From Alistipes sp. dk3624 (GTDB lineage Bacteria; Bacteroidota; Bacteroidia; Bacteroidales; Rikenellaceae), in NCBI RefSeq assembly GCF_009557455.1, contig NZ_CP045651.1, forward strand, positions 744,001 through 808,000: a stretch of DNA of 64,000 nucleotides, given 5' to 3'. Every line of letters begins with the position of its first letter. Positions within the stretch are counted from its first letter, which is position 1. This document shows positions 1 through 64,000 of this stretch, one piece after another. The position numbers were made by a program, and so were the translations under genes. Below the pieces are notes generated by a model. It was not told the origin of the DNA. It was given only the letters and a program-made list of their open reading frames with translations, and did not search any database.

Positions 1-95
1 TCCGAGAGAATTAATTAATTCGCGTTTAGTTATTGGCACAGGCCGTTTCGTTTTTGAACCTGATTTGCAATATTATTCAATTCGTCACGTGTCAT
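1..95 (-). pseudogene. 5' fragment of an unrecognised gene, frame broken
   Basis: An ATG at 95 lies just after the stop of the specificity-subunit gene (TAATATG), so translation looks coupled. The frame reads MTRDELNNIANQVQ and then stops after 21 residues. One base over, the sequence continues as KTKRPVPITKRELINSLG to the window edge. Adding one A to the run of five A near position 43-47 would join both halves. This suggests a third gene of the restriction locus, frameshifted and cut by the window edge. Family not recognised; the short length keeps confidence low. Confidence 0.3.
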
Positions 96-96
96 A

Positions 97-1461
97 TTAT
101 TTAAATATTTGGGTCTCAAATCTTTTTTTTGCGGTTGTGTGGGCTATACTAGCCTGCTGTATTAGTGATTGTACCTTTTCTTTCAGAACCTGAATATACT
201 GTACTATATCATTCTGAATTTCTAAAGGAGGGAATGGTACTAATACTTTTTTTAAATCTTTGTTTGTTATCGCCGGATATAGGGCTCCGGTCATATAAAA
301 TTCAAATTGATTTATTGCCAAATATGTATGCAAATACTCATACAGGAAATTCAGATTGTAATTCTTGTTAGCTGCGATTACCTGAAAACCTGACGAACAA
401 ACACAACTATCATATTCAGAAGGAACTATTGCAAATTTCTTCAAGTATGGTCGCGTCGTACCGATAATCAGATCTCCTTCTTTTATAATTTGAGTAGCTC
501 TGCTTGGCGCTTTATCCGTACTAAGCTCTTCTGCATTGACAATACCACGCAAGGGTTCGACACTTCCTATTTCCACATATCTGAAAGTATTAGAGTCTCG
601 CACCCATTTTCTATGTATTAGATTATAAGATCCAAGCGTAACTATGGGGTATTTTGTAGTATGGAGCAAGGTTGTTATTGACTGCTCCTGGTTCCAATAA
701 TCCCATCTGTTTATGTCGGATAAATTTGTGAATTTCAGGTATTTATATTGACATTCTGCAGTCTTATTATTCTCAAGGTTATTACTATCTTTTATGCCGA
801 TGGCATTTAATAAATACGATTGTATTTTTTGTCGAATTGATTCAATTTGGATGTCTATTTTATTCCCTTCTTCAATTATAGCATTATACTCCTCCACCAA
901 CTTATTTTGTTCTGCTAGTGAGGGAAGAGGAACCTTTATATCTAAAAACAGAGGTTCCTGCAAATAGTGGCGATTGGTCGTACCATTACTTGCTTGTTCG
1001 CAGAATTCAATAAACTCATTCGTTGTCGTGAGTAATGCTAAATAATGTGGGTTTACTTTTGAATAATCTACATCAAAAGTCCAGAAATTACCTGTTATGA
1101 TTCCTCCATCTAACTCCTCTGGGACAACGCCAAATGCACCGTTACGAGCATCTATCTTGGACAACAGGAATTGTCCCTTGGAAATCACGAATTGATTTTT
1201 TGTGCCAATTTTACTCCCTATAACTGTATCTCGCAGAAAGATTCCACCGTTGCGTACCTTAATGGTGGCACGCTTGTAATATACATCGTCCTGTATTTCA
1301 ATAGCTGTTTTATTACGGGTCAGGAACTCTTTAATCTGAACCAGCGGGTATTTGGTGGTGAATCGGATTTTGGAGTCATTCAGATACTGCACACTCCAGT
1401 TGTAAAGTTGCGATAACTTTACAAAATCCAAATACTTGTATGTGCTTTTACTCTTTAACAT
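97..1461 (-). CDS. hsdS: Restriction-modification specificity subunit (HsdS-like)
   Basis: 454 residues, the usual size for a two-domain type I S subunit. Such subunits use two target-recognition domains, each followed by a conserved helix, to read the two halves of a split DNA target. Here each half ends in the typical pattern: LPSLAEQNKLVEEYNAI near residue 180-195 and PPLEIQNDIVQYIQVLKEKV near 412-432. Its start overlaps the stop of the upstream methylase by 7 bases, so the two are co-translated. With that fused nuclease-methylase it should form a BcgI-like A/B complex. Family call is firm; the target sequence cannot be read from the protein. Confidence 0.9.
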   Translation of the reverse strand: MLKSKSTYKYLDFVKLSQLYNWSVQYLNDSKIRFTTKYPLVQIKEFLTRNKTAIEIQDDVYYKRATIKVRNGGIFLRDTVIGSKIGTKNQFVISKGQFLLSKIDARNGAFGVVPEELDGGIITGNFWTFDVDYSKVNPHYLALLTTTNEFIEFCEQASNGTTNRHYLQEPLFLDIKVPLPSLAEQNKLVEEYNAIIEEGNKIDIQIESIRQKIQSYLLNAIGIKDSNNLENNKTAECQYKYLKFTNLSDINRWDYWNQEQSITTLLHTTKYPIVTLGSYNLIHRKWVRDSNTFRYVEIGSVEPLRGIVNAEELSTDKAPSRATQIIKEGDLIIGTTRPYLKKFAIVPSEYDSCVCSSGFQVIAANKNYNLNFLYEYLHTYLAINQFEFYMTGALYPAITNKDLKKVLVPFPPLEIQNDIVQYIQVLKEKVQSLIQQASIAHTTAKKRFETQIFK

Positions 1462-3689
1462 AACTCCTTCGTATTGCCATCTTGATCGGTTCGAACGACT
1501 TTATTATCGACTATCTCATAGTGAAATTTCAACTCATTTGAGGCCCACATATGATACTTCTTGCGATAAGGCGTAAACTCTTCGAGCAAATCGATTAATT
1601 GATTCTCGCATTCGGCACCGGTTGTCGTAATGCCTGCTTTTTCTACTTGGGCGATGGGGATAGTATAATCAAATTTTTCTTTAACGATCGCCCATATTTC
1701 GGCTGCAATTTTCGTCTCTAACGCACGCCTTTCAGCCCTCTTTGCTTTCTTTTCCTCTGCAGAATTACCCCGTTCCGCCAGGAATGAATCAATCTTATCA
1801 AGTTGCGATTGATACTTGGAGCCTACCTCTTCGGTCGCCGCCTGTTTAATTGCATCGAACTGGGCCCGCTCTTCGGTCGTAAACTTTTTGAAGAATAGTA
1901 AGCTGGGTTTTACCGTAGCCCCAGAGGCCATGAATACGTCTTGCGGGATAGAGGTGATTAAAATTATTTTGGCCATTTCCTCGAAAAGTTCGCGTACAGC
2001 TTGCAAATTAGTGTTATTGAGAACTCCTTCCGGCAAGACAATGCCCAAACGTCCACCCGGCTTAAGCAAGCGGATACAACGTTCGATAAATAATACTTCG
2101 GTCAGCCCGCTAAGTTTGCCAACCGTATATAAATCCAGTACAGAATCCCCTATGTGGTCATTGATCTGGCTCCTGGCCTGTTGATATACCTCTTTACCAT
2201 ATTTCTTCTCGTATGCGGCAATCTTCTGCACATCGGTTTCCACATCAGTTTCTGTTATTTCCAGCGATTTTTCTACGCGAGAACCAAATGGCGGATTGGT
2301 GAGAATCACATCGAAACGATTTTCAAAAACACCATTGACATTTAACAATCCGTCGTGGTGATAAACGCCTCCGTGTCCATCTCCATGCATAATCATATTC
2401 ATCTTTGCGGTTCGTGCCATGCGTGGATTGGCGTCCGTACCATAGATACAGTTGCTGGATAGATTCTGTAAACGGCTGTTTGAATTACCGGTATCAAGTT
2501 CCTTGTTAAGGGCAGCAAAATAGGCATTGACCTGTTCATCAATAGCTGATTTCTGTTTTTCGCTCAGAGTCTCATAGCTTTCATTGAAAAGCTGGGCTTT
2601 GATCTGCTCTTTAACTTTTTGTATATCTTTTTCAATTTTCTCGCGCACATACTCGAAGGTCTTGATTAAGAACCCTCCGCTACCACAACAGGGGTCGCAG
2701 ATGATTTCACCTTCCTCAGGGTCAAGTAATGCTACCATGAAATCGACAATGGTGCGAGGCGTAAAGAATTGGCCCAGCTCTCCGCGAAAGGTTTTCCCTA
2801 AGAATTTCTCGAAGGCAATACCTTTCACATCATCTGCCGTACGGGAGAGATTGTACACTTCGAGTTCTTTAACTATTGCCTCAAAACTTGCCTCTTTAAT
2901 CTTTATCGTATCATTGGATTCGAATAGACCATCTTTTGCATAGTCCTCCTTTGTACGCTCGAATAATTGCTGATAAAAAGGCAGACTTTGTTTGGACTTT
3001 GTCTTGTCGTAGGCTTCTCGTAGTTTCGTAAATTCCTCTTTTGAAAAAATCTGAGTACCGGTATTATCTCGTTCATATCGGATTTTAATGAAGAGGACCT
3101 TGCTGATTTCATCAAACGCTGCTTCCGGCGACAACTTGTCGTTGTTTCGTATGATATTATGGCATTTAAAAAGCAGCCTACTGAATTCATCGCGCGTAAA
3201 CGCTTTGGTCTGACTTAATAATTCCCTGATCTTTTTTGCATTGGTCAGATCTTCGGCTTTGGGGATATCAACAATCTCTTCAAGCCGTTTTGGAATTTTT
3301 CCTTTAACGACCTTGAATATACGAGTCTCCTTCAGGTTGGTGGTAACAAAGAAATCCGCTCCAGCCCAAGATGCATAGTTATATCCCTGATAATAATCCT
3401 CTTCTTGAATTGTAATATGCTCGGCTTTGCACTCTATAACGATTATAGCAGAAGCGTCATCCTTCTTATCTGATGAAGACTTCCATATTACAATATCGGC
3501 TCGAGCTTTACCCAGCCCACGATGAGAATTACTCACTTGAACTTCCTGAGCCATTTGATCAAGCGAGTAGTCATAGACATTAACAAGCCGGCAGATGTAT
3601 TCCTGACGAACTCTCTCTTCGGGAGTTAGAACCAACTCTTTATTTTTCAGAGGAGCAAATATTTTGTTGCCGTTAATCTGGAGTTCCAT
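1455..3689 (-). CDS. Fused restriction nuclease / N6-adenine DNA methyltransferase (BcgI-A or HsdM-like)
   Basis: 744 residues. The N-terminal 130 resemble the HsdR N-terminal nuclease fold: D65, E86 and K88 (IVIECKAE) fit a PD-(D/E)xK site. A coiled linker leads to an N6-adenine methylase: GQFFTPRTIV near 305, the SAM motif DPCCGSGGF near 330 and catalytic NPPFGS near 465. Ordinary HsdM lacks a nuclease and ordinary HsdR has a helicase; there is no helicase gene here. A cut-and-methylate polypeptide beside a separate S subunit matches BcgI-type (IIB/IIG) systems. It follows the XRE gene by 5 bases and overlaps hsdS by 7, so the three form an operon. Whether it cuts on both sides of its site is inference. 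Confidence 0.85.
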   Translation of the reverse strand: MELQINGNKIFAPLKNKELVLTPEERVRQEYICRLVNVYDYSLDQMAQEVQVSNSHRGLGKARADIVIWKSSSDKKDDASAIIVIECKAEHITIQEEDYYQGYNYASWAGADFFVTTNLKETRIFKVVKGKIPKRLEEIVDIPKAEDLTNAKKIRELLSQTKAFTRDEFSRLLFKCHNIIRNNDKLSPEAAFDEISKVLFIKIRYERDNTGTQIFSKEEFTKLREAYDKTKSKQSLPFYQQLFERTKEDYAKDGLFESNDTIKIKEASFEAIVKELEVYNLSRTADDVKGIAFEKFLGKTFRGELGQFFTPRTIVDFMVALLDPEEGEIICDPCCGSGGFLIKTFEYVREKIEKDIQKVKEQIKAQLFNESYETLSEKQKSAIDEQVNAYFAALNKELDTGNSNSRLQNLSSNCIYGTDANPRMARTAKMNMIMHGDGHGGVYHHDGLLNVNGVFENRFDVILTNPPFGSRVEKSLEITETDVETDVQKIAAYEKKYGKEVYQQARSQINDHIGDSVLDLYTVGKLSGLTEVLFIERCIRLLKPGGRLGIVLPEGVLNNTNLQAVRELFEEMAKIILITSIPQDVFMASGATVKPSLLFFKKFTTEERAQFDAIKQAATEEVGSKYQSQLDKIDSFLAERGNSAEEKKAKRAERRALETKIAAEIWAIVKEKFDYTIPIAQVEKAGITTTGAECENQLIDLLEEFTPYRKKYHMWASNELKFHYEIVDNKVVRTDQDGNTKELC

Positions 3690-3694
3690 ATATA

Positions 3695-3898
3695 CTATTT
3701 TGTACTTTTTATTAATTCTTTGGGATCAATTTGAAGTATTTGGGCTATCTCAAACAGCACCTCTAAACTTGGCTGTCGGCGATTGCAGACGTATGAATTG
3801 ACAATACAAAAACTTTTTCCAAGCTTCTCTGCCAACCAAGTCTGTTTTATGCCTTTCTCTTCAAGCACTTCTTTGATTCGGTTCATGGGTTTGTTCAT
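3695..3898 (-). CDS. XRE-family HTH regulator of the restriction locus
   Basis: 67 residues, essentially one helix-turn-helix domain: IKQTWLAEKLGKS followed by a recognition helix around VNSYVCNRRQPS. It is the first gene of the operon, 5 bases ahead of the nuclease-methylase. That is where controller (C) proteins sit in many restriction systems, delaying nuclease synthesis until methylation is complete. The controller role is inferred from position and size. Confidence 0.75.
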   Translation of the reverse strand: MNKPMNRIKEVLEEKGIKQTWLAEKLGKSFCIVNSYVCNRRQPSLEVLFEIAQILQIDPKELIKSTK

Positions 3899-4049
3899 TA
3901 TATACTGTACCGTTTTTATTTACGAAGATATAAAATATTATGCGATAAAAAGATAAAAACAGGCGAATTTCTTTTTCATTTGTTGGGTATTGTCCAAGGC
4001 TAAGAATTAATGGATAGCGACATGAGGTATTAAATAGATTCTTTTTAGC

Positions 4050-4608
4050 TTACCTTAATATATCCACCAATAGTTTTTCCAGCGTGGGCATGGGAACTCC
4101 AGATACCTTTTGCAAAGGAGCCTCGGAGATAAGATTTTCACAAAAAAGACACGGCTATCCAAATCCACATATCGGTATATCATTTTCTTATCAGGACGCA
4201 GATAAGCATTACGCTGCTTGCCTTTCAGAAAATTGAAAACGGTTTCTGTCGAGTCTCTGTTCGTTTCCGCATAGATGATGCGGTTAGATGAAAGATGATG
4301 TTGCAAAGGTGCGATAATCTCTCCTTGGTAGACGCAGAATTTCGCAAATGGGAAATTGGCATGTAATAGTTCATAAATCTCCTTTACTTCCTTTACTGGT
4401 TTGGGGGCAAAGGTCTGTTTCATTACTTCGGCGTACATTCCACGCCCGGTTCTAACCAGCCTATTTTCATTCACTAGCTTGAACAGATACCATGACAAGG
4501 AAGACCTGTTTATGCCAATTTTTTTGCAGAAAGGCAAACAAGTCCTCTATACTGAAATTATGATGGGTATCAGCAATTTAGTATGGATGTCACTGTTTCG
4601 TTATTCAT
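4050..4608 (-). pseudogene. Decayed AbiEi-like (DUF6577-type) antitoxin/regulator
   Basis: The gene is recognisable only by changing frame. It opens as MNNETVTSIL, continues one frame over as IADTHHNFSIEDLFAFLQ, then KIGINRSSLSWYLFKLV...RTGRGMYA (winged HTH), and ends one frame over as NLISEAPLQKVSGVPMPTLEKLLVDILR. That last block is characteristic of AbiEi-like antitoxins. Breaks fall at A runs, including seven A where eight are needed (about 4525) and four where five are needed (about 4135). The end is also short, and no AbiEii nucleotidyltransferase toxin follows. In the intact family this protein is the antitoxin and autorepressor of a type IV-like toxin pair. Here it is a relic. Confidence 0.7.
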
Positions 4609-4639
4609 ATTATAGCTGTTTCCGGGGACAAATAAAACC

Positions 4640-4675
4640 AAATATCGGCACTAATTCAAAATAGTGCCGATATTT
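4640..4675. promoter_or_regulatory. 14-bp perfect inverted repeat, probable antitoxin operator
   Basis: AAATATCGGCACTA and its exact complement are separated by 8 bases, 31 bases upstream of the decayed AbiEi-like gene. AbiEi proteins repress their own promoter through inverted repeats, so this is probably the orphaned operator. A transcription terminator is the alternative, but there is no clear T tract. Confidence 0.5.
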
Positions 4676-4782
4676 TGAATTTTTAACATCGTAACTCAAC
4701 TCAATTGTCTTTTATTCCGTTTCTTGTTGATTCTTATTTCTTTAATTTTTCCCCATTCTGCCAGGGAGATAATTTCATGGTA

Positions 4783-5490
4783 TTATTCCAATGATAAAGA
4801 ATTCTCTTCGCTATCCATGCATTCGTACTCCCATGGAAGTTGATAAACGGTCCCTTCTTCATGATGGCCCATGTAATCGTGAAATGTGTACGGAATCAAT
4901 CTCACATGATCCTCCTCCTTGAGTATTCGCAAAAGTTTGCCAGCGTCGTGTATTTCCAAAGGAATGCCAGACTTGTAAAGCGCAGTGGCGACTTCTACCG
5001 CAACATCCGCATACGCCGAGTAGCTATTGGAAACAATGATTCTCCATCCGGGACTGTCAAAATTCGAAGCGAGTATGTTCAGCCGCGACAACCCCAGTTC
5101 CCCATAATGGTTCGAGGCGAATTTGTTGAAATCCGTCTCACTGTCGAGATCGTATTTATCCTGCAAATCACAGAATGTAACCATGTTGTAATATGCGACA
5201 TCTTGTAATTCCAATGGTACTCCATTCGGAAGGGTACGTATCTTTCGTGTAGTATCAAACCTTTCAAAATACCGGTCATAGGCTTCATGAGCGATTCGAT
5301 AGTATTTGCAATACGAACGTATCGTCATTGTATCTAACGGCTGTCCGAAATTCTTGCAGACGGAATCCTCCAGTGCTTTTATTACCGTCGTCTCGTCTTC
5401 GACCTCAATTTTAAATCTCGATTCGATTCTGTTGAACTCCTTTCTCGCAATTCTTCCGTCTCGCTGCTGGTAAAGAAGATGCTTCGCCAC
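4783..5490 (-). CDS. Hypothetical protein, last gene of phosphoesterase cassette
   Basis: 235 residues, soluble, no signal peptide or membrane segment, acidic C-terminus (MDSEENSLSLE). I do not recognise the family. The protein is rich in Tyr and Asp, with a central YYNMVTFCDLQDKYDLDSETDFNKF and a C-terminal FHDYMGHHEEG. It begins 24 bases after the preceding gene and closes a minus-strand run of two phosphoesterases and two unknown proteins. Nothing in the sequence gives a reaction. Confidence 0.7.
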   Translation of the reverse strand: MAKHLLYQQRDGRIARKEFNRIESRFKIEVEDETTVIKALEDSVCKNFGQPLDTMTIRSYCKYYRIAHEAYDRYFERFDTTRKIRTLPNGVPLELQDVAYYNMVTFCDLQDKYDLDSETDFNKFASNHYGELGLSRLNILASNFDSPGWRIIVSNSYSAYADVAVEVATALYKSGIPLEIHDAGKLLRILKEEDHVRLIPYTFHDYMGHHEEGTVYQLPWEYECMDSEENSLSLE

Positions 5491-5514
5491 ATAATCATTG
5501 AACCTCTCCGGATC

Positions 5515-6066
5515 TTATATGATAGCATCGATTAGCTTATGAAAATATAAGGCCAACTCTGCCAAGAAATCCCTTTGCCATTCGGGGTAGAAACGATCAC
5601 CTATTCTGTCTCCATATCGGGAATAATTCGCAATAGTAAAATACGAGTGTTTCCTATCCGTGAATTGTATGGTACGCTTTTCTTTGTATCTGGCGGAGCC
5701 GACATGATACCATACCGTTTCTCTGGGATTTGACAATTCCCAATCCCGGAGGTATTCTTCCTTGCTCTCATATTCTCCGTCTGCAATCGACGCTTCGCAA
5801 TCTCCCCATTCTTCCGGAGTAGGGCGGGGCAATTCGATATAAAATCCCCTGTATTCATCGTTACCCATCTCTTCCAGTCGGGCAAATTGCTCCTGAAGTT
5901 TAACTAACATCTTCAATGTATCGTTATCAACCACGATTTCTGTATCGCGCCCGCTTCCGAGCTGTTCGAATATCGCAGCATTCAATCCGCATTCTTTCGC
6001 CAAGTCTATGAAAAGATGCTTGGTAAAGATTGTCTTCTTATGTGGTTCTATCTTATGTCGTTCCAT
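5515..6066 (-). CDS. Hypothetical protein, third gene of phosphoesterase cassette
   Basis: 183 residues, soluble, no export signal. Not recognised. It is charged in the middle (PRPTPEEWGDCEASIADGEYESKEEYLRDWE) and aromatic toward the end. It starts 3 bases after the stop of the phosphoesterase and is almost certainly co-transcribed with it. Function unknown; the tight spacing suggests it works with the phosphoesterase. Confidence 0.7.
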   Translation of the reverse strand: MERHKIEPHKKTIFTKHLFIDLAKECGLNAAIFEQLGSGRDTEIVVDNDTLKMLVKLQEQFARLEEMGNDEYRGFYIELPRPTPEEWGDCEASIADGEYESKEEYLRDWELSNPRETVWYHVGSARYKEKRTIQFTDRKHSYFTIANYSRYGDRIGDRFYPEWQRDFLAELALYFHKLIDAII

Positions 6067-6069
6067 ATC

Positions 6070-6846
6070 TCATTCGTTTTCAATCGTTAAAAATTTACCC
6101 GGATCAAATCCGTTGATTATATGCTCGTTTTCAAATACATATCCCATCTGGTTGCAAATCACTTTTGTACTCCCGATTTCTGTGTCGATATTGGTATGCG
6201 AATGTCCGTAAATCCATGCATCGATCCGGCTGTTACCGATCAGGTCTCCGTATTCACTGGCAAAGGCACTGTTCAATACGGAATCTTTATGCTGAGGAGC
6301 AACAACCTGCAAAGTAGGCAGGTGGTGAGTTACGACCACTGTGTGTTTTGCCGTACTTTCGGCAAGACTTTTTTTGATATGACCTAAACAGAAGTCATGC
6401 ATCTGATTATATGCTTCCGTTTGGAGCAGTTTCCCTTTATACATGGTCTGACGGAAATCGTTAAGTCCTTTCCAAACGAAATATTCGTCTGCCGGTTCGA
6501 TATGCGACCAGAGTGTGCTCATTATGAAATCGGTATCGTCTATTCTCAATACCTGATTTTGATAATAACCGACATTCTCTTTGAACATCCATCGCCATTG
6601 TAATCCCCGTTCCATCACATCACAATAATTGTAATACTCGTGATTGCCGGGAATAATGAGTACTTGTCGGTAGTTCTCCGATGCCCATTTCCAGAATCTT
6701 GATAAAGGGGAGACTTTGTCCTTCAGATAGAAAATATCTCCGGCCAATACGAGTATATCGCCCGTTACCGGGAATTCGTTATGTTTTATGTATCTGCTGT
6801 TCTCCCGAAACTCAAAATGCAGATCGCTCATGTATTGTATTTTCAT
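6070..6846 (-). CDS. Calcineurin-like metallophosphoesterase
   Basis: The start is placed at MKIQYMSDLHFE, because the upstream gene's stop runs into it (TAATATG); an earlier in-frame ATG at 6873 lies inside that gene. About 258 residues. Metal-binding motifs are in order: SDLHFE (D-x-H), GDILVLAGDIF (GD), IPGNHEYY (GNHE), VVTHHLP and GHSHTN (GHxH). The family hydrolyses phosphomonoesters or diesters with a di-metal centre; the substrate cannot be told. Second gene of a four-gene minus-strand cassette beside a restriction system, which suggests but does not prove a nucleotide- or nucleic acid-linked role. Confidence 0.9.
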   Translation of the reverse strand: MKIQYMSDLHFEFRENSRYIKHNEFPVTGDILVLAGDIFYLKDKVSPLSRFWKWASENYRQVLIIPGNHEYYNYCDVMERGLQWRWMFKENVGYYQNQVLRIDDTDFIMSTLWSHIEPADEYFVWKGLNDFRQTMYKGKLLQTEAYNQMHDFCLGHIKKSLAESTAKHTVVVTHHLPTLQVVAPQHKDSVLNSAFASEYGDLIGNSRIDAWIYGHSHTNIDTEIGSTKVICNQMGYVFENEHIINGFDPGKFLTIENE

Positions 6847-6847
6847 A

Positions 6848-7432
6848 TTACTGTTTTTTATTCGATTGTTCAATCTGCTTTTGGATTATCCTTTTTACCT
6901 GCGCGAATGAGACCGGAGTAAAGTCATTATTATCCACTCCCACATCATATTGCGTCGGAAAGAGCATATCCAGCCGTGAAGCGTCTTTTCCCGTGTTATA
7001 TTTGCTCGTATGCACGTGTCCGAACAATTACCACATGTTCCCGTAAGCACCTCCATAGCAGAGGAACGGACAGTGATTCAGGTAGATTTTCTGCTTGTCG
7101 ACCTCTATGTGCATTTGCATGATTGTCAATTCAAATCTGCCGGCGTACCCTTGCCTGATATTTTTCATGTCATGATTACCGAGAACAAGATAGATTTTCC
7201 CATTCAGTCTGTTAAGAATCTTGGTACATTCATGGGATCCTCCCAAGCAAAAATCCCCCAGATGGAACACGATATCATCTTGACTAACTACCCGGTTCCA
7301 GTTTTCGATCAGCGTTTCATTCATATCTTCTACATTTTTGAATGGCCTTTTGCAAAAGCCAATGATATTCGAATGATAAAAGTGTGTGTCCGATGTAAAA
7401 TATACCTTGCTTCCGTCAAACTTGTAATTCAT
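6848..7432 (-). pseudogene. Metallophosphoesterase interrupted by an in-frame TAA
   Basis: Begins MNYKFDGSKVYFTSDTHFYH at 7432 with an AG-rich stretch upstream. Motifs: TSDTHFYH, HLGDFCLGG, LGNHDMKN and LNHCPFLCY. A TAA at 7028-7030 falls between GNMW and LFGHVHTS, where the last metal motif GHVH begins. The frame is otherwise open to 6848 and overlaps the start region of the next phosphoesterase. Relatives usually have Gln or similar at this spot, so CAA to TAA is the simplest explanation. The truncated protein would lack the GHxH ligands and is probably inactive unless the stop is read through. Confidence 0.8.
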
Positions 7433-7560
7433 TTTGCTCTCTTTTGTGCACATCGCTGTGCGGTTAATTAATAAATTGGATGTTCTTACGCTCATTGGAC
7501 GGAAATGACGGGAGAGGAATTGCACGGAGCAAACAGTCACCAATGGGCATAAAACAAAAT

Positions 7561-7591
7561 AGTTGGAAAGTTCGGTAAGGACTCTCCAACT
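7561..7591 (-). terminator. Hairpin, possible minus-strand terminator
   Basis: AGTTGGAAAG pairs with CTCTCCAACT (nine of ten positions). On the minus strand it is followed by ATTTTGTTTT. It would stop minus-strand transcription coming from the mnmE side before the phosphoesterase cassette. Confidence 0.45.
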
Positions 7592-8121
7592 CTTCTCTGT
7601 TGTTTATTCTAAGATCAAGATACGAGCATCTATCGCATCTTATCTCCTATATGTGTTCGCTGGAAAGTATTTATGAAATTTGCAGACGTTTCAATGCTCC
7701 AAACATGAAGAACATACGACCGAACTCCGAAGCATTTGTTGCCTCGAATTGTCGTTTGAGATAATATGTTCATTCTATTTTGCAGCATTGTAAATTTTCA
7801 AAAGAGGCGCGAATGTACAGAATAATTCTGCAATATTCCAAATGTTTTTTATTGAACTCTTCAAATCGCCCTATAAAATCGCTGTGAGATTTAAGAGGAT
7901 GTTCAGGGAATATTTATCAAATTGTATGAGGAACAGAATTTTGTCCCTTGTATCCGTTCAGAGAACAAACGGGGGACAAAATTAGGAAAATTTGATCAAT
8001 ACTTTATTATTCATGCATATTTAAAGTATTGATTATCAATATTATCAAAGTTTGATTGCTTCTTCTTTCACTTTCTATCGTCCGCTGTGTAATATATTTA
8101 TAATCAATTTGTTGTGTGATG
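7592..8121. other. 530-base AT-rich intergenic region, no gene supported
   Basis: No intact coding frame. A minus-strand stretch near 7675-7770 reads as a plausible C-terminus (FEATNASEFGRMFFMFGALKRLQIS, stop) with a TGA just upstream. It may be the relic of a short gene, but it is too short to assign. The rest is AT-rich. Confidence 0.4.
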
Positions 8122-9510
8122 TTATTTCCCGATGCAAAACTTAGAAAAAATCGAACCGAGGATATCGTCCGTCGTTATTTCACCGGTAATCAAGCCTATA
8201 CAATGTAAAACTTCTCTGATGTCTTGCGCCAGCAGGTCTCCGGCGAGTCCGGATTCGATGCCTTCACGAGCTCGTTGCAACGCTTCGCGCGCGCGGAGCA
8301 GGATTTCATGGTGCCGGCTGTTGAAAACCACGATCCGGTCGCCGTTTAGGGTCTCGGAATCGACGCTCCGTTTCAAAAAATCGGTCAGCTCGTCCAGGTT
8401 GATTTGCCGCTTGGCCGACAGGGGAAGGACAAGATGCGGGATTTTCGACGAGAGTCGTTCCCTTTTCTGCCGTAGCTCTTCGTCCGGCAGACAGTCGCAC
8501 TTATTCAAAATCAGTGCGATACGCTGCCCCGCCTTGAAAGAGAGCGAAGCGTACTGCGCATAGATATCGTCCACGCTGTCGCGCGCGTCGGTCAGCAACA
8601 GAATTACCGACGCCCGGCCGATCCGGTCGAACGTACGTTCGATCCCCAGACTCTCGAGCGGATCGTCCGTACGGCGAATCCCGGCCGTATCGATAAACCG
8701 GAACGTCACGCCGTCGATGTTCAGCGTATCCTCGATCACGTCGCGCGTCGTGCCGGCGATATCCGAAACCAACGCTTTTTCTTCGCAAAGCAATGTATTC
8801 AGCAGGGTCGACTTCCCGACATTCGGAACCCCGACGATTGCAACGGGCACTCCGTTTTTCAATACGTTGCCGAGCCCGAACGAAGCGATCAGGCGATCCA
8901 CCCGCTGCCCGACAGACGACAGCACGTCGAGCAACTGCGTGCGATCGGCGAATTCGACATCTTCCTCGCCGAAATCAAGTTCGAGTTCGACCAGCGACAC
9001 CAGTTCGAGCAACCGGCCGCGCAATTGCCCGAACTCGTCCGAATAACCGCCGCGCATCTGCTCGTAAGCCAGCGCATGGGCTGCCCGGTTGTCGGCCGCG
9101 ATCATATCGGCCACCGCCTCGGCCTGCGAAAGGTCCATTTTACCGGCCAGGAATGCCCGCAGCGTAAATTCGCCGGGTTGGGCCGTCCGTACTCCGGACT
9201 CGACCAGCAACCGCATGACTTCGCGCTGAATATACGCCGACGCATGGCACGAAACTTCGATCATATCCTCGCCGGTATAGGAGTGCGGCGCGCGGAATAC
9301 CGAAACCAGCACTTCGTCGACAACCGTTTCGCCGTCGCGGATCGTCCCGTAAAGGATCGTAAACCCCCGGGCATCGGCCAGCCGCCGGCCGCGTACCCCG
9401 CGGAAGATCCGGTCGCCGGCGGCAATGGCTCCGCCGCCGCTGACGCGGATCAGCGTAACGGCTCCCCCAACCCCGGAGGCAACGGCGGCTATCGTATCGT
9501 TCTCGATCAT
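8122..9510 (-). CDS. mnmE: tRNA uridine-5-carboxymethylaminomethyl(34) synthesis GTPase MnmE
   Basis: 462 residues, full length. With MnmG it modifies the wobble uridine (C5) of several tRNAs. The N-terminal folate-binding domain starts MIENDTIAAVASGVGGAVTLIRVSG. The G domain follows with GVPNVGKST (G1, near 225), the DTAG motif (G3) and NKCD (G4). The protein ends in the family signature FCIGK, whose Cys is needed for activity. It starts 2 bases after the transglycosylase stop and appears to be the last gene of the parA-parB-DUF5683-mltD run. Confidence 0.97.
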   Translation of the reverse strand: MIENDTIAAVASGVGGAVTLIRVSGGGAIAAGDRIFRGVRGRRLADARGFTILYGTIRDGETVVDEVLVSVFRAPHSYTGEDMIEVSCHASAYIQREVMRLLVESGVRTAQPGEFTLRAFLAGKMDLSQAEAVADMIAADNRAAHALAYEQMRGGYSDEFGQLRGRLLELVSLVELELDFGEEDVEFADRTQLLDVLSSVGQRVDRLIASFGLGNVLKNGVPVAIVGVPNVGKSTLLNTLLCEEKALVSDIAGTTRDVIEDTLNIDGVTFRFIDTAGIRRTDDPLESLGIERTFDRIGRASVILLLTDARDSVDDIYAQYASLSFKAGQRIALILNKCDCLPDEELRQKRERLSSKIPHLVLPLSAKRQINLDELTDFLKRSVDSETLNGDRIVVFNSRHHEILLRAREALQRAREGIESGLAGDLLAQDIREVLHCIGLITGEITTDDILGSIFSKFCIGK

Positions 9511-9512
9511 CG

Positions 9513-10805
9513 TCAGCGAATGATTTTCAGGGTTTGTCCGATTTTCAGATTACTGTTTTTCAATTGATTCCACTTCATCAATTGAGAAACCGTCACCTTA
9601 TATTTATGCGCGATGGCTCCGAGCGTATCGCCTTTTTTGACCTTATAGGTCAACGGATCGGGGCCGGAATAACCGTCTCCGTTCGAACCGCCCTGTTGCG
9701 ATGAAGCGGCGGACGCTGTCAGTCGTCCGTCCGAAACGGTATCGGCCGGCAACGTGTCGGCCTGCGCAAGACGCGCCTGCTCGCACTCGATAAAACGACA
9801 GACCTCCTGCTGCGGCAGCACCAGCGGATAACTTTTCACGGTAGCCGGAATGACATCCTGCTTATACTGCGGATTCAGCAACTTCACCAATTCGGACGGC
9901 AAGTTCAATTTTTCCGAAACGCGGTTCAAGTCGATCCGGCGGCTGACCATCACCGTATCGGTTGCCAACGGCAGCGGCGAAGCGAACGGGACGACCCCGT
10001 AATCGGAATGATAATAGTACAGATAGACGAGCGCTACGAACGCGGGAACATAGTCGCGAGTCGCTTTCGGCAGGAAAGGATAAATGTCCCAGTAAGTCGA
10101 AGCGTTGGCCCCGGCCCGCTGCAACGCCTTATTCACATTGCCGGGGCCGTAATTATAGGAAGCCATCACGAGCGTCCAGTCGTGGTAGATATCGTAAAGA
10201 TCCTTCATATAGCGACAGGCGGCGGCCGTCGCCTGCACCGGATCGCGCCGGGCGTCGACCATCGAAGATATCTCGAGTCCGTACTGCCGACCGGTTTGCA
10301 GCATGAACTGCCACAGGCCGACCGCTCCGCTCGGCGACGTGGCCGTCGGATTCAGCGCCGATTCGATCACCGCAACGAATTTCAGCTCCAGCGGCAGGCC
10401 GTTTTTGGCCAGTTCGTGCTCGATCATCGGGAAGTAGTACTTTCCGTAGCTGAGCATCCGGCGGGTCACCGATTTATGGGTCGTTGCGTAAGCCACAATA
10501 TGCTTCTTAACGATGTCGTTATAAGGCAGGTAGATCGGCGAAACCATGTTTTTGAGCCGCGTCCGGCAAACGTTGTCGGTAACGGTCGACACCGCGGGCA
10601 GGTAGCGCGTGGTATCGAGTTCGATGTAGTCCCGCAGGTAGTCCCCGAACGTCTCGTTGATATTGTCCGTCCGCCAACTTGCGACGACCGAGTCGTAAAC
10701 GGTCGGAGAACCGACGATGTTGAGCTGCTCCCTGGGATCCGCCTGGGTCTTGGCGAACAACGGGAGGAGCGTCAGGATCAGTAAGGCGGTCAGGGATTTC
10801 GGCAT
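9513..10805 (-). CDS. mltD: Membrane-bound lytic murein transglycosylase D-like, with LysM
   Basis: 430 residues with an N-terminal signal sequence (SLTALLILTLLPLFAKTQA). The SLT domain carries the catalytic Glu in VIESALNPTATSPSGAVGLWQFM, followed by ASYNYGPGNVNKAL. A single LysM peptidoglycan-binding repeat closes the protein (TYKVKKGDTLGAIAHKYKV). It cleaves glycan strands in the periplasm. Its ATG overlaps the upstream TGA by one base (TGATG), so it is coupled to the DUF5683 gene. The conserved cluster with chromosome-partitioning genes fits a link to growth and division. Confidence 0.93.
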   Translation of the reverse strand: MPKSLTALLILTLLPLFAKTQADPREQLNIVGSPTVYDSVVASWRTDNINETFGDYLRDYIELDTTRYLPAVSTVTDNVCRTRLKNMVSPIYLPYNDIVKKHIVAYATTHKSVTRRMLSYGKYYFPMIEHELAKNGLPLELKFVAVIESALNPTATSPSGAVGLWQFMLQTGRQYGLEISSMVDARRDPVQATAAACRYMKDLYDIYHDWTLVMASYNYGPGNVNKALQRAGANASTYWDIYPFLPKATRDYVPAFVALVYLYYYHSDYGVVPFASPLPLATDTVMVSRRIDLNRVSEKLNLPSELVKLLNPQYKQDVIPATVKSYPLVLPQQEVCRFIECEQARLAQADTLPADTVSDGRLTASAASSQQGGSNGDGYSGPDPLTYKVKKGDTLGAIAHKYKVTVSQLMKWNQLKNSNLKIGQTLKIIR

Positions 10806-11902
10806 CAGAAACGAAGTTTAAAGGAGAGTCCGTAACCGTTCGAATTGCCGGTTCGCATCGTATAGAAATTCGTCACCGTCGGTTCGAGCGTCATCGACAG
10901 GTCGTCGCTGACGTCGTAATCCTTCATGTGGGCATCCACGTGAGCGTCGATGATGTTCAACAGGTAAAGTCCGGCGGTGATGATGATGCAAAGGTCGCGG
11001 TTGCGGCGGTAATTGTTTTTCAGCTTACGCAGGTAGTCGGCCGTATAACGACCGTTGAACTCGTCGGGTTTGCCGGCGGCAACCTGATCGTAGGCAAGCT
11101 TGAAACGCTCGTACCCGCGGTTGTTGAAATTGATCACGTAGCCCATCGTGGCGATACCGCCGAGGATGATCGGCATCTTCCAATAACTTTTATTGTAGAT
11201 CTGGCCGGCGCCAGGACAAATCGTCGACAGCGTAGTCGCCTTTTTGACGCTATTGACCGGCCCTTTGTAGCAGATAGCCGCATCGCCGATAAAATAGAGA
11301 TACGAACCGATAGCTCCGACGAACAGCAGCGTCCGCGCCGTATTGTGCCGGATCATCTGCGACTGGATCGGATCGGTCTCTTCCTGCGTGGCGTTCTCGC
11401 GCTTCATCGCATCGTACTGGCGTTTGAGACCCCTGTATTTGCTGTTTTGCTGGAAGGCGAAATAGGCCGTCGTAGCGACCGTTCCGTACAGAATCGGAAT
11501 TTTCCACGCCTGTTTGTTATAAAGCTGCCCGAACCCGGGTGCGATCGCCGAAATGGCGCAGACTCGCGAAATCGGCATGGTATCGCGGAACAGCCTGCTG
11601 TAACGCACCGTCACGGTATCCCGGGCCTCGCGCTCCAGCCGGCGACGTTCGCGGGCCGTAGTCGTGGTATCGATTTCGACGGGCGACGCCTCCCGCACGA
11701 TCGAATCCCGCGCGACCGCGCTGCTGTCGGCTGCGGCCGGAGTCAACGACGTGCGGACGCCCCCCTCCACCTTGTACCGGACGCCCGGCTCCTGGGCCGA
11801 AACTCCGGACTGGGATACGATCAGCACCGTAGAAAGAACGATTGTCGCAACGCCCTTCCGCGTAAAATTTCCGAAAACGGCTATGTTACTTCTTAAATTC
11901 AT
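10805..11902 (-). CDS. DUF5683 membrane protein with duplicated motif
   Basis: Start chosen at MNLRSNIAVFGN (11902), which overlaps the end of parB by 17 bases; the longer frame upstream runs through parB. About 365 residues with an N-terminal signal/anchor. The signature P-G-x-G-Q-x-Y-N-K-x-x-W-K occurs twice: APGFGQLYNKQAWKIP and CPGAGQIYNKSYWKMP, each followed by a hydrophobic segment. Most relatives have one copy, so this looks like an internal duplication. The family is of unknown function but is conserved between parB and mltD in Bacteroidota, suggesting an envelope role. Confidence 0.85.
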   Translation of the reverse strand: MNLRSNIAVFGNFTRKGVATIVLSTVLIVSQSGVSAQEPGVRYKVEGGVRTSLTPAAADSSAVARDSIVREASPVEIDTTTTARERRRLEREARDTVTVRYSRLFRDTMPISRVCAISAIAPGFGQLYNKQAWKIPILYGTVATTAYFAFQQNSKYRGLKRQYDAMKRENATQEETDPIQSQMIRHNTARTLLFVGAIGSYLYFIGDAAICYKGPVNSVKKATTLSTICPGAGQIYNKSYWKMPIILGGIATMGYVINFNNRGYERFKLAYDQVAAGKPDEFNGRYTADYLRKLKNNYRRNRDLCIIITAGLYLLNIIDAHVDAHMKDYDVSDDLSMTLEPTVTNFYTMRTGNSNGYGLSFKLRF

Positions 11903-12764
11903 TGAATTTGCCGATAAACGCCTCGATATCCGCATCCGATTCAAAACCGATAACGATCTTTCCCCCGCCTTTATTATTCTTTTTGATGCTGATTTCCTGC
12001 GTAAAAAACTTCTCCAGGTAATCGACCAGCCGGACGTAGCTCTCGGGGAACTCCTCGTCCGCATCGTCCCGGACGGGTTTTTCCTGCCGGATCTTCTGCA
12101 CCTGCTCCTCGGCCTGACGCACCGACAACCCTTTCTTTACGATCTTTTTGAGCAGTGCGATCTGTTGTTGCGGGTCGTCGAGCCCGGCCAGCGCACGGGC
12201 ATGTCCCATCGAGATCAGTTCTTCGCGCAGAGCCAACTGCACCTCGACCGGAAGTTTCAGCAACCGCATGTAATTGGCTACCGTCGAGCGTTTTTTACCG
12301 ACGCGTTCCGCCAGCGAATCCTGCGTCAGCCGGCATTCGTCCACCAACCGTTGCAGGCTCAGCGCCACCTCGATCGCGTTCAAATCCTGACGCTGGATAT
12401 TTTCCACGATGGCCATCTCCAGCAACGCCTGGTCGTCCACCTCGCGGATGTAGGCCGGAATCGTCGCCTGGTCGGCCAGTTGCGACGCCCTCCAGCGGCG
12501 TTCTCCGCTGACAATCATATATCTCCCGTCTGCTTCCTTCTTGACCGTAATGGGCTGTATCACGCCCAGCGTCCGGATCGAATCGGCCAACTCGTCGAGC
12601 GCCTGCTCGTTGAAACGGGTGCGCGGCTGCTTCGGGTTCGGGACGATCCGTCCGATTTCGATCTCCTCGAACGCCGTTCCCTTCGTTTTCTCGGGCAGCG
12701 CCGAACCCTCTATTTCAAAAATTGCGCCCAAGCCCCGGCCCAGGCCCTTGTTTTTCGGATTCAT
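11886..12764 (-). CDS. parB: Chromosome partitioning protein ParB
   Basis: 292 residues. It has the N-terminal signature RGLGRGLGAIF, a CTP-binding ParB/Srx domain (IVPNPKQPRTRF, VSGERRWRASQLA near 90) and a central HTH (LTQDSLAERVGKKRSTVANYMRLLKLP) that binds parS. ParB loads at parS, spreads and recruits SMC. It starts 10 bases after parA. No parS-like 16-mer was searched for exhaustively. Confidence 0.96.
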   Translation of the reverse strand: MNPKNKGLGRGLGAIFEIEGSALPEKTKGTAFEEIEIGRIVPNPKQPRTRFNEQALDELADSIRTLGVIQPITVKKEADGRYMIVSGERRWRASQLADQATIPAYIREVDDQALLEMAIVENIQRQDLNAIEVALSLQRLVDECRLTQDSLAERVGKKRSTVANYMRLLKLPVEVQLALREELISMGHARALAGLDDPQQQIALLKKIVKKGLSVRQAEEQVQKIRQEKPVRDDADEEFPESYVRLVDYLEKFFTQEISIKKNNKGGGKIVIGFESDADIEAFIGKFNEFKK

Positions 12765-12774
12765 CGTATATCGC

Positions 12775-13539
12775 TTAACTCTTGTTTTTCTTAATAAACT
12801 CCTTGGCGAGGTTCAGGTAATTGATACTGCCGGTCGACGAAGCGTCGTACAACAGCGCCGGCTTGCCGAAACTGGGCGCTTCGCTGAGCCGGATGTTGCG
12901 CTGGATGATCGTCCGGAAAGCCAGGTCGCCGAAATGCTCCCGCACTTCGCCGGCCACTTGGTTGGCCAGCCGCAGCCGCGAGTCGTACATCGTCAGCAGA
13001 AACCCTTCGATCTCCAGTCCCGGATTCAGCTTCGTTTTGGTCATCTTAATTGTATTCAGCAGTTTACCGAGCCCTTCCAGCGCGAAATACTCGCACTGTA
13101 CGGGAATCAGCACGCTGTCCGAAGCGACCAGCGCGTTCAGCGTCACCAGCCCGAGCGACGGCGAACAGTCGATCAGGATAAAGTCGTACTGCGGTTTGAG
13201 CGGTTCCAGGATCGCCTTCAGCCTCCGCTGCCCGTCTTCGATCTCCAGCAGCTCGGTTTCGGCCCCGACCAGGTTGATGCTCGACGGCAGAACGTCCAGC
13301 TTCTTGACGTCCGGACATTTCAGGATGATCTCCGCCGGCTGCGCCTGTCCGGTGATGCAGTCGTAAATCCCCTTCCCGTTGATGTCGAGCCCCAGCCCCG
13401 AAGTCGCATTGGCCTGCGGATCGGCGTCTACGAGCAACACCTTTTTGCCCAGCACCGCCATGCTGGCCGCCAGATTGATGGCCGTGGTCGTCTTTCCTAC
13501 CCCGCCCTTCTGATTGGCCAACGCCACGATTTTGCCCAT
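12775..13539 (-). CDS. parA: Chromosome partitioning ATPase ParA (Soj)
   Basis: Start at MGKIVALANQKGGVGKTT (13539); the open frame reaches 13644 but the extra residues are low-complexity and the Walker motif belongs at the N-terminus. 254 residues, standard for Soj. Deviant Walker A KGGVGKTTT, then VDADPQANAT and Walker B DFILIDCSPSLGL. It drives origin segregation with ParB. First gene of a minus-strand run that continues to mnmE. Confidence 0.96.
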   Translation of the reverse strand: MGKIVALANQKGGVGKTTTAINLAASMAVLGKKVLLVDADPQANATSGLGLDINGKGIYDCITGQAQPAEIILKCPDVKKLDVLPSSINLVGAETELLEIEDGQRRLKAILEPLKPQYDFILIDCSPSLGLVTLNALVASDSVLIPVQCEYFALEGLGKLLNTIKMTKTKLNPGLEIEGFLLTMYDSRLRLANQVAGEVREHFGDLAFRTIIQRNIRLSEAPSFGKPALLYDASSTGSINYLNLAKEFIKKNKS

Positions 13540-13783
13540 ATTTCTTTTGGTTTTAATAATTGTACATCCGCAACGGACGCCTTGCCGTGCGTCCGGAGCC
13601 GCATCCGGCCCCAAATCCGGTGCAAGATAGGCAAAATTTATCAAAATCGAGGCAACATCCGCCCGACCGGCGAACTTTTCGGACTGCCGGCCGACGACGG
13701 TCGCGGCGCCGGCATATCCTGCGGTACGACGGGTCGGACAACAGGAAACGGCGCGGGGAATAGGGATTTATAAATTTATGTTT

Positions 13784-13791
13784 TATCTTTG
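13784..13791 (+). promoter_or_regulatory. Bacteroidota -7 element ahead of argF
   Basis: TATCTTTG matches the TAnnTTTG consensus, 85 bases upstream of the ATG of the ornithine carbamoyltransferase gene, inside an AT-rich island in otherwise GC-rich sequence. No clear TTTG -33 element is visible at 19-20 bases. Confidence 0.6.
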
Positions 13792-13876
13792 AAGCTGATT
13801 TGAACGGCCGCCCGGACACGGACGGCGGATGCCCGCAGGCCCGGAACCGGAGCCGGAGCATCGAAAAACTCACGGA

Positions 13877-14887
13877 ATGGTTATGGTTGACTTAAGTAAA
13901 AGAAGTTTGTTGACGCTCCTCGACTTCACGCCGGGGGAGATCGGTTATCTGCTGGATCTGGCCGCACGGCTGAAAGCGGACAAGTACATCGGGAAAGAGA
14001 AAAAAACGCTCCAGGGCAAAAATATCGTGCTGCTGTTCGAGAAAGACTCTACGCGGACGCGCTGTTCGTTCGAAGTGGCGGCCTACGATCAGGGCGCACG
14101 GGTCACCTATCTGGGCCCCACCGGTTCGCAGATGGGTAAAAAAGAGTCGCTGAAAGACACGGCCCGCGTGCTGGGGCGCATCTACGACGGAATCGAATAC
14201 CGCGGATACGGGCAGCACATCGTGCACACGCTGTCCGAATACTCGGGCGTTCCGGTATGGAACGGCCTGACCAATGAATTTCACCCGACGCAGGCGTTGG
14301 CCGACATGCTGACGATGCGCGAACATTCGCAGAAGCCGCTGTCCGAAATGAAACTGTGCTTTCTGGGCGACGCGCACAACAACGTGGCCAATTCGCTGAT
14401 GATCGCGTCGGCGAAAATGGGTATGGATTTCAGAGCCATCTCCCCGGCGCAGTGCGCCCCGGACCCGGCGCTGGTGAAAACCTGCCGCGAACTGGCGCAA
14501 GCCTCGGGCGCCCGGATTACCGTGACGGACCGCATCGACGGCGTACGCGACTGCGACTTTGTCTACACGGACGTATGGGTGTCGATGGGCGAACCGGACG
14601 ACATCTGGCGCGACCGCATCGAATTGCTGAGCCCGTACCAAGTCAACCGCGCCGTGATGGACGCCACGCAGAATCCGGAAGCGAAGTTCCTGCACTGCCT
14701 GCCCGCGTTCCACAACATGGAAACCACGGTCGGCAAGGATATTTTCGGCAAATTCGGCATCTCGGAAATGGAAGTGACCGAAGAGGTGTTCGAGTCCGAC
14801 GCATCGGTCGTGTTCGACCAGGCCGAAAACCGCCTGCACACGATCAAAGCGGTCATGGTAGCCACGCTGGGCGACCAGGTTTATTAA
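13877..14887 (+). CDS. argF: Ornithine carbamoyltransferase
   Basis: 336 residues from [12 protein letters not shown]. It transfers a carbamoyl group from carbamoyl phosphate to ornithine, giving citrulline. Carbamoyl-phosphate motif STRTRCSFE near 59, ornithine-loop motif DVWVSMGEP, and HCLPAFH near 273 with the catalytic Cys. It closely resembles the E. coli-type enzyme along its whole length. Many Bacteroidota instead use N-succinylornithine carbamoyltransferase (ArgF'), but here the SMG loop indicates true ornithine. It could equally serve arginine breakdown (arcB); no arginine deiminase gene is nearby to decide. Confidence 0.93.
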
Positions 14888-14899
14888 CCGGTCGGCCGG

Positions 14900-15787
14900 A
14901 TGACAGAACGACCTATGAAGACCAATCCGCAGAAAGGGGCTTACCCGACCTGGAGCGACCTGCTCGCCATTCTGGGCATCTACCTCGTAGCGATGCTGGC
15001 GTTCAACCTGGGAGGCGGGTTGCTGCTCCGGTTCGGAATCGCGTCGCAGGGGCCGGTCGTAGCGCTCGTCTACGCGCTGACATTCCTCAGCACGATCTGC
15101 TATGCGCTGTTCGCCAAGCGGCTGCGCGTAGGGCCGGACGTAAAACTGCTCCGGTTCGGATTCCGGAAAACGGACCCGGCGCTGGTGCTATGGGGAGTGA
15201 TTACCGTCCTCGCCACGACGCTGGTCATCGAACCGTTGCTGGAGCTCTTCCCAAGCCGGTGGCTCGAATGGCTCGGCGACCAGATGAAACTGGGCGGATG
15301 GATGATGCTTACGACCGTCGTCGTCGCGCCGATCCTCGAGGAGATCCTGTTCCGGGGCATCCTCCAGGAGTCGTTGACCCGCAAATACGGCCCCTGGCGC
15401 GGCATCCTGATCGCGTCGGCCATATTCGGCATCGTGCACGGCATCCCGCAGCAGGCCCTGAACGCCTTTTTCGTAGGCGCGATGATCGGATTCATCTACT
15501 ACAAGACCCAATCGCTGATCCCCTGTATACTGATCCATGCGCTGAACAACGCCGTCTCCTATTTCGTCTGGATGCTCAGCGGCGAAAAGATCGTCTTCAC
15601 GAAGGAGATGTTCGGGAGCGAACGGAGTTACCATGTGCTGTACGCCGCGGCCTGCGTCGTCCTGCTGCTGGCCGTCGCCGGCATCGTACGCACGCTCCGG
15701 CGGAATCGCAACGTGGAGGTTCCGGCGGCGGAAGCGTCCGAAAACGGGAAAGTTTTCGGGAAAAATGACAATATAAGTCCGCAATAA
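14900..15787 (+). CDS. CPBP-family intramembrane metalloprotease
   Basis: 295 residues with about seven hydrophobic segments. Abi/CPBP motifs are in order: EEILFRGILQESL (motif 1, near 149), FGIVHGIPQQ (motif 2 His) and HALNNAVSYF (motif 3). The family comprises membrane proteases related to Rce1; bacterial substrates are mostly unknown. It begins 12 bases after argF and is probably co-transcribed. A second possible start lies 5 codons on (MKTNPQKGA). Confidence 0.88.
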   Translation: MTERPMKTNPQKGAYPTWSDLLAILGIYLVAMLAFNLGGGLLLRFGIASQGPVVALVYALTFLSTICYALFAKRLRVGPDVKLLRFGFRKTDPALVLWGVITVLATTLVIEPLLELFPSRWLEWLGDQMKLGGWMMLTTVVVAPILEEILFRGILQESLTRKYGPWRGILIASAIFGIVHGIPQQALNAFFVGAMIGFIYYKTQSLIPCILIHALNNAVSYFVWMLSGEKIVFTKEMFGSERSYHVLYAAACVVLLLAVAGIVRTLRRNRNVEVPAAEASENGKVFGKNDNISPQ

Positions 15788-15790
15788 CCG

Positions 15791-15817
15791 TTGTTTACCC
15801 GGAATCGTATATCTTTG
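15791..15817 (+). promoter_or_regulatory. Bacteroidota promoter of the SurA/OstA envelope cluster
   Basis: A -33-like TTG at 15791 and a -7 TATCTTTG at 15810-15817, 15 bases before the ATG at 15833. The match to TAnnTTTG is exact. Confidence 0.65.
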
Positions 15818-15832
15818 TATCGCAGCAAACGA

Positions 15833-16699
15833 ATGATGAAATTTGTCCCGAAAATATTATTGGTAGCGGTCTTGCTGACGGCCTACTCCTGCAAGCGTTT
15901 TCCGAATCCGTTTGCGGAGCACAACACCATTCTGGCCGAAGTGGAGAACAAAAAACTGTACCTGCACGACGTGAGCCCGATCTTCACGCCGAATATGACT
16001 TCCGAGGACAGCCTGAAAATACTGCGTTCCTACGTAGACCAATGGGTCAAAAAACAACTGAAAATCAAAGAAGCCGAGCGGATGCTCGAAGAGAGTCAGA
16101 AAGACATCGACCAGATGGTGCAGGAGTACCGCAATTCGCTGCTGACCCACAAGGTCGACCAGTTCTACGTGGACAAGAACATCGACACGCTTTTCACCGA
16201 TACGCAGATTGCGGACTATTACAACCAGAACAAGGCCGATTTCATCCTAGACAAGACCCTAGTGAAGGCCCGGATCGTACGTATTCCGCGCAGTTACGAC
16301 AAGAAAAAGACGATCGAAGAGCTGATGCTCACCCCGCGCGAGGAGGGCTATCAGGATCTGCTCGACCTGTGCGTCAAAAACAATTTCGAACTGACCGAAC
16401 TGAACCAATGGACGGACTTCGCGGTGCTGCGGTCGTTGCTGCCGGTCGACAAGACTCAGGATTACGACTACCTACTCAACACGGCGAAAGTCAATGAGTT
16501 CGAAGCGAACGACTTCATATTTTACGTCCGGGTGCTGTCCGTTTGCAGGGCCGGGGAGTATGCGCCGCAGGAAAGCGTGCGGGAGGTCATCAAACGGGTC
16601 ATTTTCAACAAACGAAAAGAGGAAATCATCCGCGCCCACGAGGACAGCCTGTACCGCGGGGCGCTGGACAACAAGGAAATAGTAGTAAATGTAAATTAA
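15833..16699 (+). CDS. Periplasmic lipoprotein, SurA-like chaperone domain without a clear PPIase domain
   Basis: Starts MMKFVPKILLVAVLLTAYSC, a lipoprotein signal whose lipobox ends at Cys20; the open frame begins earlier, but the promoter at 15791-15817 overlaps that stretch. 288 residues. The middle is helical and charged, like the N-terminal chaperone domain of SurA/PrsA. No parvulin signature is visible. It sits 6 bases ahead of a SurA homologue, so it probably helps outer-membrane protein folding. Role inferred from context. Confidence 0.75.
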   Translation: MMKFVPKILLVAVLLTAYSCKRFPNPFAEHNTILAEVENKKLYLHDVSPIFTPNMTSEDSLKILRSYVDQWVKKQLKIKEAERMLEESQKDIDQMVQEYRNSLLTHKVDQFYVDKNIDTLFTDTQIADYYNQNKADFILDKTLVKARIVRIPRSYDKKKTIEELMLTPREEGYQDLLDLCVKNNFELTELNQWTDFAVLRSLLPVDKTQDYDYLLNTAKVNEFEANDFIFYVRVLSVCRAGEYAPQESVREVIKRVIFNKRKEEIIRAHEDSLYRGALDNKEIVVNVN

Positions 16700-16705
16700 A
16701 ATACG

Positions 16706-18115
16706 ATGCGTGGATATCAATTGAAGATCGTTCTGGGCGGATTGCTCGCCTGCGCTTTGTGTAACCGGGCTGCGGCGCAGCAGCAGTTTACGGCGGACAA
16801 GGTGATCGCCGTGGTCGGGAATTCGATGGTGCTCTATTCCGACCTGGAAAGGCTGACCCAATCGCTGATCGATCAGCAGAAAGAGACGGGTTATACTTCC
16901 GGACGGGATCCGCGTTGCGAGGCGCTCGAACACTTGATCGTCCAGAAAGTGCTCTACAACCAGTCCCAGATCGACTCGATCAAGATCTATAACGAACGCA
17001 TCATCGACCAGAAGGTGCAGGATCGCCTGAACGACGAAACCGAAAAGTTCGGATCGCTGGCCGCGCTCGAAATGTACTACCACAAGCCGATATTCGACAT
17101 ACGGGCGGATATGAAGAGAAGCGCCCAGGAAGACAGCTACGCCTACGAAATGGAGAATACGGTGAAGAACAAAGTCACCGTCACTCCGGGTGAAGTCGAA
17201 AAATATTTCAAACGGCAGTCCAAGGACAGTATTCCGGTCATCCCGGAACAATACGTATACGCGCAGATCGTCCGTTATCCTTCCGCAGCGGAAAATGCCA
17301 AGATGCGGGCGCAGGAACGCCTGCTCGAACTGCGCGAGCGGATCCTGAAAGGGGACAAGTTCGACATGCTGGCGCGTATCTACTCCGAAGACCCGGGATC
17401 GGCGTCTCGGGGGGGCGACGTAGGTACGGTTACCAAAGACATGATGGTGGAGCCGTTCGCCAAGGCGATGTCGCAGCTCAAACCGGGACAAGTATCGGGA
17501 GTCGTGGAGACCGAATACGGATTCCACCTGATCCAGATGATCGACAAAACGGGCAGCCAGTACCACGTCCGCCACATCCTGATCAAGCCGCAGTACACCC
17601 AGAAAGATATGGAAGAACCTTACGACCTGTTGGACAGCGTCAGCAGGGAGATCAAGGCCGGCAACCTGACGTTCGAAAAAGCCGTGGAAAAATATTCGGA
17701 AGACCGCTTTTCCGCTAAAAACGGCGGGATCGTATCCAATATGGAACAACTCGAATTCTACTACCGGGGAATGGTCGACCCGTCGGAAGCTTCGACGAAG
17801 TTCTACAAGGAAAACCTGAACCGGGAAGACCTGGAAGCACTGCAAACGCTGACCCCCGGCGAGGTGTCGAAACCTTTCGCCGCCGTCGACACGCACGGAA
17901 GCCTGCTGTGCAAGCTGGTCATGCTCAAGGAGGTCATCCCGACCCATTCGGCCAACCTGAACGAAGACTACAAGCAGATCGAGAAACTGACCCTCGCCCA
18001 GAAACAGCAGGAAGTTTTCGACAAGTGGCTCGCAAGCAAGATCGAGGGAATGTACATCCGGATCGACAAGGAATTCCACGACTGCGATTTCCAGCACAAA
18101 GAACTCCTTAAATAA
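16706..18115 (+). CDS. surA: Periplasmic peptidyl-prolyl isomerase/chaperone SurA
   Basis: 469 residues with a signal peptide ending ...AAAQQQ. The N-terminal chaperone domain (ADKVIAVVGNSMVLYSDLE) is followed by two parvulin domains. The first is seen at IYSEDPGSASRGGDVGTV and TEYGFHLIQMIDK; the second at RHILIKPQY and EKYSEDRFSAKNGGIVS. It escorts unfolded outer-membrane proteins. It is followed after 10 bases by the OstA-like gene, an arrangement that links porin and LPS export in Bacteroidota. Confidence 0.92.
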   Translation: MRGYQLKIVLGGLLACALCNRAAAQQQFTADKVIAVVGNSMVLYSDLERLTQSLIDQQKETGYTSGRDPRCEALEHLIVQKVLYNQSQIDSIKIYNERIIDQKVQDRLNDETEKFGSLAALEMYYHKPIFDIRADMKRSAQEDSYAYEMENTVKNKVTVTPGEVEKYFKRQSKDSIPVIPEQYVYAQIVRYPSAAENAKMRAQERLLELRERILKGDKFDMLARIYSEDPGSASRGGDVGTVTKDMMVEPFAKAMSQLKPGQVSGVVETEYGFHLIQMIDKTGSQYHVRHILIKPQYTQKDMEEPYDLLDSVSREIKAGNLTFEKAVEKYSEDRFSAKNGGIVSNMEQLEFYYRGMVDPSEASTKFYKENLNREDLEALQTLTPGEVSKPFAAVDTHGSLLCKLVMLKEVIPTHSANLNEDYKQIEKLTLAQKQQEVFDKWLASKIEGMYIRIDKEFHDCDFQHKELLK

Positions 18116-18125
18116 TTCACTGCCG

Positions 18126-20528
18126 GTGATCCGAAGAAGTCGCATAGCCGCCGCGTTCGCGGTGCTGCTGCTGGCCTGCATAGCAGGCGTACGGGGGCAG
18201 GAAGTCACGACCGTGGACTTCCGGGCCGACGTGATGTCCAGCATCAAGATAGCCGACTCCACGGCGCTGTGCCTGGTCGGGCACGTCGTCTTTTTCCACA
18301 ACGGGGCCGTCATTACCTGCGACAGCGCAATCCGGTACAGCGACCGCATGATGGACTGTTACCGCAACGTGGTCGTCAACAAGGACAGCACGTTCATCTA
18401 CGGCGACAAGGCCGACTACAACGGGCTGCTGAACGAAGCGCGCATCTATTCCCCGCTGATCAAAATGGTGGACAAGGACGCTACGCTGTACACCTATAAT
18501 TTTACGTTCAACACGCTGACCAACATCGGACGCTATTACGGCGGGGGAACCATGTCGCAGAAAGACAACCTAATGGAGTCCGACGAAGGGTATTACTACG
18601 CCGACAACCGCGAGCTGATCGGCGTACGGAACGTCGAAATGCAAAACCCGCAATATACGATCAGCTCCGATTCGGTAACGTATAACATGGACACCGAAAT
18701 CGCGACTTTCGATACGCCGTCCTACATCTGGAACGACCAGGACGAATTTCTCACGGCCCGCCGGGGCAGCTACAATGCCAAGGAAGACCTTTATACGTTC
18801 ACCGACAGCTCCTATATCATGACCAAAACCCAGGAACTGTGGGCCGACACAATCGTGTACCGGCAAACCGGACAGGACGCGGTATTGCGAAACAACATCC
18901 AGATCGCCGACCAGGAACAAAAAGCCATGGCTTTCGGCGATTACGGCCAATACTGGGGCGATAAAAAACAAGCCCTGCTGACCCGCGACCCATCGGTGCT
19001 TAGCTACGAGGAGGGGGAACAACCCGATACCGTTTTCATGCGCTCGGACAGCATCTTCATCTATACGCTGAACCGTTTCCGCAACGACTCTGTTCCGACG
19101 CAGAAAACGGCGGATTCGCTGGCAGCGGAAACTCCCGCACCGTTTCCTGCCGCAGACAGCGCGGCGGTCCGTCCCGCGACGAACGGGCCGGGACGTCCGC
19201 CGATTCCGACGCTCCCGGACGGGCAAGCTCCGCCACCTGCGTCTGCCCCCGCTCCGCCCCCGGTTCCGGCCGGAAACGACACGGAAACCCCGGCCGACTC
19301 CGCGCAACGGAACATCCCGGGCGAAACGGCCGACTCCCTGGCGCAATCGGAGCCCCCCGTACCGGACTCCGTATCGACGAGCGACTCCGTCCGAAAGGCG
19401 AAAGAACGGCCGGTAGACCCTAAAAAGCTCGAAAAAGAAAGACTCCGAAAAGAAAAGGAAGAAGCACGCACCGCAAAAATCAAAGCGAAGATCAAAGCCT
19501 CGCGAGAAAAAGCAGCGGCGATCGCCCGGGCCCAGCAGGAACAGGAATGGGCGCGGCAGCGCAAAGAGCTGGCCCGCCGGTTCCTCAAAGGCAAAGCCAC
19601 TTCGGAAGATACGCTGGCCCTGCTGAAACTGGATTCGCTGCAACAGGTTTTCGCAGCGGACACGCTGGCGACCTCCCCGGATTCGACCGTGCAGAAAGCG
19701 CCCTCCCCCGCCCCTGCCGCGGACTCGGCGACGGTAAAAGCGGCCGCCGATTCGGCGGCAATCGTCGATCCGGCGGATTCGCTGGTAAGGATCGTCCGCG
19801 GATATTACAACGTGCGCATCTACCGCTCGGATTTCCAGGCCGTGTGTGACTCGATCGTGGGGTTCTCGATCGACTCGACGATCCACATGTACACCAATCC
19901 GGTGCTGTGGAACGGGGAAAACCAAATCACGGCCCAGACGGTCGATATCTTCACGAAAAACCAAACCATCGAAAAAGCGGTGTTCAGAGGGGAACCGCTG
20001 ATGTGCTCGAGGGTCGATTCGACGCATTTCAACCAGGTGAAAGGCAAAGTGATCGAAACCTACTTCAACAATGGGGAGATCTTCAAAACCGATGTGAACG
20101 GAAACGGCCAAACCTACTACTACATGGAGGACGGAGACAGTACCGACCGGTACATCAGCGGATTCTTGGTCGCGGAATGCGCCGACATCACGTTCCGATT
20201 CACCGAGCGGCAGGTCAGCGAGATCGTCTACCGAGGCAACCCGTCCTATTCGATCTACCCGATGGATAAAATTCCGGAAACGCAGTCGCAGTTGATGAAA
20301 GGATTCAAATGGGAAATCGAGCGCAAGCCGACCAAAGAGCAGGTCTTCACCCGAACGATCCGTCCGTCGCAGCGCGCCCGTTACGAAACGTTGAGCAAAC
20401 CGACCTATCCGATCACGGGACGCATCGACAAACAGCGTACGGAACTTCCGAAATCGGGTTGGATTGACCGGACGGACCGTTACCTGAGCCAGGAGGCTCT
20501 GGAATTCGTCCGCTCGCTGGGGAATTGA
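18126..20528 (+). CDS. OstA-like LPS transport protein with long charged linker
   Basis: 800 residues from a GTG start 10 bases after surA, with a signal peptide (AFAVLLLACIAGVRGQE). Residues 30-325 and 552-800 are OstA/LptA-type beta repeats (YYYADNRELIGVRNVEMQN, YNVRIYRSDFQAVCDS), the module that binds lipid A in the periplasm. Between them lies a low-complexity region: Pro/Ala-rich from about 335, then a Lys/Glu/Ala-rich helix (KKLEKERLRKEKEEARTAK) near 430-490. The split module and linker are unusual, and the C-terminal beta-barrel of LptD is absent. Likely part of the LPS bridge. Confidence 0.85.
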   Translation: MIRRSRIAAAFAVLLLACIAGVRGQEVTTVDFRADVMSSIKIADSTALCLVGHVVFFHNGAVITCDSAIRYSDRMMDCYRNVVVNKDSTFIYGDKADYNGLLNEARIYSPLIKMVDKDATLYTYNFTFNTLTNIGRYYGGGTMSQKDNLMESDEGYYYADNRELIGVRNVEMQNPQYTISSDSVTYNMDTEIATFDTPSYIWNDQDEFLTARRGSYNAKEDLYTFTDSSYIMTKTQELWADTIVYRQTGQDAVLRNNIQIADQEQKAMAFGDYGQYWGDKKQALLTRDPSVLSYEEGEQPDTVFMRSDSIFIYTLNRFRNDSVPTQKTADSLAAETPAPFPAADSAAVRPATNGPGRPPIPTLPDGQAPPPASAPAPPPVPAGNDTETPADSAQRNIPGETADSLAQSEPPVPDSVSTSDSVRKAKERPVDPKKLEKERLRKEKEEARTAKIKAKIKASREKAAAIARAQQEQEWARQRKELARRFLKGKATSEDTLALLKLDSLQQVFAADTLATSPDSTVQKAPSPAPAADSATVKAAADSAAIVDPADSLVRIVRGYYNVRIYRSDFQAVCDSIVGFSIDSTIHMYTNPVLWNGENQITAQTVDIFTKNQTIEKAVFRGEPLMCSRVDSTHFNQVKGKVIETYFNNGEIFKTDVNGNGQTYYYMEDGDSTDRYISGFLVAECADITFRFTERQVSEIVYRGNPSYSIYPMDKIPETQSQLMKGFKWEIERKPTKEQVFTRTIRPSQRARYETLSKPTYPITGRIDKQRTELPKSGWIDRTDRYLSQEALEFVRSLGN

Positions 20529-20599
20529 TCTTTCGGACACGAAACGACATACGGACTCATATTTTAACCGCATATATTTTTTAACCTAAATCTGACTCG

Positions 20600-22240
20600 A
20601 TGAGAAAAATCGTACACCTGTTGCAATCCGTAGTACTTCTCGGGGCGACCGCCGCATCGGTGCATGCCCAGCCGGTAGCCTTCGCCGCAGAACGGGAAAA
20701 CTGGCTGCGCAAAGCCGCCGACAACATGCCGAAACTAACCGAAACCGTCAAAAAACCGCAATGCCTCGTCCGCAGCGAAAAGGATCCGGACGCCTTCCAG
20801 GGCTGGAAGATGGTCGAGACCGACGGCATGGAAACGCTGTACAACCAATCGTTCAAGGCGCTGAAAGAGGTGACCGTCGATTTCGGGGAACATCTTACCG
20901 GCTACTTCTCGTTCACGATCGGCAAACTGAACACCGACGCCGACGCTCCGTTGCGGTTCCGCCTGACGTTCGCCGAGGTGCCCGCCGAACTGAATACCCC
21001 ATTCGATCCCTATCCGGGCGGTCTGAGCCGCGCATGGCTGCAGGACGAAGTGGTCACCGTGATGCGCGCGCCGGCGACGGTCACGCTGCCCCGCCGTATG
21101 GCCTTCCGTTATGTAAAGATCGAGATGCTGGCCCATTCGTCGTTCGATTTCGCCATTACCGACATGCAGTTTACCGCCGTAACGTCGGCGAGCGGCACGC
21201 CCGAAGAACTGGCTCCGACCACGGATCCCATAATCGCCCAGATCAACCGGACGGGCCTGACCACGCTGAAAGAGTGTATGCAGACCGTCTACGAAGACGG
21301 CCCGAAACGCGACCAACGGCTGTGGATCGGCGACTTGTACCTCGAATCCCTCGCCAATACCTACTCGTTCAAGAACCATGAACTTACCCGGCGCTGCCTC
21401 TACCTGCTCGCCGCGCTGGCCGACGAAGACGGCTGGTTGCATGCGACGGTGTTCGAATATCCCGACCCGCACCCGCAAACCGGGCAACACTGCATGGATT
21501 ACAGCCTGCTCTACGGAGTGACCCTGTACGAATATCTGAAGGCCACCGGCGACCGCGAAACCGCCGAAGATCTATGGCCGGTGGTGGTGCGCCAGATCGA
21601 ATTCGCCCGCACCTACCTCAAAGACGGCATCTACGACATGGACAAGAAACCGCAATGGTGGCTTGTTTTCGACTGGAAAGAAGACCTGAACCGCCACGCG
21701 CCGATGCAGGGGCTGATGACTTTCGCCATCGACCGGAGCTACGAACTCGCTCGGATGCTCGGACGCGAACAGGAAGTGGCCGAATGGCCCGGAGTTGTCA
21801 AAGCCATGCGGAAGGCTTCGCGGAAAAACTTCTACGATTCGAAAAACGGAGTCGTCGTATCCGGCCCGGACAGGCAGGTTTCCTACCTATCGCAGGTATG
21901 GATGATTCTTTCGGGCACGCTGTCCCAAAAAGAGAGCGTCCGGGCGCTCGAAGCCGCATTTGCCGATCCGGCAAGCTGTTATCCGGGCTCTCCTTACGCC
22001 TACCACTATCTGATCGAAGCAATGCTGCACTGCGGCATGAACCGGCAGGCAAAAGAACTGCTGGTCGATTACTGGGGCAGTATGATCCGCAAGGGAGCCG
22101 ACACTTTCTGGGAAGTGTACGATCCGAAGGACGACTTTAAATCCCCCTATAATTTCTACCCGATCAACAGCTACTGCCATGCCTGGAGTTGTACACCGGT
22201 CTATTTTATCAACAAGTACAAAGAAATTTTCCAGCAATAA
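20600..22240 (+). CDS. Six-hairpin glycosidase, alpha-L-rhamnosidase (GH78)-like
   Basis: 546 residues with a signal peptide (VHAQPVAF). An N-terminal beta-sandwich (residues 60-190) precedes an (alpha/alpha)6 barrel. The segment DGPKRDQRLWIGDLYLE near 235 matches the conserved D-x-x-(x)-R-x-x-R-x-x-W region of GH78, and FDWKEDLNRHAPMQG and GADTFWEVYD give further acidic active-site candidates. It is shorter than most GH78 enzymes (700-1000 residues). Substrate uncertain; exported glycan degradation is the likely role. Confidence 0.75.
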   Translation: MRKIVHLLQSVVLLGATAASVHAQPVAFAAERENWLRKAADNMPKLTETVKKPQCLVRSEKDPDAFQGWKMVETDGMETLYNQSFKALKEVTVDFGEHLTGYFSFTIGKLNTDADAPLRFRLTFAEVPAELNTPFDPYPGGLSRAWLQDEVVTVMRAPATVTLPRRMAFRYVKIEMLAHSSFDFAITDMQFTAVTSASGTPEELAPTTDPIIAQINRTGLTTLKECMQTVYEDGPKRDQRLWIGDLYLESLANTYSFKNHELTRRCLYLLAALADEDGWLHATVFEYPDPHPQTGQHCMDYSLLYGVTLYEYLKATGDRETAEDLWPVVVRQIEFARTYLKDGIYDMDKKPQWWLVFDWKEDLNRHAPMQGLMTFAIDRSYELARMLGREQEVAEWPGVVKAMRKASRKNFYDSKNGVVVSGPDRQVSYLSQVWMILSGTLSQKESVRALEAAFADPASCYPGSPYAYHYLIEAMLHCGMNRQAKELLVDYWGSMIRKGADTFWEVYDPKDDFKSPYNFYPINSYCHAWSCTPVYFINKYKEIFQQ

Positions 22241-22313
22241 CAACCGGCGGACGGCGTTCCACAATTCGCCGCCCGTCGATCGGACCCGGTTCCCGTAACC
22301 GATCCCGATCCTA

Positions 22314-22357
22314 TCCGGAACGTTTTCTGAGGATCAGAAACGTTCCGGATTTTTTTA
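22314..22357 (+). terminator. Intrinsic terminator after glycosidase
   Basis: TCCGGAACGTTT pairs perfectly with AAACGTTCCGGA across a 12-base loop and is followed by seven T. A strong rho-independent terminator. Confidence 0.88.
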
Positions 22358-22458
22358 TTTCATTCGAACGGAAGACCGCCTCGACCGACACCAATATTCC
22401 CGATACGCCACGCCCGCGGTCGTAATAGCAAAAAGCGAAGATATTTTTACCAAAACTG

Positions 22459-22489
22459 TTTGCAGAATAAATTATTTGGTATATATTTG
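22459..22489 (+). promoter_or_regulatory. Consensus promoter of tRNA-Asn
   Basis: TTTG at 22459-22462 and TATATTTG at 22482-22489 with a 19-base spacer, an exact Bacteroidota consensus promoter, 65 bases ahead of the tRNA. Confidence 0.8.
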
Positions 22490-22554
22490 CACTCGCAAAA
22501 GAGAAACATCGGGTTCGATTAAAAAACTTCAACCGCTCTCTTTTGGAAACATAT

Positions 22555-22628
22555 TCCTCAATAGCTCAGTTGGTTAGAGCACCTGACTGTTAATCAGGGG
22601 GTCCAAGGTTCAAGTCCTTGTTGAGGAG
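22555..22628 (+). tRNA. tRNA-Asn (GTT)
   Basis: 74 nt, CCA not encoded. Acceptor stem TCCTCAA/TTGAGGA, D-loop AGCTCAGTTGGTTAGAGC, anticodon loop CTGTTAA (GTT), T-arm GGTTCAAGTCC. Its 3' end is the attachment site of the downstream mobile element; insertion leaves the tRNA intact. Confidence 0.97.
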
Positions 22629-22629
22629 C
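22615..22629 (+). repeat. attL: left attachment repeat in tRNA-Asn
   Basis: TCCTTGTTGAGGAGC, the last 14 bases of tRNA-Asn plus one. An exact copy lies at 33820-33834 in the same orientation. Confidence 0.85.
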
Positions 22630-22869
22630 AACTTCAGTAAAGAAAAAAGATGAAAAACCCGGTAAATCAACGATTTATCGGGTTTTCTTTTTCTGGTACA
22701 AAGAGAAAAGGTGCAATTTTACACACCGATTTCCAGCCTTATTCGGGGGTTATTCAAAATCGCCCGAAAAGCGCCCCCGATTTAGCGTTAACGCATTATT
22801 ATGCAATGTTTTGCCTCTTGACAAGTCAGCTCTGGTCTAATAATTTTGTGTCATTAAAAATCAGTAGCT

Positions 22870-24093
22870 ATGAAAAGACGAACATTCGCCATTCTGTTCT
22901 TTATTAAAAGAACAAGATTGCTTAAAACAGGAGAATCAACGATCATTGTCCGCATCACGGTAAACGGCATCCGGGATGAATTTCTGTTAAAACGTGCCGT
23001 GAAGCCGGAGAACTGGGACTCAAAGAAAGAACGCATTTTAGGGAATGACGATCTTTCCATCGAATTAAACCGTTATCTCGACAGCGTCCGGGTATCCATT
23101 TACAGCATCCACCGAGAACTGGAACAAAATAATAAGGAAATAACCGCACGAATCATCAAGCAGCGGTTTCTCGGACAAAACCAGTCCTCTAAAACCATTC
23201 TGGAATTATTCGCCGACCATAACAAAAAAATGAACGCATTGGTAGGCAAGGAATTTTCTCAAAAAACCGCAGACCGGTATAATGTGACGATCAAACACCT
23301 GAAAGAGTTTATACAACGGCAATACCGGTGTAGCGATTTATGTATTTCCGAAATCACTTATCAGTTCATATCCGATTTCGACATTTTTCTGAAAACAGAT
23401 AAAAAATGTATCCATAATTCCGCCGTCAAACACCTGAAAGCACTGAAAAAAATTATTCGGATCGCACTAATCAACGAGTGGATCAAACGCAATCCGTTCG
23501 AGAATTACAAACTGAAAGAATACCCCGTAGAGAAAGACTTTCTGACACAAGAAGAATTAAACCGTATCATTACGAAAGAAATTCACATAGAACGGTTAAA
23601 ACTGGTTCGGGACATCTTTGTATTCTGTTGCTACACCGGCTTATCTTACATCGACGTAAAGTGTCTGACGCCGGAGCATCTTGCAACAGATAATCAAAAC
23701 AATGTCTGGATTTACAAAACCCGTCAAAAAACAAAAAACATGTGCCGGATTCCGTTGTTGGAACCCGCCCGCCGTATTATCGAGAAATACAAAGAACATC
23801 CCGTGTGCATATCGGAAAATGTTTTGTTGCCCGTTTCATCCAATCAAAAACTAAACAGTTATTTACTGGAAATCGCAGATATATGCGACATTCATAAAAC
23901 CATTACAATGCACATCGCCAGACATACGTTCGCAACGACCGTCACACTTTCAAACGGAGTTTCGTTGGAAAGCGTTTCCAGAATGTTGGGACACGACAAT
24001 ATCCGATCCACTCAGATTTATGCAAAAATCACGGACACAAAAATAGGTCGTGAAATGCAGACATTAGCGAATAAACTTAGAGAGCCGTTGTAA
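22870..24093 (+). CDS. Tyrosine recombinase/integrase of the tRNA-Asn element
   Basis: 407 residues, the usual Bacteroidota phage-integrase layout: arm-type N-terminus (RRTFAILFFIKRTRLLKTGE), core-binding helices 100-200, catalytic domain from about 215. Visible catalytic elements: FCCYTGLSYIDV, KTRQKT (Lys), MHIARHTFATT near 350, RMLGHDNIRSTQIYAK with the nucleophile Tyr. It lies next to attL in the usual position for tRNA-targeting integrases. A terminator follows at once. Confidence 0.93.
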   Translation: MKRRTFAILFFIKRTRLLKTGESTIIVRITVNGIRDEFLLKRAVKPENWDSKKERILGNDDLSIELNRYLDSVRVSIYSIHRELEQNNKEITARIIKQRFLGQNQSSKTILELFADHNKKMNALVGKEFSQKTADRYNVTIKHLKEFIQRQYRCSDLCISEITYQFISDFDIFLKTDKKCIHNSAVKHLKALKKIIRIALINEWIKRNPFENYKLKEYPVEKDFLTQEELNRIITKEIHIERLKLVRDIFVFCCYTGLSYIDVKCLTPEHLATDNQNNVWIYKTRQKTKNMCRIPLLEPARRIIEKYKEHPVCISENVLLPVSSNQKLNSYLLEIADICDIHKTITMHIARHTFATTVTLSNGVSLESVSRMLGHDNIRSTQIYAKITDTKIGREMQTLANKLREPL

Positions 24094-24105
24094 GCAGAAA
24101 CGCCA

Positions 24106-24164
24106 AAACCGAGGGAGGGGGTTTCCGAGATTTTTAAGGTCTCAGAAACCCCCTCCCCCGGTTT
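24106..24164 (+). terminator. Terminator-like hairpin after integrase
   Basis: A 24-base arm (24106-24129) pairs with 24141-24164 with two mismatches; both are rich in G5/C5 runs. No T tract follows directly. Confidence 0.6.
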
Positions 24165-24285
24165 CGGCCGGAAACAACCGGAAGTAACCGGAAAGGGTGT
24201 ATCAATCGGGTATTTGCGTATTTCTTTTGTACCGGCAGCCGCTTATCAGAGCGGCGCGATTGTTTAATTAAAATCTACTTAACTT

Positions 24286-24576
24286 ATGGATTACATTCTT
24301 ATCGAAACCAAGGCGTATGAAAAAATCAAACAGCGTCTTGCCGACTTGACACAACAGGTCAATCTGTTTTCCCGAACATTCGGCGAAAAGAAAGCCGGCC
24401 AGTGACTCGATTCGCAGGAAGTATGTCTTGCACTCGGAATTTCCAAACGGACATTGCAGTATTACCGCAGTACCGGCACGGTTCCTTATTCCTTTATCGG
24501 GAATAAGATTTATTACAAGGCCGAAATTATCAACGCCTTGCTTGCAAAGGCCGCCGTCAAACCGAACTCCCGCTAA
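24286..24576 (+). pseudogene. Helix-turn-helix (excisionase-like) gene with in-frame TGA
   Basis: Reads MDYILIETKAYEKIKQRL...KKAGQ, then TGA at 24403-24405 (codon 40), then LDSQEVCLALGISKRTLQYYR...GNKIYYK to a TAA at 24574. The whole is one frame of 97 codons. Relatives carry a Trp just before LDSQ, so a TGG to TGA change is likely. The TGA precedes the DNA-binding HTH, so the product would be inert unless the stop is read through. It ends 2 bases before the next, intact HTH gene. Confidence 0.75.
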
Positions 24577-24578
24577 TT

Positions 24579-24875
24579 ATGGACGACATCATTGATCGCG
24601 GTTCCGACGAGTTCAGGGAATTGATCGGAAGCATCGAAACGGCAATCGCTAAAATCGAACAGGTATCGGCGCATTTAAAACCGCCCATCTGCAATGAACG
24701 CTATTTAACCGGCGAGGAGATTTGCCGAATCTTCCATATCAGCAAGCGCACCTTGCAGGAGTACCGGGACAGCCGAGTAATTCCTTACACTTCGGTCGGC
24801 GGCAGAATCCTCTATCCCGAATCCGGGATCGAAAAGCTGTTGGAAAAGAATCACGTATGTCCCTATGATTTTTAA
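24579..24875 (+). CDS. Helix-turn-helix domain protein, excisionase-like
   Basis: 98 residues. A helical N-terminus (RELIGSIETAIAKIEQVSAHL) precedes a MerR/excisionase-type HTH: YLTGEEICRIFHISKRTLQEYRDSRVIPYTSVGGRILYPES. This family is common beside integrases in Bacteroidota elements and is thought to act in excision or element regulation. It partners the broken paralogue just upstream. A 23-bp hairpin terminator follows 15 bases later. Confidence 0.85.
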   Translation: MDDIIDRGSDEFRELIGSIETAIAKIEQVSAHLKPPICNERYLTGEEICRIFHISKRTLQEYRDSRVIPYTSVGGRILYPESGIEKLLEKNHVCPYDF

Positions 24876-24889
24876 ATCGGGATAACCTA

Positions 24890-24940
24890 CACACCAAACA
24901 AAAAGGTCAACTTAAATAGTTGACCTTTTTGTTTGGTGTG
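24890..24940. terminator. Bidirectional terminator, 23-bp perfect inverted repeat
   Basis: Arms 24890-24912 and 24918-24940 are exact complements around a 5-base loop (TAAAT). Each arm has an A5/T5 run, so the hairpin can terminate in both directions. It isolates the HTH genes from the repeat array. Confidence 0.75.
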
Positions 24941-24980
24941 CCGAGGAATATTAAGCGGAGTATATCGTATGTACGGTTTC

Positions 24981-25320
24981 ACGATCTCCATGATCTCCGC
25001 GATCTTCACGATCTCCATGATCTCCATGATCTCCACGATCTCCATGATCTTCACGATCTCCACGATCTTCACGATCTCCGCGATCTCCACGATCTTCACG
25101 ATCTCCACGATCTTCACGATCTTCACGATCTCCACGATCTCCACGATCTCCGCGATCTCCGCGATCTCCGCGATCTCCGCGATCTCCACGATCTTCACGA
25201 TCTTCACGATCTCCACGATCTCCACGATCTCCGCGATCTCCGCGATCTCCGCGATCTCCGCGATCTCCACGATCTTCACGATCTTCACGATCTCCACGAT
25301 CTCCGCGATCTCCGCGATCA
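24981..25320. repeat. Tandem array of 37 nine-base GATC repeats
   Basis: Units follow (A/G)(C/T)GATCT(C/T)C with no length variation over 333 bases, plus a partial 38th unit. Every unit contains GATC. Units 15-23 (25107-25187) and 24-32 (25188-25268) are identical 81-bp blocks made of 2 ACGATCTTC, 3 ACGATCTCC and 4 GCGATCTCC; a third, shortened block follows. All frames stay open because the period is nine, but no start or ribosome site supports a protein. It lies between the HTH genes and the mob region. Function unknown; iteron, partition or methylation-sensing site are options. Confidence 0.9.
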
Positions 25321-25809
25321 GCACAGATATACTAAATACACGGTGTATCCATTGTGTCCGGCAGATCAATCGGGTACTCCGTATGCGAAGTACACTATGT
25401 ATCCATAGTGTCCCGGATGTTTTTTGTTTCTCCGGTTCACACGGAATACTACGTTGCCGGATTATACCGTGTGCAATCCGTACACACAGCCTGAAGACAC
25501 GGACAAAAGAAATCCCGAAATCCCGGTTTTATACAGTCGTTCCGGTTGTTTCCAGTTATTTCCGGCCCTTTTGCGTGCCCATCCGGGAAAAGCCGCCGTA
25601 CCTTTGTCCCCGGAACAATCCCCCTGCCAATTTATCGGACCAAAGGTTGCGAAGCAACACCTTCCGTCCTTTGGACGGATTTTCTTTGCGACGAGCAAAG
25701 AGCAAGAAGTGTGCTCGTCCGACAAACTCCGTTTTGTCCGACAGCACGGTCCCGATCTTATCGGGAGGGGTTTAACTCCGAAGTCGTTAAACTTTTAAAT
25801 CTTTTAGCC
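25321..25809. promoter_or_regulatory. Non-coding region with palindromes, candidate oriT
   Basis: No gene is supported. The part next to the mobilization genes has several small inverted repeats: TTGC-gaa-GCAA near 25647, CTTTGC-gacga-GCAAAG at 25684-25700, and TCCGACAAA / TTTTGTCCGA at 25718-25741 (one mismatch). Clustered palindromes upstream of a relaxase operon are typical of transfer origins. The nick site is not identified. Confidence 0.45.
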
Positions 25810-26211
25810 ATGCGAAAAAACAAAGGCGGCAGCGGCGGTTCGAAAGACGTGAAAACCTACCGCTACACGTTCCGGCTGAACGAAGCCCAGAACGCAAAAT
25901 TTCTGAACATGCTCGACAAATCGGGCGCAACGAACAAATCGAAATTCATTCTCTCCCGGATTTTCGGCTGAGACTTTAAAGTCGTGAAGATCGACAAGGC
26001 GGCTTACGACTATTACAACCGCCTGACCTCGCTGTTTACCCTGATGCGGTCGGTGGGTGTAAACTACAATCAGGTCACAAAAGCGATTCACACCAATTTC
26101 AACGAGCGCCGCGCGGTCGCCCTGTTAGCCCGGTTGGAAAAATACACCGGGGAGCTTCAAACGCTCGACCGTAGCGTGATCGAACTTACCCGTCAATTCG
26201 AGCAAAAATGA
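25810..26211 (+). pseudogene. Mobilization accessory protein (MobA-type) with in-frame TGA
   Basis: A 133-codon frame starting MRKNKGGSGGSKDVKTYRYTFRLNEAQN (ribbon-helix-helix-like N-terminus). A TGA at 25969-25971 (codon 54, after SRIFG) interrupts it; the same frame continues DFKVVKIDKAAYDYYNRLTSLF...VGVNYNQVTKAI, the conserved Bacteroidota MobA C-terminal block. A GTG at 25984 could restart translation. The stop overlaps the relaxase start (ATGA), so the pair was coupled. In intact elements this protein helps the relaxase bind oriT. Confidence 0.75.
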
Positions 26212-27644
26212 TTGGAATAATAAGCAGAGGCGGCAGCAACCTGTACGGTGCGCTCATGTATAACGCGGAGAAAGTAAATGCGGGACAGGCCGATTTACTG
26301 TTCGGAAACCGCGTAGCCATGCCGTCCGATCCGTCCGCGCCGTTCGACATGCACCGCGCCATGCGAAGTTTCGAACCGTATATGAACTCCGGCCATAACC
26401 TGACTAAAACCGTTTTCCACGCTTCGCTCAATCCCGATCCCAAAGACGAGCTGACGGACGAACGGCTGACCGTTTTCATGCAGGAATACATGCAGCGCAT
26501 GGGCTACGGCGATCAGCCCTATTACGTGTTCCGACACCGGGACATCGACCGCGAACACGTACACATCGTTTCGGTGCGGATGCGCGAGGACGGGACGAAG
26601 ATCGACGACTACAAGGAAGTCCAAAACCGGTCTGTCCCGATTCTCAAAGACATGGAACGTACATACGGCCTGCACCCGTCCGACAGGCAGGCCGTGCAGG
26701 ATTTGGGACGAATCAAAAAAGTGGAATACGGCCATGAAAACCTCAAACAACAAATATCTTCGGTCGTGCGGTTGCTGACCCAGCAGTATAAATTCGGATC
26801 GTTTCCAGAACTCAATGCGCTGCTGAACCTGTATAACGTCGGTCTGGAAGAACGCAAAGGGGAACACCAGGGCCAGCGTTATCACGGCCTCGTCTATTCG
26901 GCCCTGAACGACAAAGGGGAACCCGTCGGCGTTCCGATCAAATCCAGCCGGATCGGGAAAGACGTGGGATTCGAACGGTTGGAGAAAAAGCGACTGTCCG
27001 ATTTGGAGAAATACATCGGCTCGGCAGAACTCAAATCCCGCACCCGCGACGAAGTGATCCGCGCCATGCACGAATCCCGCACCAAAGGCGAATTTACGGA
27101 ACACCTGAAACGGCGCGGCATCGACGCGCTGTTCCGGGAAAACGCCAGCAGCGGGCGCATCTACGGCGTGACCTTTATCGACCACAATACGAAAATGGTG
27201 CTTAACGGTTCGCGGTTGGGTAAAAACTATTCGGCCAACGTCTTTCAGGAGTTGTTCAACAATCCCCGCGCGGATCGGGCGGCGCTGTTGCCGAAGCTGC
27301 CGCAGGTACGAAACGCACAAACCCCGAAAACCGTGCAGTCGCCGGAACAAAAAACGCAAACCCCCAAAATCGTCCCGGCATTACGCGCAGATCCGCCGCA
27401 AGGAAAAACGCCGGTACAGCCGCAGACCATCCCACAGGCGGAGTGCCCCATCAGCATGGCGAACGCGCCGCAGCGGGCGACCGTCCCGGACGATCCCGTA
27501 TCGTCGCTTCTGGGAGCACTCGATTTCGTGGCCGTTGGACTGGAAAACGAACCGCTGCCGCCCGACGAACTCGACGAGATACGCGAAAATCTGGCCCGCA
27601 AGTACCGACGCAAGAAAAAGAAAGGACATACCATGCAACGGTAA
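26208..27644 (+). CDS. Relaxase/mobilization protein (MobB-type)
   Basis: 478 residues. N-terminal relaxase domain with GGSNLYGALMYN and, near residues 108-120, the metal-binding triad in FRHRDIDREHVHIVSVR. These enzymes nick oriT and stay bound through a tyrosine during transfer. The C-terminal 120 residues are Pro/Gln-rich and probably disordered. It overlaps the accessory gene by 4 bases and is followed by a terminator. The reading frame is intact, so the element may still be mobilizable in trans. Confidence 0.9.
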   Translation: MIGIISRGGSNLYGALMYNAEKVNAGQADLLFGNRVAMPSDPSAPFDMHRAMRSFEPYMNSGHNLTKTVFHASLNPDPKDELTDERLTVFMQEYMQRMGYGDQPYYVFRHRDIDREHVHIVSVRMREDGTKIDDYKEVQNRSVPILKDMERTYGLHPSDRQAVQDLGRIKKVEYGHENLKQQISSVVRLLTQQYKFGSFPELNALLNLYNVGLEERKGEHQGQRYHGLVYSALNDKGEPVGVPIKSSRIGKDVGFERLEKKRLSDLEKYIGSAELKSRTRDEVIRAMHESRTKGEFTEHLKRRGIDALFRENASSGRIYGVTFIDHNTKMVLNGSRLGKNYSANVFQELFNNPRADRAALLPKLPQVRNAQTPKTVQSPEQKTQTPKIVPALRADPPQGKTPVQPQTIPQAECPISMANAPQRATVPDDPVSSLLGALDFVAVGLENEPLPPDELDEIRENLARKYRRKKKKGHTMQR

Positions 27645-27650
27645 ATAAAA

Positions 27651-27678
27651 AAGCCGGGCGGATCGCTCCGTCCGGCTT
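27651..27678 (+). terminator. Hairpin after relaxase
   Basis: AAGCCGG(G)CGGA pairs with TCCG(T)CCGGCTT around TCGC, 7 bases after the relaxase stop. The only T run nearby is on the minus strand (TTTTTTATTT), so it may serve both directions. Confidence 0.65.
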
Positions 27679-27750
27679 GGGCCGTCGCCGTTTTCATTGA
27701 TTATCAGGTTAGTGGGCAAACGGTTCGTACCATGATGAGGATATCAATAA

Positions 27751-27830
27751 GGGAACGGGCATTGCGGAGCCCGTTCCCCGCCGATTTGTCCGGAATCGGA
27801 AAGTAAGCCTGATTACGAACCGGACAAATC
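27751..27830. terminator. Two nested/adjacent inverted repeats between convergent genes
   Basis: GGGAACGGGC / GCCCGTTCCC (27751-27778) and GATTTGTCCGG / CCGGACAAATC (27783-27830) lie just beyond the stop of the next minus-strand gene. Convergent terminators are the likely role. Confidence 0.5.
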
Positions 27831-27834
27831 TGCT

Positions 27835-28302
27835 TTATAGCTGTAAAACGCCGAGTCTTTGAACGGCCTCTCTTAGCTGAGATAGCATTTCGGGCAGGGC
27901 TTTGAAATGCAGGATAGGAAACGTCAGGAAATAAAACCGCTTTTTATTCATTTCCACGATATAATGCAGGGCTTCCTGAAACGGAAAGAAATCTTCGATG
28001 ACCTTCTCGTAAGGTGTAGCGTACGAATCATCGTTGAGAATCGCGGCGTAAATCTTGTCGTGATGACCGTAGGCGCACGCATAAACGGCGAACGGCAGGG
28101 TGCTGTCCGGATCGGCTTTGCCGTCGGCCATGTCGGAGATTAATTGCTGCGGGTCGGGCGCGACCCATGCTTCCAGCACCTCGTCGGGAATTAAATTGTA
28201 CCCGACGGTCGTAACATCGTGGTTCCGGAAAAAGTCGAGGCTCCACCTGAAATTGGCGGCGGCGACCGGCGAACCTTTGAATTGTGGATTTTTCGTTTTC
28301 AT
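27835..28302 (-). CDS. Hypothetical protein of the mobile element
   Basis: 155 residues, soluble, no signal. Not recognised. It opens MKTKNPQFKGSPVAAANFRWSLDFFRNHD and has a His/Asp-containing middle (YACAYGHHDKIYAAIL). GC content matches the relaxase rather than the AT-rich cargo. It follows the SLOG-like gene on the same strand after 131 bases and may be co-transcribed with it. Confidence 0.65.
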   Translation of the reverse strand: MKTKNPQFKGSPVAAANFRWSLDFFRNHDVTTVGYNLIPDEVLEAWVAPDPQQLISDMADGKADPDSTLPFAVYACAYGHHDKIYAAILNDDSYATPYEKVIEDFFPFQEALHYIVEMNKKRFYFLTFPILHFKALPEMLSQLREAVQRLGVLQL

Positions 28303-28433
28303 AATTATTTAAATAAAATGGTTAATAAAAAAAGCACAAACTTTATTTGTCTTTAACAATCAAGGCAACGCCAATCGCCTGCGCAGCAAAGACAAGTTCG
28401 GTTCGTGCCCTGTTTAAACATAATACATCACTT

Positions 28434-29039
28434 TTATTTTATCTTCATTATCTCCGAAATCAGTCGCTCATCCGCTTTGTTGTTATACTCCTGTGCGTCG
28501 TCGCACAGATTCAGAATCGTCATATCCCGCTTGCGGGCTAAATCCACCGTGTAGGCCGTGCCGCCGGACTGCCCATCGTAGTAGCACACCAGTGCAGACG
28601 CATGATCGAGCATCGCCCGGTTGCGCTCATGGAAACACGACCGCGTACAGGTATCATGCAGGCAGACGCGCCGATCTGCTGCGGCCAGCACTGCCGAATG
28701 AAGTTCTTTAAACTCGTAGGGAAAACCTTTCGCCTGCCCCCGGAACGGCACGACGGCGATCAGCCGCAGGTCGGGCATGTGCTTTTTCAGCGACAGTACC
28801 GCCAGCCCCGCCCACAGGTCGAAACCCGTAGCCATGCCGCAGAGGAAAGTATTGTAACCCTGATCGCGCAGCAGCAGTACGGCGCTTGCCGTGCGCCGGA
28901 CGATACGCTCGCGGACGGACGTGTAATCGGCATCCGTTTCCGTCAGTTTGATTTTTTCCTTTCGGTAGCCCGAAAAAGCTACCGCATGCGACGGGTCGAT
29001 GTCGTTCAGGATTTGCAGTTTATCATATTCGATTCTCAT
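28434..29039 (-). CDS. SLOG-family (DUF1273-like) nucleotide-binding protein
   Basis: About 201 residues from MRIEYDKLQILND; an upstream in-frame ATG at 29051 abuts a T7 run and seems less likely. Rossmann-like: AVAFSGYRKEK (family signature), FLCGMATGFDLWAGLAVL, LIAVVPFRGQ, ALVCYYDGQSGGTAYTVDLARKRDM. SLOG proteins bind nucleotides or nucleotide-derived signals; in defence systems some act as sensors or effectors. DUF1273 members are common passengers of Bacteroidota mobile elements, and role here is unknown. A structured RNA-like element lies directly upstream. Confidence 0.8.
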   Translation of the reverse strand: MRIEYDKLQILNDIDPSHAVAFSGYRKEKIKLTETDADYTSVRERIVRRTASAVLLLRDQGYNTFLCGMATGFDLWAGLAVLSLKKHMPDLRLIAVVPFRGQAKGFPYEFKELHSAVLAAADRRVCLHDTCTRSCFHERNRAMLDHASALVCYYDGQSGGTAYTVDLARKRDMTILNLCDDAQEYNNKADERLISEIMKIK

Positions 29040-29146
29040 AGCGGTAAGCATAAAAAAAGGCCGAACGTCCGAAACGTTCCTGTAAACGCTCCGGGGTTCG
29101 GCCCATCCAATCTAATGTTATTATGAAAAATTGCTCGTAGAGCCAT
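29036..29146 (-). CDS. Possible 36-residue leader ORF upstream of the SLOG gene
   Basis: ATG at 29144-29146, stop TGA overlapping the SLOG start as ATGA. It reads MALRAIFHNNIRLDG... and ends GLFLCLPL. The frame spans the hairpin plus T7 at 29052-29103. It could be a regulatory leader peptide or a chance frame through an RNA element; no ribosome site supports it. Confidence 0.25.
   Translation of the reverse strand: MALRAIFHNNIRLDGPNPGAFTGTFRTFGLFLCLPL
29052..29103 (-). ncRNA. Structured RNA-like element 1 (M0), next to SLOG start
   Basis: On the minus strand GGCCGAAC...CCGG...CGTT/AACG...GTTCGGCC closes with a perfect 8-bp outer stem and is followed by seven T directly before an ATG. It resembles an attenuator and shares its layout with the three elements upstream. 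Confidence 0.5.
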
Positions 29147-29229
29147 AAAAAAGGGGGACGAAGCTCAGGCGATTCAGTCCACCGTGCACACGAAGTTACC
29201 CGCGCAACCGCCTGCCGGGAACGCCCCCC
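29147..29229 (-). ncRNA. Structured RNA-like element 2 (M1)
   Basis: Outer stem CGTCCCCC with GGGGGGCG (one mismatch), inner stem CAGGCG/CGCCTG, conserved CCGGCAGGCGGTTG, and a T6 tract on the minus strand. Length about 80 nt. Confidence 0.55.
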
Positions 29230-29330
29230 GGAAAAGAAGAAGTAGTTAATAAAGGCCGGAAACAACCGTTTTGCCCCGCAGCCTGACCGTGTTATAGAAC
29301 ATCTATCGAATAAATAATTGGAATATCCCG

Positions 29331-29406
29331 AAAAAAGGGGGACGTACCCAAGCAATCGTACCCATACGCCTTTAACGACAACTGCTTGCCGGATTGCACG
29401 TCCCCC
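29331..29406 (-). ncRNA. Structured RNA-like element 3 (M2)
   Basis: Outer stem GGGGGACGT/ACGTCCCCC perfect over 9 bp, inner stem CAAGCA/TGCTTG perfect over 6 bp, conserved CCGGCAAGCAGTTG, and a T6 tract on the minus strand. The best-formed copy; its inner stem differs in sequence from M1 yet keeps pairing. Confidence 0.55.
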
Positions 29407-29800
29407 GGCTATGAAAAAATTAGTAAAAAAGGGTAATGTAATAAGCCGGAACGCTGCCGAGTGTCTACTAACGGTTTTCATCGGACATGAAAACAAATCG
29501 GTGCGTGTCCGGCCTATATCGGTGTGGGTAAAAGAAATATCGGAAAGGGAGTGCGACGGCACGGGATTGCCCGGCCTGCCGCCCCCACAGGAACAGGCGA
29601 ACGCCGCGCACTCCCTTAGTTTTCGGTTTGGAAATACGGGGCTTTCCCGAACGCTCGGATCGGAATACGCCGCGCATGGCCGGAGTTCTCCGGCTGCGGA
29701 TAAATGACAGGGTTTCGATTTTGGCCGTAACATAGTAACCGGGATAGAAGTTGATACTTCATTCGATTTCCCGGCGTCCGGCCCGTTGCGGTAAGGCAAT

Positions 29801-29890
29801 AAAAAAGGGCGAGGACGCTTGGACAATCCCTTTGGGTCGGCCTTACGATGCCTTCTCCGGTAATCATCCTTACGCCCAAGCCCGCCCCGA
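29801..29890 (-). ncRNA. Structured RNA-like element 4 (M3), divergent
   Basis: GCTTGG/CCAAGC pairing near the ends, CCGGAGAAGG in the middle and GCCC followed by T6 on the minus strand. Its 3' half aligns loosely with M2 (TCGT..AAGGC...GATTG...CGTCC). Confidence 0.4.
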
Positions 29891-30972
29891 CAGCACGTGC
29901 CGGGGCATAGCTCAGGTTTCAGACAATTTTACGCCGGACTAAACCTGTTATATCGCTATAACAGTTCGTAAGTTTACCCAAAGGCATAAAGGTGTCTTAA
30001 CCTTTACAATATGTTACGATCTAAACCGTATTGTGACCACACAAAGATAGCATAACTTTATAATTTTTAAAGTTTCCTATCCGTCGAAAAAAAGAACGTG
30101 AGCATCATTGTGACAAATACCACCCTAAGGCTCTGGTAAACCTACTGAGAATATAAGCACAAGATGCCCACGCCTATGCGTGGAATCAAAATCGGATGCC
30201 CCGCATTAGGCGTAGGCCAATGCGTGAGGGCTTTTCTTGTGCTTCGTCTCTCAAAATGTACCAGATTTTAAGGGCGGACAAAGCCAACAACCCACCTATT
30301 TCGGCGAATCATTGTTCAAATATACGAAACAAATTGCAATGAACAACGACCGAGTATTCCGATTTTGTGTCTTTTTAAGAACTTTTTTGCTTTTTTCGCT
30401 ATTTCGGGCATTTTTCTGATTCGCAATTTGTTCGGACCAAATTGGACCGGAAAGGAAATGTCCCGTTTCGGATAAAGCGGCCAATCTCCCGGACCAAATG
30501 CGGTACGCGGGTTCAGGCAGTTTTGTATGTAAGATGTGGGAAAGGGCACGGGCCGAAACAGTCCATGCCGGGCGAGGGAATGGACTATTTGTTACGGATC
30601 ATGCGCCTGTCGGCACACCTGTCACTATCTGCAATAGTCTCCATAATCAATCAAGTTTGACGTAATGATAACGGGTCAAACTTACGGATTATTTTCAAAA
30701 AACACATATTATACAACAAAAAAGAGCGTCTTTTCGAGAATGATCTTGTGTTTGATTAACTATTATCATCAATTGATTCTCCATAGAAACAGGTTATTAG
30801 AAATACTTTTTCAACACGAGTATACCCTGTTTGATTAGTATATAGGCATCCTGACGATCTTGTTTCCCTTAAATATCCATTGAATACATGATTTTACTAT
30901 GTTGATTAATCACCAAACAGGAATATAAATTTTGTTCGTATATTTAGTAGATAAATTATATTTGAAATCAAA
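29891..30972. other. 1.1-kb non-coding stretch of the mobile element
   Basis: No gene supported. It changes from GC-rich to strongly AT-rich toward the CHAT gene. It contains a structured RNA-like sequence at 30155-30244 (separate entry) and an AT-rich leader of about 300 bases before the CHAT start, in which I see no exact consensus promoter. Confidence 0.5.
30155..30244 (+). ncRNA. Candidate structured RNA with closing stem and two hairpins
   Basis: A perfect 10-bp closing stem AAGCACAAGA / TCTTGTGCTT holds two hairpins, CCACGC-CTAT-GCGTGG and CGCATT...AATGCG. This multi-branched fold in 90 nt is unlikely by chance. No promoter was identified; strand is uncertain because the fold is nearly symmetric. 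Confidence 0.45.
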
Positions 30973-33471
30973 ATGGAGAAACTTAAAGAGTTAATAATTA
31001 AATTTCATGACTTGCTTCGTTATGAGAGACTTAATGATTGCCATTTTCATTACGAGTCAGACATTTTGAGCCTTTACAAAGATATACTTTCAACATTAGT
31101 CGAATCTCATCCTAATTATTGGGATTATTATCCGAAATTTCTTTACAGTTTAGAAGAAAATTCATCGCCGTCGCTTTTATATTCAATAAAAATTTTCTTA
31201 GATCTCTTTGATTCTATTCTAATAGAAAAAAAATTAATGCGATTAAACCTATCTATAACAAAATATAAGTGGAGTGGTAAAAGTGTAAAAAAGTATATGA
31301 ATATTTTTCTTGAAGATGGATACACGAGAAACAAGAGTCAACGGTTATCAGAGGAATATTTCAATCTTGATTTGCTAAAAGATGTTGAAAAGATTGAACT
31401 CATATCATTCTTTAGAGATACGCTTCACTATCAAGGCGAAAAAATCAATTGGAATAATGAAGATGTAGAAACAGCACTTATGTATGTAATTCCACTAAGG
31501 CAACTTCTTTTATACTTTAAGATGCCAGAGTTATTTTACTTCCTTGCCGGAAGTGTAGTCGAAAGACTGTCGACGTCCGAGTTTTATCAAATAAACCGAG
31601 ATTTTGTTGAAGAAATCATCATGGCGTCCTATAAGGATAAAGTTCCTGAATTAGGTTTTGTGAATGCGTTTAAGGCATATTCAAATGCTAATAGCATTCA
31701 TGCATCATTAATGTTCGTCAATTTAAGTCTAGTTGCGAGTCTTATAAAAAAGCCGCCGTATCATCACGAGTTCGTTTTAGAAATAGGTAGACAAGTAATT
31801 CGGTTATTCAGAAATGTAGGGCTAGTAAAGTTTATTTTGCCATTATATCAAAAACTTCAACATAATCTAAATCTTAGTGATTACGAAAAAAACATATTGG
31901 CTCATGCTTATTATTCATCACTTATTGCCGACCACACAGATGGCCTGCCAGATATACTGTTAGATTTCTTAAGAAAGGAAAGAGAAACATTATTTAAAGA
32001 TGGTATCCACAGTGCTATACCTTGGCTGACATTATTGTACAATATAAGACGGATCTATCCTGATGCCGATTTTTCTCCAACGGGACTAGGCTTTTTCGTA
32101 AATGTGTTCGAATCAATAGTGCCTCATGAAAGCATAAATCGTATTAAGGATATATTAACAGGAGATAGCACAATGCTCAAATCTAGAATTAAGGAATCGT
32201 TGATAAAGTTAAATGAAACTAGAAATACATCCGATTTTGTCTATGATAATGAAATATCACTCACTATAGCCAGTCGCCTTATTCAAGAAAGTTTCAAAAA
32301 CTATGATAATGCAGGTTTCATTCTCGCAATGATGCTAAAATCAGATTTTAGTATCTTATTTCGCCCTAAAGAAGTAATAGGAACAATGCCGCTTAAATTA
32401 CCTAAATTAGATTTAAACGATTTTGATTTATTATATGAGCACCAAGATGACTTTAATGCAGCACTCCAATTAAAAGAAAATACAGCAATACTGTGGATTG
32501 GCTTTTCGGAAAGTAAAATATATACACTGACATTACACAATAAAGAATATGGTTTTTCATTACAGGATCAATGGGATTACGATAAATATTTGCAATTACT
32601 AAAACAGGATTACTTCTTCGATTTTAGTTTTGCCTTTACAATTAAAGAAAAAGGAGAAGTAAGATTGATAACAAATGAAGAATATATCAACCAAAGCAAT
32701 GAAGTAAAAAAAGAGCTACAAAGTTTTTCTTTACTAATAAATAAGAATATAGAAAGTATTTATCTCGTGAAAGACTTGGAGATATCTGGCTATCCTCATA
32801 ACCTTTTATTAGACGAAAATAAAAACTTTATTGCGTTAAGAATGCCAATAACAAATGTATTATCAACAGAATGGTTATTATTTAGAACAAAAAACTCTAT
32901 TCTTTTACGTAATTATTCAAAATCAATATGGATTCCTATCGAAAGCGGGGATCTAACTATAAATTATCTATATAACAATATTGAAAATACATTAAATAAA
33001 TATCAGTTTCAAATTAATACTCAGTCTGAAATGCTTGAGAAAATGTCTTCAGATATAAACATAGTTTGTTCGCATGGTGCTCAAAATATCTCCGAGACAC
33101 ATCTCATATTCCAAGAAGGAACAAAAAACTGTGATGTTAGTTCAGTTATTAGTAATGGCAAAATCTTAATCTTTTTTGTTTGTTATTCCGGATCAATGAA
33201 AACAGAATCTTTTCGAAATAGTATAGCTTCAGTTGTTCTCCAAGCAATTGCACTCGGCTATGAAGCCATTATTGCTCCTTGCTGGGGGTTAAATGCATCC
33301 ATTCCTGAAATTTGGCTTCCTATTTTTTTAGAGTCAATGGATAATGGCTATGAAATACAACAAGCTGTTTTTAAGGCAAACATGAAAGTGTTCGAACAAT
33401 ATTCAACTCCTGCCGCATGGGCCTGTTTACATCTTTATGGAAATCCCAAACTAAAATTAGATATTTCATGA
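30973..33471 (+). CDS. Large CHAT-domain (caspase-like) putative protease, cargo of the element
   Basis: 832 residues, very AT-rich (Lys, Asn, Ile) compared with the rest of the element, so separately acquired. The first 550 residues are helical and unrecognised, with no signal or membrane segment. The last 140 look like a CHAT peptidase: His701 in VCSHGAQ, and Cys737 in IFFVCYSGS, followed by AIALGYEAIIAPCWG and AWACLHLYGNP, the usual end of the fold. CHAT proteases act in several bacterial immune systems as death effectors activated by partner proteins. No partner gene is adjacent. A single-gene defence role is a reasonable inference, not shown. Confidence 0.75.
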   Translation: MEKLKELIIKFHDLLRYERLNDCHFHYESDILSLYKDILSTLVESHPNYWDYYPKFLYSLEENSSPSLLYSIKIFLDLFDSILIEKKLMRLNLSITKYKWSGKSVKKYMNIFLEDGYTRNKSQRLSEEYFNLDLLKDVEKIELISFFRDTLHYQGEKINWNNEDVETALMYVIPLRQLLLYFKMPELFYFLAGSVVERLSTSEFYQINRDFVEEIIMASYKDKVPELGFVNAFKAYSNANSIHASLMFVNLSLVASLIKKPPYHHEFVLEIGRQVIRLFRNVGLVKFILPLYQKLQHNLNLSDYEKNILAHAYYSSLIADHTDGLPDILLDFLRKERETLFKDGIHSAIPWLTLLYNIRRIYPDADFSPTGLGFFVNVFESIVPHESINRIKDILTGDSTMLKSRIKESLIKLNETRNTSDFVYDNEISLTIASRLIQESFKNYDNAGFILAMMLKSDFSILFRPKEVIGTMPLKLPKLDLNDFDLLYEHQDDFNAALQLKENTAILWIGFSESKIYTLTLHNKEYGFSLQDQWDYDKYLQLLKQDYFFDFSFAFTIKEKGEVRLITNEEYINQSNEVKKELQSFSLLINKNIESIYLVKDLEISGYPHNLLLDENKNFIALRMPITNVLSTEWLLFRTKNSILLRNYSKSIWIPIESGDLTINYLYNNIENTLNKYQFQINTQSEMLEKMSSDINIVCSHGAQNISETHLIFQEGTKNCDVSSVISNGKILIFFVCYSGSMKTESFRNSIASVVLQAIALGYEAIIAPCWGLNASIPEIWLPIFLESMDNGYEIQQAVFKANMKVFEQYSTPAAWACLHLYGNPKLKLDIS

Positions 33472-33819
33472 TTTACTATCCCAAAATATAATTAGCTTTG
33501 AATTTCTAATCTATTAATCTATATGAGTTTGAGAAAATACCTTATATCTGATTGATACATGATATTGTGCATCAAGTCAAAAAATGACAATTATGCTTTA
33601 TCATAATTTTTTGTTTAATGTTTTAATAGAACAATGTTCGTTATTGAGTAAATATTTTTATATTTGCGAATACAGACTGATTTAGCAAGGCAAGGTACAT
33701 TCATGTAATGAGCAAAAGCCAGAAGTATAAAGCGACTGGCATAGTGCAAAATCGGAGAAAAACGGGAAAGACATCTTTATAAAAGACTGAAATACACCAC
33801 ACTGTAAAAATTGCAAAAT
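33472..33819. other. Non-coding DNA between CHAT gene and attR
   Basis: 348 bases, no open frame of note. A TATATTTG matching the Bacteroidota -7 element lies near 33659, reading toward attR, without a clear -33. After circularization such a promoter could read into the integrase end. Confidence 0.4.
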
Positions 33820-33834
33820 TCCTTGTTGAGGAGC
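33820..33834 (+). repeat. attR: right attachment repeat
   Basis: Exact 15-base copy of the tRNA-Asn 3' end (22615-22629) with unrelated flanks on both sides, marking the right end of the element. Confidence 0.85.
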
Positions 33835-33843
33835 TTAAAAATC

Positions 33844-33876
33844 AAGCACTTGCAAATTCCTTTGCAAGTGCTTTTT
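33844..33876 (+). terminator. Strong terminator, probably the displaced tRNA-Asn terminator
   Basis: AAGCACTTGCAAA / TTTGCAAGTGCTT, 13 bp perfect with a 4-base loop and then T5, starts 10 bases beyond attR. It follows no gene here, but would directly follow tRNA-Asn if the element were removed. Confidence 0.8.
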
Positions 33877-33999
33877 CATTGAATACTCAATGTGCCTTGC
33901 GTAAGTTTTAAACTCTGTCCTTTCTCTTTGTGTTGCCTATGTTATTATTGCCAACCTACACAGGACACGTAATTGGGAATGCAATCCCCGCCCGGCCGT

Positions 34000-34300
34000 T
34001 TATTTCCGACCTTTCTTCCCACGTTTCACCCTTTTAATTAACGCTTCAGTCAGACTGTCGAGGTAGGGTTTCAGAACTCCGTGCCGCTGGTTCATCTTGA
34101 TATTACCGGCTTCCTCAGGACTCATTTGATACCGTTGCGTTCCTGCATCAAATGGCGATGGTAGGTACTGACATAACGGGAAAATCCGTTGAGAGTCCCC
34201 CCGCACTGCCGGCATATCTCGATATAGGAGAGGTCGGTGGCTGCGTACAATTCAGTGTCGGATGATATTTTGCTTCCATCTCCAGCTTGCACTCTCTTGT
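34000..34300 (-). pseudogene. Frameshifted remnant of a Bacteroidota HTH protein
   Basis: Three frames must be joined: TRECKLEMEAKYHPTL, then ELYAATDLSYIEICRQCGGTLNGFSRYVSTYHRHLM, then MSPEEAGNIKMNQRHG. Each join needs one added base (near 34253 and 34121). The central part resembles an HTH protein frequent in Bacteroidota genomes; function unknown. The C-terminus (KRVKRGKKGRK) differs from relatives and may be a fusion junction. Confidence 0.5.
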
Positions 34301-34412
34301 CCGGTTACATTTGTTCTCTTTTAAGGCTGCTCCGATTTTATTCTACTTTTCCCGTTGATACACAATTTACTTACATCACCGCTAATCGTCAAATTTGATT
34401 CTTCTCCCATGA

Positions 34413-37400
34413 TTATGGATCTACTACGCAACGCACAAAGCAAGCATCCGAACCTCCGGATCTAATTAGGTTGTCCGTACTGATAAAATTGAAATCAAAT
34501 GAAAAATAGTTGATATCCCATCCCAGGCTGGCACCATCCGTCGGCGTAAAGTAGTCTTTAGGAATCTCCGCGTTTAACCAATAGATGGCTCCCGGTCGTT
34601 TGTATATGTCGTAAAACAACGGACGATCTTTAGGATCTGGATATAATTTTGTTCGGCCGCCAGCATATCTTAATACTCCATTGAGGATTTCAGGATCTCC
34701 CCAACTGGCAGTATAGCTTTGTTTTCTGTGTCCGTAGCCGGAGGCGCCAATGGGGAAGAACAGATTTTTGCCCGTATCGCTGTTATACGCGAAACAGCCT
34801 CTCATTCCACGTCCAGACGTACTGTGTTCATAGTCATAGCCGTAAGCATCTACGATATCATCGGCCGTTTCCGTGGCATCATCTCCGTACAATACACCGT
34901 ATCCCTGCTCTACATTATCCGCCCTCAATTCCCAAAAGTCTGCGGCTGTAGCCACCCTGGCATTCGCCATTTGAGGAGCACCGAACTTATTGTCCTTACC
35001 AAGATTAGTAATGGTTGTCCACTCCATTTTGACTCCAGTTCCTGCATTGGTAAAGCCATCTTCAGGATATACTTTGAAATCTTCCGGCGTGACATTTATC
35101 CACGGTTCAAATGGGTTTTTATTGCTCAATGCGTCTATCGGCTGATTCCAATTTCCGAATTTGAACAGCGACCCTTCGTCCAACGGAGTGGAAGCCAGGT
35201 CGGTCGAAGTCTTCATATTCTTGGCATACCACTTCACGCCGCCTGTAACCAAATCGTCAGGCTTGTCACCTTGCCGTATGAAAATCAGATGCTGGCAGGT
35301 ATAATTGTGATATTCCACGCGGATAATAGCGTAACGGTTCTCTGTCGAACTCCCGGAGAAATCCACGCTGAAGTCAATCTCGCTGCCGGTTTTACCATAT
35401 ATGGCTTTTCCATATTCCGGATCATCCTTTAACTCTGTTTTGTCCGATGTTACCGACAGGGTGATTCCATCTCCGTTATATCTCTTGATGACATAGGCTT
35501 TCCATGGGCCTTCGGATTGGAATGTCTTGAATATTTGGTCATTCTCTCTCGGCAATCGCTTCAACACGACATGAAACGACTTATTATTTTCGGAAGATCG
35601 ATATATGCCCTTCGGATTCACGACACGACGTACCTGGTATATCGGAACTTCATTATAAAAGCACTCATCCAATCCTTCCAGCTTAGTTGTAATCTCGACT
35701 CTCGCCAATCTCTGATATGCCACGTAAGGATTGTTTCCGGTGTATCCGGTCGTTGATATCATCTGCTTGGCGCACGTGTACATAGGAATATATATGTTGT
35801 ATGTATTCTCTTCCGTAGGATGTTTCTCTACACGGTATTTATCGTCCGATTCAGAACCGGCAGTCGTAAAATCTTCGGATATTTTACCGTCGGGCAAAGT
35901 AAAATCTTTATATTCACGTTCTCCTCGTTTAGGAACAGTATTGTAGTATTGCTCATTTGTTCCGATTTTATCTGCATATAGGACCGTTTCCGTTGTTTTA
36001 TGTAATGACAGGAAACCGTTCCACGGTGCGTCAACACCATTCAGAGCACCCGTATAATAAATATCGCTGCTGGCGTTATGGGGCGCCCAATTGTTTTCCT
36101 TGATTTCCGCTTTTATGTACTCTATCTTTCGACCGCCAGTATTCACCTTAATGGGATACATCATGGAATGGTTGTACAGGTATGAGATATAATAGGGCTC
36201 AGGAGTCATCACGCCCGGCTCCGGCTCCTCGTACTCGATATGCCAGTCCGCCTCGTTCGCGAAGTTTTTGAATTTCAATGTCAGCTTGTAGTGGCAGTTG
36301 CGCTTGGCGTTATAATCATGTATCACGTCCTGTCCCAGCATGAAACGATAAATGATGTGCCCGTTACCCAATCGCTCGGAATTGTTGGAGATGTAGTGCG
36401 CATGTACCTCAATGTATGTACCGTAAGGTACGTTATCTTTTAGGCGGTAATCAGGGTATTTATCCGGCTTGTTCGGCAATCCGGGGAAATCCAATATCCC
36501 GTTACCGTCTGAATCCTGCCTCTTGTCAGGCATACTACTACCCGCTCCCTGTATATTCTCGTAAAAGTATAGTGCGGGAGCTGTTTCATCGTGAGAACCG
36601 AAATGGGGACTACCTACCGTGACACGATGGTCTGCACAGCCTTCCCCGTATTCAAAATCCTCTGTTATATCTCCTTCATGATAAGTAATGATTTCTCCAT
36701 CAATCATATCAGGCCCGGTCTCTGGTACATCCAAGGTGTACCCCTCTTTTCCCACATTATTTTCCTTTCCCAAATAGCATTGCAAAGGAATATCTTTAAT
36801 CTGCACGGATTGGAGATAGATAAACACTCCTTCTTTCAATGCGCTACCGTCGTATGCCACGGTCACTTTAGAAGCCGCACGGCGTAGCCACGCGTGGAGT
36901 TTTATGCTTTTTTCATTTACTACAAGAGACTCGTCGTCCGCCGATAGAGCAGGAACGGAGCTTTTAGTGAAAAAGCCAATCATCTGGCCATTGTTGGTCA
37001 CGTTTTCGGAGTCCCATGTGAGGGGAATACTTTTGAGCTCGTCTATCGTTTGTATGGCATCAGAATAGGCCGTATTTGTAAGCAGGTCTGGGATGTTCGC
37101 CACGGCATACATATAATATTTGCCGAAGTTGATTTCCTCCGGCAGCTTGAAAGTGGCGCGTTTGGTACTTGTTTCCGCACTGTTCCCGTTTTCAGCATTC
37201 GTATCATCACGTTTTTCATCGGACACGGAATATTCTTCTATCTCCCAACTGTTTATTAACTTCTTTGTACTGTGATCATACAACAATATATGCAAGCTAT
37301 TGATACCCTTTAATGCATCTCCGGCAGCCCGTGTCCGGCTCAGTGCCGAGGACATGGGTTTGAAGTCCAGCGTGGCAGATATACTTGCCTTGCCTTCACC

Positions 37401-37490
37401 TATGGTTTCTTCCTTCATAAATTCGTCATAACAACCTGTAACGGTTGAAATCATCAGGAAGAGAACGGTATGTCGTACAAAATGCTTCAT
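34413..37490 (-). CDS. Large fimbrial tip/adhesin lipoprotein (Mfa-type, DUF4906-like)
   Basis: About 1025 residues starting MKHFVRHTVLFLMISTVTGCYDEF; the upstream ATG at 37529 would overlap the previous gene. Lipobox Cys20. The N-terminal third resembles Mfa/FimA-type domains (INSLHILLYDHSTKKLI), the middle is beta-rich, and the C-terminus (residues about 780-1025) resembles FISUMP/lectin-like tip domains ending DACFVRCVVDP. Last gene of the operon and by far the largest, typical for the tip adhesin at the far end of the fibre. Ligand unknown. Confidence 0.75.
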   Translation of the reverse strand: MKHFVRHTVLFLMISTVTGCYDEFMKEETIGEGKASISATLDFKPMSSALSRTRAAGDALKGINSLHILLYDHSTKKLINSWEIEEYSVSDEKRDDTNAENGNSAETSTKRATFKLPEEINFGKYYMYAVANIPDLLTNTAYSDAIQTIDELKSIPLTWDSENVTNNGQMIGFFTKSSVPALSADDESLVVNEKSIKLHAWLRRAASKVTVAYDGSALKEGVFIYLQSVQIKDIPLQCYLGKENNVGKEGYTLDVPETGPDMIDGEIITYHEGDITEDFEYGEGCADHRVTVGSPHFGSHDETAPALYFYENIQGAGSSMPDKRQDSDGNGILDFPGLPNKPDKYPDYRLKDNVPYGTYIEVHAHYISNNSERLGNGHIIYRFMLGQDVIHDYNAKRNCHYKLTLKFKNFANEADWHIEYEEPEPGVMTPEPYYISYLYNHSMMYPIKVNTGGRKIEYIKAEIKENNWAPHNASSDIYYTGALNGVDAPWNGFLSLHKTTETVLYADKIGTNEQYYNTVPKRGEREYKDFTLPDGKISEDFTTAGSESDDKYRVEKHPTEENTYNIYIPMYTCAKQMISTTGYTGNNPYVAYQRLARVEITTKLEGLDECFYNEVPIYQVRRVVNPKGIYRSSENNKSFHVVLKRLPRENDQIFKTFQSEGPWKAYVIKRYNGDGITLSVTSDKTELKDDPEYGKAIYGKTGSEIDFSVDFSGSSTENRYAIIRVEYHNYTCQHLIFIRQGDKPDDLVTGGVKWYAKNMKTSTDLASTPLDEGSLFKFGNWNQPIDALSNKNPFEPWINVTPEDFKVYPEDGFTNAGTGVKMEWTTITNLGKDNKFGAPQMANARVATAADFWELRADNVEQGYGVLYGDDATETADDIVDAYGYDYEHSTSGRGMRGCFAYNSDTGKNLFFPIGASGYGHRKQSYTASWGDPEILNGVLRYAGGRTKLYPDPKDRPLFYDIYKRPGAIYWLNAEIPKDYFTPTDGASLGWDINYFSFDFNFISTDNLIRSGGSDACFVRCVVDP

Positions 37491-37506
37491 ATACTTATTT
37501 ATTGTT

Positions 37507-38679
37507 TTATAATCCGAATTCCGGTTCAAGGATTACCTCGCTATATGGAATCACATCCACTATGATTTCATTACTATTATACATTGTTATATCCACCACG
37601 ACATGGGTGTTGCGGAAAAGTGCCTTCAAGTTGGGTAACTTGCAGACGAAAGGTTCATCCCTTCCGGTTATCTTGATTGTCAGGGTGTACTCCTGCTCGC
37701 CGTCTGTTGCTCCCGCTTTGGGGCTTTTGCTTTCGGGCAGGTAGAAAACGGGAATATTCTTCGCCACACCCGGTTTCGAGTTATCGGGGTTGTCTATATC
37801 CACTGTCGGTTTTCCAACGGTAACCGTCCCGTGGGTATAGGTGATTGCCTTATCCGCTTGTGCCGGCAGTTCGTAGTCTTTCAGCCAGCCGGCGGCTTCC
37901 GTGACGGCGTAATCGTCATTTTCGGACGAGGCGTCGGAAACCTCCTTCAACCAATCTATCCAAGTTTTTCCGTTGAAAAGTTGCTCGTTTTGTTCGCTGT
38001 CATTGACATGCGCCATCAGAAAGTTCTTGTCGGCATGGCTCGCTATGGTGAAATTGTCCACAATTACTTCCTCTCCACGCCAGTTCATAAAGTTCACCAT
38101 GAATTTGGTGGCGACACGTACCACGTAGAACGTCCCGTCGAAATTCCCTTTTTCAGGAAAATCTATCTCGTACATGGAAGACATCGGGATGGGTTTTCCG
38201 CCCGAATAGTCCGGAGCGAAATAGAGGTTGTTCACCGCGGCTTCAAAGCCGGGCATTCCTTCTGTATAACTGTTGAAGAAAGCGGTCAGCGTTTGATTTT
38301 CACCCTCTACAGTTACACCTTCTACCGTGGACACGCTCTCTTCATTGGCGAAGAGGAATATCTTCTTCTTTTCGTTCGGTGTTACCTTGAGTAAGATGGT
38401 TTTCTGTGCCTGCGCACCCTCCAGCGAAAAGTGGCGGTTATGTTCCACCGTTCCGTCAGCCGCATGTAGTACAACCACGCGTACACTGTTCATCTTCTCG
38501 TTGTCGGGCAGTTCTGCCGTACTCGCCCTTGTTTGTCCTATGGTGGCGATATTCAGATACAGGGCAGCTTCCGTAACGTTGTCCGGCAAGGATTCTTCCT
38601 GACTGCTGCACGCCACCATAAAAAGCAATGCGAATGCCGTCAGGCAGATTACAATGCTATGTATAATGTTCGGTTTCAT
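37507..38679 (-). CDS. Fimbrial accessory lipoprotein (FimA/Mfa superfamily)
   Basis: 390 residues, lipoprotein signal ending FMVACSSQE. Beta-rich with the family's opening pattern (AALYLNIATIGQTRA...MNSVRVVVLHAADGTVEHNRHF) and the Arg before the mature domain that gingipain-like proteases cut in related fimbriae. Its C-terminus MYNSNEIIVDVIPYSEVILEPEFGL fits a donor strand. Probably an adaptor between shaft and tip. Lies between the Mfa2-like anchor and the tip gene. Confidence 0.7.
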   Translation of the reverse strand: MKPNIIHSIVICLTAFALLFMVACSSQEESLPDNVTEAALYLNIATIGQTRASTAELPDNEKMNSVRVVVLHAADGTVEHNRHFSLEGAQAQKTILLKVTPNEKKKIFLFANEESVSTVEGVTVEGENQTLTAFFNSYTEGMPGFEAAVNNLYFAPDYSGGKPIPMSSMYEIDFPEKGNFDGTFYVVRVATKFMVNFMNWRGEEVIVDNFTIASHADKNFLMAHVNDSEQNEQLFNGKTWIDWLKEVSDASSENDDYAVTEAAGWLKDYELPAQADKAITYTHGTVTVGKPTVDIDNPDNSKPGVAKNIPVFYLPESKSPKAGATDGEQEYTLTIKITGRDEPFVCKLPNLKALFRNTHVVVDITMYNSNEIIVDVIPYSEVILEPEFGL

Positions 38680-38700
38680 CAGTCCAACCCTTCTTCCTGA

Positions 38701-39768
38701 TTATTCAATTTCAATGTTACTCGGCACCACACGCCAAGAGTGAATCAGTATGTAGCTGTTGATCCACTGGTTGTCCTCGTCAAGGAAGAATGTCATCACA
38801 TAGTCGTCCTCGCGGTCCAGGAACTCCTGGTCGGTCATCGAACGGTTGTACTCTTCCTCGTAATAGTCCTTTGCCAACAGCGCATAGTCTATCACCGGGA
38901 TGCGGGCCACCGTTTCGCCGTCTTCTTTGCCGGCGATGGTCAGAAACATCTTCTCACGATGTGTTTCCATCATACGTCCCACGGTCAGGTCGGCGATGGC
39001 CCCCTTTACTTGGATGACGGCACGGGTATCATCTTTTCCTACGCCAGCCTCGCCGTTCTGCGTTTTCCAAGGACGGTAGGTAATGTTCTCGTCTTCCATC
39101 AATTCATTGTCATGAGCCATCAAACCGTTCTCGTCCTCTATACGGAAGACGAATTGATTCACATCCACATCCTCTCCCGAAAGGTGATGCAGTATGACGC
39201 GGACATGATTGGTGTTCTTGGTCAGGCACATGGTGTAATCGTAACTGCCCCCGTCATCGTTCGAGGGCAGCGACACATCCAAAGTGCCATGAAAGAGCCG
39301 GTAAAGCCTTTCTTTGCTGTATGCGCCGGACTCGTCGTACTTACGGTTCAGGGCACACTGCAACTGCTTCATACGGGTCTCGCCGACACGGGCTTCGGGT
39401 ACGGAGAAAGACTCTTCACGCTCGCCATCGTTCCGGAGACCGCACCATGCCAACAGTCGATAATCGCCGGCGGGCAGGTCGAGCGACATCGAGTAGTTCT
39501 CCGCCGTAGTCGGATCTATCTGTTCTTCACGCTGCCATACCAGTACACCCGATTTGTCGAAGGCATACAGGTGAACTGATGAAACCTCGTTTGCGAAAGC
39601 ATCAGCCCACTTCAAGTTCTTATCGTAACGGAATTTGAGCCGGTAATATACCGAACAGTCGCCTTCTTCCTCGTAGAACCATCTGTCGCAGGACGGAAGA
39701 GCCGACAGGCAGACTGACGCCACGCAGACCTTGGCTGCCAAATTCCTTATCATTGCCCGTATATCCAT
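38701..39768 (-). CDS. FimB/Mfa2-family fimbrial anchor
   Basis: 355 residues with a lipoprotein signal (LAAKVCVASVCLSALPSCDRW). The mature start YYRLKFRYDKNLKWADAFANEVSSVHLYAFDKSGVLV is the FimB/Mfa2 signature. These proteins anchor the fimbria in the outer membrane and limit its length. It lies downstream of the major subunit gene, as usual. Confidence 0.88.
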   Translation of the reverse strand: MDIRAMIRNLAAKVCVASVCLSALPSCDRWFYEEEGDCSVYYRLKFRYDKNLKWADAFANEVSSVHLYAFDKSGVLVWQREEQIDPTTAENYSMSLDLPAGDYRLLAWCGLRNDGEREESFSVPEARVGETRMKQLQCALNRKYDESGAYSKERLYRLFHGTLDVSLPSNDDGGSYDYTMCLTKNTNHVRVILHHLSGEDVDVNQFVFRIEDENGLMAHDNELMEDENITYRPWKTQNGEAGVGKDDTRAVIQVKGAIADLTVGRMMETHREKMFLTIAGKEDGETVARIPVIDYALLAKDYYEEEYNRSMTDQEFLDREDDYVMTFFLDEDNQWINSYILIHSWRVVPSNIEIE

Positions 39769-39998
39769 ATCGTTTACTCTTTCTTGATATTTATATATTG
39801 TGTGCGGAATTTCCGCATCCGGATTTTCTCGTCAAATGGGATACCTGTCTTGCGTTCAGGTCTCCGATGCCGCACCTCCCTTGTGTACCGGTGGGCGGGT
39901 ACTGTATTCGTTATTCTGTTTAATTAATATGTGTGGGAGACGGGAGCCGCCTCCCACACTGTATGTATCAGGAACGCCTTCGGGCGTCCGGGTTCATA
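39769..39998. other. Gap between major subunit and anchor genes
   Basis: 230 bases without an open frame. CTCCCACACTGTATG near 39950-39965 suggests no strong hairpin. Probably a transcribed spacer where readthrough sets the subunit-to-anchor ratio. Confidence 0.3.
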
Positions 39999-41726
39999 TT
40001 ACCACTTCAACTCATAGTTGTTCTCGACAATGCGCCAAGACAGGATATCGATTTCAGCAGCGATGTAGTGGTCATTGTCTTCGGGCTTCTCGGGATAAAT
40101 TACCTGGTCGGGATCGTAAACAGGGGTGCCGAGACCGGCGATCTTAGTCACGGTTGTTTTATATATGTGATTGCGAACTATACCTTTGGTAGCCGTTTCG
40201 TTAGTTTGATTAGCTTCTTTATGATGAATAATCTCATAGTAATAGTAGGTCATACCGGACTTCCAGACCAGAGCCCTGTCAACTATATCCTTGTCTGCAA
40301 GTTTGCCGTTAATGACATCGGATGAAACAGTTGCCGTCACGGCGGTGTTTGAAGAAGTGTACCACTTCTTCGCTTTTGCGACATCTGTCAACTGGGCATA
40401 TACATAGCAGTTGCGCGCTTTTCCATCGCTTGGCTCGGATGTTGCCTGTCCCACGATTACAATCTTAAGATCGCTGGCACTAAGCCCTGTACGTGTCGTG
40501 TTGTCTCCCGAATAGTAAGTATATCCACCGGCTGTCAATTGATTGAGAATACTTGCCTTCAATACGGGGAGGTTTGAAGACTCGGTCGTAGAATATGTGT
40601 CGGCAGAATAGATACCCAAGTGTCTTATAATAGTGAAAGGCGTTGTACCGTCTGCCTTACAAAGAGTCCCCTTGAGGATAACCTTGGTGCGGTTGATAGA
40701 GGAACTCGCATAATCCAAAGCATTCTCATTGGTGTACAATGAAGTGCTAAAGGCATTATTGATAGTGTTGTTGTAAGTATCATAGTCGTTCGCGGCATCC
40801 TCAGAATTGATGGCCCAGAAACTGCGGTGTGTGCCGTTCCACCAACTACTTGTCCATGTGGGATCAATAGCCTTGACCAATCTGCCCTCATCGGTTTCGG
40901 CGGTCAGGCTCCAACCGTTGAGTTTCAGGTAAACCTGTTCTCCACCTACTGGTACTTTGAGGTCATTACCATCCTTATCTTTCAGTGCAAGTTTGTCACT
41001 GCCGGCAGCACTTACAGCAGAACCCAGGGCAACGCTGACCTTGGCCACGCTACGCTCGACATAGATTGTGACGGGGTTGGCCTTGGCAAGGGCTTCAGTC
41101 TTCTGTAGATGGTCAGACTCGATAGGGACAGCACATACCTCTGCGCTATTTTCCCCATATACGGAATTGAACATCACGAATTTGCCTTTTGTGGTCAGAC
41201 CGGTGGCGGCATAATCGGCGGCAACAGCCTTCAGATTGGTAAGGCTCATTGATGTGTTACCCAAAAGGACATTACCATCATCATCTCTGGGAGGATTCAG
41301 CACAGCCGCAATTCTCTGCGGAAGTCTGTCTCCGTCCTTGGTACTGATGACAATCGTGGCCTTGAGTTTACTTCCGATATCATCGTTGCCATTTCCGTCA
41401 GGAAACGTCTGATCCGCATCAGTGGGTTCCCAGTCATAGAAGTTTACATAGCTGCCGTTTAAAAGTTTAACGTTAGCAACGGCGCCGTTCGCGGTGAAAA
41501 AATAAAAACGGACTTTTTCAACATCGTTTTCGGCTTCACTTCCATCCTCGTAACCGGCAGCGGCACGAGTACCTGTCACATCAGAGGACATCAGGTTTAC
41601 GGCCATATAGCTGGTATTGGCCTCACCGTTACCGTTGTCCTCGCCGCCAGGAGTAATCTCCTCCTGTGAGCATCCTGCCATAAACAGGGCTGCCAGCATG
41701 GACATGAATAAAAAATTTCTTTTCAT
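39999..41726 (-). CDS. Major fimbrial subunit (Mfa1/FimA-type fimbrillin)
   Basis: 575 residues. Lipoprotein signal MKRNFLFMSMLAALFMAGCSQEE, then the N-terminal fimbrillin domain (MAVNLMSSDVTGTRAA, with TRA as likely protease site) and a C-terminal Mfa1 domain ending LSWRIVENNYELKW, which should act as the donor strand for polymerisation. Longer than P. gingivalis FimA and nearer to Mfa1. It is the shaft of the fimbria made by this operon. Confidence 0.9.
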   Translation of the reverse strand: MKRNFLFMSMLAALFMAGCSQEEITPGGEDNGNGEANTSYMAVNLMSSDVTGTRAAAGYEDGSEAENDVEKVRFYFFTANGAVANVKLLNGSYVNFYDWEPTDADQTFPDGNGNDDIGSKLKATIVISTKDGDRLPQRIAAVLNPPRDDDGNVLLGNTSMSLTNLKAVAADYAATGLTTKGKFVMFNSVYGENSAEVCAVPIESDHLQKTEALAKANPVTIYVERSVAKVSVALGSAVSAAGSDKLALKDKDGNDLKVPVGGEQVYLKLNGWSLTAETDEGRLVKAIDPTWTSSWWNGTHRSFWAINSEDAANDYDTYNNTINNAFSTSLYTNENALDYASSSINRTKVILKGTLCKADGTTPFTIIRHLGIYSADTYSTTESSNLPVLKASILNQLTAGGYTYYSGDNTTRTGLSASDLKIVIVGQATSEPSDGKARNCYVYAQLTDVAKAKKWYTSSNTAVTATVSSDVINGKLADKDIVDRALVWKSGMTYYYYEIIHHKEANQTNETATKGIVRNHIYKTTVTKIAGLGTPVYDPDQVIYPEKPEDNDHYIAAEIDILSWRIVENNYELKW

Positions 41727-41792
41727 TGTCGATAAATTAAAATGTTTGAAAATATTGTTCCTTATCTCTTGGTTTATCCTGTCTATTTGAGG

Positions 41793-43220
41793 TCATTGCA
41801 ATCTTTCGTTCAGTTCGTCGAGCGTCCTGCCGGCCTTTTCAAATCCCATCTCTTTCGCCTTGCTCAGGTACCGGCGTGCCGTGTTATAATCTTTCTTGCG
41901 TATGGCTAATGCGCCCCGTGCATAGACAGCCTCGGCGGAGTCGCCTGCCTTGTCGAGATACCTATGTGCCGTTTCAAAATCATCGCGCCGGATAGCGGCA
42001 TTGGCGGCATTGAGGTTTGCAATCTCATCGTTCGGGAACATACGCACGGCTGTTTCAAAGACATCGGTAAACTCATCCGTGCCTGGCTCATACTTTCCGG
42101 CAACGAGGTAGAACTCATTCTGACTTAGCTTCTGCGGCTGCTCAGCCATAATGCGCTTTATCTCTTCCACTTCGCTGAACGTGCGTATGGCGTAGTCTAT
42201 GCGGTAGTCCGTATGGCGCAACGCCGGATAGAAATGTTGCAGCATGAAGCGGTATTCTTCCGGGTAAGTGCGCTTGATCTTTGCCTCCTTGGCATCCGGT
42301 TCCATGTCGCTGTCTATCAAAGCCAGAATCTCCCCGCGATGGTTAATGTTCGATTGTTCCACCTGACGGCGCAGGCCCGCCCAGTCTTCCGGTTCGTAGT
42401 CTGTCCGGATGATACTGTCTGCAAAGTGGTACAGCTGCCCGATGTGCTTTTTAAGTGCGGCTGTACGCCCGATGGCCAGCTCCGTGTTGTGCTTGTAGGG
42501 ACTTTCCGGCGAAGCGAAACCTTTCAGCCACACGGAAGTGATGGAGACATCCTTGTCGTTGCGTACGGAGTCGATAGTCGCCTGTATCTTGCCCAATTCG
42601 ACCGTATTGCGACGGTAATCGGGATAAATCGCCGTTTGGTCGACCGGGAAGTCTATGTATGCCGATCCGGATAACGAACGACTTTTCATGATTTCCGCTT
42701 CGGGTTGCACAAATATCAATTCCGGGAAGAAAGCTTCTCGATGACGCCCCAATACGCCTTCGTATTCCGCCAATATCTCGTGACAACACCCCCAATCGCT
42801 GCGGTGGAATTTAAGCGTTGCCCCGTCCATCCAGTCTTCGTACTCCGTAAGGTTATTGTATGCCAGACTGTTCGGTTTGCCCGACGCGCGATAAACCGTT
42901 TCATTTTCACCTGAGATACTGCCTATGCCGTTCCGTACGTAATAGTAATACCGCCTGCGCCCGTAAATTCCCACCGAGGGCAGGTCAAGAGAATCCGTCC
43001 CGTTGACCAAACGCGGCGTGAGCAGCACGGCACGGTTGGCATCCACATCAAGTTTGTTTATATCCAAATTTATCTCCACGGCAAGGTATTTTCCCTCTCG
43101 ATTCATGTTGGAATTTTCGACGGAAACACCAGGTATGACAGTATCGGTATTTTGTCCTACCGCTTCTGGCAAATGTCCCAATCCCAACAGGATTACCGGT
43201 ATGAGTATTGTTCTTTTCAT
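41793..43220 (-). CDS. DUF3868/OmpA-like fimbrial-locus protein with TPR tail
   Basis: Start at MKRTILIPVILLGLGHLPEAVGQ (43220), a good signal peptide; the longer frame overlaps the upstream gene. About 475 residues. N-terminal DUF3868 domain, a central OmpA-like stretch (VWLKGFASPESPYKHNTELAIGRTAALKKHI) near 210, and C-terminal tetratricopeptide-like helices (NDEIANLNAANAAIRRDDFETAHRYLDKAGD). Such genes accompany DUF3575 genes in Bacteroidota fimbrial loci, perhaps as outer-membrane assembly factors. Confidence 0.82.
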   Translation of the reverse strand: MKRTILIPVILLGLGHLPEAVGQNTDTVIPGVSVENSNMNREGKYLAVEINLDINKLDVDANRAVLLTPRLVNGTDSLDLPSVGIYGRRRYYYYVRNGIGSISGENETVYRASGKPNSLAYNNLTEYEDWMDGATLKFHRSDWGCCHEILAEYEGVLGRHREAFFPELIFVQPEAEIMKSRSLSGSAYIDFPVDQTAIYPDYRRNTVELGKIQATIDSVRNDKDVSITSVWLKGFASPESPYKHNTELAIGRTAALKKHIGQLYHFADSIIRTDYEPEDWAGLRRQVEQSNINHRGEILALIDSDMEPDAKEAKIKRTYPEEYRFMLQHFYPALRHTDYRIDYAIRTFSEVEEIKRIMAEQPQKLSQNEFYLVAGKYEPGTDEFTDVFETAVRMFPNDEIANLNAANAAIRRDDFETAHRYLDKAGDSAEAVYARGALAIRKKDYNTARRYLSKAKEMGFEKAGRTLDELNERLQ

Positions 43221-43234
43221 GTTAGTTGCATTTT

Positions 43235-43819
43235 TTAGAATAGATAAACCAGGTTGATGGCCGCTTTGGTGGGGCCCATGTAGTGGTGGGGCTTGTCCGT
43301 TTCCACCTTTTTGCCGCATCCGCTACACCGATACCTGTCATAGCGGGTATAAGAGTAGCCCAAACCGATTTCCGTTTCCAGATTCCAATGGCGGCCAAGG
43401 ATAAAGGCGTAGCCGTATGATACGCCCGCACCGATAAACCAGCCTTGATAGCGGGTATCTTTCAGCTTCCGGAAGTCAGTGCCCAACATATTGATTTTCC
43501 CGTCGAATCCGCCGATGTTGTACTGTCCGCCATGTAAATGCGCACCGAAAAAGTGTCCGCCGAAGCGGTCGCATAGCCAATAGCGAACTTCCGGCTGCAC
43601 TGCCCAGTGCTTCCACCGCCTGTCATGCGAAAGCGTCCATCCGTTGAACTGTCCGCTCACGTCCAATGTCCACCTGGGGGCGAATCCTACTTCAACACCC
43701 AGATTCGGGCTGAAAAAAGCATCGGAAAGCAGGTTGGTTTTCACCGCCACCTTCTGCGCATAGAGTTCCTGCGAGACACAGGAAACGACTATCGTAAACA
43801 ATAAAAGCGCGCGTTTCAT
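43235..43819 (-). CDS. DUF3575 outer-membrane protein of fimbrial locus
   Basis: 194 residues, signal peptide (VVSCVSQELYAQK), then KTNLLSDAFFSPNLGVEVGFAPRWTLDVSGQFNGW. Alternating aromatic strands suggest a small beta-barrel, ending in a Phe as outer-membrane proteins do (NLVYLF). It is followed after 14 bases by the DUF3868 gene. Role in fimbrial secretion or anchoring inferred from consistent co-occurrence. Confidence 0.88.
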   Translation of the reverse strand: MKRALLLFTIVVSCVSQELYAQKVAVKTNLLSDAFFSPNLGVEVGFAPRWTLDVSGQFNGWTLSHDRRWKHWAVQPEVRYWLCDRFGGHFFGAHLHGGQYNIGGFDGKINMLGTDFRKLKDTRYQGWFIGAGVSYGYAFILGRHWNLETEIGLGYSYTRYDRYRCSGCGKKVETDKPHHYMGPTKAAINLVYLF

Positions 43820-43869
43820 TTTCTATCTTCTATTTATCGTTTTACCATATCATTTATTCAAATATCTAA

Positions 43870-44343
43870 CTACGATGCTTCAGTCCAGGCAATAAAAAGC
43901 GGCAATACAGACGGACACGGCAACTCCATGGTCTGGCATGTATCGTTGATAGGTATGATGATAGACACCTCCGGAAAGCGGCGGGAGTCAATTGATACAA
44001 AGAACGCCTTCGTTCCGGCGTACAAAGCATTGCCGGCACAAATCGCATTCTCTAAACACCGGTACGGACCCTCTCCCGAGAACCGTACGACATGCGGTGT
44101 CTTTCCCGAACTATATCGGAAACTGGCATCCCCACCATGCAAGCCGGTGGATTCGAAAAAAAACTGTGATTTTTTTATAAAAAGACCATAGATACCGGTA
44201 ACCGATCGGTATCCGATGACAGCACTCTCCGTACGATAGATCGGCCTTGACGCCGACTGTTGGGCGCGAAGGAGATTGAAAGCCCCTGCACCTATGAAAC
44301 ACAGGCAGAGAGTAAGACACAGCATATACAGCCTTTTCTCCAT
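43870..44343 (-). CDS. Exported hypothetical protein, first gene of fimbrial operon
   Basis: About 157 residues from MEKRLYMLCLTLCLCFIGAGAF, a clear signal peptide with several Cys; the open frame begins earlier, inside the leader. Not recognised. It is the first gene downstream of the invertible segment and lies 50 bases ahead of the DUF3575 gene, so its transcription should depend on the switch. Confidence 0.6.
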   Translation of the reverse strand: MEKRLYMLCLTLCLCFIGAGAFNLLRAQQSASRPIYRTESAVIGYRSVTGIYGLFIKKSQFFFESTGLHGGDASFRYSSGKTPHVVRFSGEGPYRCLENAICAGNALYAGTKAFFVSIDSRRFPEVSIIIPINDTCQTMELPCPSVLPLFIAWTEAS

Positions 44344-44429
44344 ATACGGGTTTCGTTTTGTGTTAAAAACTAACCGGTTATGGTGCCGTGTGCCGCAATC
44401 TAACAAAGGCCCGCAGAGGGACTGTACAA

Positions 44430-44456
44430 CGATTCGCTATGTTTAGCGAAAAACCA
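44430..44456 (+). repeat. Left inverted repeat (IRL), 27 bp
   Basis: Core TTCGCTA-TGTT-TAGCGAA is itself a palindrome of two 7-base arms, as expected for a tyrosine-recombinase crossover site; flanking bases CGA and AAACCA are also conserved with the right copy. Confidence 0.85.
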
Positions 44457-44820
44457 GAAACAATTGCTGTGTATAATGCGCTTATACACAGCCTGAAATA
44501 TCACGGACAATGTTTTACCGGAACGCAATCGCATTTCCGGGTAAATGATACGAGACATAATGCATTGGTTATAACCAGACTGCGGGAGACCGGCAAATAT
44601 CGAAACGGTAAAACAATGCGCTGCAAGACGGCGCGGAGATGTACGAAAAAAAGCGTTCCAGACCGCTTACTGTGCGGTTTGTGGAGGGATCGGTTGCATG
44701 GCGATAATAGGTCCGAATAGGACACGATGCGGTAAAACAATCGGGGACGCGGTAAAACGGACGGACTTATCAAGAAAACTCCGTACCCGGACTATCCTGA
44801 TTTACTGTTCTTATATTTTT

Positions 44821-44852
44821 TTTGCATAAAACGCAGATAATGTATATTTTTG
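44821..44852 (+). promoter_or_regulatory. Consensus promoter inside invertible segment, facing away from operon
   Basis: TTTG at 44821-44824 and TATTTTTG at 44845-44852 with a 20-base spacer, an exact Bacteroidota promoter. It reads right, into the 3' end of the convergent recombinase gene. Confidence 0.75.
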
Positions 44853-44920
44853 TATCATAAAATGAAGACCAGTCCGGTTTTGTCTGTTTGTTGGCAGCAA
44901 GGATACGAAATCAGACAAGA

Positions 44921-44937
44921 TTCGCTAAACATAGCGA
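44921..44937 (-). repeat. Third recombinase core site inside the segment
   Basis: TTCGCTAAACATAGCGA, the same core as the right repeat, same orientation, starting 33 bases before the right core (44921 versus 44952-44953), without the outer flanks. May be an accessory or alternative crossover site. Confidence 0.65.
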
Positions 44938-44945
44938 TTTTACTT

Positions 44946-44972
44946 TGGTTTTTCGCTAAACATAGCGAATCG
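44946..44972 (-). repeat. Right inverted repeat (IRR), 27 bp
   Basis: Exact reverse complement of 44430-44456. Confidence 0.85.
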
Positions 44973-45006
44973 CATGCTTAGGGCGGTTTCCCCCGTTCCC
45001 TCTTTT

Positions 45007-46260
45007 TCAATACAGCTTCGTGACTTTTTCGTTGATCCGGTCCACCGTGCCGCTGTCGAGTTGCGCCAGGTAGCATCGCGTCGTCCGTTCCGAGGTGTGG
45101 CCCAGGCCTTCGCTGATATGCGGCATCGGGACGCCCATGCCCCGGGCCTCGGTCGCCCACGTATGCCGGGCCACGTTGAAGGTCAGCCGGCGGCAGCCCA
45201 CGCTCCGCGAGACTTTCTTCAGTTGTGTGATATAGTATTGCAGGGCCATGCGGTAAAAGGTATATAGTTTTCCGGGCGGCATGTCGCCAGCCATCTCTTC
45301 GTTTCTGAATGCCGAGCGGATCATGCCCCGCCCCATGCAGGGAAGCGCCCACGGGGAGGCGGGATCGTCGTAGCGGGAGATGATCTCCTGCAGTTGCGGC
45401 GTAAGGGCCACGCTGAACGGCTGGTGCGTCTTCTGCCGCTCGTAGTGCAGCGTGCCGCCACGGATATTCTCCTTACGCAGATAGCATATATCGACGAAAG
45501 ACATGCCCCGTGCGTAGAAACTGAACAGGAACATATCGCGAGCCTCGTTCAGTTCGCGGTCCCCGAAATCACTGGTGGCGAGGATACGCAGCAGACTGCG
45601 GTTGACGGCCAGTTTCGGGGTTCGGGCGGGCTTGAACGACACGTTCGGAAACGGGTCCCGGTGGATGGGGGCGCAGCCGTACACGCGGGCGCGGTTGTAG
45701 AGTGCATGCAGGGTCCTCAGATAGAATGTTACCGTATTGCGCTTGCGGCCCCGGCTTTCGAGGTAGGCCGCAAAGGCGGAGACCGTACCGCCGTCGAGCT
45801 GCGAAAAGCGCCATTGGCGGTGGGCCGCGAACTTGACCCACGCGCTCCGGAGCGAGCGGTACGAGCGGGCCGTGCCGAAGCGTCCAGCATTTTCGAGTTC
45901 GCGGGCAACATGCTCTGCGAAGATCTCCACGTAGCGGTTGTCGCCGCCGAGCTTATACGTTCCAGTGATGTCCGATACCGTGTAAGGTTTGCCGGTCTCG
46001 TGAAGGCGGTCGGCGATGGCTCGCAGTTGCCGGATATACTCTTCGATGCACTCATTCGCATCGCGGATCAAGGTGAGGTGGGCTTTGCCGCGGTTCGTAG
46101 CCACGGCACGCCCTCTCCGGGCGTCGAACTCTTCGGGGCGCAGGCGGTAAGGGGTGGTCAGGATGCTGCGGCGGCGGTTGTGGATCACCTGGACGATAAG
46201 CGCACGGCGCCCCGCCGAGTCTGGTCGGTAGTTGAGCCTGGGGGTAATGGAGGTTTTCAT
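45007..46260 (-). CDS. Tyrosine recombinase, probable fimbrial DNA invertase
   Basis: Start at MKTSITPRLNYRPDSAG (46260), typical for this family; the longer frame to 46611 has no support. 417 residues: arm-binding N-terminus, SAM-like core domain (residues about 115-215), catalytic domain with FYARGMSFVDICYL (Arg), ERQKTHQPF (Lys), FNVARHTWATEARG and GLGHTSERTTRCYLAQ (Tyr nucleophile). It ends 34 bases from the right inverted repeat, in the arrangement of locally acting invertases such as Bacteroides Tsr proteins. An integrase of a lost element is the alternative. Confidence 0.87.
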   Translation of the reverse strand: MKTSITPRLNYRPDSAGRRALIVQVIHNRRRSILTTPYRLRPEEFDARRGRAVATNRGKAHLTLIRDANECIEEYIRQLRAIADRLHETGKPYTVSDITGTYKLGGDNRYVEIFAEHVARELENAGRFGTARSYRSLRSAWVKFAAHRQWRFSQLDGGTVSAFAAYLESRGRKRNTVTFYLRTLHALYNRARVYGCAPIHRDPFPNVSFKPARTPKLAVNRSLLRILATSDFGDRELNEARDMFLFSFYARGMSFVDICYLRKENIRGGTLHYERQKTHQPFSVALTPQLQEIISRYDDPASPWALPCMGRGMIRSAFRNEEMAGDMPPGKLYTFYRMALQYYITQLKKVSRSVGCRRLTFNVARHTWATEARGMGVPMPHISEGLGHTSERTTRCYLAQLDSGTVDRINEKVTKLY

Positions 46261-46897
46261 TGCGTTGTGCTTTGATCGGTTTATAAACTCTTGCGATAAA
46301 CACCGGTAAAGCACACCCGAAAGCATAAGTGCAGGTGTTCCCACTACGGCCCTTCGAATGGAAGCATCGGGAATTCTGCATGATGGTATTTGTAGTTTTC
46401 CATTTTTTCTCTGTTTCCTTGCGGCATTACCCGTGTCTGAAATGATACATAAGGGCCCCAAGATACGCTTATTTGTCTGTTTGTCGACATGCAACGGAGG
46501 GTCTGACATCTGCGGCCGTCTTCTTCCGGACAATCGAACGGCCCCAGAAGAATCGTTTTCGAACGGGAATCGGTAAAAAAGGTAATTTGCCGGGCAAGGT
46601 ACATACTGCAAGTTGTCACTGTTTCCAATAATCCGACACCATTTAATAACGCTATTTCAGATGATTGCGTTAAAGTGCCAGCCGGATCGCTCACCGACTA
46701 TCAGACTGCCGGGGAGAGGATTTGGGTCACATAGAGGTTATAACGGACCACATACCCTTGCTAACCGAATAGCCTGAAACACGAAGACCTGGGACGCATA
46801 GGGATGCATTTTACCCTTGTGTTTCGGTTTTGCTACATATGGTGAATTCATAAAAAAGTCCATAACTTACTGATGACAGCATAATTATGGACTATAT
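46261..46897. other. Non-coding region upstream of recombinase
   Basis: No gene supported in 637 bases. A weak inverted repeat (AGTCCATAA ... TTATGGACT, 46857-46895) lies next to the start of the maturase remnant. The recombinase promoter should be here, but no exact consensus was seen. Confidence 0.4.
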
Positions 46898-47324
46898 GAT
46901 TTAGCTAAAAGATGCTTACTCACTACTTGTGAGGATTATAATCAAGGAGATTATGGTAAGAAATACAGATGTCATGCTGATTCTTACAATCAAATTGTCA
47001 TTAACTACGATAGAAATATTATATAAATGCACAGCTTGTGATTTTTGAAAAGACTCTAAAGCTTGTGTTGGAGAATTACAAAACGATGGCATTCCGGTTT
47101 GGAATAAATCTTACTATGAACGCATAAAGATTCCCTTTGACAATACGAAATGTAAAAATTACATTTTAGTCCCTGTTTGCTTCGGCACATGCAGTCAACA
47201 TTCTTATTCTGGGAATTTTGATGCAAACAAATGTAATCCATCGGAGAAAATTAAAATTTTAAAAGAGGATTTGTATAAAGGTATGTATGAATACATTTTA
47301 AATTATACAAAAGCCACACAATAA
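46898..47324 (+). pseudogene. 3' remnant of radical-SAM/SPASM peptide maturase
   Basis: Joined frames read DLAKRCLLTTCEDYNQGDYGKKYRCHADSYNQIVINYDRNII, (Y)KCTACDF, EKDSKACVGELQNDG and KCKNYILVPVCFGTCSQHS to a TAA. One missing T near 47026 and one extra T near 47047 restore the frame. The Cys pattern (C-x2-C, then C-x-x-x...VPVC-x-G-x-C, and a later C) is that of SPASM/twitch domains holding extra iron-sulfur clusters in RiPP-modifying radical-SAM enzymes. The catalytic CxxxCxxC N-terminus is missing. A precursor-like peptide gene follows. Confidence 0.65.
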
Positions 47325-47359
47325 CTTCTTACTTAGTTTGACATTAAAAACGTAAAATC

Positions 47360-47544
47360 ATGAAAACTATTCAAAAACTCAAGAAGCTTCAGCTTACCTC
47401 CGATGAACTCTCCAAATTAAAGGGGGTATTGTAGAATTTAGAATCAGCATGTATTCCGACGTTGATAAAAATAAAGCTTATCACAGTGTTCCTGCGCTCC
47501 TGCGGAAATAACAAAACAAGTCCTCTGGTTGTAGTTGTAAATAA
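47360..47544 (+). pseudogene. RiPP precursor peptide, frameshifted at the GG leader site
   Basis: Opens MKTIQKLKKLQLTSDELSKL, the leader style of Bacteroidota radical-SAM-modified peptides (KLxKLxL..LxxxEL). The sequence AAAGGGGGTATT has five G; six would give KGG, the double-Gly cleavage site. With five it reads KGVL and stops (TAG at 47432). Beyond a further small shift the other frames give RISMYSDVDKNKAYH and a Cys-rich end, SSGCSCK, stop at 47544. The gene lies 35 bases after the maturase remnant. Inactive as written. Confidence 0.6.
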
Positions 47545-47673
47545 AGATAAATAAAAAAAGTTATTGTGTAGCTTTTATTACTATATGAATACTAACAATA
47601 AACGGATCAATTTGCTAAAACCCTCTGTATTTACGAGGTGATAATTAAGCCCCGAGTAACATTTACCTTAATT

Positions 47674-48075
47674 CTATTTCCCCAGCACGGGAATCTGCAC
47701 CTTTCCTTCGTCCCAGTCGCTGACCGTAACGGTAATTTCAGAGGATGTGACGTCGATGTGGATCGGAATTATCACCTCTTTACCGCAGTGATAATCGATC
47801 CGTTCGCCGTACCGGGCCAGGTAGTCGGACAAAGAAATCTCTGCGATCGTCTCTTCTTCCGATCGCAAGGCCATCGAGTCGGTAAAGCGTTCCCCGAAAG
47901 CGGTTATTTCCCGCAGAAACACTCCCGTAGGGTCGAACAGCAGGGAGGCCATATGTCCGACCTCTTCATGCGTCGTGTTATTTCCCTTTTTATCGGTGTA
48001 CCGGTATTCCACCACGAGGGTCGGTTTGGGATTGATCTCGATGTCGGTATCCTTTTTCAGCGAGCAGCCGCACAC
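47674..48075 (-). pseudogene. Truncated fimbrial (FimB/Mfa2-like) lipoprotein remnant
   Basis: 133 codons. It begins just at a lipobox-like CGCSLKKD and shows the family opening LVVEYRYTDKKGNN...MASLLFDPTGVFLREI, but has no signal peptide upstream and lacks about half of the usual 300 residues. The end ITVTVSDWDEGKVQIPVLGK looks like a fimbrillin C-terminal strand. The upstream side abuts traN head to head. A relic of a deletion or recombination. Confidence 0.5.
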
Positions 48076-48078
48076 TTT

Positions 48079-48927
48079 GCGGAAGCACCGGCACAGGATA
48101 CCGTCCGCACGTTTTCACAGCGGCAGGTCGTGGAGCCCTGCCGGGTGGAGGTCGCTTTCAGCAAAACGCTCCACATCCTTTTCCCCTCGGAGGCGGTCTA
48201 TGTCGATCTGGGGAGTCTCGACCTGATCGCGGACAAGGCGGACGGGGCGCGGAACGTCGTGCGCGTCAAAGCCGCGAAACAGGGCTTCGAGGGAGAGACG
48301 AACTTTTCGGTCATCACGGCCGACGGATGCTTCTACTCTTTCACGGCGGTCTATTCCGAAAATCCTTCCCGGCTCAACATCGAGATGGAGGACTGACTGC
48401 ACAAAGATCCCTACTCGGATTTTGCGAACCGGCAGACGTACATACGTCTCGACGAACTCGCCGGGGAGACGCCCCTTACGGTCAACCGGATCATGTACAC
48501 GATTCTCAGGCGGAACGCTCGGGACATCCGAAGCGTCGGCAGCAAGCGTTTCGGAATGGAGGTACTGCTGCGCGGAGTCTACGTGCACGGCGATCTGTTC
48601 TATCTGCACGTGCTGATGCGGAACCGTTCGAAGGTGGCTTTCGACATCGACTACATACGCTTTAAGGTCTGCGACCGGAAAACGGCACGCCGGACGGCCG
48701 TGCAGGAGACCTTCGTGAACCCGGTACGGGTATTCGACGAGATCACGCGCGTGGATGCGGAGGCTATGGTAAGGAACGTATTCGTGTTCCGCAAGTTTAC
48801 GATTCCGGACGATAAGGTGCTGGTCATGGAGGTTTACGAGCGGGGCGGCGGACGTCACCAGCATTTCGAAATCGAAAACGTCCGTTTGGTCGGAGCGCGC
48901 GAGATGGATGAACTGAAAATCGAATAG
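48079..48927 (+). pseudogene. traN: Conjugative transposon protein TraN, truncated and interrupted by TGA
   Basis: The frame AEAPAQDTVRTFSQRQVVEPCRVEVAFSKTLHILFP...SRLNIEMED, TGA (48394-48396), LHKDPYSDFANRQTYIRLDEL...GARE MDELKIE is TraN of Bacteroidota CTns, a periplasmic mating-pore (VirB9-like) protein. The signal peptide is missing because the head-to-head fimbrial remnant begins there. The TGA falls between MED and LHKD, where a Trp or Phe would fit. Followed after 3 bases by traO. Confidence 0.8.
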
Positions 48928-48930
48928 GCG

Positions 48931-49518
48931 ATGCGAAGGAGAATTTTTATTCTGCTGGCCGCGGCGGGACTGCTGGGGCCGGCGGCCGAACTATCCGCAC
49001 AGCGGTGTCTGCCCGGACAGACGGGCGTTCAGCTCGGCGGGGGCGCTTGCGGCGGTTTCCTGCTGCGCGACAAATACGGAGCGTGGAGCTTTCATGCGGA
49101 ACTGTCGGTAGTCCGCTATGTCCGGAAAACCCGTTACTGGGAGTTCGGAGCCGGGTATCTGAGAAAGGACTACCCGTACCGGGAAGCGATGCTGCCCAAA
49201 GAGCAGTTTACGGCCGGGGCGGGATACTTCGTTCCCGTTGCGCGTGACCGCCGGGACAATTTTCTGGTAACGGCAGGGCTCTCCGGGGTGTTGGGGTACG
49301 AGACGGTCAACCGGGGCGGGAAGCGGCTCTATGACGGGGCTACGTTGGTCAGCGGAAACGGTTTCGTCTACGGCGGGGAGATCGCCCTGAGAGGCGAAGC
49401 GTATCTGTGCGACCGGGTGGCGCTGTTGCTGACGCTAAGAGAGCGGGTAACGGGCGGATCGTCCGTCGCCCGCTTCCATACGCTGCTGGGCGCGGGGCTG
49501 AGGATTATGATTCATTAG
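48931..49518 (+). CDS. traO: Conjugative transposon protein TraO
   Basis: 195 residues, signal peptide MRRRIFILLAAAGLLGPAAELSAQ, then the TraO pattern GQTGVQLGGGACGGF, a small outer-membrane-like barrel with C-terminal LGAGLRIMIH. Intact, but stranded: upstream traN is broken and the rest of the transfer operon is absent. Part of its 3' end is duplicated at 60025-60068. Confidence 0.85.
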   Translation: MRRRIFILLAAAGLLGPAAELSAQRCLPGQTGVQLGGGACGGFLLRDKYGAWSFHAELSVVRYVRKTRYWEFGAGYLRKDYPYREAMLPKEQFTAGAGYFVPVARDRRDNFLVTAGLSGVLGYETVNRGGKRLYDGATLVSGNGFVYGGEIALRGEAYLCDRVALLLTLRERVTGGSSVARFHTLLGAGLRIMIH

Positions 49519-49529
49519 AAACGAAAAAA

Positions 49530-49709
49530 ATGGAAACCGTTATGGTAAAGACGATAGCGGCCGGCTGTACGGTCTTGCTGACCGCGCTGGCACTTTGGGC
49601 CTGCAACGATAAAATCGACGTGAAGCAGGCTTATCCCTTCCGGCTGACCTCCTGGCATTTGCCCGAAGAAATCGCAAGCCGCGATGATAACGAACACGTT
49701 TATCTTTGA
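49530..49709 (+). pseudogene. traQ: 5' part of conjugative transposon TraQ (DUF3872)
   Basis: Lipoprotein signal METVMVKTIAAGCTVLLTALALWACNDK followed by the TraQ start IDVKQAYPFRLTSWHLPEEI, 11 bases after traO. The family match ends near 49677, and the frame runs into unrelated sequence and a TGA. The matching 3' end of a traQ gene is found at about 60070-60267. Confidence 0.75.
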
Positions 49710-49795
49710 AAAGAGGCGAATACGCGGAAATTATCATTGGAAAAACGGCATTCAGTACCAAATAGGTCGGCAGACAGCCTTAATAAAAGCCAGTT

Positions 49796-51127
49796 ATGCT
49801 CAGACGACTACATCCGGAATTATTATGAAACGACCCGTAACGCACTGCTCGTTACCGGCGCACGGCAGATCGGCAAGACTTATTCGATCCGTCAGTTCGG
49901 CAAATCGTTCAAAAGTTTCGTCGAGATCAATTTCATCGAGATGCCCGAAGCGGTGGAGCTGTTCAAAGGGGCGAAGAGCAGCGGCGATATGCTGCTGCGC
50001 TTGTCCGCCCTGACTTCCGTACCGCTTATCAAGGGGGAAACGCTCGTTTTTTCGACGAGGTACAGGAGTGTCCCGAGATCGTTACGGCGATCAAATTCCT
50101 TGTGGACGAAGGCTCGTACCGTTATATCCTCAGCGGTTCGCTGTTGGGGGTGGAGTTGAAAGACCTGCGTTCGGAGCCGGTCGGATATATTGGTGTCAAG
50201 GATATGTACCCGCTCGATTTCGAGGAGTTCATTTCATGCGTGGGTATCAGCGATGCCGTGATCGGGTCGCTGCGCGAAGCGTGGAAGCGCCGCGAGGCCG
50301 TCAATGAGTTCGTTCACGGCAAGATCATGGAACTGTTCCGGCTCTATCTCATCGTGGGCGGTATGCCGGCCGCTGTGAGCAGGTACATCGAGAGCAATAA
50401 TCTTCAGGAGGTAATGGCCGTACAGCAAGACATCATCCGCCTGTACAAACGGGACATTGCCCGGTACGACCCGGGCAACAAACTCTATATCGAGGAGATT
50501 TTCAACCTGATTCCGCCCGAGCTGAATGCCAAAAACAAACGCTTCATTCTGAAGAGGCTGAACGAACATGCGAAGTTCGATCGGGTCGAAAGCAGTTTTC
50601 TGTGGCTGACCAACGCAGGAACGGCGTTGCCGGTTTATAACGTGGAGGAACCGAAAGTCCCGCTTTTACTGGCCCGTTCGCGCAACCTGTTCAAACTCTT
50701 CCAAAATGACGTGGGACTGTTGGCCAGCCAGTATGCCGAGGGCATCCAGCTACGCATTATCAACGGAGACAAGGACATCAATTTCGACTCGGTTTATGAG
50801 AACGCCGTAGCGCAGGAGTTGGCGGCGCACGGCATCGCCACATATTATTACAACAACAAGAAACGGGGCGAGTTGGATTTCGTCATCGCACTGGGCGGTA
50901 AGGTTCTGCCCATCGAGGTAAAGTCGGGCAAGGACTACGAAACGCACCGCGCCCTGTCCAACATTATGGATTGCAAGGAATACGACCTGCAGCAGGCTGT
51001 CGTATTCAATAACGACAACCTGAGGGTCGCGGGTAAGATCGTCTATGCTCCCGTCTATATGGCGATGTTCCTCGAAAAAGAGAATACGGCTCCTGCCTAC
51101 TATAAAGTGGACCTGTCGGGATTATAA
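49796..51127 (+). pseudogene. AAA ATPase with DUF4143, one-base frameshift at Walker B
   Basis: The N-terminal part reads DYIRNYYETTRNALLVTGARQIGKTYSIR (Walker A GARQIGKT). At GETLVF the frame breaks: six T at 50046-50051 where seven would give LVFFDEVQECPEI (Walker B). From 50102 the frame continues as LVDEGSYRYILSGSLLGVELKDLRSEPVGY through the DUF4143 nuclease-like C-terminal domain (GELDFVIALGGKVLPIEVKSGK, a D...ExK motif). The first codons are also out of frame. These ATPases are widespread accessory genes of unclear function. Probably inactive as written. Confidence 0.8.
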
Positions 51128-51287
51128 TGCGGTTAAATTTTTTAAGGCGATACAATATGTAGCTTTTTAAAAGATTGACGCAGGAGGGTATAAAAACAGA
51201 GATCGGTTATCTTAGCAACAAGATATTGGTTTGCGCAGATTTTACGTTATCCTGTACAATCGAATATCCTCTCCATTTTACCCCTTC

Positions 51288-53846
51288 TTATTCCGCCTTG
51301 ACGCACCGTAAACTCATAGCGGAAGCTTTCGAACTCTCAAGTTGTTGAGCATTAGCCGTACCTATCAGATACCACATATTCTCTGTGTCGGGAGCCGAGG
51401 CCGTTAATAGGGCCGCGCACTGTCCAGCTTCTATAAGTTCTCCGTCGAAAGAATATTTGTATCCGGCGCCCGGCACAAAAATGGACGCATTCCGGCGGGG
51501 ACTGTTCGTTGATGGGTTGAAGAACAGCGTACCTATATAGGCTATGTCTTTGGTACCCCATGCCACGGCCGTATTGCCTTCCCTGACATCATACCCATTT
51601 ACGCCTGGCCCTACATAGGGGTTATTGTGAGCTCTCCGGTCAAAAAAACCGTCCGCATAAAAGCCCCATCTCATATTGCCGTTTGATTGATTCCCCCCAA
51701 TGGGAGGGTCGGCGTACAAAGACTGCCTGATTTCCGAATTGGATATATTTGATGCCGAGTTATTCAACGCGACTGCAGAAGTCAAACCGTCATTCGGCCG
51801 GCGGTACCCCGGGGGGCAAGTTTCATATGTGTTTTTTATACTTTCCCAAAAGTTTGGGTTTGCTTGAGACAACCACCCTGTCGGTACCGTCGTAATGTCG
51901 GCATTATAAGTGCGTCGCGGATAAGAGAGAGGTGCCCATTGGAAGAGAGCGCCGGCCTGTGAAGGATAATCCGTGAACGCGGCATTCGACAGATTTCCCA
52001 GGATATCGGTATAAATACTGGAATTGGCCATATCTGATGCCGTGGCATTGTAGGCAGAAAAACGCACAGCCGATAAACCGCGACCGCCATCGCCAGGGTA
52101 CATCAGGTAGTCGGCCTCTTCCCCTTGCCGTATAAATATTACATGATATTTTGGGGGAGACCCATAACGCAGCAACACCAAAGCATAGCGGACTGGGACA
52201 GAAGTGGTAGGCGTATAGGTGGAGGTCAGGCCTATGCGGAAAGAAATATAGTTGCCGGCTCCGCTGACAACGCTTCCTGAGGCCGAAGACAAATGCCCGG
52301 AAACGCTAAAAGTGGCGTCATTGGCCGGCAAAAGCATATCGACCGGAGTTTCAGTACTGCGGTTATAAGTTATGCCCGCATCGTCGGAATCCTCCGTACT
52401 GAATACAATATCACCCGGGCTCCATCCGTCGCCCAGCCAGAACACCGATGCATCCCAGCTTCCCGCAAGCAATGATGAACTGACAGGTATGCGTATGATA
52501 CGCTCCCCTTTCTGATTGTTTTTCCAGTATGCTCCGACGTATTGATCGTGGATATAGCTGGCGTGTATCACTGATGACGCATAGTCGGGCAGTTGCACAA
52601 GGTTGATTTTTATGTCCGTATCGTCCGTGTTAACAATAGTCCCGGTTATTTCATTCGTCGTACTGTTGTTAGAGGTGGGTTTCCATGCATAGAGCGTCGT
52701 CGTTCCCGATCCGCTGTAAGAGCCAATAACCGGAATGGTTCCATCCAGATTTTTCACATTGGCGGCAGTGAGCGTTCCGGCCGCCCAGCCCTGCAGGTCG
52801 GCGAAGTTGTCACAGATATAGAAATTGGTGCCCGATATGGTCCAGGTCTTGGGAGACTCGTTTTGCACGATCACGTTGAACTGCGAGAACCCTCCCATAG
52901 GCGGAAGAACGATTCTTTCCGGGGTAAGCATAATGATGGCATCGGGGGATACGGATAAACTGTAATTGATACGCTGCCCGGACGACCATGTAATTCCGCT
53001 CAGGTCGAATTCAACATCCGGACGCCCGTCATCGACACCCACGATCAGCCTGGCGCCGGCCGGGAGAGTCTGCGGAATCATCATCAAGTAACCGCCGCCG
53101 GTATTGACCAGCTGCGACGAAGGATCCAAGTATACATCCGTATCCACCGTGGCTTCGAAATTTCCTGTGGAGGAGGAAGCGATATTCCATGAGAATGTTC
53201 CGTCTGCATTGGTTGTCAAGATGCCGTTGGTCTTAACCCCCTGTATTTCAAGCTTAGTGATTTGCTGTCCATTGCCGGAAGCCTTGAATCCGATGCATGT
53301 CAGAGCGTGTCTCATCTGGAAATTGACAGGTGCAGAGCCGTTATTGGTTTTGTTGCGGTCTGCCACAAGAGCCGCAACCATTAGGTCAGGCTGGTCGGAG
53401 CAGTTCGTGGGAACGGTATAGCTGATGGTCGGAATGCCGGTAGTAACATTTGGAGTTATCCCGTTAGTAGCGGTAGCGTGGGGCGAATAAGCGAAAAAGC
53501 TGATATTCGCATCCGCGGCCTGAGGCCAGTAGGCCGGATTGTCGTAGGTCCAGGAGCCGCTGTTGTGGGAAACCTTCACGTTATTCATAAAATCAGGGGT
53601 CGCTGTCGCTCCGTTCGCCGCCCAGTTATTGGATGTTCCGTTGCCGGTATAATATGCAAATACTCCCATATTCGGGATGTCCGCTACCGATTCCACCGGC
53701 ATTCCGCGGGTGAAGGCATCACCCGGGTTACCAATGAAACCGATCCTGCCGTCACCGTACCCGCAACCTTCCATTTCGTTTTTAGTACAGGACACAGCTG
53801 CAACAGCTGCGGTCAAGCTTATTATTATAAATCTGATAGTATTCAT
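51288..53846 (-). CDS. Fimbrillin-like tip lipoprotein with FISUMP-like C-terminus
   Basis: About 852 residues from MNTIRFIIISLTAAVAAVSCTKNE (start at 53846; 15 upstream codons have no signal character). Lipobox Cys20. Residues 30-300 form a fimbrillin-like region (FFAYSPHATATNG, HALTCIGFKASGNG); the middle is Ig-like (PERIVLPPMGGFSQFNVIVQNESPKTW); the C-terminus resembles FISUMP modules (CPPGYRRPNDGLTSA ... SLRCVKAE). The largest and last gene of the second fimbrial operon, so likely its tip. Confidence 0.75.
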   Translation of the reverse strand: MNTIRFIIISLTAAVAAVSCTKNEMEGCGYGDGRIGFIGNPGDAFTRGMPVESVADIPNMGVFAYYTGNGTSNNWAANGATATPDFMNNVKVSHNSGSWTYDNPAYWPQAADANISFFAYSPHATATNGITPNVTTGIPTISYTVPTNCSDQPDLMVAALVADRNKTNNGSAPVNFQMRHALTCIGFKASGNGQQITKLEIQGVKTNGILTTNADGTFSWNIASSSTGNFEATVDTDVYLDPSSQLVNTGGGYLMMIPQTLPAGARLIVGVDDGRPDVEFDLSGITWSSGQRINYSLSVSPDAIIMLTPERIVLPPMGGFSQFNVIVQNESPKTWTISGTNFYICDNFADLQGWAAGTLTAANVKNLDGTIPVIGSYSGSGTTTLYAWKPTSNNSTTNEITGTIVNTDDTDIKINLVQLPDYASSVIHASYIHDQYVGAYWKNNQKGERIIRIPVSSSLLAGSWDASVFWLGDGWSPGDIVFSTEDSDDAGITYNRSTETPVDMLLPANDATFSVSGHLSSASGSVVSGAGNYISFRIGLTSTYTPTTSVPVRYALVLLRYGSPPKYHVIFIRQGEEADYLMYPGDGGRGLSAVRFSAYNATASDMANSSIYTDILGNLSNAAFTDYPSQAGALFQWAPLSYPRRTYNADITTVPTGWLSQANPNFWESIKNTYETCPPGYRRPNDGLTSAVALNNSASNISNSEIRQSLYADPPIGGNQSNGNMRWGFYADGFFDRRAHNNPYVGPGVNGYDVREGNTAVAWGTKDIAYIGTLFFNPSTNSPRRNASIFVPGAGYKYSFDGELIEAGQCAALLTASAPDTENMWYLIGTANAQQLESSKASAMSLRCVKAE

Positions 53847-53928
53847 AACCGTATCTATTTTTAAATCTTTAGTGACCGGAAGAGGTATCACCCTCTTCCG
53901 GTCTGTGTTACCAAAACGTCTCCTTTAT

Positions 53929-54846
53929 TTATGGCTGAGGAAGTTCGGGATCGGGCGTCACAGCAGTCCAATCTTCAGCAATGGAAGACTCGAATTCGAT
54001 TATATTGAAAATCGGATCCGTTCCGCCGCCGTGCGAATCGGCGTCAATAATCATCTTCAACAAATAATGCTTGCCTTTTTCGAACTCATCGGCGGGGATA
54101 TTGCCAGTCGCAATCGTATACTGCTGCAGATCGCCACTGTAGATTGTGGTTCCGTTTTTCGTTATCGTTATGCCGGCTGTAATCTTCACTTTACATCCTG
54201 CCGAACTTTGCGGTATAATCATGTAAGACGCTGCTCCTGCATAGGTTGCAGACGTTGAATTAGGAGAGGCCCATGCAGGAGTAGTGGCCGTCGGATCAAT
54301 TGTTCCTCCTGTCGATTGAACATCCAGGCTGGCAGTAAGCCCTATTGTGCTGAGTTGGTAGCCAGCATCTGACAAGTCATCATGCAATTGGGCTGTAACG
54401 GTGATTTTGGCCAACATATGGGAAAAAGCCAAACCAACAGTGCCGGAAGTCAGGCCCAGTTGAGGAGCGGCAATGGTAAAATCCTTGTTGGCATTTGCTG
54501 GAACTTCATAGGCGATTGAGAGAGTCGGATAAGTTCCGGTCGCCGCAACGTCTGCCGGAGCCCATGCGTAAAAATCCACACTACCGGAAGCGGGCCAGTA
54601 GTAAGGGCCGCCGCTGGGGACATCGCTTGCACTTACCTGATCGTTGATAAACCAGCCTGTCCCACCACTCCAAGCCGCATAAACCCGGTAAGGATCATTC
54701 CCATCGTTTGCGGCACGGGTCAATTTGTCGTTCAGGTTGGTAAATTTGATCTGCTTCGGAGTGAATCCGTCAACGTTTTCCTGTTCGTTTTTCGAACAGC
54801 CTGCTAATATGGCCGCCGCTGCCAGAGCCATTAAGATTTTTTTCAT
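53929..54846 (-). CDS. Fimbrillin-family lipoprotein
   Basis: 305 residues, signal MKKILMALAAAAILAGCSKNE, mature start FTPKQIKFTNLNDKLTRAAND with the TRA site. Motifs VDFYAWAPADV, LAFSHMLAKITVTA and ASYMIIPQSSAGCKVKI are typical of Bacteroidota fimbrillin-like proteins. Probably the shaft subunit of the second fimbria. 82 bases separate it from the tip gene. Confidence 0.85.
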   Translation of the reverse strand: MKKILMALAAAAILAGCSKNEQENVDGFTPKQIKFTNLNDKLTRAANDGNDPYRVYAAWSGGTGWFINDQVSASDVPSGGPYYWPASGSVDFYAWAPADVAATGTYPTLSIAYEVPANANKDFTIAAPQLGLTSGTVGLAFSHMLAKITVTAQLHDDLSDAGYQLSTIGLTASLDVQSTGGTIDPTATTPAWASPNSTSATYAGAASYMIIPQSSAGCKVKITAGITITKNGTTIYSGDLQQYTIATGNIPADEFEKGKHYLLKMIIDADSHGGGTDPIFNIIEFESSIAEDWTAVTPDPELPQP

Positions 54847-55015
54847 TTTGATTCGAATTATGCGTCGTTCGTTAATCTTTTAAAATTTTGTTTTCTTTAT
54901 TTTCACTTTCGCCTTGCAAAGGTGAAAATTAGGAGTGTTCCCCTGTCCGGTCGGTAATCGCTTTTTTTTACTTTATCACGTCTTTAAACAATATTATTTA
55001 TTGATAACCAATATC

Positions 55016-56077
55016 TTATTTCGAGGTTAAGGGTACATCTATCACATCCCAGTCGATAAGCTCCGAGTCAAAACCGGAACCTCCTTCCTCGGGCTCCACA
55101 TCGGGCAGCCGCTCGGGCAAGTCCACCTCCACTTCGAGAGTCGTCGCCCCATGCTGCCCCGGCAGATACCGGATCAGCCCGGTAACATTCGCCCGCAGGT
55201 GCACAACGGTCCGGTCTCTGTCCTTTAAGATGAAGAAAAAGTCCATTGCGATCTGACGGTCGGGCTGGGGAGTAAGCGACGAGGGCTGTTGGCCCGGGAT
55301 CCCGAACGTGCGGACAGTGGTTGAAATCGTACCCGCCGTGGTCGAGCCGGGGTTATAGGTTCTGTTGTTTATGGTGAACTGCTGGCTAACGGCCTGCAGT
55401 GTACTCCTGTCCCCGCTGAAATTATAAGCCCCCGCCATCCCGTTCAAATCGATCAATGCCGGCATACGGGCATTATTCAAACCCTCCACATGGACAGTGA
55501 CATTCAATTCGTGCACCTTACGTTCGGGTATCAATCCTACCAGGGCTTCGATGGATTCCTGCATCCCCGGAGAAGGCGTCTGCCCTTCTGGATTCTGGGT
55601 ATACCTGACCATTGCACAACTCACTTCGAAATCACGTACCGTAACCGAAGCCAGGATATCTGGTTCGTAAACGTACGGAACATCGCCCAACCTTAACGGT
55701 ACGGTGGGGTTGGAATTGATCGTGGCGTACGATTCGAGTGTCGACAGATTCTCATATCCGCGTATACCGACCCCATATAGCTGTCCCCGGATCTCATTGA
55801 AAACGACAACCGTGTAGCCCCCTTCGGGCACATAGGCATAGGTCTGTATCCGGTTGGCGCTGTTTTCAAAACGGTGTTCCAGAACCAATTTGCCGTCATT
55901 TTTACTGTAAAACAATGCGGTTACGTTTTGCGGGACTATACCGGCTTTCTCCCACAGCGTTCCCATGGGGATAACGGCACGCAGATCCACCACTTCTTCA
56001 ATAGGGCGGCGGCAACTGCTGAAAAGCAGCGCGACGGCCAGTATCAATACTGTATATTCATTGTATATGCGTTTCAT
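55016..56077 (-). CDS. DUF5119 lipoprotein, probable fimbrial anchor/accessory
   Basis: 353 residues, lipoprotein signal (AVALLFSSCRRP). It matches DUF5119 proteins: VVDLRAVIPMGTLWEKAGIVPQNVTALFY, then PEGGYTVVVFNEIRGQLYGVGIRGYENL. These lie in fimbrial operons between DUF3575 and fimbrillin genes, as here, and may take the place of Mfa2. Role inferred from position. Confidence 0.8.
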   Translation of the reverse strand: MKRIYNEYTVLILAVALLFSSCRRPIEEVVDLRAVIPMGTLWEKAGIVPQNVTALFYSKNDGKLVLEHRFENSANRIQTYAYVPEGGYTVVVFNEIRGQLYGVGIRGYENLSTLESYATINSNPTVPLRLGDVPYVYEPDILASVTVRDFEVSCAMVRYTQNPEGQTPSPGMQESIEALVGLIPERKVHELNVTVHVEGLNNARMPALIDLNGMAGAYNFSGDRSTLQAVSQQFTINNRTYNPGSTTAGTISTTVRTFGIPGQQPSSLTPQPDRQIAMDFFFILKDRDRTVVHLRANVTGLIRYLPGQHGATTLEVEVDLPERLPDVEPEEGGSGFDSELIDWDVIDVPLTSK

Positions 56078-56094
56078 TATTCGCTTTCTTATTC

Positions 56095-57423
56095 TTACTT
56101 GCGGTAACCGCGGTTAATCATCCATACCAGGGATACCTTCAATTGGGTCGGACCAACCCAGTGGAAGTTCCCCCGGCTCTTGAGAATAAGGTGCCACTGA
56201 TCGTCCTCTCCGCATTTTTCGGCAGCGTATTCCCTGTACTTGCTTCCCATATATCCTAAACCGAGCGAATACTCCATCCGCCAGTTTTTGCTGATGCTGT
56301 GGGCAAAACCTCCGGTAATACCCGCTGAAACAAACTCGCCCTGATATCCTTTTGTCTTCCATTCCACATCATAATAACCGCCGCCCGCATATAGGCCCGT
56401 AAACCATCCCGTCATTTGATTGCGTCCTGTACGCTCGCCCCACCAGTAACGCAATTCCATGTTCCCGTTCAGCACTTCCAGGGCGTGTTGTTTTTTTTCA
56501 AAAAGCCACCACGGGAACACCCATTCCATAGCCAATGACCAGCGCTCCCTCATGGGGATTTCGATACCGGCATTGACCGCAGATCCTAAATCGTACAGAA
56601 GGTTGGTTTTCATCGCAAAAAGCGGTTTGCGTGCCATTGTCGGCAACGATGGAATTGACAAGGTGTCGCTCGGATCGTTTACCGAGTCATTGCCAGCCTC
56701 CGGCCCCACCACCTGCCCGGGAAAATCAATAGTCGTTTCTATCGCGGGACTGTCTGACGGGACGGGTACCGTGACAATCTCTTCCCGTTGCTGCGCCTTT
56801 TCAGGGTTTTCTTCCTTTAAATAGAAAACAACGCTTGTTCCCGACCGCATAAGCCTGGCAAAGTTGCGTGTCAGGTAATTCTCTGTTGCGCCGCCGCCCA
56901 GACGCTTCATCTTAATGAACTTCGATTCTTCATCAAGCGGCATCGAAAGTATGCGCAGAAGATCATCCCTGTATGGAACCATCCTGTCAAGTCGGACCTG
57001 TTCGAAAAGGTAGCTCCAATTGATAACCGACGGTTTTATAAATATTTTCTGTTCATTCAACTCCACATCGGGGAATTTCCATCGTATATGACTTCTTACC
57101 GCCATGGCACGTTCGTACGATAAGCGTGAATTGGTCCGGAACGATCCGATAAGGGAAGAGCTTCCTTGAATGACAATGGAATCCAATGCGGATCTAACCG
57201 TTATATCCCGGAATATTTCTTCCAGTTTATTCAATTCGGCCTGGTTGGTGCAGTACTCCCGCATCAGAAGCGAACTGTTGTTGGCAAAATAAAATACCGC
57301 AGTCAATGTATCCTGCCGATACCCGGGAGACGCGGCATAGCTGTAGTTTGTCGCCCCAAAAAACAGTGATATCCAGGACAACATGAGCGTGCGCCATAAT
57401 ATATGTCTGTTCAATCTGTTCAT
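56095..57423 (-). CDS. DUF3575 outer-membrane protein with OmpA-like N-terminal region
   Basis: About 442 residues from MNRLNRHILWRTLM (57423). Exported. Residues 40-220 look OmpA-like (VFYFANNSSLLMREY, LDSIVIQGSSSLIG, LSYERAMAVRSHI), followed by a Pro/Ser-rich linker and a DUF3575 barrel (FAMKTNLLYDLGSAVNAGIEIPMRERWSLAMEWVFPWW). It merges in one gene what the first operon splits between its DUF3575 and DUF3868 genes. First gene of the second fimbrial operon. Confidence 0.85.
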   Translation of the reverse strand: MNRLNRHILWRTLMLSWISLFFGATNYSYAASPGYRQDTLTAVFYFANNSSLLMREYCTNQAELNKLEEIFRDITVRSALDSIVIQGSSSLIGSFRTNSRLSYERAMAVRSHIRWKFPDVELNEQKIFIKPSVINWSYLFEQVRLDRMVPYRDDLLRILSMPLDEESKFIKMKRLGGGATENYLTRNFARLMRSGTSVVFYLKEENPEKAQQREEIVTVPVPSDSPAIETTIDFPGQVVGPEAGNDSVNDPSDTLSIPSLPTMARKPLFAMKTNLLYDLGSAVNAGIEIPMRERWSLAMEWVFPWWLFEKKQHALEVLNGNMELRYWWGERTGRNQMTGWFTGLYAGGGYYDVEWKTKGYQGEFVSAGITGGFAHSISKNWRMEYSLGLGYMGSKYREYAAEKCGEDDQWHLILKSRGNFHWVGPTQLKVSLVWMINRGYRK

Positions 57424-57892
57424 TTTTTTATTAATGTGGTGCTGATAATTACAAAGAAATATATTCGTGTTCAATCAGTTTCAGGAGTACAGAGAATGCC
57501 ATAACTGGTTGCGGATAAACTCTTTAAATTTTGTCATCTTTGATTTAGTGAAAAACGCTGTAAAATTAGACTTTGTTATGCCTGATTTTGTGGTAATTAG
57601 CTGTAATATTAGTATTTTGGTTAAGTGCCATGAATCAGAAAAACGATTAATTATCAGCGACATACATATGATTTACAATTATATAATGTTATGTATATGT
57701 TATGTAGTATAGTAGGTCTCTAATTCGATTGATTGAAGGTAAATGCAGATTGAGAAAGGGTATGGGGATTAGTTGCACGGAAAATGCATACTTTTGGCAT
57801 ACAATTCAAATTCATATAGCCGCGTGTAACTTTCACGAATGAACGGCAGTTGTCAACATGTTTAAGGGATTGTTGTTTTTGTGACGGAAATT
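57424..57892. promoter_or_regulatory. Divergent intergenic region between fimbrial operon 2 and its regulator
   Basis: 469 AT-rich bases between divergent genes, so promoters for both must lie here. Near-consensus TCATCTTTG at 57536-57544 reads rightwards. Unlike operon 1, no long inverted repeats or recombinase lie nearby, so control is probably by the DUF6377 protein instead. Confidence 0.45.
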
Positions 57893-59488
57893 ATGAAACA
57901 GACTATAATTTTGATATTATGTCTCTTGGGGTGCCGCGTGGCGTCCGGAGAATCATTGGCGCCAGACTCGCTTTTCATCAGGTTGGATGCGTCGATCGCT
58001 AACCGTTCGTTTTACATAGAGCAAAAGAACGATACATTGATCGAGCTCAAAAACCGGTTGCTCAATGCTGCTTCGCTGGAACAGAAATATGAGCTTTCCA
58101 AAGAATTGGTCTCTCAATACAGCAATTATGAAAACGCCCCCACATTATATTATGCCGACCAATGTCTGGAGATAGCCAGGCAATTGGGCGACCGGAACCT
58201 CATTACGGAATCTCTCCTGCGCCGGGCAAACTACCTGCGCTTTTCAGGGCTTACACACGAGTCCCTCTCCATCCTGGAATCAATTGATCCCGATAAGCTG
58301 CCCGTTGAATTACGGAAAACGTATTATAAAGTGTATATGCACGTATGCCACAGTTACACCAAGCTTCAGAATGACTCTCACTACAGGGATAAATACATAG
58401 AGCTGGCGCTTCGGAATGCGGATTCATACCTAGCCTTGGAAAGAGGCGACGAATCGGAATATTTAAGTGTCCAGGCTTACAAATTTTATTTGGAAAAAAA
58501 TTACCAACAAGCCATCAATACCATTAAAACCCTGCAGAAAAGGGATGACGTCAAGCCTTATATGAGTGCCGAATATCTGTATTATCTGGGGTTGGTTTAT
58601 CTCGAACTGGGGGATAGCTATAAGCGTGTGTCTCTCGAAGCATTCATAAGAAGCGCGATAATTTCCAATGAGTTGGCTATGACAAATTTGCTGTCACTTT
58701 TATATGTAGGCAGATTGCTGATCAATTCTGACAATCCTTACGCATACATGGCCGATGAATACATAAATGTTGCCGTCGAAGATGCGGTTATTTTCGGAGA
58801 CAGTTATAGAGCGGATCTTATCAAATCCACCTATTATTACACATTGCAGATCAATCTGGAGAGAGCTGAAGCGCGCAAAAAAACGTTAGAAATAGTCGCT
58901 GTTGTCGTTTCCATCTTTTTAGTGACGCTGGGGTTCTTTCTGTTTTTGTTGCTGCGCAGCAACAAAGAAAACAAAAACAACCGTAAAAAATTGTCGGTAA
59001 CGAATGCCCGCCTGCAGGATTCCGCATTGAGGATGGAGGCATATCTTAAATTATTCATCAACCGAAATTTAGTACAGATAGAAAAGGCAGAAAAATACAA
59101 AAAACAGCTATTGAAAATGCTAAACGGCAGTACGTCTTGCGAAAAAATAAAGCAGGATATATCCTCTATGTTCGATATGAACGAGGATTATAATAGCCTA
59201 TTGGCCGATTTTGACAAATCGATCACCGACCTTTTTCCCCATTTTGCCGACGAGGTCAATAAACTGCTCAAGCCGAATCAGTTATATACGTACGATCAGA
59301 ATTCGGCCAATAAATTGAATACCGAGTTACGTATATTGGCGCTGGTAAGACTGGGCGTTGCCGATAACAAACAGATCGCCTCCTTTTTCCGCATTACGCT
59401 CCAATCGGTGTATAACTACAGGAGCAAGGCCCGGGGCCGGGCCGTAAACGAAGATACTTTCGATGACGATATAATGAAGATTTTATAG
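57893..59488 (+). CDS. DUF6377-like membrane regulator with TPR and C-terminal HTH
   Basis: About 531 residues from MKQTIILILCLLGCRVASGES; a GTG 4 codons upstream is possible. Signal peptide, helical TPR-like periplasmic repeats (60-310), a transmembrane segment (VAVVVSIFLVTLGFFLFLLLR near 345-365), a coiled coil and a C-terminal LuxR-type HTH (LALVRLGVADNKQIASFFRITLQSVYNYRSKARG). A one-piece membrane-bound transcription regulator. Divergent from the fimbrial operon, which it probably controls. Confidence 0.85.
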   Translation: MKQTIILILCLLGCRVASGESLAPDSLFIRLDASIANRSFYIEQKNDTLIELKNRLLNAASLEQKYELSKELVSQYSNYENAPTLYYADQCLEIARQLGDRNLITESLLRRANYLRFSGLTHESLSILESIDPDKLPVELRKTYYKVYMHVCHSYTKLQNDSHYRDKYIELALRNADSYLALERGDESEYLSVQAYKFYLEKNYQQAINTIKTLQKRDDVKPYMSAEYLYYLGLVYLELGDSYKRVSLEAFIRSAIISNELAMTNLLSLLYVGRLLINSDNPYAYMADEYINVAVEDAVIFGDSYRADLIKSTYYYTLQINLERAEARKKTLEIVAVVVSIFLVTLGFFLFLLLRSNKENKNNRKKLSVTNARLQDSALRMEAYLKLFINRNLVQIEKAEKYKKQLLKMLNGSTSCEKIKQDISSMFDMNEDYNSLLADFDKSITDLFPHFADEVNKLLKPNQLYTYDQNSANKLNTELRILALVRLGVADNKQIASFFRITLQSVYNYRSKARGRAVNEDTFDDDIMKIL

Positions 59489-59793
59489 ACTGAATCTTGG
59501 TAATGGGAGGATTACGGGTAGACGAAACTGCGTAGCTGGCTTAAACCTCGCCTAAATTTGCATTTGAAGGGCATTTGCTGTTAATTCCGGATCATTTTAT
59601 CAAATATGGGAATTAGATTATATCAAAAACGCGAAGCTGATTTGTCGTTACACAAATTCCGGTTAACTTCGCAGTGTCGGTCAACACAATCCCGACTGTT
59701 TTATGGGCGGGTAATGTTTCAAATTAGGGGATTGATAAAATCAAATGATTAAAACATTGATTACCAAGAATTATCTTCATCGTTTCAACAAAT
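59489..59793. other. Intergenic region with an IS-end-like repeat
   Basis: No gene. ATGTTTCAAATTAGGG near 59708-59724 recurs as ATGTTTCAAACTAGGG near 59879-59895, suggesting two nested ends of the IS1-like element that follows. Confidence 0.4.
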
Positions 59794-59825
59794 TAAAAGC
59801 GACTATTTCAGTCGCTTTTATTATT
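59794..59825 (+). terminator. Intrinsic terminator
   Basis: TAAAAGCGACT / AGTCGCTTTTA, perfect over 11 bp with a 5-base loop, followed by TTATTTTT. It could terminate the DUF6377 transcript or protect the IS from readthrough. Confidence 0.75.
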
Positions 59826-59889
59826 TTTGCACCCTTAAATCCTTCGAAAATGAATTCTCCGAGTGGATTTTTGACCTTCATGTTTCAAA

Positions 59890-60028
59890 CTAGGGAATAG
59901 TAAAAATAGAATGTAAATATTGCGGAGGAGTATGTGTAAAAGACGGAACGCAGAGCAACGGCAGGCAACGCTACAAATGCAAATCGTGTCATCGAAAACA
60001 ACAGGTACTATATAGTTGCTCACACTAA
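59890..60028 (+). pseudogene. 5' remnant of IS1-like transposase (InsA zinc ribbon)
   Basis: Reads IECKYCGGVCVKDGTQSNGRQRYKCKSCHRKQQVLY, the zinc-ribbon start of IS1-family InsA (C-x2-C ... C-x2-C). It breaks off at about 60020, where it joins a piece of traO. Only about 40 codons remain. Confidence 0.65.
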
Positions 60029-60267
60029 GAGAGCGGATCGTCCGTCGCCCGCTTCCATACGCTGCTGGTAAACCGCGAGTTCCATGCGCTGGACGATATG
60101 CCGGGATCGACCGGAGCGATCCGATGCGGCAGGTGTTTACCCTGTGATATCGCAGCCTGTCGGACAAAAACGCCGAGGTACGGTTCATCGTCCGGGATAA
60201 TTTCGGACAGCAGACCGAACTGACCGTGAGTTTCGATGTCGGGCGGAAAGAACCGCAGACGGAATAG
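60025..60267 (+). pseudogene. traQ: Fused traO fragment and 3' end of traQ
   Basis: 60025-60068 repeats the 3' part of traO (49435-49489) with a 10-base deletion. It is joined to sequence reading PMRQVFTL, TGA, YRSLSDKNAEVRFIVRDNFGQQTELTVSFDVGRKEPQTE, the C-terminus of TraQ. The TGA (about 60147) is one more in-frame stop. This piece completes the traQ truncated at 49677, some 10 kb away. Confidence 0.65.
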
Positions 60268-60443
60268 AATACGAATAAAGAAAAACAATTAAGGGGCAGG
60301 AGTGTTTATTTCCGTTCCTAATTGTATATTATGAAGTCTGTTATCGCAGACCTACACCGTTATCAAAAGCAAATATATATAAAATAAATTTCAATGACAA
60401 ATACACGAAAGCAGGATATGTCATTATTCAGGTTCTTTGTTAT

Positions 60444-60674
60444 ATGAGAAAGCAAAGACGCAATGACATATTACTCGGGATGATCGCGAAAAAGCTGAAA
60501 AAGTTGCGAAGTGTGAAAAAATTGACGCAAGCAGAAGTTTACCGACAAACTAAGATACATATAGGGCGCATAGAATCGGGAAATTCTAATATTACGATGA
60601 GTTCTTTATCCGAGTTGTGTAAATTCTATCAGATTTCTTTTGAGGATTTTTTCAAAGAGATTAGAACGAAATAG
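60444..60674 (+). CDS. Small XRE-family HTH protein
   Basis: 76 residues: AKKLKKLRSVKKLTQAEVYRQTKIHIGRIESGNSNITMSSLSELCKFYQISFEDFF, a complete Cro/CI HTH. A second start at codon 13 (MIAKKLKK) is possible. Monocistronic, followed by a strong terminator. Target unknown; it may be a stranded regulator of a lost element. Confidence 0.85.
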   Translation: MRKQRRNDILLGMIAKKLKKLRSVKKLTQAEVYRQTKIHIGRIESGNSNITMSSLSELCKFYQISFEDFFKEIRTK

Positions 60675-60704
60675 GAAACGGCGGACTTTTCAGTCCGCCG
60701 TTTC
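60675..60704 (+). terminator. Strong intrinsic terminator
   Basis: GAAACGGCGGACT / AGTCCGCCGTTTC with a 4-base loop, then TTTTGTTT, directly at the stop of the XRE gene. Confidence 0.88.
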
Positions 60705-60710
60705 TTTTGT

Positions 60711-60815
60711 TTACCGATCCTTGTTTGATCGGTAGTTCTGTTTCAGCACTTCACGCATTCCCGCTTCGGGATAGAGAAACACCCGCCCGCAGACCGCCGT
60801 ATGGGATATCTTATT
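60711..60815 (-). pseudogene. 3' remnant of excisionase-like HTH gene
   Basis: Reads HTAVCGRVFLYPEAGMREVLKQNYRSNKDR to a TAA, matching the C-terminal part of excisionase-like HTH proteins such as the one at 24579 (PYTSVGGRILYPESGIEKLLEKN). The upstream HTH half is missing. It marks a third degraded element. Confidence 0.5.
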
Positions 60816-60838
60816 CGTTAAGAACATACATGTGTATG

Positions 60839-61297
60839 TTATTTCAATGGATGTACGAGTAAATCAAACTTGTCACTTTTATTGTCAAGTGAAACATCGT
60901 ATTCTTCAATTTTGTGGCTATAAGCCCATGTGCGTAAATGGTCTTTTATGTCTGCCTCGATATATGGCCCGTAATAAATGGCTTTTAACCTGTTGCCGCA
61001 AGATATTTCTAAAAATGGATCGTTTGATTTTGCTTCGCATTTACATATAAACCGCCACTCCTTTTCAATACTATATTCTGCAATGTCTTTAAATAAGAAT
61101 GCCTTGTACCAATACAATAAATCGGGGAAAGGCATTGTAGATGGCAATCCGTTTGATGTCAAAAATGAATTTACCAACCACCAACTTGCAACTTCTGTCG
61201 CATTATACATAGTATCCGAATAAACCACAGGAAATAATGTCGGATTGACTTTTTCATCCGGATTATCCGCCTCTTTCTCAATAATCAGTCCTGTCAA
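60839..61297 (-). pseudogene. 5'-truncated DUF2971 protein
   Basis: 152 codons containing the C-terminal DUF2971 core: YWYKAFLFKDIAEYSIEKEWRFICKCEAKS and NRLKAIYYGPYIEADI. Full members have about 250-300 residues with an N-terminal YKY...-type segment not found here. An ATG exists at 61297, so a short protein could be made. DUF2971 genes are frequent on mobile elements; function unknown. Confidence 0.55.
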
Positions 61298-61822
61298 ATC
61301 GCCATGTACGAGGCTTTCCCGCGCTCGGACTACTATGGCGGCTCCGTCACCATGCCGGATATTCAGGAGCAGACTCCATAGCCTTGCGGCGTTCCGGTTT
61401 AGGTAATCCCCGTTTAGACACTTAATAACTATTAGCGTGATAGATTTTCGGATATGACTTTCGCCGTTTTATGCTTATCGCACATGCGCTGCAATTTGTT
61501 TATGCCTTATCCCCAGACGAGGGGTTGGGGCATTGCAATACAACGTATATAAATGTCTTCCGTTGCAGTCGCAGTGGGTACCGCTTGGGCTATCATTCAA
61601 TCAATCCAGATTTTATCCTTATATCTATCGTTTCAGCTCCCCATTCAGTCGCAGTATGACATTTTACTGACTTATAGCTTTCCCGACATGCTACACTCCC
61701 TGTCCAGTTTCCCTTTCAGATAAGTCGGTTGCTTACAGGCATATAAACACGCGCCTGGTGTATGCTACACACATTTATCAAGTGCCCTTACGGGCGCACG
61801 TCCTGCACCGCCGCCCCGTTGA
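61298..61822. other. 525 bases without a supported gene
   Basis: Contains frames such as YEAFPRSDYYGGSVTMPDIQEQ and RLGYHSINPDFI that resemble stretches often mis-annotated as short proteins near mobile elements. No start, ribosome site or family supports them. The junction at about 61298 cuts the DUF2971 gene. Confidence 0.35.
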
Positions 61823-62177
61823 TCAGTTTACCAGCGCCGACTGATGCGTCTGGATGATCTCCGCGAGCTGGCCCATCAGCCCGAACAGGAACAGCAAATC
61901 GTCGTCGACCAGCTCGCGGTCACCCTCCAAAAACAGTCGCGGGCCAAGGTCCGCATAGCCATGACCTCGTCCTTCTTGGATGCGGCTATGAACTTCGAAA
62001 ACTGCGGGAACGTGAGCTCGCCCAGGTAGGCGACGTAAACCTTCCTCTCCCCGCACTCCGTGTCCCCGAAGACTGCCATCGGGTACACCTTACGCAGCTT
62101 GCGCTCGGCTTTCAGACCCTCGACGCGCTCGCGGATGCGGCACGCTGCTCCAGGGTCAAACTCTTCTCTTCCGTCAT
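61823..62177 (-). pseudogene. Phage/ICE-like protein with two one-base deletions
   Basis: Joining three frames gives MTEEKSLTLEQRAA, IRERVEGLKAERKLRKVYPMAVFGDTECGERKVYVAYLGE..., then FLEGDRELVDDDLLFLFGLMGQLAEIIQTHQSALVN. The first break is near 62142, the second at a run of five T (about 61933) where six would keep the frame. I do not recognise the family with certainty; it looks like small tail- or packaging-associated proteins of Mu-like or transfer-agent elements. A programmed frameshift at the T run is possible, but the first break argues for decay. Confidence 0.55.
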
Positions 62178-62267
62178 ATCTCGTGTTTTTATGGTTTATG
62201 GAAGGATAGAGGCCCCGCCGGGGAATATGTTTACGGTTGTGGCAAAAAAACTTCCGGACCGGGAGCA

Positions 62268-62555
62268 TTAAGCGTCATGACGTTCACGGATACGGCGTTG
62301 CAGCACCGAAGAGGCGGTAAAATGAACCGTCCTGCACGCAGGAATCCTCATCGAAACCCTTCGGTGCGGATCGTAGCCGTTGTGCTCGGGCCGGTCTTTC
62401 GGAGTGAACGTTCCAAACGAAGAGATCGTAATCCTCTCCCCGTCGAGGATTGCCGTGGCCAGCCGGGCGAAAAGCGCGTTGACGACAAGTGAAACTTCCT
62501 GCTGGGATTTGCCCAGATCGCGGGCGACGTCCCGAACCAATACTTGCTTATTCAT
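62268..62555 (-). CDS. HU/IHF-family DNA-binding protein
   Basis: 95 residues: MNKQVLVRDVARDLGKSQQEVSLVVNALFARLATAILDGERITISSFGTFTPKDRPEHNGYDPHRR, the HU fold with the conserved GTF and the DNA-binding arm (usual NP tip replaced by HR). Genes of this type often go with integrative elements as well as the chromosome. Lies upstream of the broken phage-like gene on the same strand. Confidence 0.88.
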   Translation of the reverse strand: MNKQVLVRDVARDLGKSQQEVSLVVNALFARLATAILDGERITISSFGTFTPKDRPEHNGYDPHRRVSMRIPACRTVHFTASSVLQRRIRERHDA

Positions 62556-62572
62556 AATCTATATCTTTAGAT

Positions 62573-62800
62573 TTATGGGACTATAAATCCACGAAATTTC
62601 CGGCTCCTGTACCGCACAGAAACCCGGAATCCGCGATCATCCATTCTATTTTCTATATCGTTGGTCCGGAGAGCTTCCCGAAGGTTCCGGCCAAGATCTC
62701 CGAAGACCGTCCCACACACGACCGCCCGCTCGGGACGAAAGTCCGAAGCCGAGCCCTTACGGCACCGGATATAGCCCGGAATCGCCGCATAGATCTTCAC
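62573..62800 (-). CDS. Small hypothetical protein
   Basis: 75 codons, MKIYAAIPGYIRCRKGSASDFRPERAVVCG..., basic (pI high), ending 17 bases before the HU start on the same strand. Not recognised. The size and location fit a real small gene of the operon, but coding character is weak. Confidence 0.3.
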   Translation of the reverse strand: MKIYAAIPGYIRCRKGSASDFRPERAVVCGTVFGDLGRNLREALRTNDIENRMDDRGFRVSVRYRSRKFRGFIVP

Positions 62801-62824
62801 CTTTCACTACCGCGGCTCAACGGG

Positions 62825-63280
62825 TCAGTACATATCCTCCCGCACGAACGTACCGTCGGCCGAGTAGATCAGCTCCAGCCCGCCCGTGATCTTGATCTCG
62901 TAGCCGCCCCGTTCGCGTTCGGCTTTGTAGATTTTCGCCCCCGGATAGCGCACGGCCAGATCCTCGACGATCGCCGCCGGCACAATACCAGCAGGCAGAA
63001 ACGAGTAGCCGCAGTCCACCTTTTTCCACTCTCCCGAGGCGTGGAACTCGATGTCCGTGCCGTCGGAAAGCTTTACCTCAAACTCGCGATGTCCGTCCTC
63101 CCGCTCCCGCTCGGCATAGATGCAGCTCGCATCCGGGAAATAGGTTGCAATGAAAGTCTTCGCCCCGGAAGGCAGCCAGAGACAAGGAATGCGCATCTCG
63201 GCCAACGCGCAGTACAGCGCAGCTCCGACGACGACCACGCCCGCCGCAAGCGCATAATATCGTTTCTTCAACTTTTTCAT
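62825..63280 (-). CDS. PepSY-like (DUF2874) exported protein
   Basis: 151 residues with an N-terminal membrane anchor (YYALAAGVVVVGAALYCALAEM). It then follows the PepSY-like duplication: AKTFIATYFPDASCIYAEREREDGHREFEVKLSDGTDIEFHASGEW and AIVEDLAVRYPGAKIYKAERERGGYEIKITGGLELIYSADGTFV. Periplasmic PepSY-like proteins may inhibit or modulate proteases. About 75 per cent identical by eye to the next gene, so a recent tandem duplicate. Confidence 0.88.
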   Translation of the reverse strand: MKKLKKRYYALAAGVVVVGAALYCALAEMRIPCLWLPSGAKTFIATYFPDASCIYAEREREDGHREFEVKLSDGTDIEFHASGEWKKVDCGYSFLPAGIVPAAIVEDLAVRYPGAKIYKAERERGGYEIKITGGLELIYSADGTFVREDMY

Positions 63281-63316
63281 ACCATTTTCTGTTTTTCAGG
63301 CTCCGATACGTTCTCT

Positions 63317-63766
63317 TTAGGAGCGATCCTCCCGCACGAACGTACCGTCGGCCGAGTAGATCAGCTCCAGCCCGCCCGTGATCTTGATCTCGTAGCCGCC
63401 CCGTTCGCGTTTGGCTTTGTAGATTTTCGCCCCCGGATACCGCACGGCCAGATCTTCGATGATAGCCTGCGGAACGATCCCGGCAGGAAGGAACGAATAG
63501 CCGCAGTCCACCTTCTTCCACTGGCCCGTGCCGTGGAACTCGAGGTCCGTACCGTTCGACAGTTTCGCCTCGTACTCCCGGCGGCCGTCATCGCGCTCCC
63601 GCTCGGCATAAACGCAACTCTCGGTCGGGAAATACCGCTCGATAAATGTCCTGGCCTCGGCGGGTAATCGTCGGTAGGAGATGCGCGAGGAAGCGCATCC
63701 GGTCAGTAAAAGCAGGCTGGCGACCATCGTCGCCAGCACCGTCATAGATTTCAACGCTCTCATCAT
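63317..63766 (-). CDS. PepSY-like (DUF2874) lipoprotein, tandem paralogue
   Basis: 149 residues with a lipoprotein signal (LLLLTGCASSR). Body nearly the same as the following gene (ARTFIERYFPTESCVYAERERDDGRREYEAKLSNGTDLEFHGTGQW). Here the membrane anchor is replaced by lipidation, so the two copies may sit in different membranes. 36 bases separate the genes. Confidence 0.88.
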   Translation of the reverse strand: MMRALKSMTVLATMVASLLLLTGCASSRISYRRLPAEARTFIERYFPTESCVYAERERDDGRREYEAKLSNGTDLEFHGTGQWKKVDCGYSFLPAGIVPQAIIEDLAVRYPGAKIYKAKRERGGYEIKITGGLELIYSADGTFVREDRS

Positions 63767-63775
63767 CGAACGGGC

Positions 63776-64000
63776 TCAAAGGATCGTACCCTCGGCGGCG
63801 ATGCGCAGTTCGATCTCGCGGTTGCCGCGCTCGAGTTCCACGAGGTAGTATTCCGCAGTCGGGGTCTGCACGTACTCTATATCGTCGATCGAGAACGTAG
63901 CCCACTCGGAAGCCGCGATAGCGGCAGTAACGGCCTGCGGAAGTTCGCTGCGGCGGATGTCCCATTCGGTGTAGACCCATTCGTTCCGTCCGTTGAAGTA
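63776..64000 (-). CDS. Third PepSY-like gene, cut by window edge
   Basis: 74 codons to a TGA at 63776: YFNGRNEWVYTEWDIRRSELPQAVTAAIAAS, then YYLVELERGNREIELRIAAEGTIL. Same fold as its two neighbours but more divergent. The 5' end lies outside the window. The stop is 10 bases ahead of the next gene, so the three form an operon. Confidence 0.75.
   Translation of the reverse strand, partial: YFNGRNEWVYTEWDIRRSELPQAVTAAIAASEWATFSIDDIEYVQTPTAEYYLVELERGNREIELRIAAEGTIL

Follow-up and report, generated by a model that had tools for sequence, protein, structure and literature searches.

The locus described here raises the question whether a short DNA segment in front of a fimbrial operon of Alistipes sp. 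dk3624 acts as a switch for these fimbriae and, if so, which enzyme operates it. Promoter inversion by tyrosine recombinases is widespread in Bacteroidales. A preliminary description of the 64,000 nucleotides analyzed (the window) had proposed such a promoter, caught in its OFF orientation upstream of an Mfa-type operon and adjoining a tyrosine recombinase gene. This proposal held up, as a natural relative carries the segment in the ON orientation between colinear flanks. Based on the comparisons below, the 543-bp segment is very probably a phase-variation switch (inverton) that would be flipped by the adjoining tyrosine recombinase and would control a type V fimbrial operon. The coordinates of all features are given in Table 1.

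Table 1. Features of the fimbrial operon, the putative switch and the recombinase gene (positions within the window).
Feature	Position	Strand or state	Remark
DUF4906 protein	34413..37529	-	domain match
Minor or tip-associated fimbrial subunit	37507..38679	-	weak, sub-cut-off matches to Mfa1 and FimD models
Mfa2-family anchor subunit	38701..39768	-	domain match
Mfa1-family major fimbrillin	39999..41726	-	Fimbrillin_C; NCBIfam NF038041 above cut-off
DUF3868 gene	41793..43319	-	domain match
DUF3575 gene	43235..43819	-	first conserved operon gene
Doubtful first ORF, 157 aa	43870..44343	-	frame not conserved in relatives
Segment, putatively invertible	44430..44972	OFF in window	inverted (ON) in G216/L096, OFF in G267/L097
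Left inverted repeat	44430..44456	+	operon side, 27 bp
Dyad CTGTGTATAA-tgcgc-TTATACACAG	44467..44491		operon-side end of segment, 25 bp; kept in both relatives
Predicted Bacteroidota-type promoter TTTG-N20-TATTTTTG	44821..44852	+	points away from operon
Motif TTTGTCTGTTTGTTGGCA	44879..44896	+	leader, directly downstream of promoter
Third core copy	44921..44938	+	17/18 bases; direct to right core, 31 bp inside
Right inverted repeat	44946..44972	-	recombinase side, 27 bp
Tyrosine recombinase, 417 aa	45007..46260	-	Arm-DNA-bind_5, Phage_int_SAM_5, Phage_integrase
Second motif copy	46472..46489	+	~210 bp upstream of recombinase start; kept in both relatives

The segment has the layout of an inverton, with inverted repeats bounding a promoter-bearing stretch close to its target operon. 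Its two arms of 27 nt each are 100% complementary and enclose 489 nt, giving 543 bp in total. Both contain a quasi-palindromic 18-base core, TTCGCTA-TGTT-TAGCGAA, located at 44433-44450 in the left and at 44952-44969 in the right repeat. A pattern search allowing up to two mismatches found this core confined to the present locus in the 3.02-Mb single-contig genome. Perfect inverted repeats in 100 simulated 3-kb sequences with matching dinucleotide composition reached 15 bp at most; together with the inverted relative, this rules out a chance repeat. The third core copy is retained in both close relatives. Other elements of the segment are the dyad near its operon-side end, which is possibly a protein-binding site, and CGGTAAAAC, present in four copies in the segment and five in the 64-kb window. 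These copies could serve as arm-type sites for the N-terminal domain of the recombinase.

The promoter match within the segment is exact, with TTTG (44821-44824) and TATTTTTG (44845-44852) separated by 20 bases. The strict consensus is matched three times in the 64-kb window, against ~0.5 expected occurrences, and would be expected ~0.01 times in a stretch of the segment's size. The match in the segment is the sole one in the 3 kb preceding the DUF3575 gene. As assembled in the window, the promoter is aimed at the recombinase gene from its 3' end; this reading frame stops at 45007, 34 bases beyond the right repeat. The perfect 27-bp repeats around 543 bp, the exact promoter directed away from the operon and the recombinase end 34 bases past the right repeat, all named in the preliminary description, were recovered as described. 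The motif TTTGTCTGTTTGTYGRCA in the leader has exactly two exact copies in the genome of the window (44879-44896 and 46472-46489), and two in the genome of the relative G216 as well. It could represent a shared operator, or it could allow pairing of the leader with recombinase transcripts. The folding z-scores of the leader were -4.8 in the window, -3.7 in L096 (G216) but -0.6 in L097 (G267), thus no leader RNA structure conserved among these three loci was found; the strong folding in the window and in L096 is aided by the palindromic core sites.

The operon behind the left repeat encodes, in one transcriptional direction, a fimbrillin of the C-terminal-domain type, an Mfa2 anchor and a tip-type DUF4906 protein, and is by this composition a type V (FimA/Mfa) pilus locus. 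The DUF4906 protein is likely the tip adhesin, a role that we infer. Six operon genes are colinear in G267 at protein identities of 60–91%. Seven fimbrial genes had been counted previously, starting at 44343; six of these are conserved and stand, while the seventh, the ORF at 43870-44343, does not, since its frame is broken in both close relatives. More than 200 bp of it are missing in G216, and frame-breaking indels occur in G267. This stretch may be a leader RNA or a decayed gene. To the right of the switch (47674-57474 of the window) lie a TraO conjugation gene, a short fragment resembling Mfa2 and another cluster of fimbrial type, which comprises Mfa_like_1 proteins and a DUF3575-domain protein.

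The product of the adjoining gene is a tyrosine recombinase, with a SAM-like core-binding and a Phage_integrase domain. The C-terminal active-site boxes are intact and include ARH at 364-366, LGH at 386-388 and the tyrosine of the TTRCY sequence (Tyr397). The NCBIfam models gave only XerC/XerD-type matches below cut-off and thus no named invertase family, and sequence matches in the PDB were weak and confined to XerC-like and integron enzymes. Scanning the genomes of 84,980 species with the recombinase revealed relatives of 98% (L004, from G216), 89% (L005, from G267) and 64% identity (L006, Alistipes montrealensis), followed by sequences of ~30–39%.

The two closest relatives provide the decisive evidence. 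G216 is a metagenome-assembled genome (MAG) from goat caecum that belongs to another GTDB genus than the window. Its left flank (87% identity) and its right flank including the recombinase (97%) are oriented as in the window, while the 489 bp between the repeats are reversed at 95% identity. The breakpoints of this inversion fall within the repeats. Since the promoter in G216 is directed at the operon, we regard this copy as the ON form. The third core copy has travelled with the segment, which assigns the exchange to the two outer sites. G267 shares the layout of the window and is likewise OFF. Both of its outer sites read TTCGCTATGCTAAGCGAA, and the inner copy bears the same change; such a matched change would be expected from continued use of the sites. 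The promoter of G267 is ATTG-N20-TACTTTTG and retains the 20-base spacing. The inverted segment between colinear flanks in G216, the co-changed sites of G267 and the preserved promoter spacing argue for an inversion switch rather than a chance repeat. Both orientations thus occur in nature, OFF in the window and G267 and ON in G216. With one orientation seen per assembly and the ON copy stemming from a MAG of another genus, this flip is a difference between lineages, not within a strain.

Based on these features, the following mechanism can be proposed. The adjoining recombinase would bind both inverted sites (44430 and 44946), thereby inverting the 543-bp segment. In the assembled orientation, the only consensus promoter would aim away from the type V (Mfa-type) fimbrial operon, which would be silent or expressed at a low level. 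Once inverted, the promoter, which we presume to be active, would transcribe across the site and a leader of several hundred bases into the operon, and the genes for DUF3575, DUF3868, Mfa1, Mfa2, the minor subunit and DUF4906 would then be transcribed in this order. If flipping continues within a single strain, as the matched sites suggest, the population would be a mixture of fimbriate and bald cells.

Close relatives of the recombinase were detected in 8 of the 268 genomes of the family, one of them with two copies. Compared with 76 other Bacteroidales recombinases, these nine form a single clade (support 100/100). The gene adjoins a DUF3575/DUF3868 operon in seven of the nine cases (the window, G216, G267, G006, G012, G017 and G019:C7), and in six of these operon-linked members repeats bound a segment. 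In G177, a partial DUF3868 match shares the contig with the clade recombinase. In A. montrealensis, the contig stops 37 bp beyond the site beside the 64% identical recombinase. This would fit an assembly break of the sort that can occur at variable sites, yet is suggestive only. Another A. montrealensis contig starts exactly at the 18-base core (G019:C7:1-18, L162), inside a fimbrillin-like ORF, and this core is the same as that beside the 64% recombinase. This reflects either a flaw of the assembly or a site in a pilin gene. G006, a member of the window's genus, holds a 60% identical recombinase next to the operon, has only one core site and lacks the segment (L098:7640-7953). Since G006 keeps the gene under these circumstances, the recombinase can persist without a switch, and the locus is possibly a natural locked form.

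In G019:C7, G012 and G017, inverted repeats of 17–18 bp bound ~1.2 kb between recombinase and operon. All three segments hold an AraC-family gene (L099:6754-7695, L100:8914-9798 and L102:6027-7049), and in two of the three a consensus promoter is located close to the recombinase-side end. Judged from this arrangement, we infer that these segments invert as well, so that a single inversion would turn both the AraC regulator and the promoter. None of the ~1.2-kb segments was seen in inverted form among the relatives, and our literature search found no paper on an AraC regulator within such a flipping segment. As a side observation, the promoter upstream of the DUF3575 operons of L153 and L154 lies between shorter repeats (20 bp and 14 bp, ~270–310 bp apart), and L153 has a tandem duplication of the DUF3575 gene.

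Other explanations of the locus need to be weighed against these data. The repeats might be operator dyads for a transcription factor instead of recombination sites, as the 18-base core is near-palindromic and three copies of it surround the promoter. However, operators would give no reason to expect a copy inverted at breakpoints within the repeats, and such a copy exists. We thus consider this explanation extremely improbable. If the repeats are recombination sites, the segment might still be inverted by another tyrosine recombinase of the genome, leaving the adjoining gene a mere bystander. Bacteroidales are known to possess cross-acting or remote invertases, an invertible promoter of P. 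vulgatus flips despite a broken neighbouring invertase (PMC13114119), and the single-site locus of G006 has retained its recombinase. Against this, the genome of the window has no further occurrence of the core outside this locus, and recombinase and site co-vary among the relatives and remain adjacent across three genera. A bystander role is accordingly very unlikely in our view, and the product of 45007-46260 is probably the invertase of the segment.

A related concern is whether the switch still moves. It might be frozen or very slow and effectively fixed OFF in this lineage, with the operon driven from an unrecognized promoter or not at all. One orientation per assembly, and a segment that was lost or never present in G006, are what such a scenario would lead one to see. 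The repeats are nevertheless exactly identical in both the window and G216, as under continued use, and the outer sites of G267 match each other despite an altered core. In addition, recombinase and promoter are intact. A frozen switch therefore appears unlikely, and we favor the reading of the segment as a working inverton.

The distribution of sequence identity points to a further property of the locus. Window and G216:C59 have only 43234-46675 (3.4 kb) in common, at ~94–96% identity except for a leader stretch of 87%. This block comprises DUF3575, leader, segment and recombinase with its upstream region. In contrast, mnmE and its neighbours are ~69% identical between the two genomes, and divergent versions stand in place of the later pilus genes in G216 (DUF3868 46% and Mfa2 34% identical to the window). 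Since the block is ~95% identical between genera with mnmE at ~69%, it probably moves horizontally; a recent transfer or recombination between the genera would be the simplest reading. With G267, the window has 34391-46649 in common at 79–86% identity, which covers the whole operon and the switch. The right edge of the common block is nearly equal in both comparisons. A search for mobile-element ends revealed no direct repeat of at least 9 bp common to both edges. A near-identical switch block beside different pilus subunits in two genera suggests separate evolution of phase control and pilus type, each as an exchangeable module. One might speculate, tentatively, that recombinase, sites and first pilus gene form a self-contained cassette that passes between Rikenellaceae genera and is placed before different pilus sets. 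A feedback element, the 44879/46472 motif common to the switched leader and the recombinase upstream region, would keep the cassette in check, and cassettes of the same kind in sister lineages would have taken an AraC regulator into the flipping segment.

How does this locus compare to known systems? Its design had been held to be undescribed for this fimbrial family with this 18-base core. The kind of switch is in fact known, as PMC12632263 reports, citing Weinacht (2004), a phase-variable type V pilus locus under a tyrosine recombinase in B. fragilis. The part concerning the core sequence appears to stand, since the literature open to search, with key subscription papers outside it, yielded no account of the 18-base core, the recombinase clade or an Alistipes fimbrial inverton. 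Fimbrillin genes are enriched beside invertons in general (PMC11892184).

Among the better-studied switches, fimS of E. coli with FimB and FimE resembles the window in that promoter inversion by tyrosine recombinases controls fimbriae (type 1). This is an analogy only, since the chaperone-usher fimbriae are unrelated, two recombinases act and the promoter is of another type. The Mpi system of B. fragilis also controls surface structures through inverted Bacteroidota promoters, yet there one serine invertase serves many sites at capsule promoters, whereas the enzyme adjoining the present segment is a local tyrosine recombinase with one locus. Closer in layout are the Bacteroidales invertons with an adjoining tyrosine invertase (L007-L083; a kind treated in PMC11892184), an arrangement usual at capsule/EPS loci. 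As in the window, their repeats commonly lie 30–60 bp past the recombinase stop, their core is near-palindromic and some contain a promoter. Unlike the window, their recombinases are only ~30–39% identical and belong to a separate clade, their segments mostly measure ~190 bp and their core is of the type TCTCTTnnnAAGAGA. Any fimbrial match nearby was detected in 4 of these 77 distant relatives.

Most similar is the Tsr locus of B. fragilis (Weinacht, 2004, as covered in PMC12632263), which has the tyrosine recombinase, the invertible promoter, the phase-variable fimbrial subunits and the order Bacteroidales in common with the window. It belongs to a different bacterial family, and the likeness considered here is one of described design. 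Core sequence and third site are peculiar to the window locus and its two close relatives. Taken together, the locus adds a Rikenellaceae clade, with a recombinase subfamily and a site sequence of its own, to the known cases of recombinase-driven type V pilus switching; three natural states, OFF, ON and single-site, are available for comparison in this clade.
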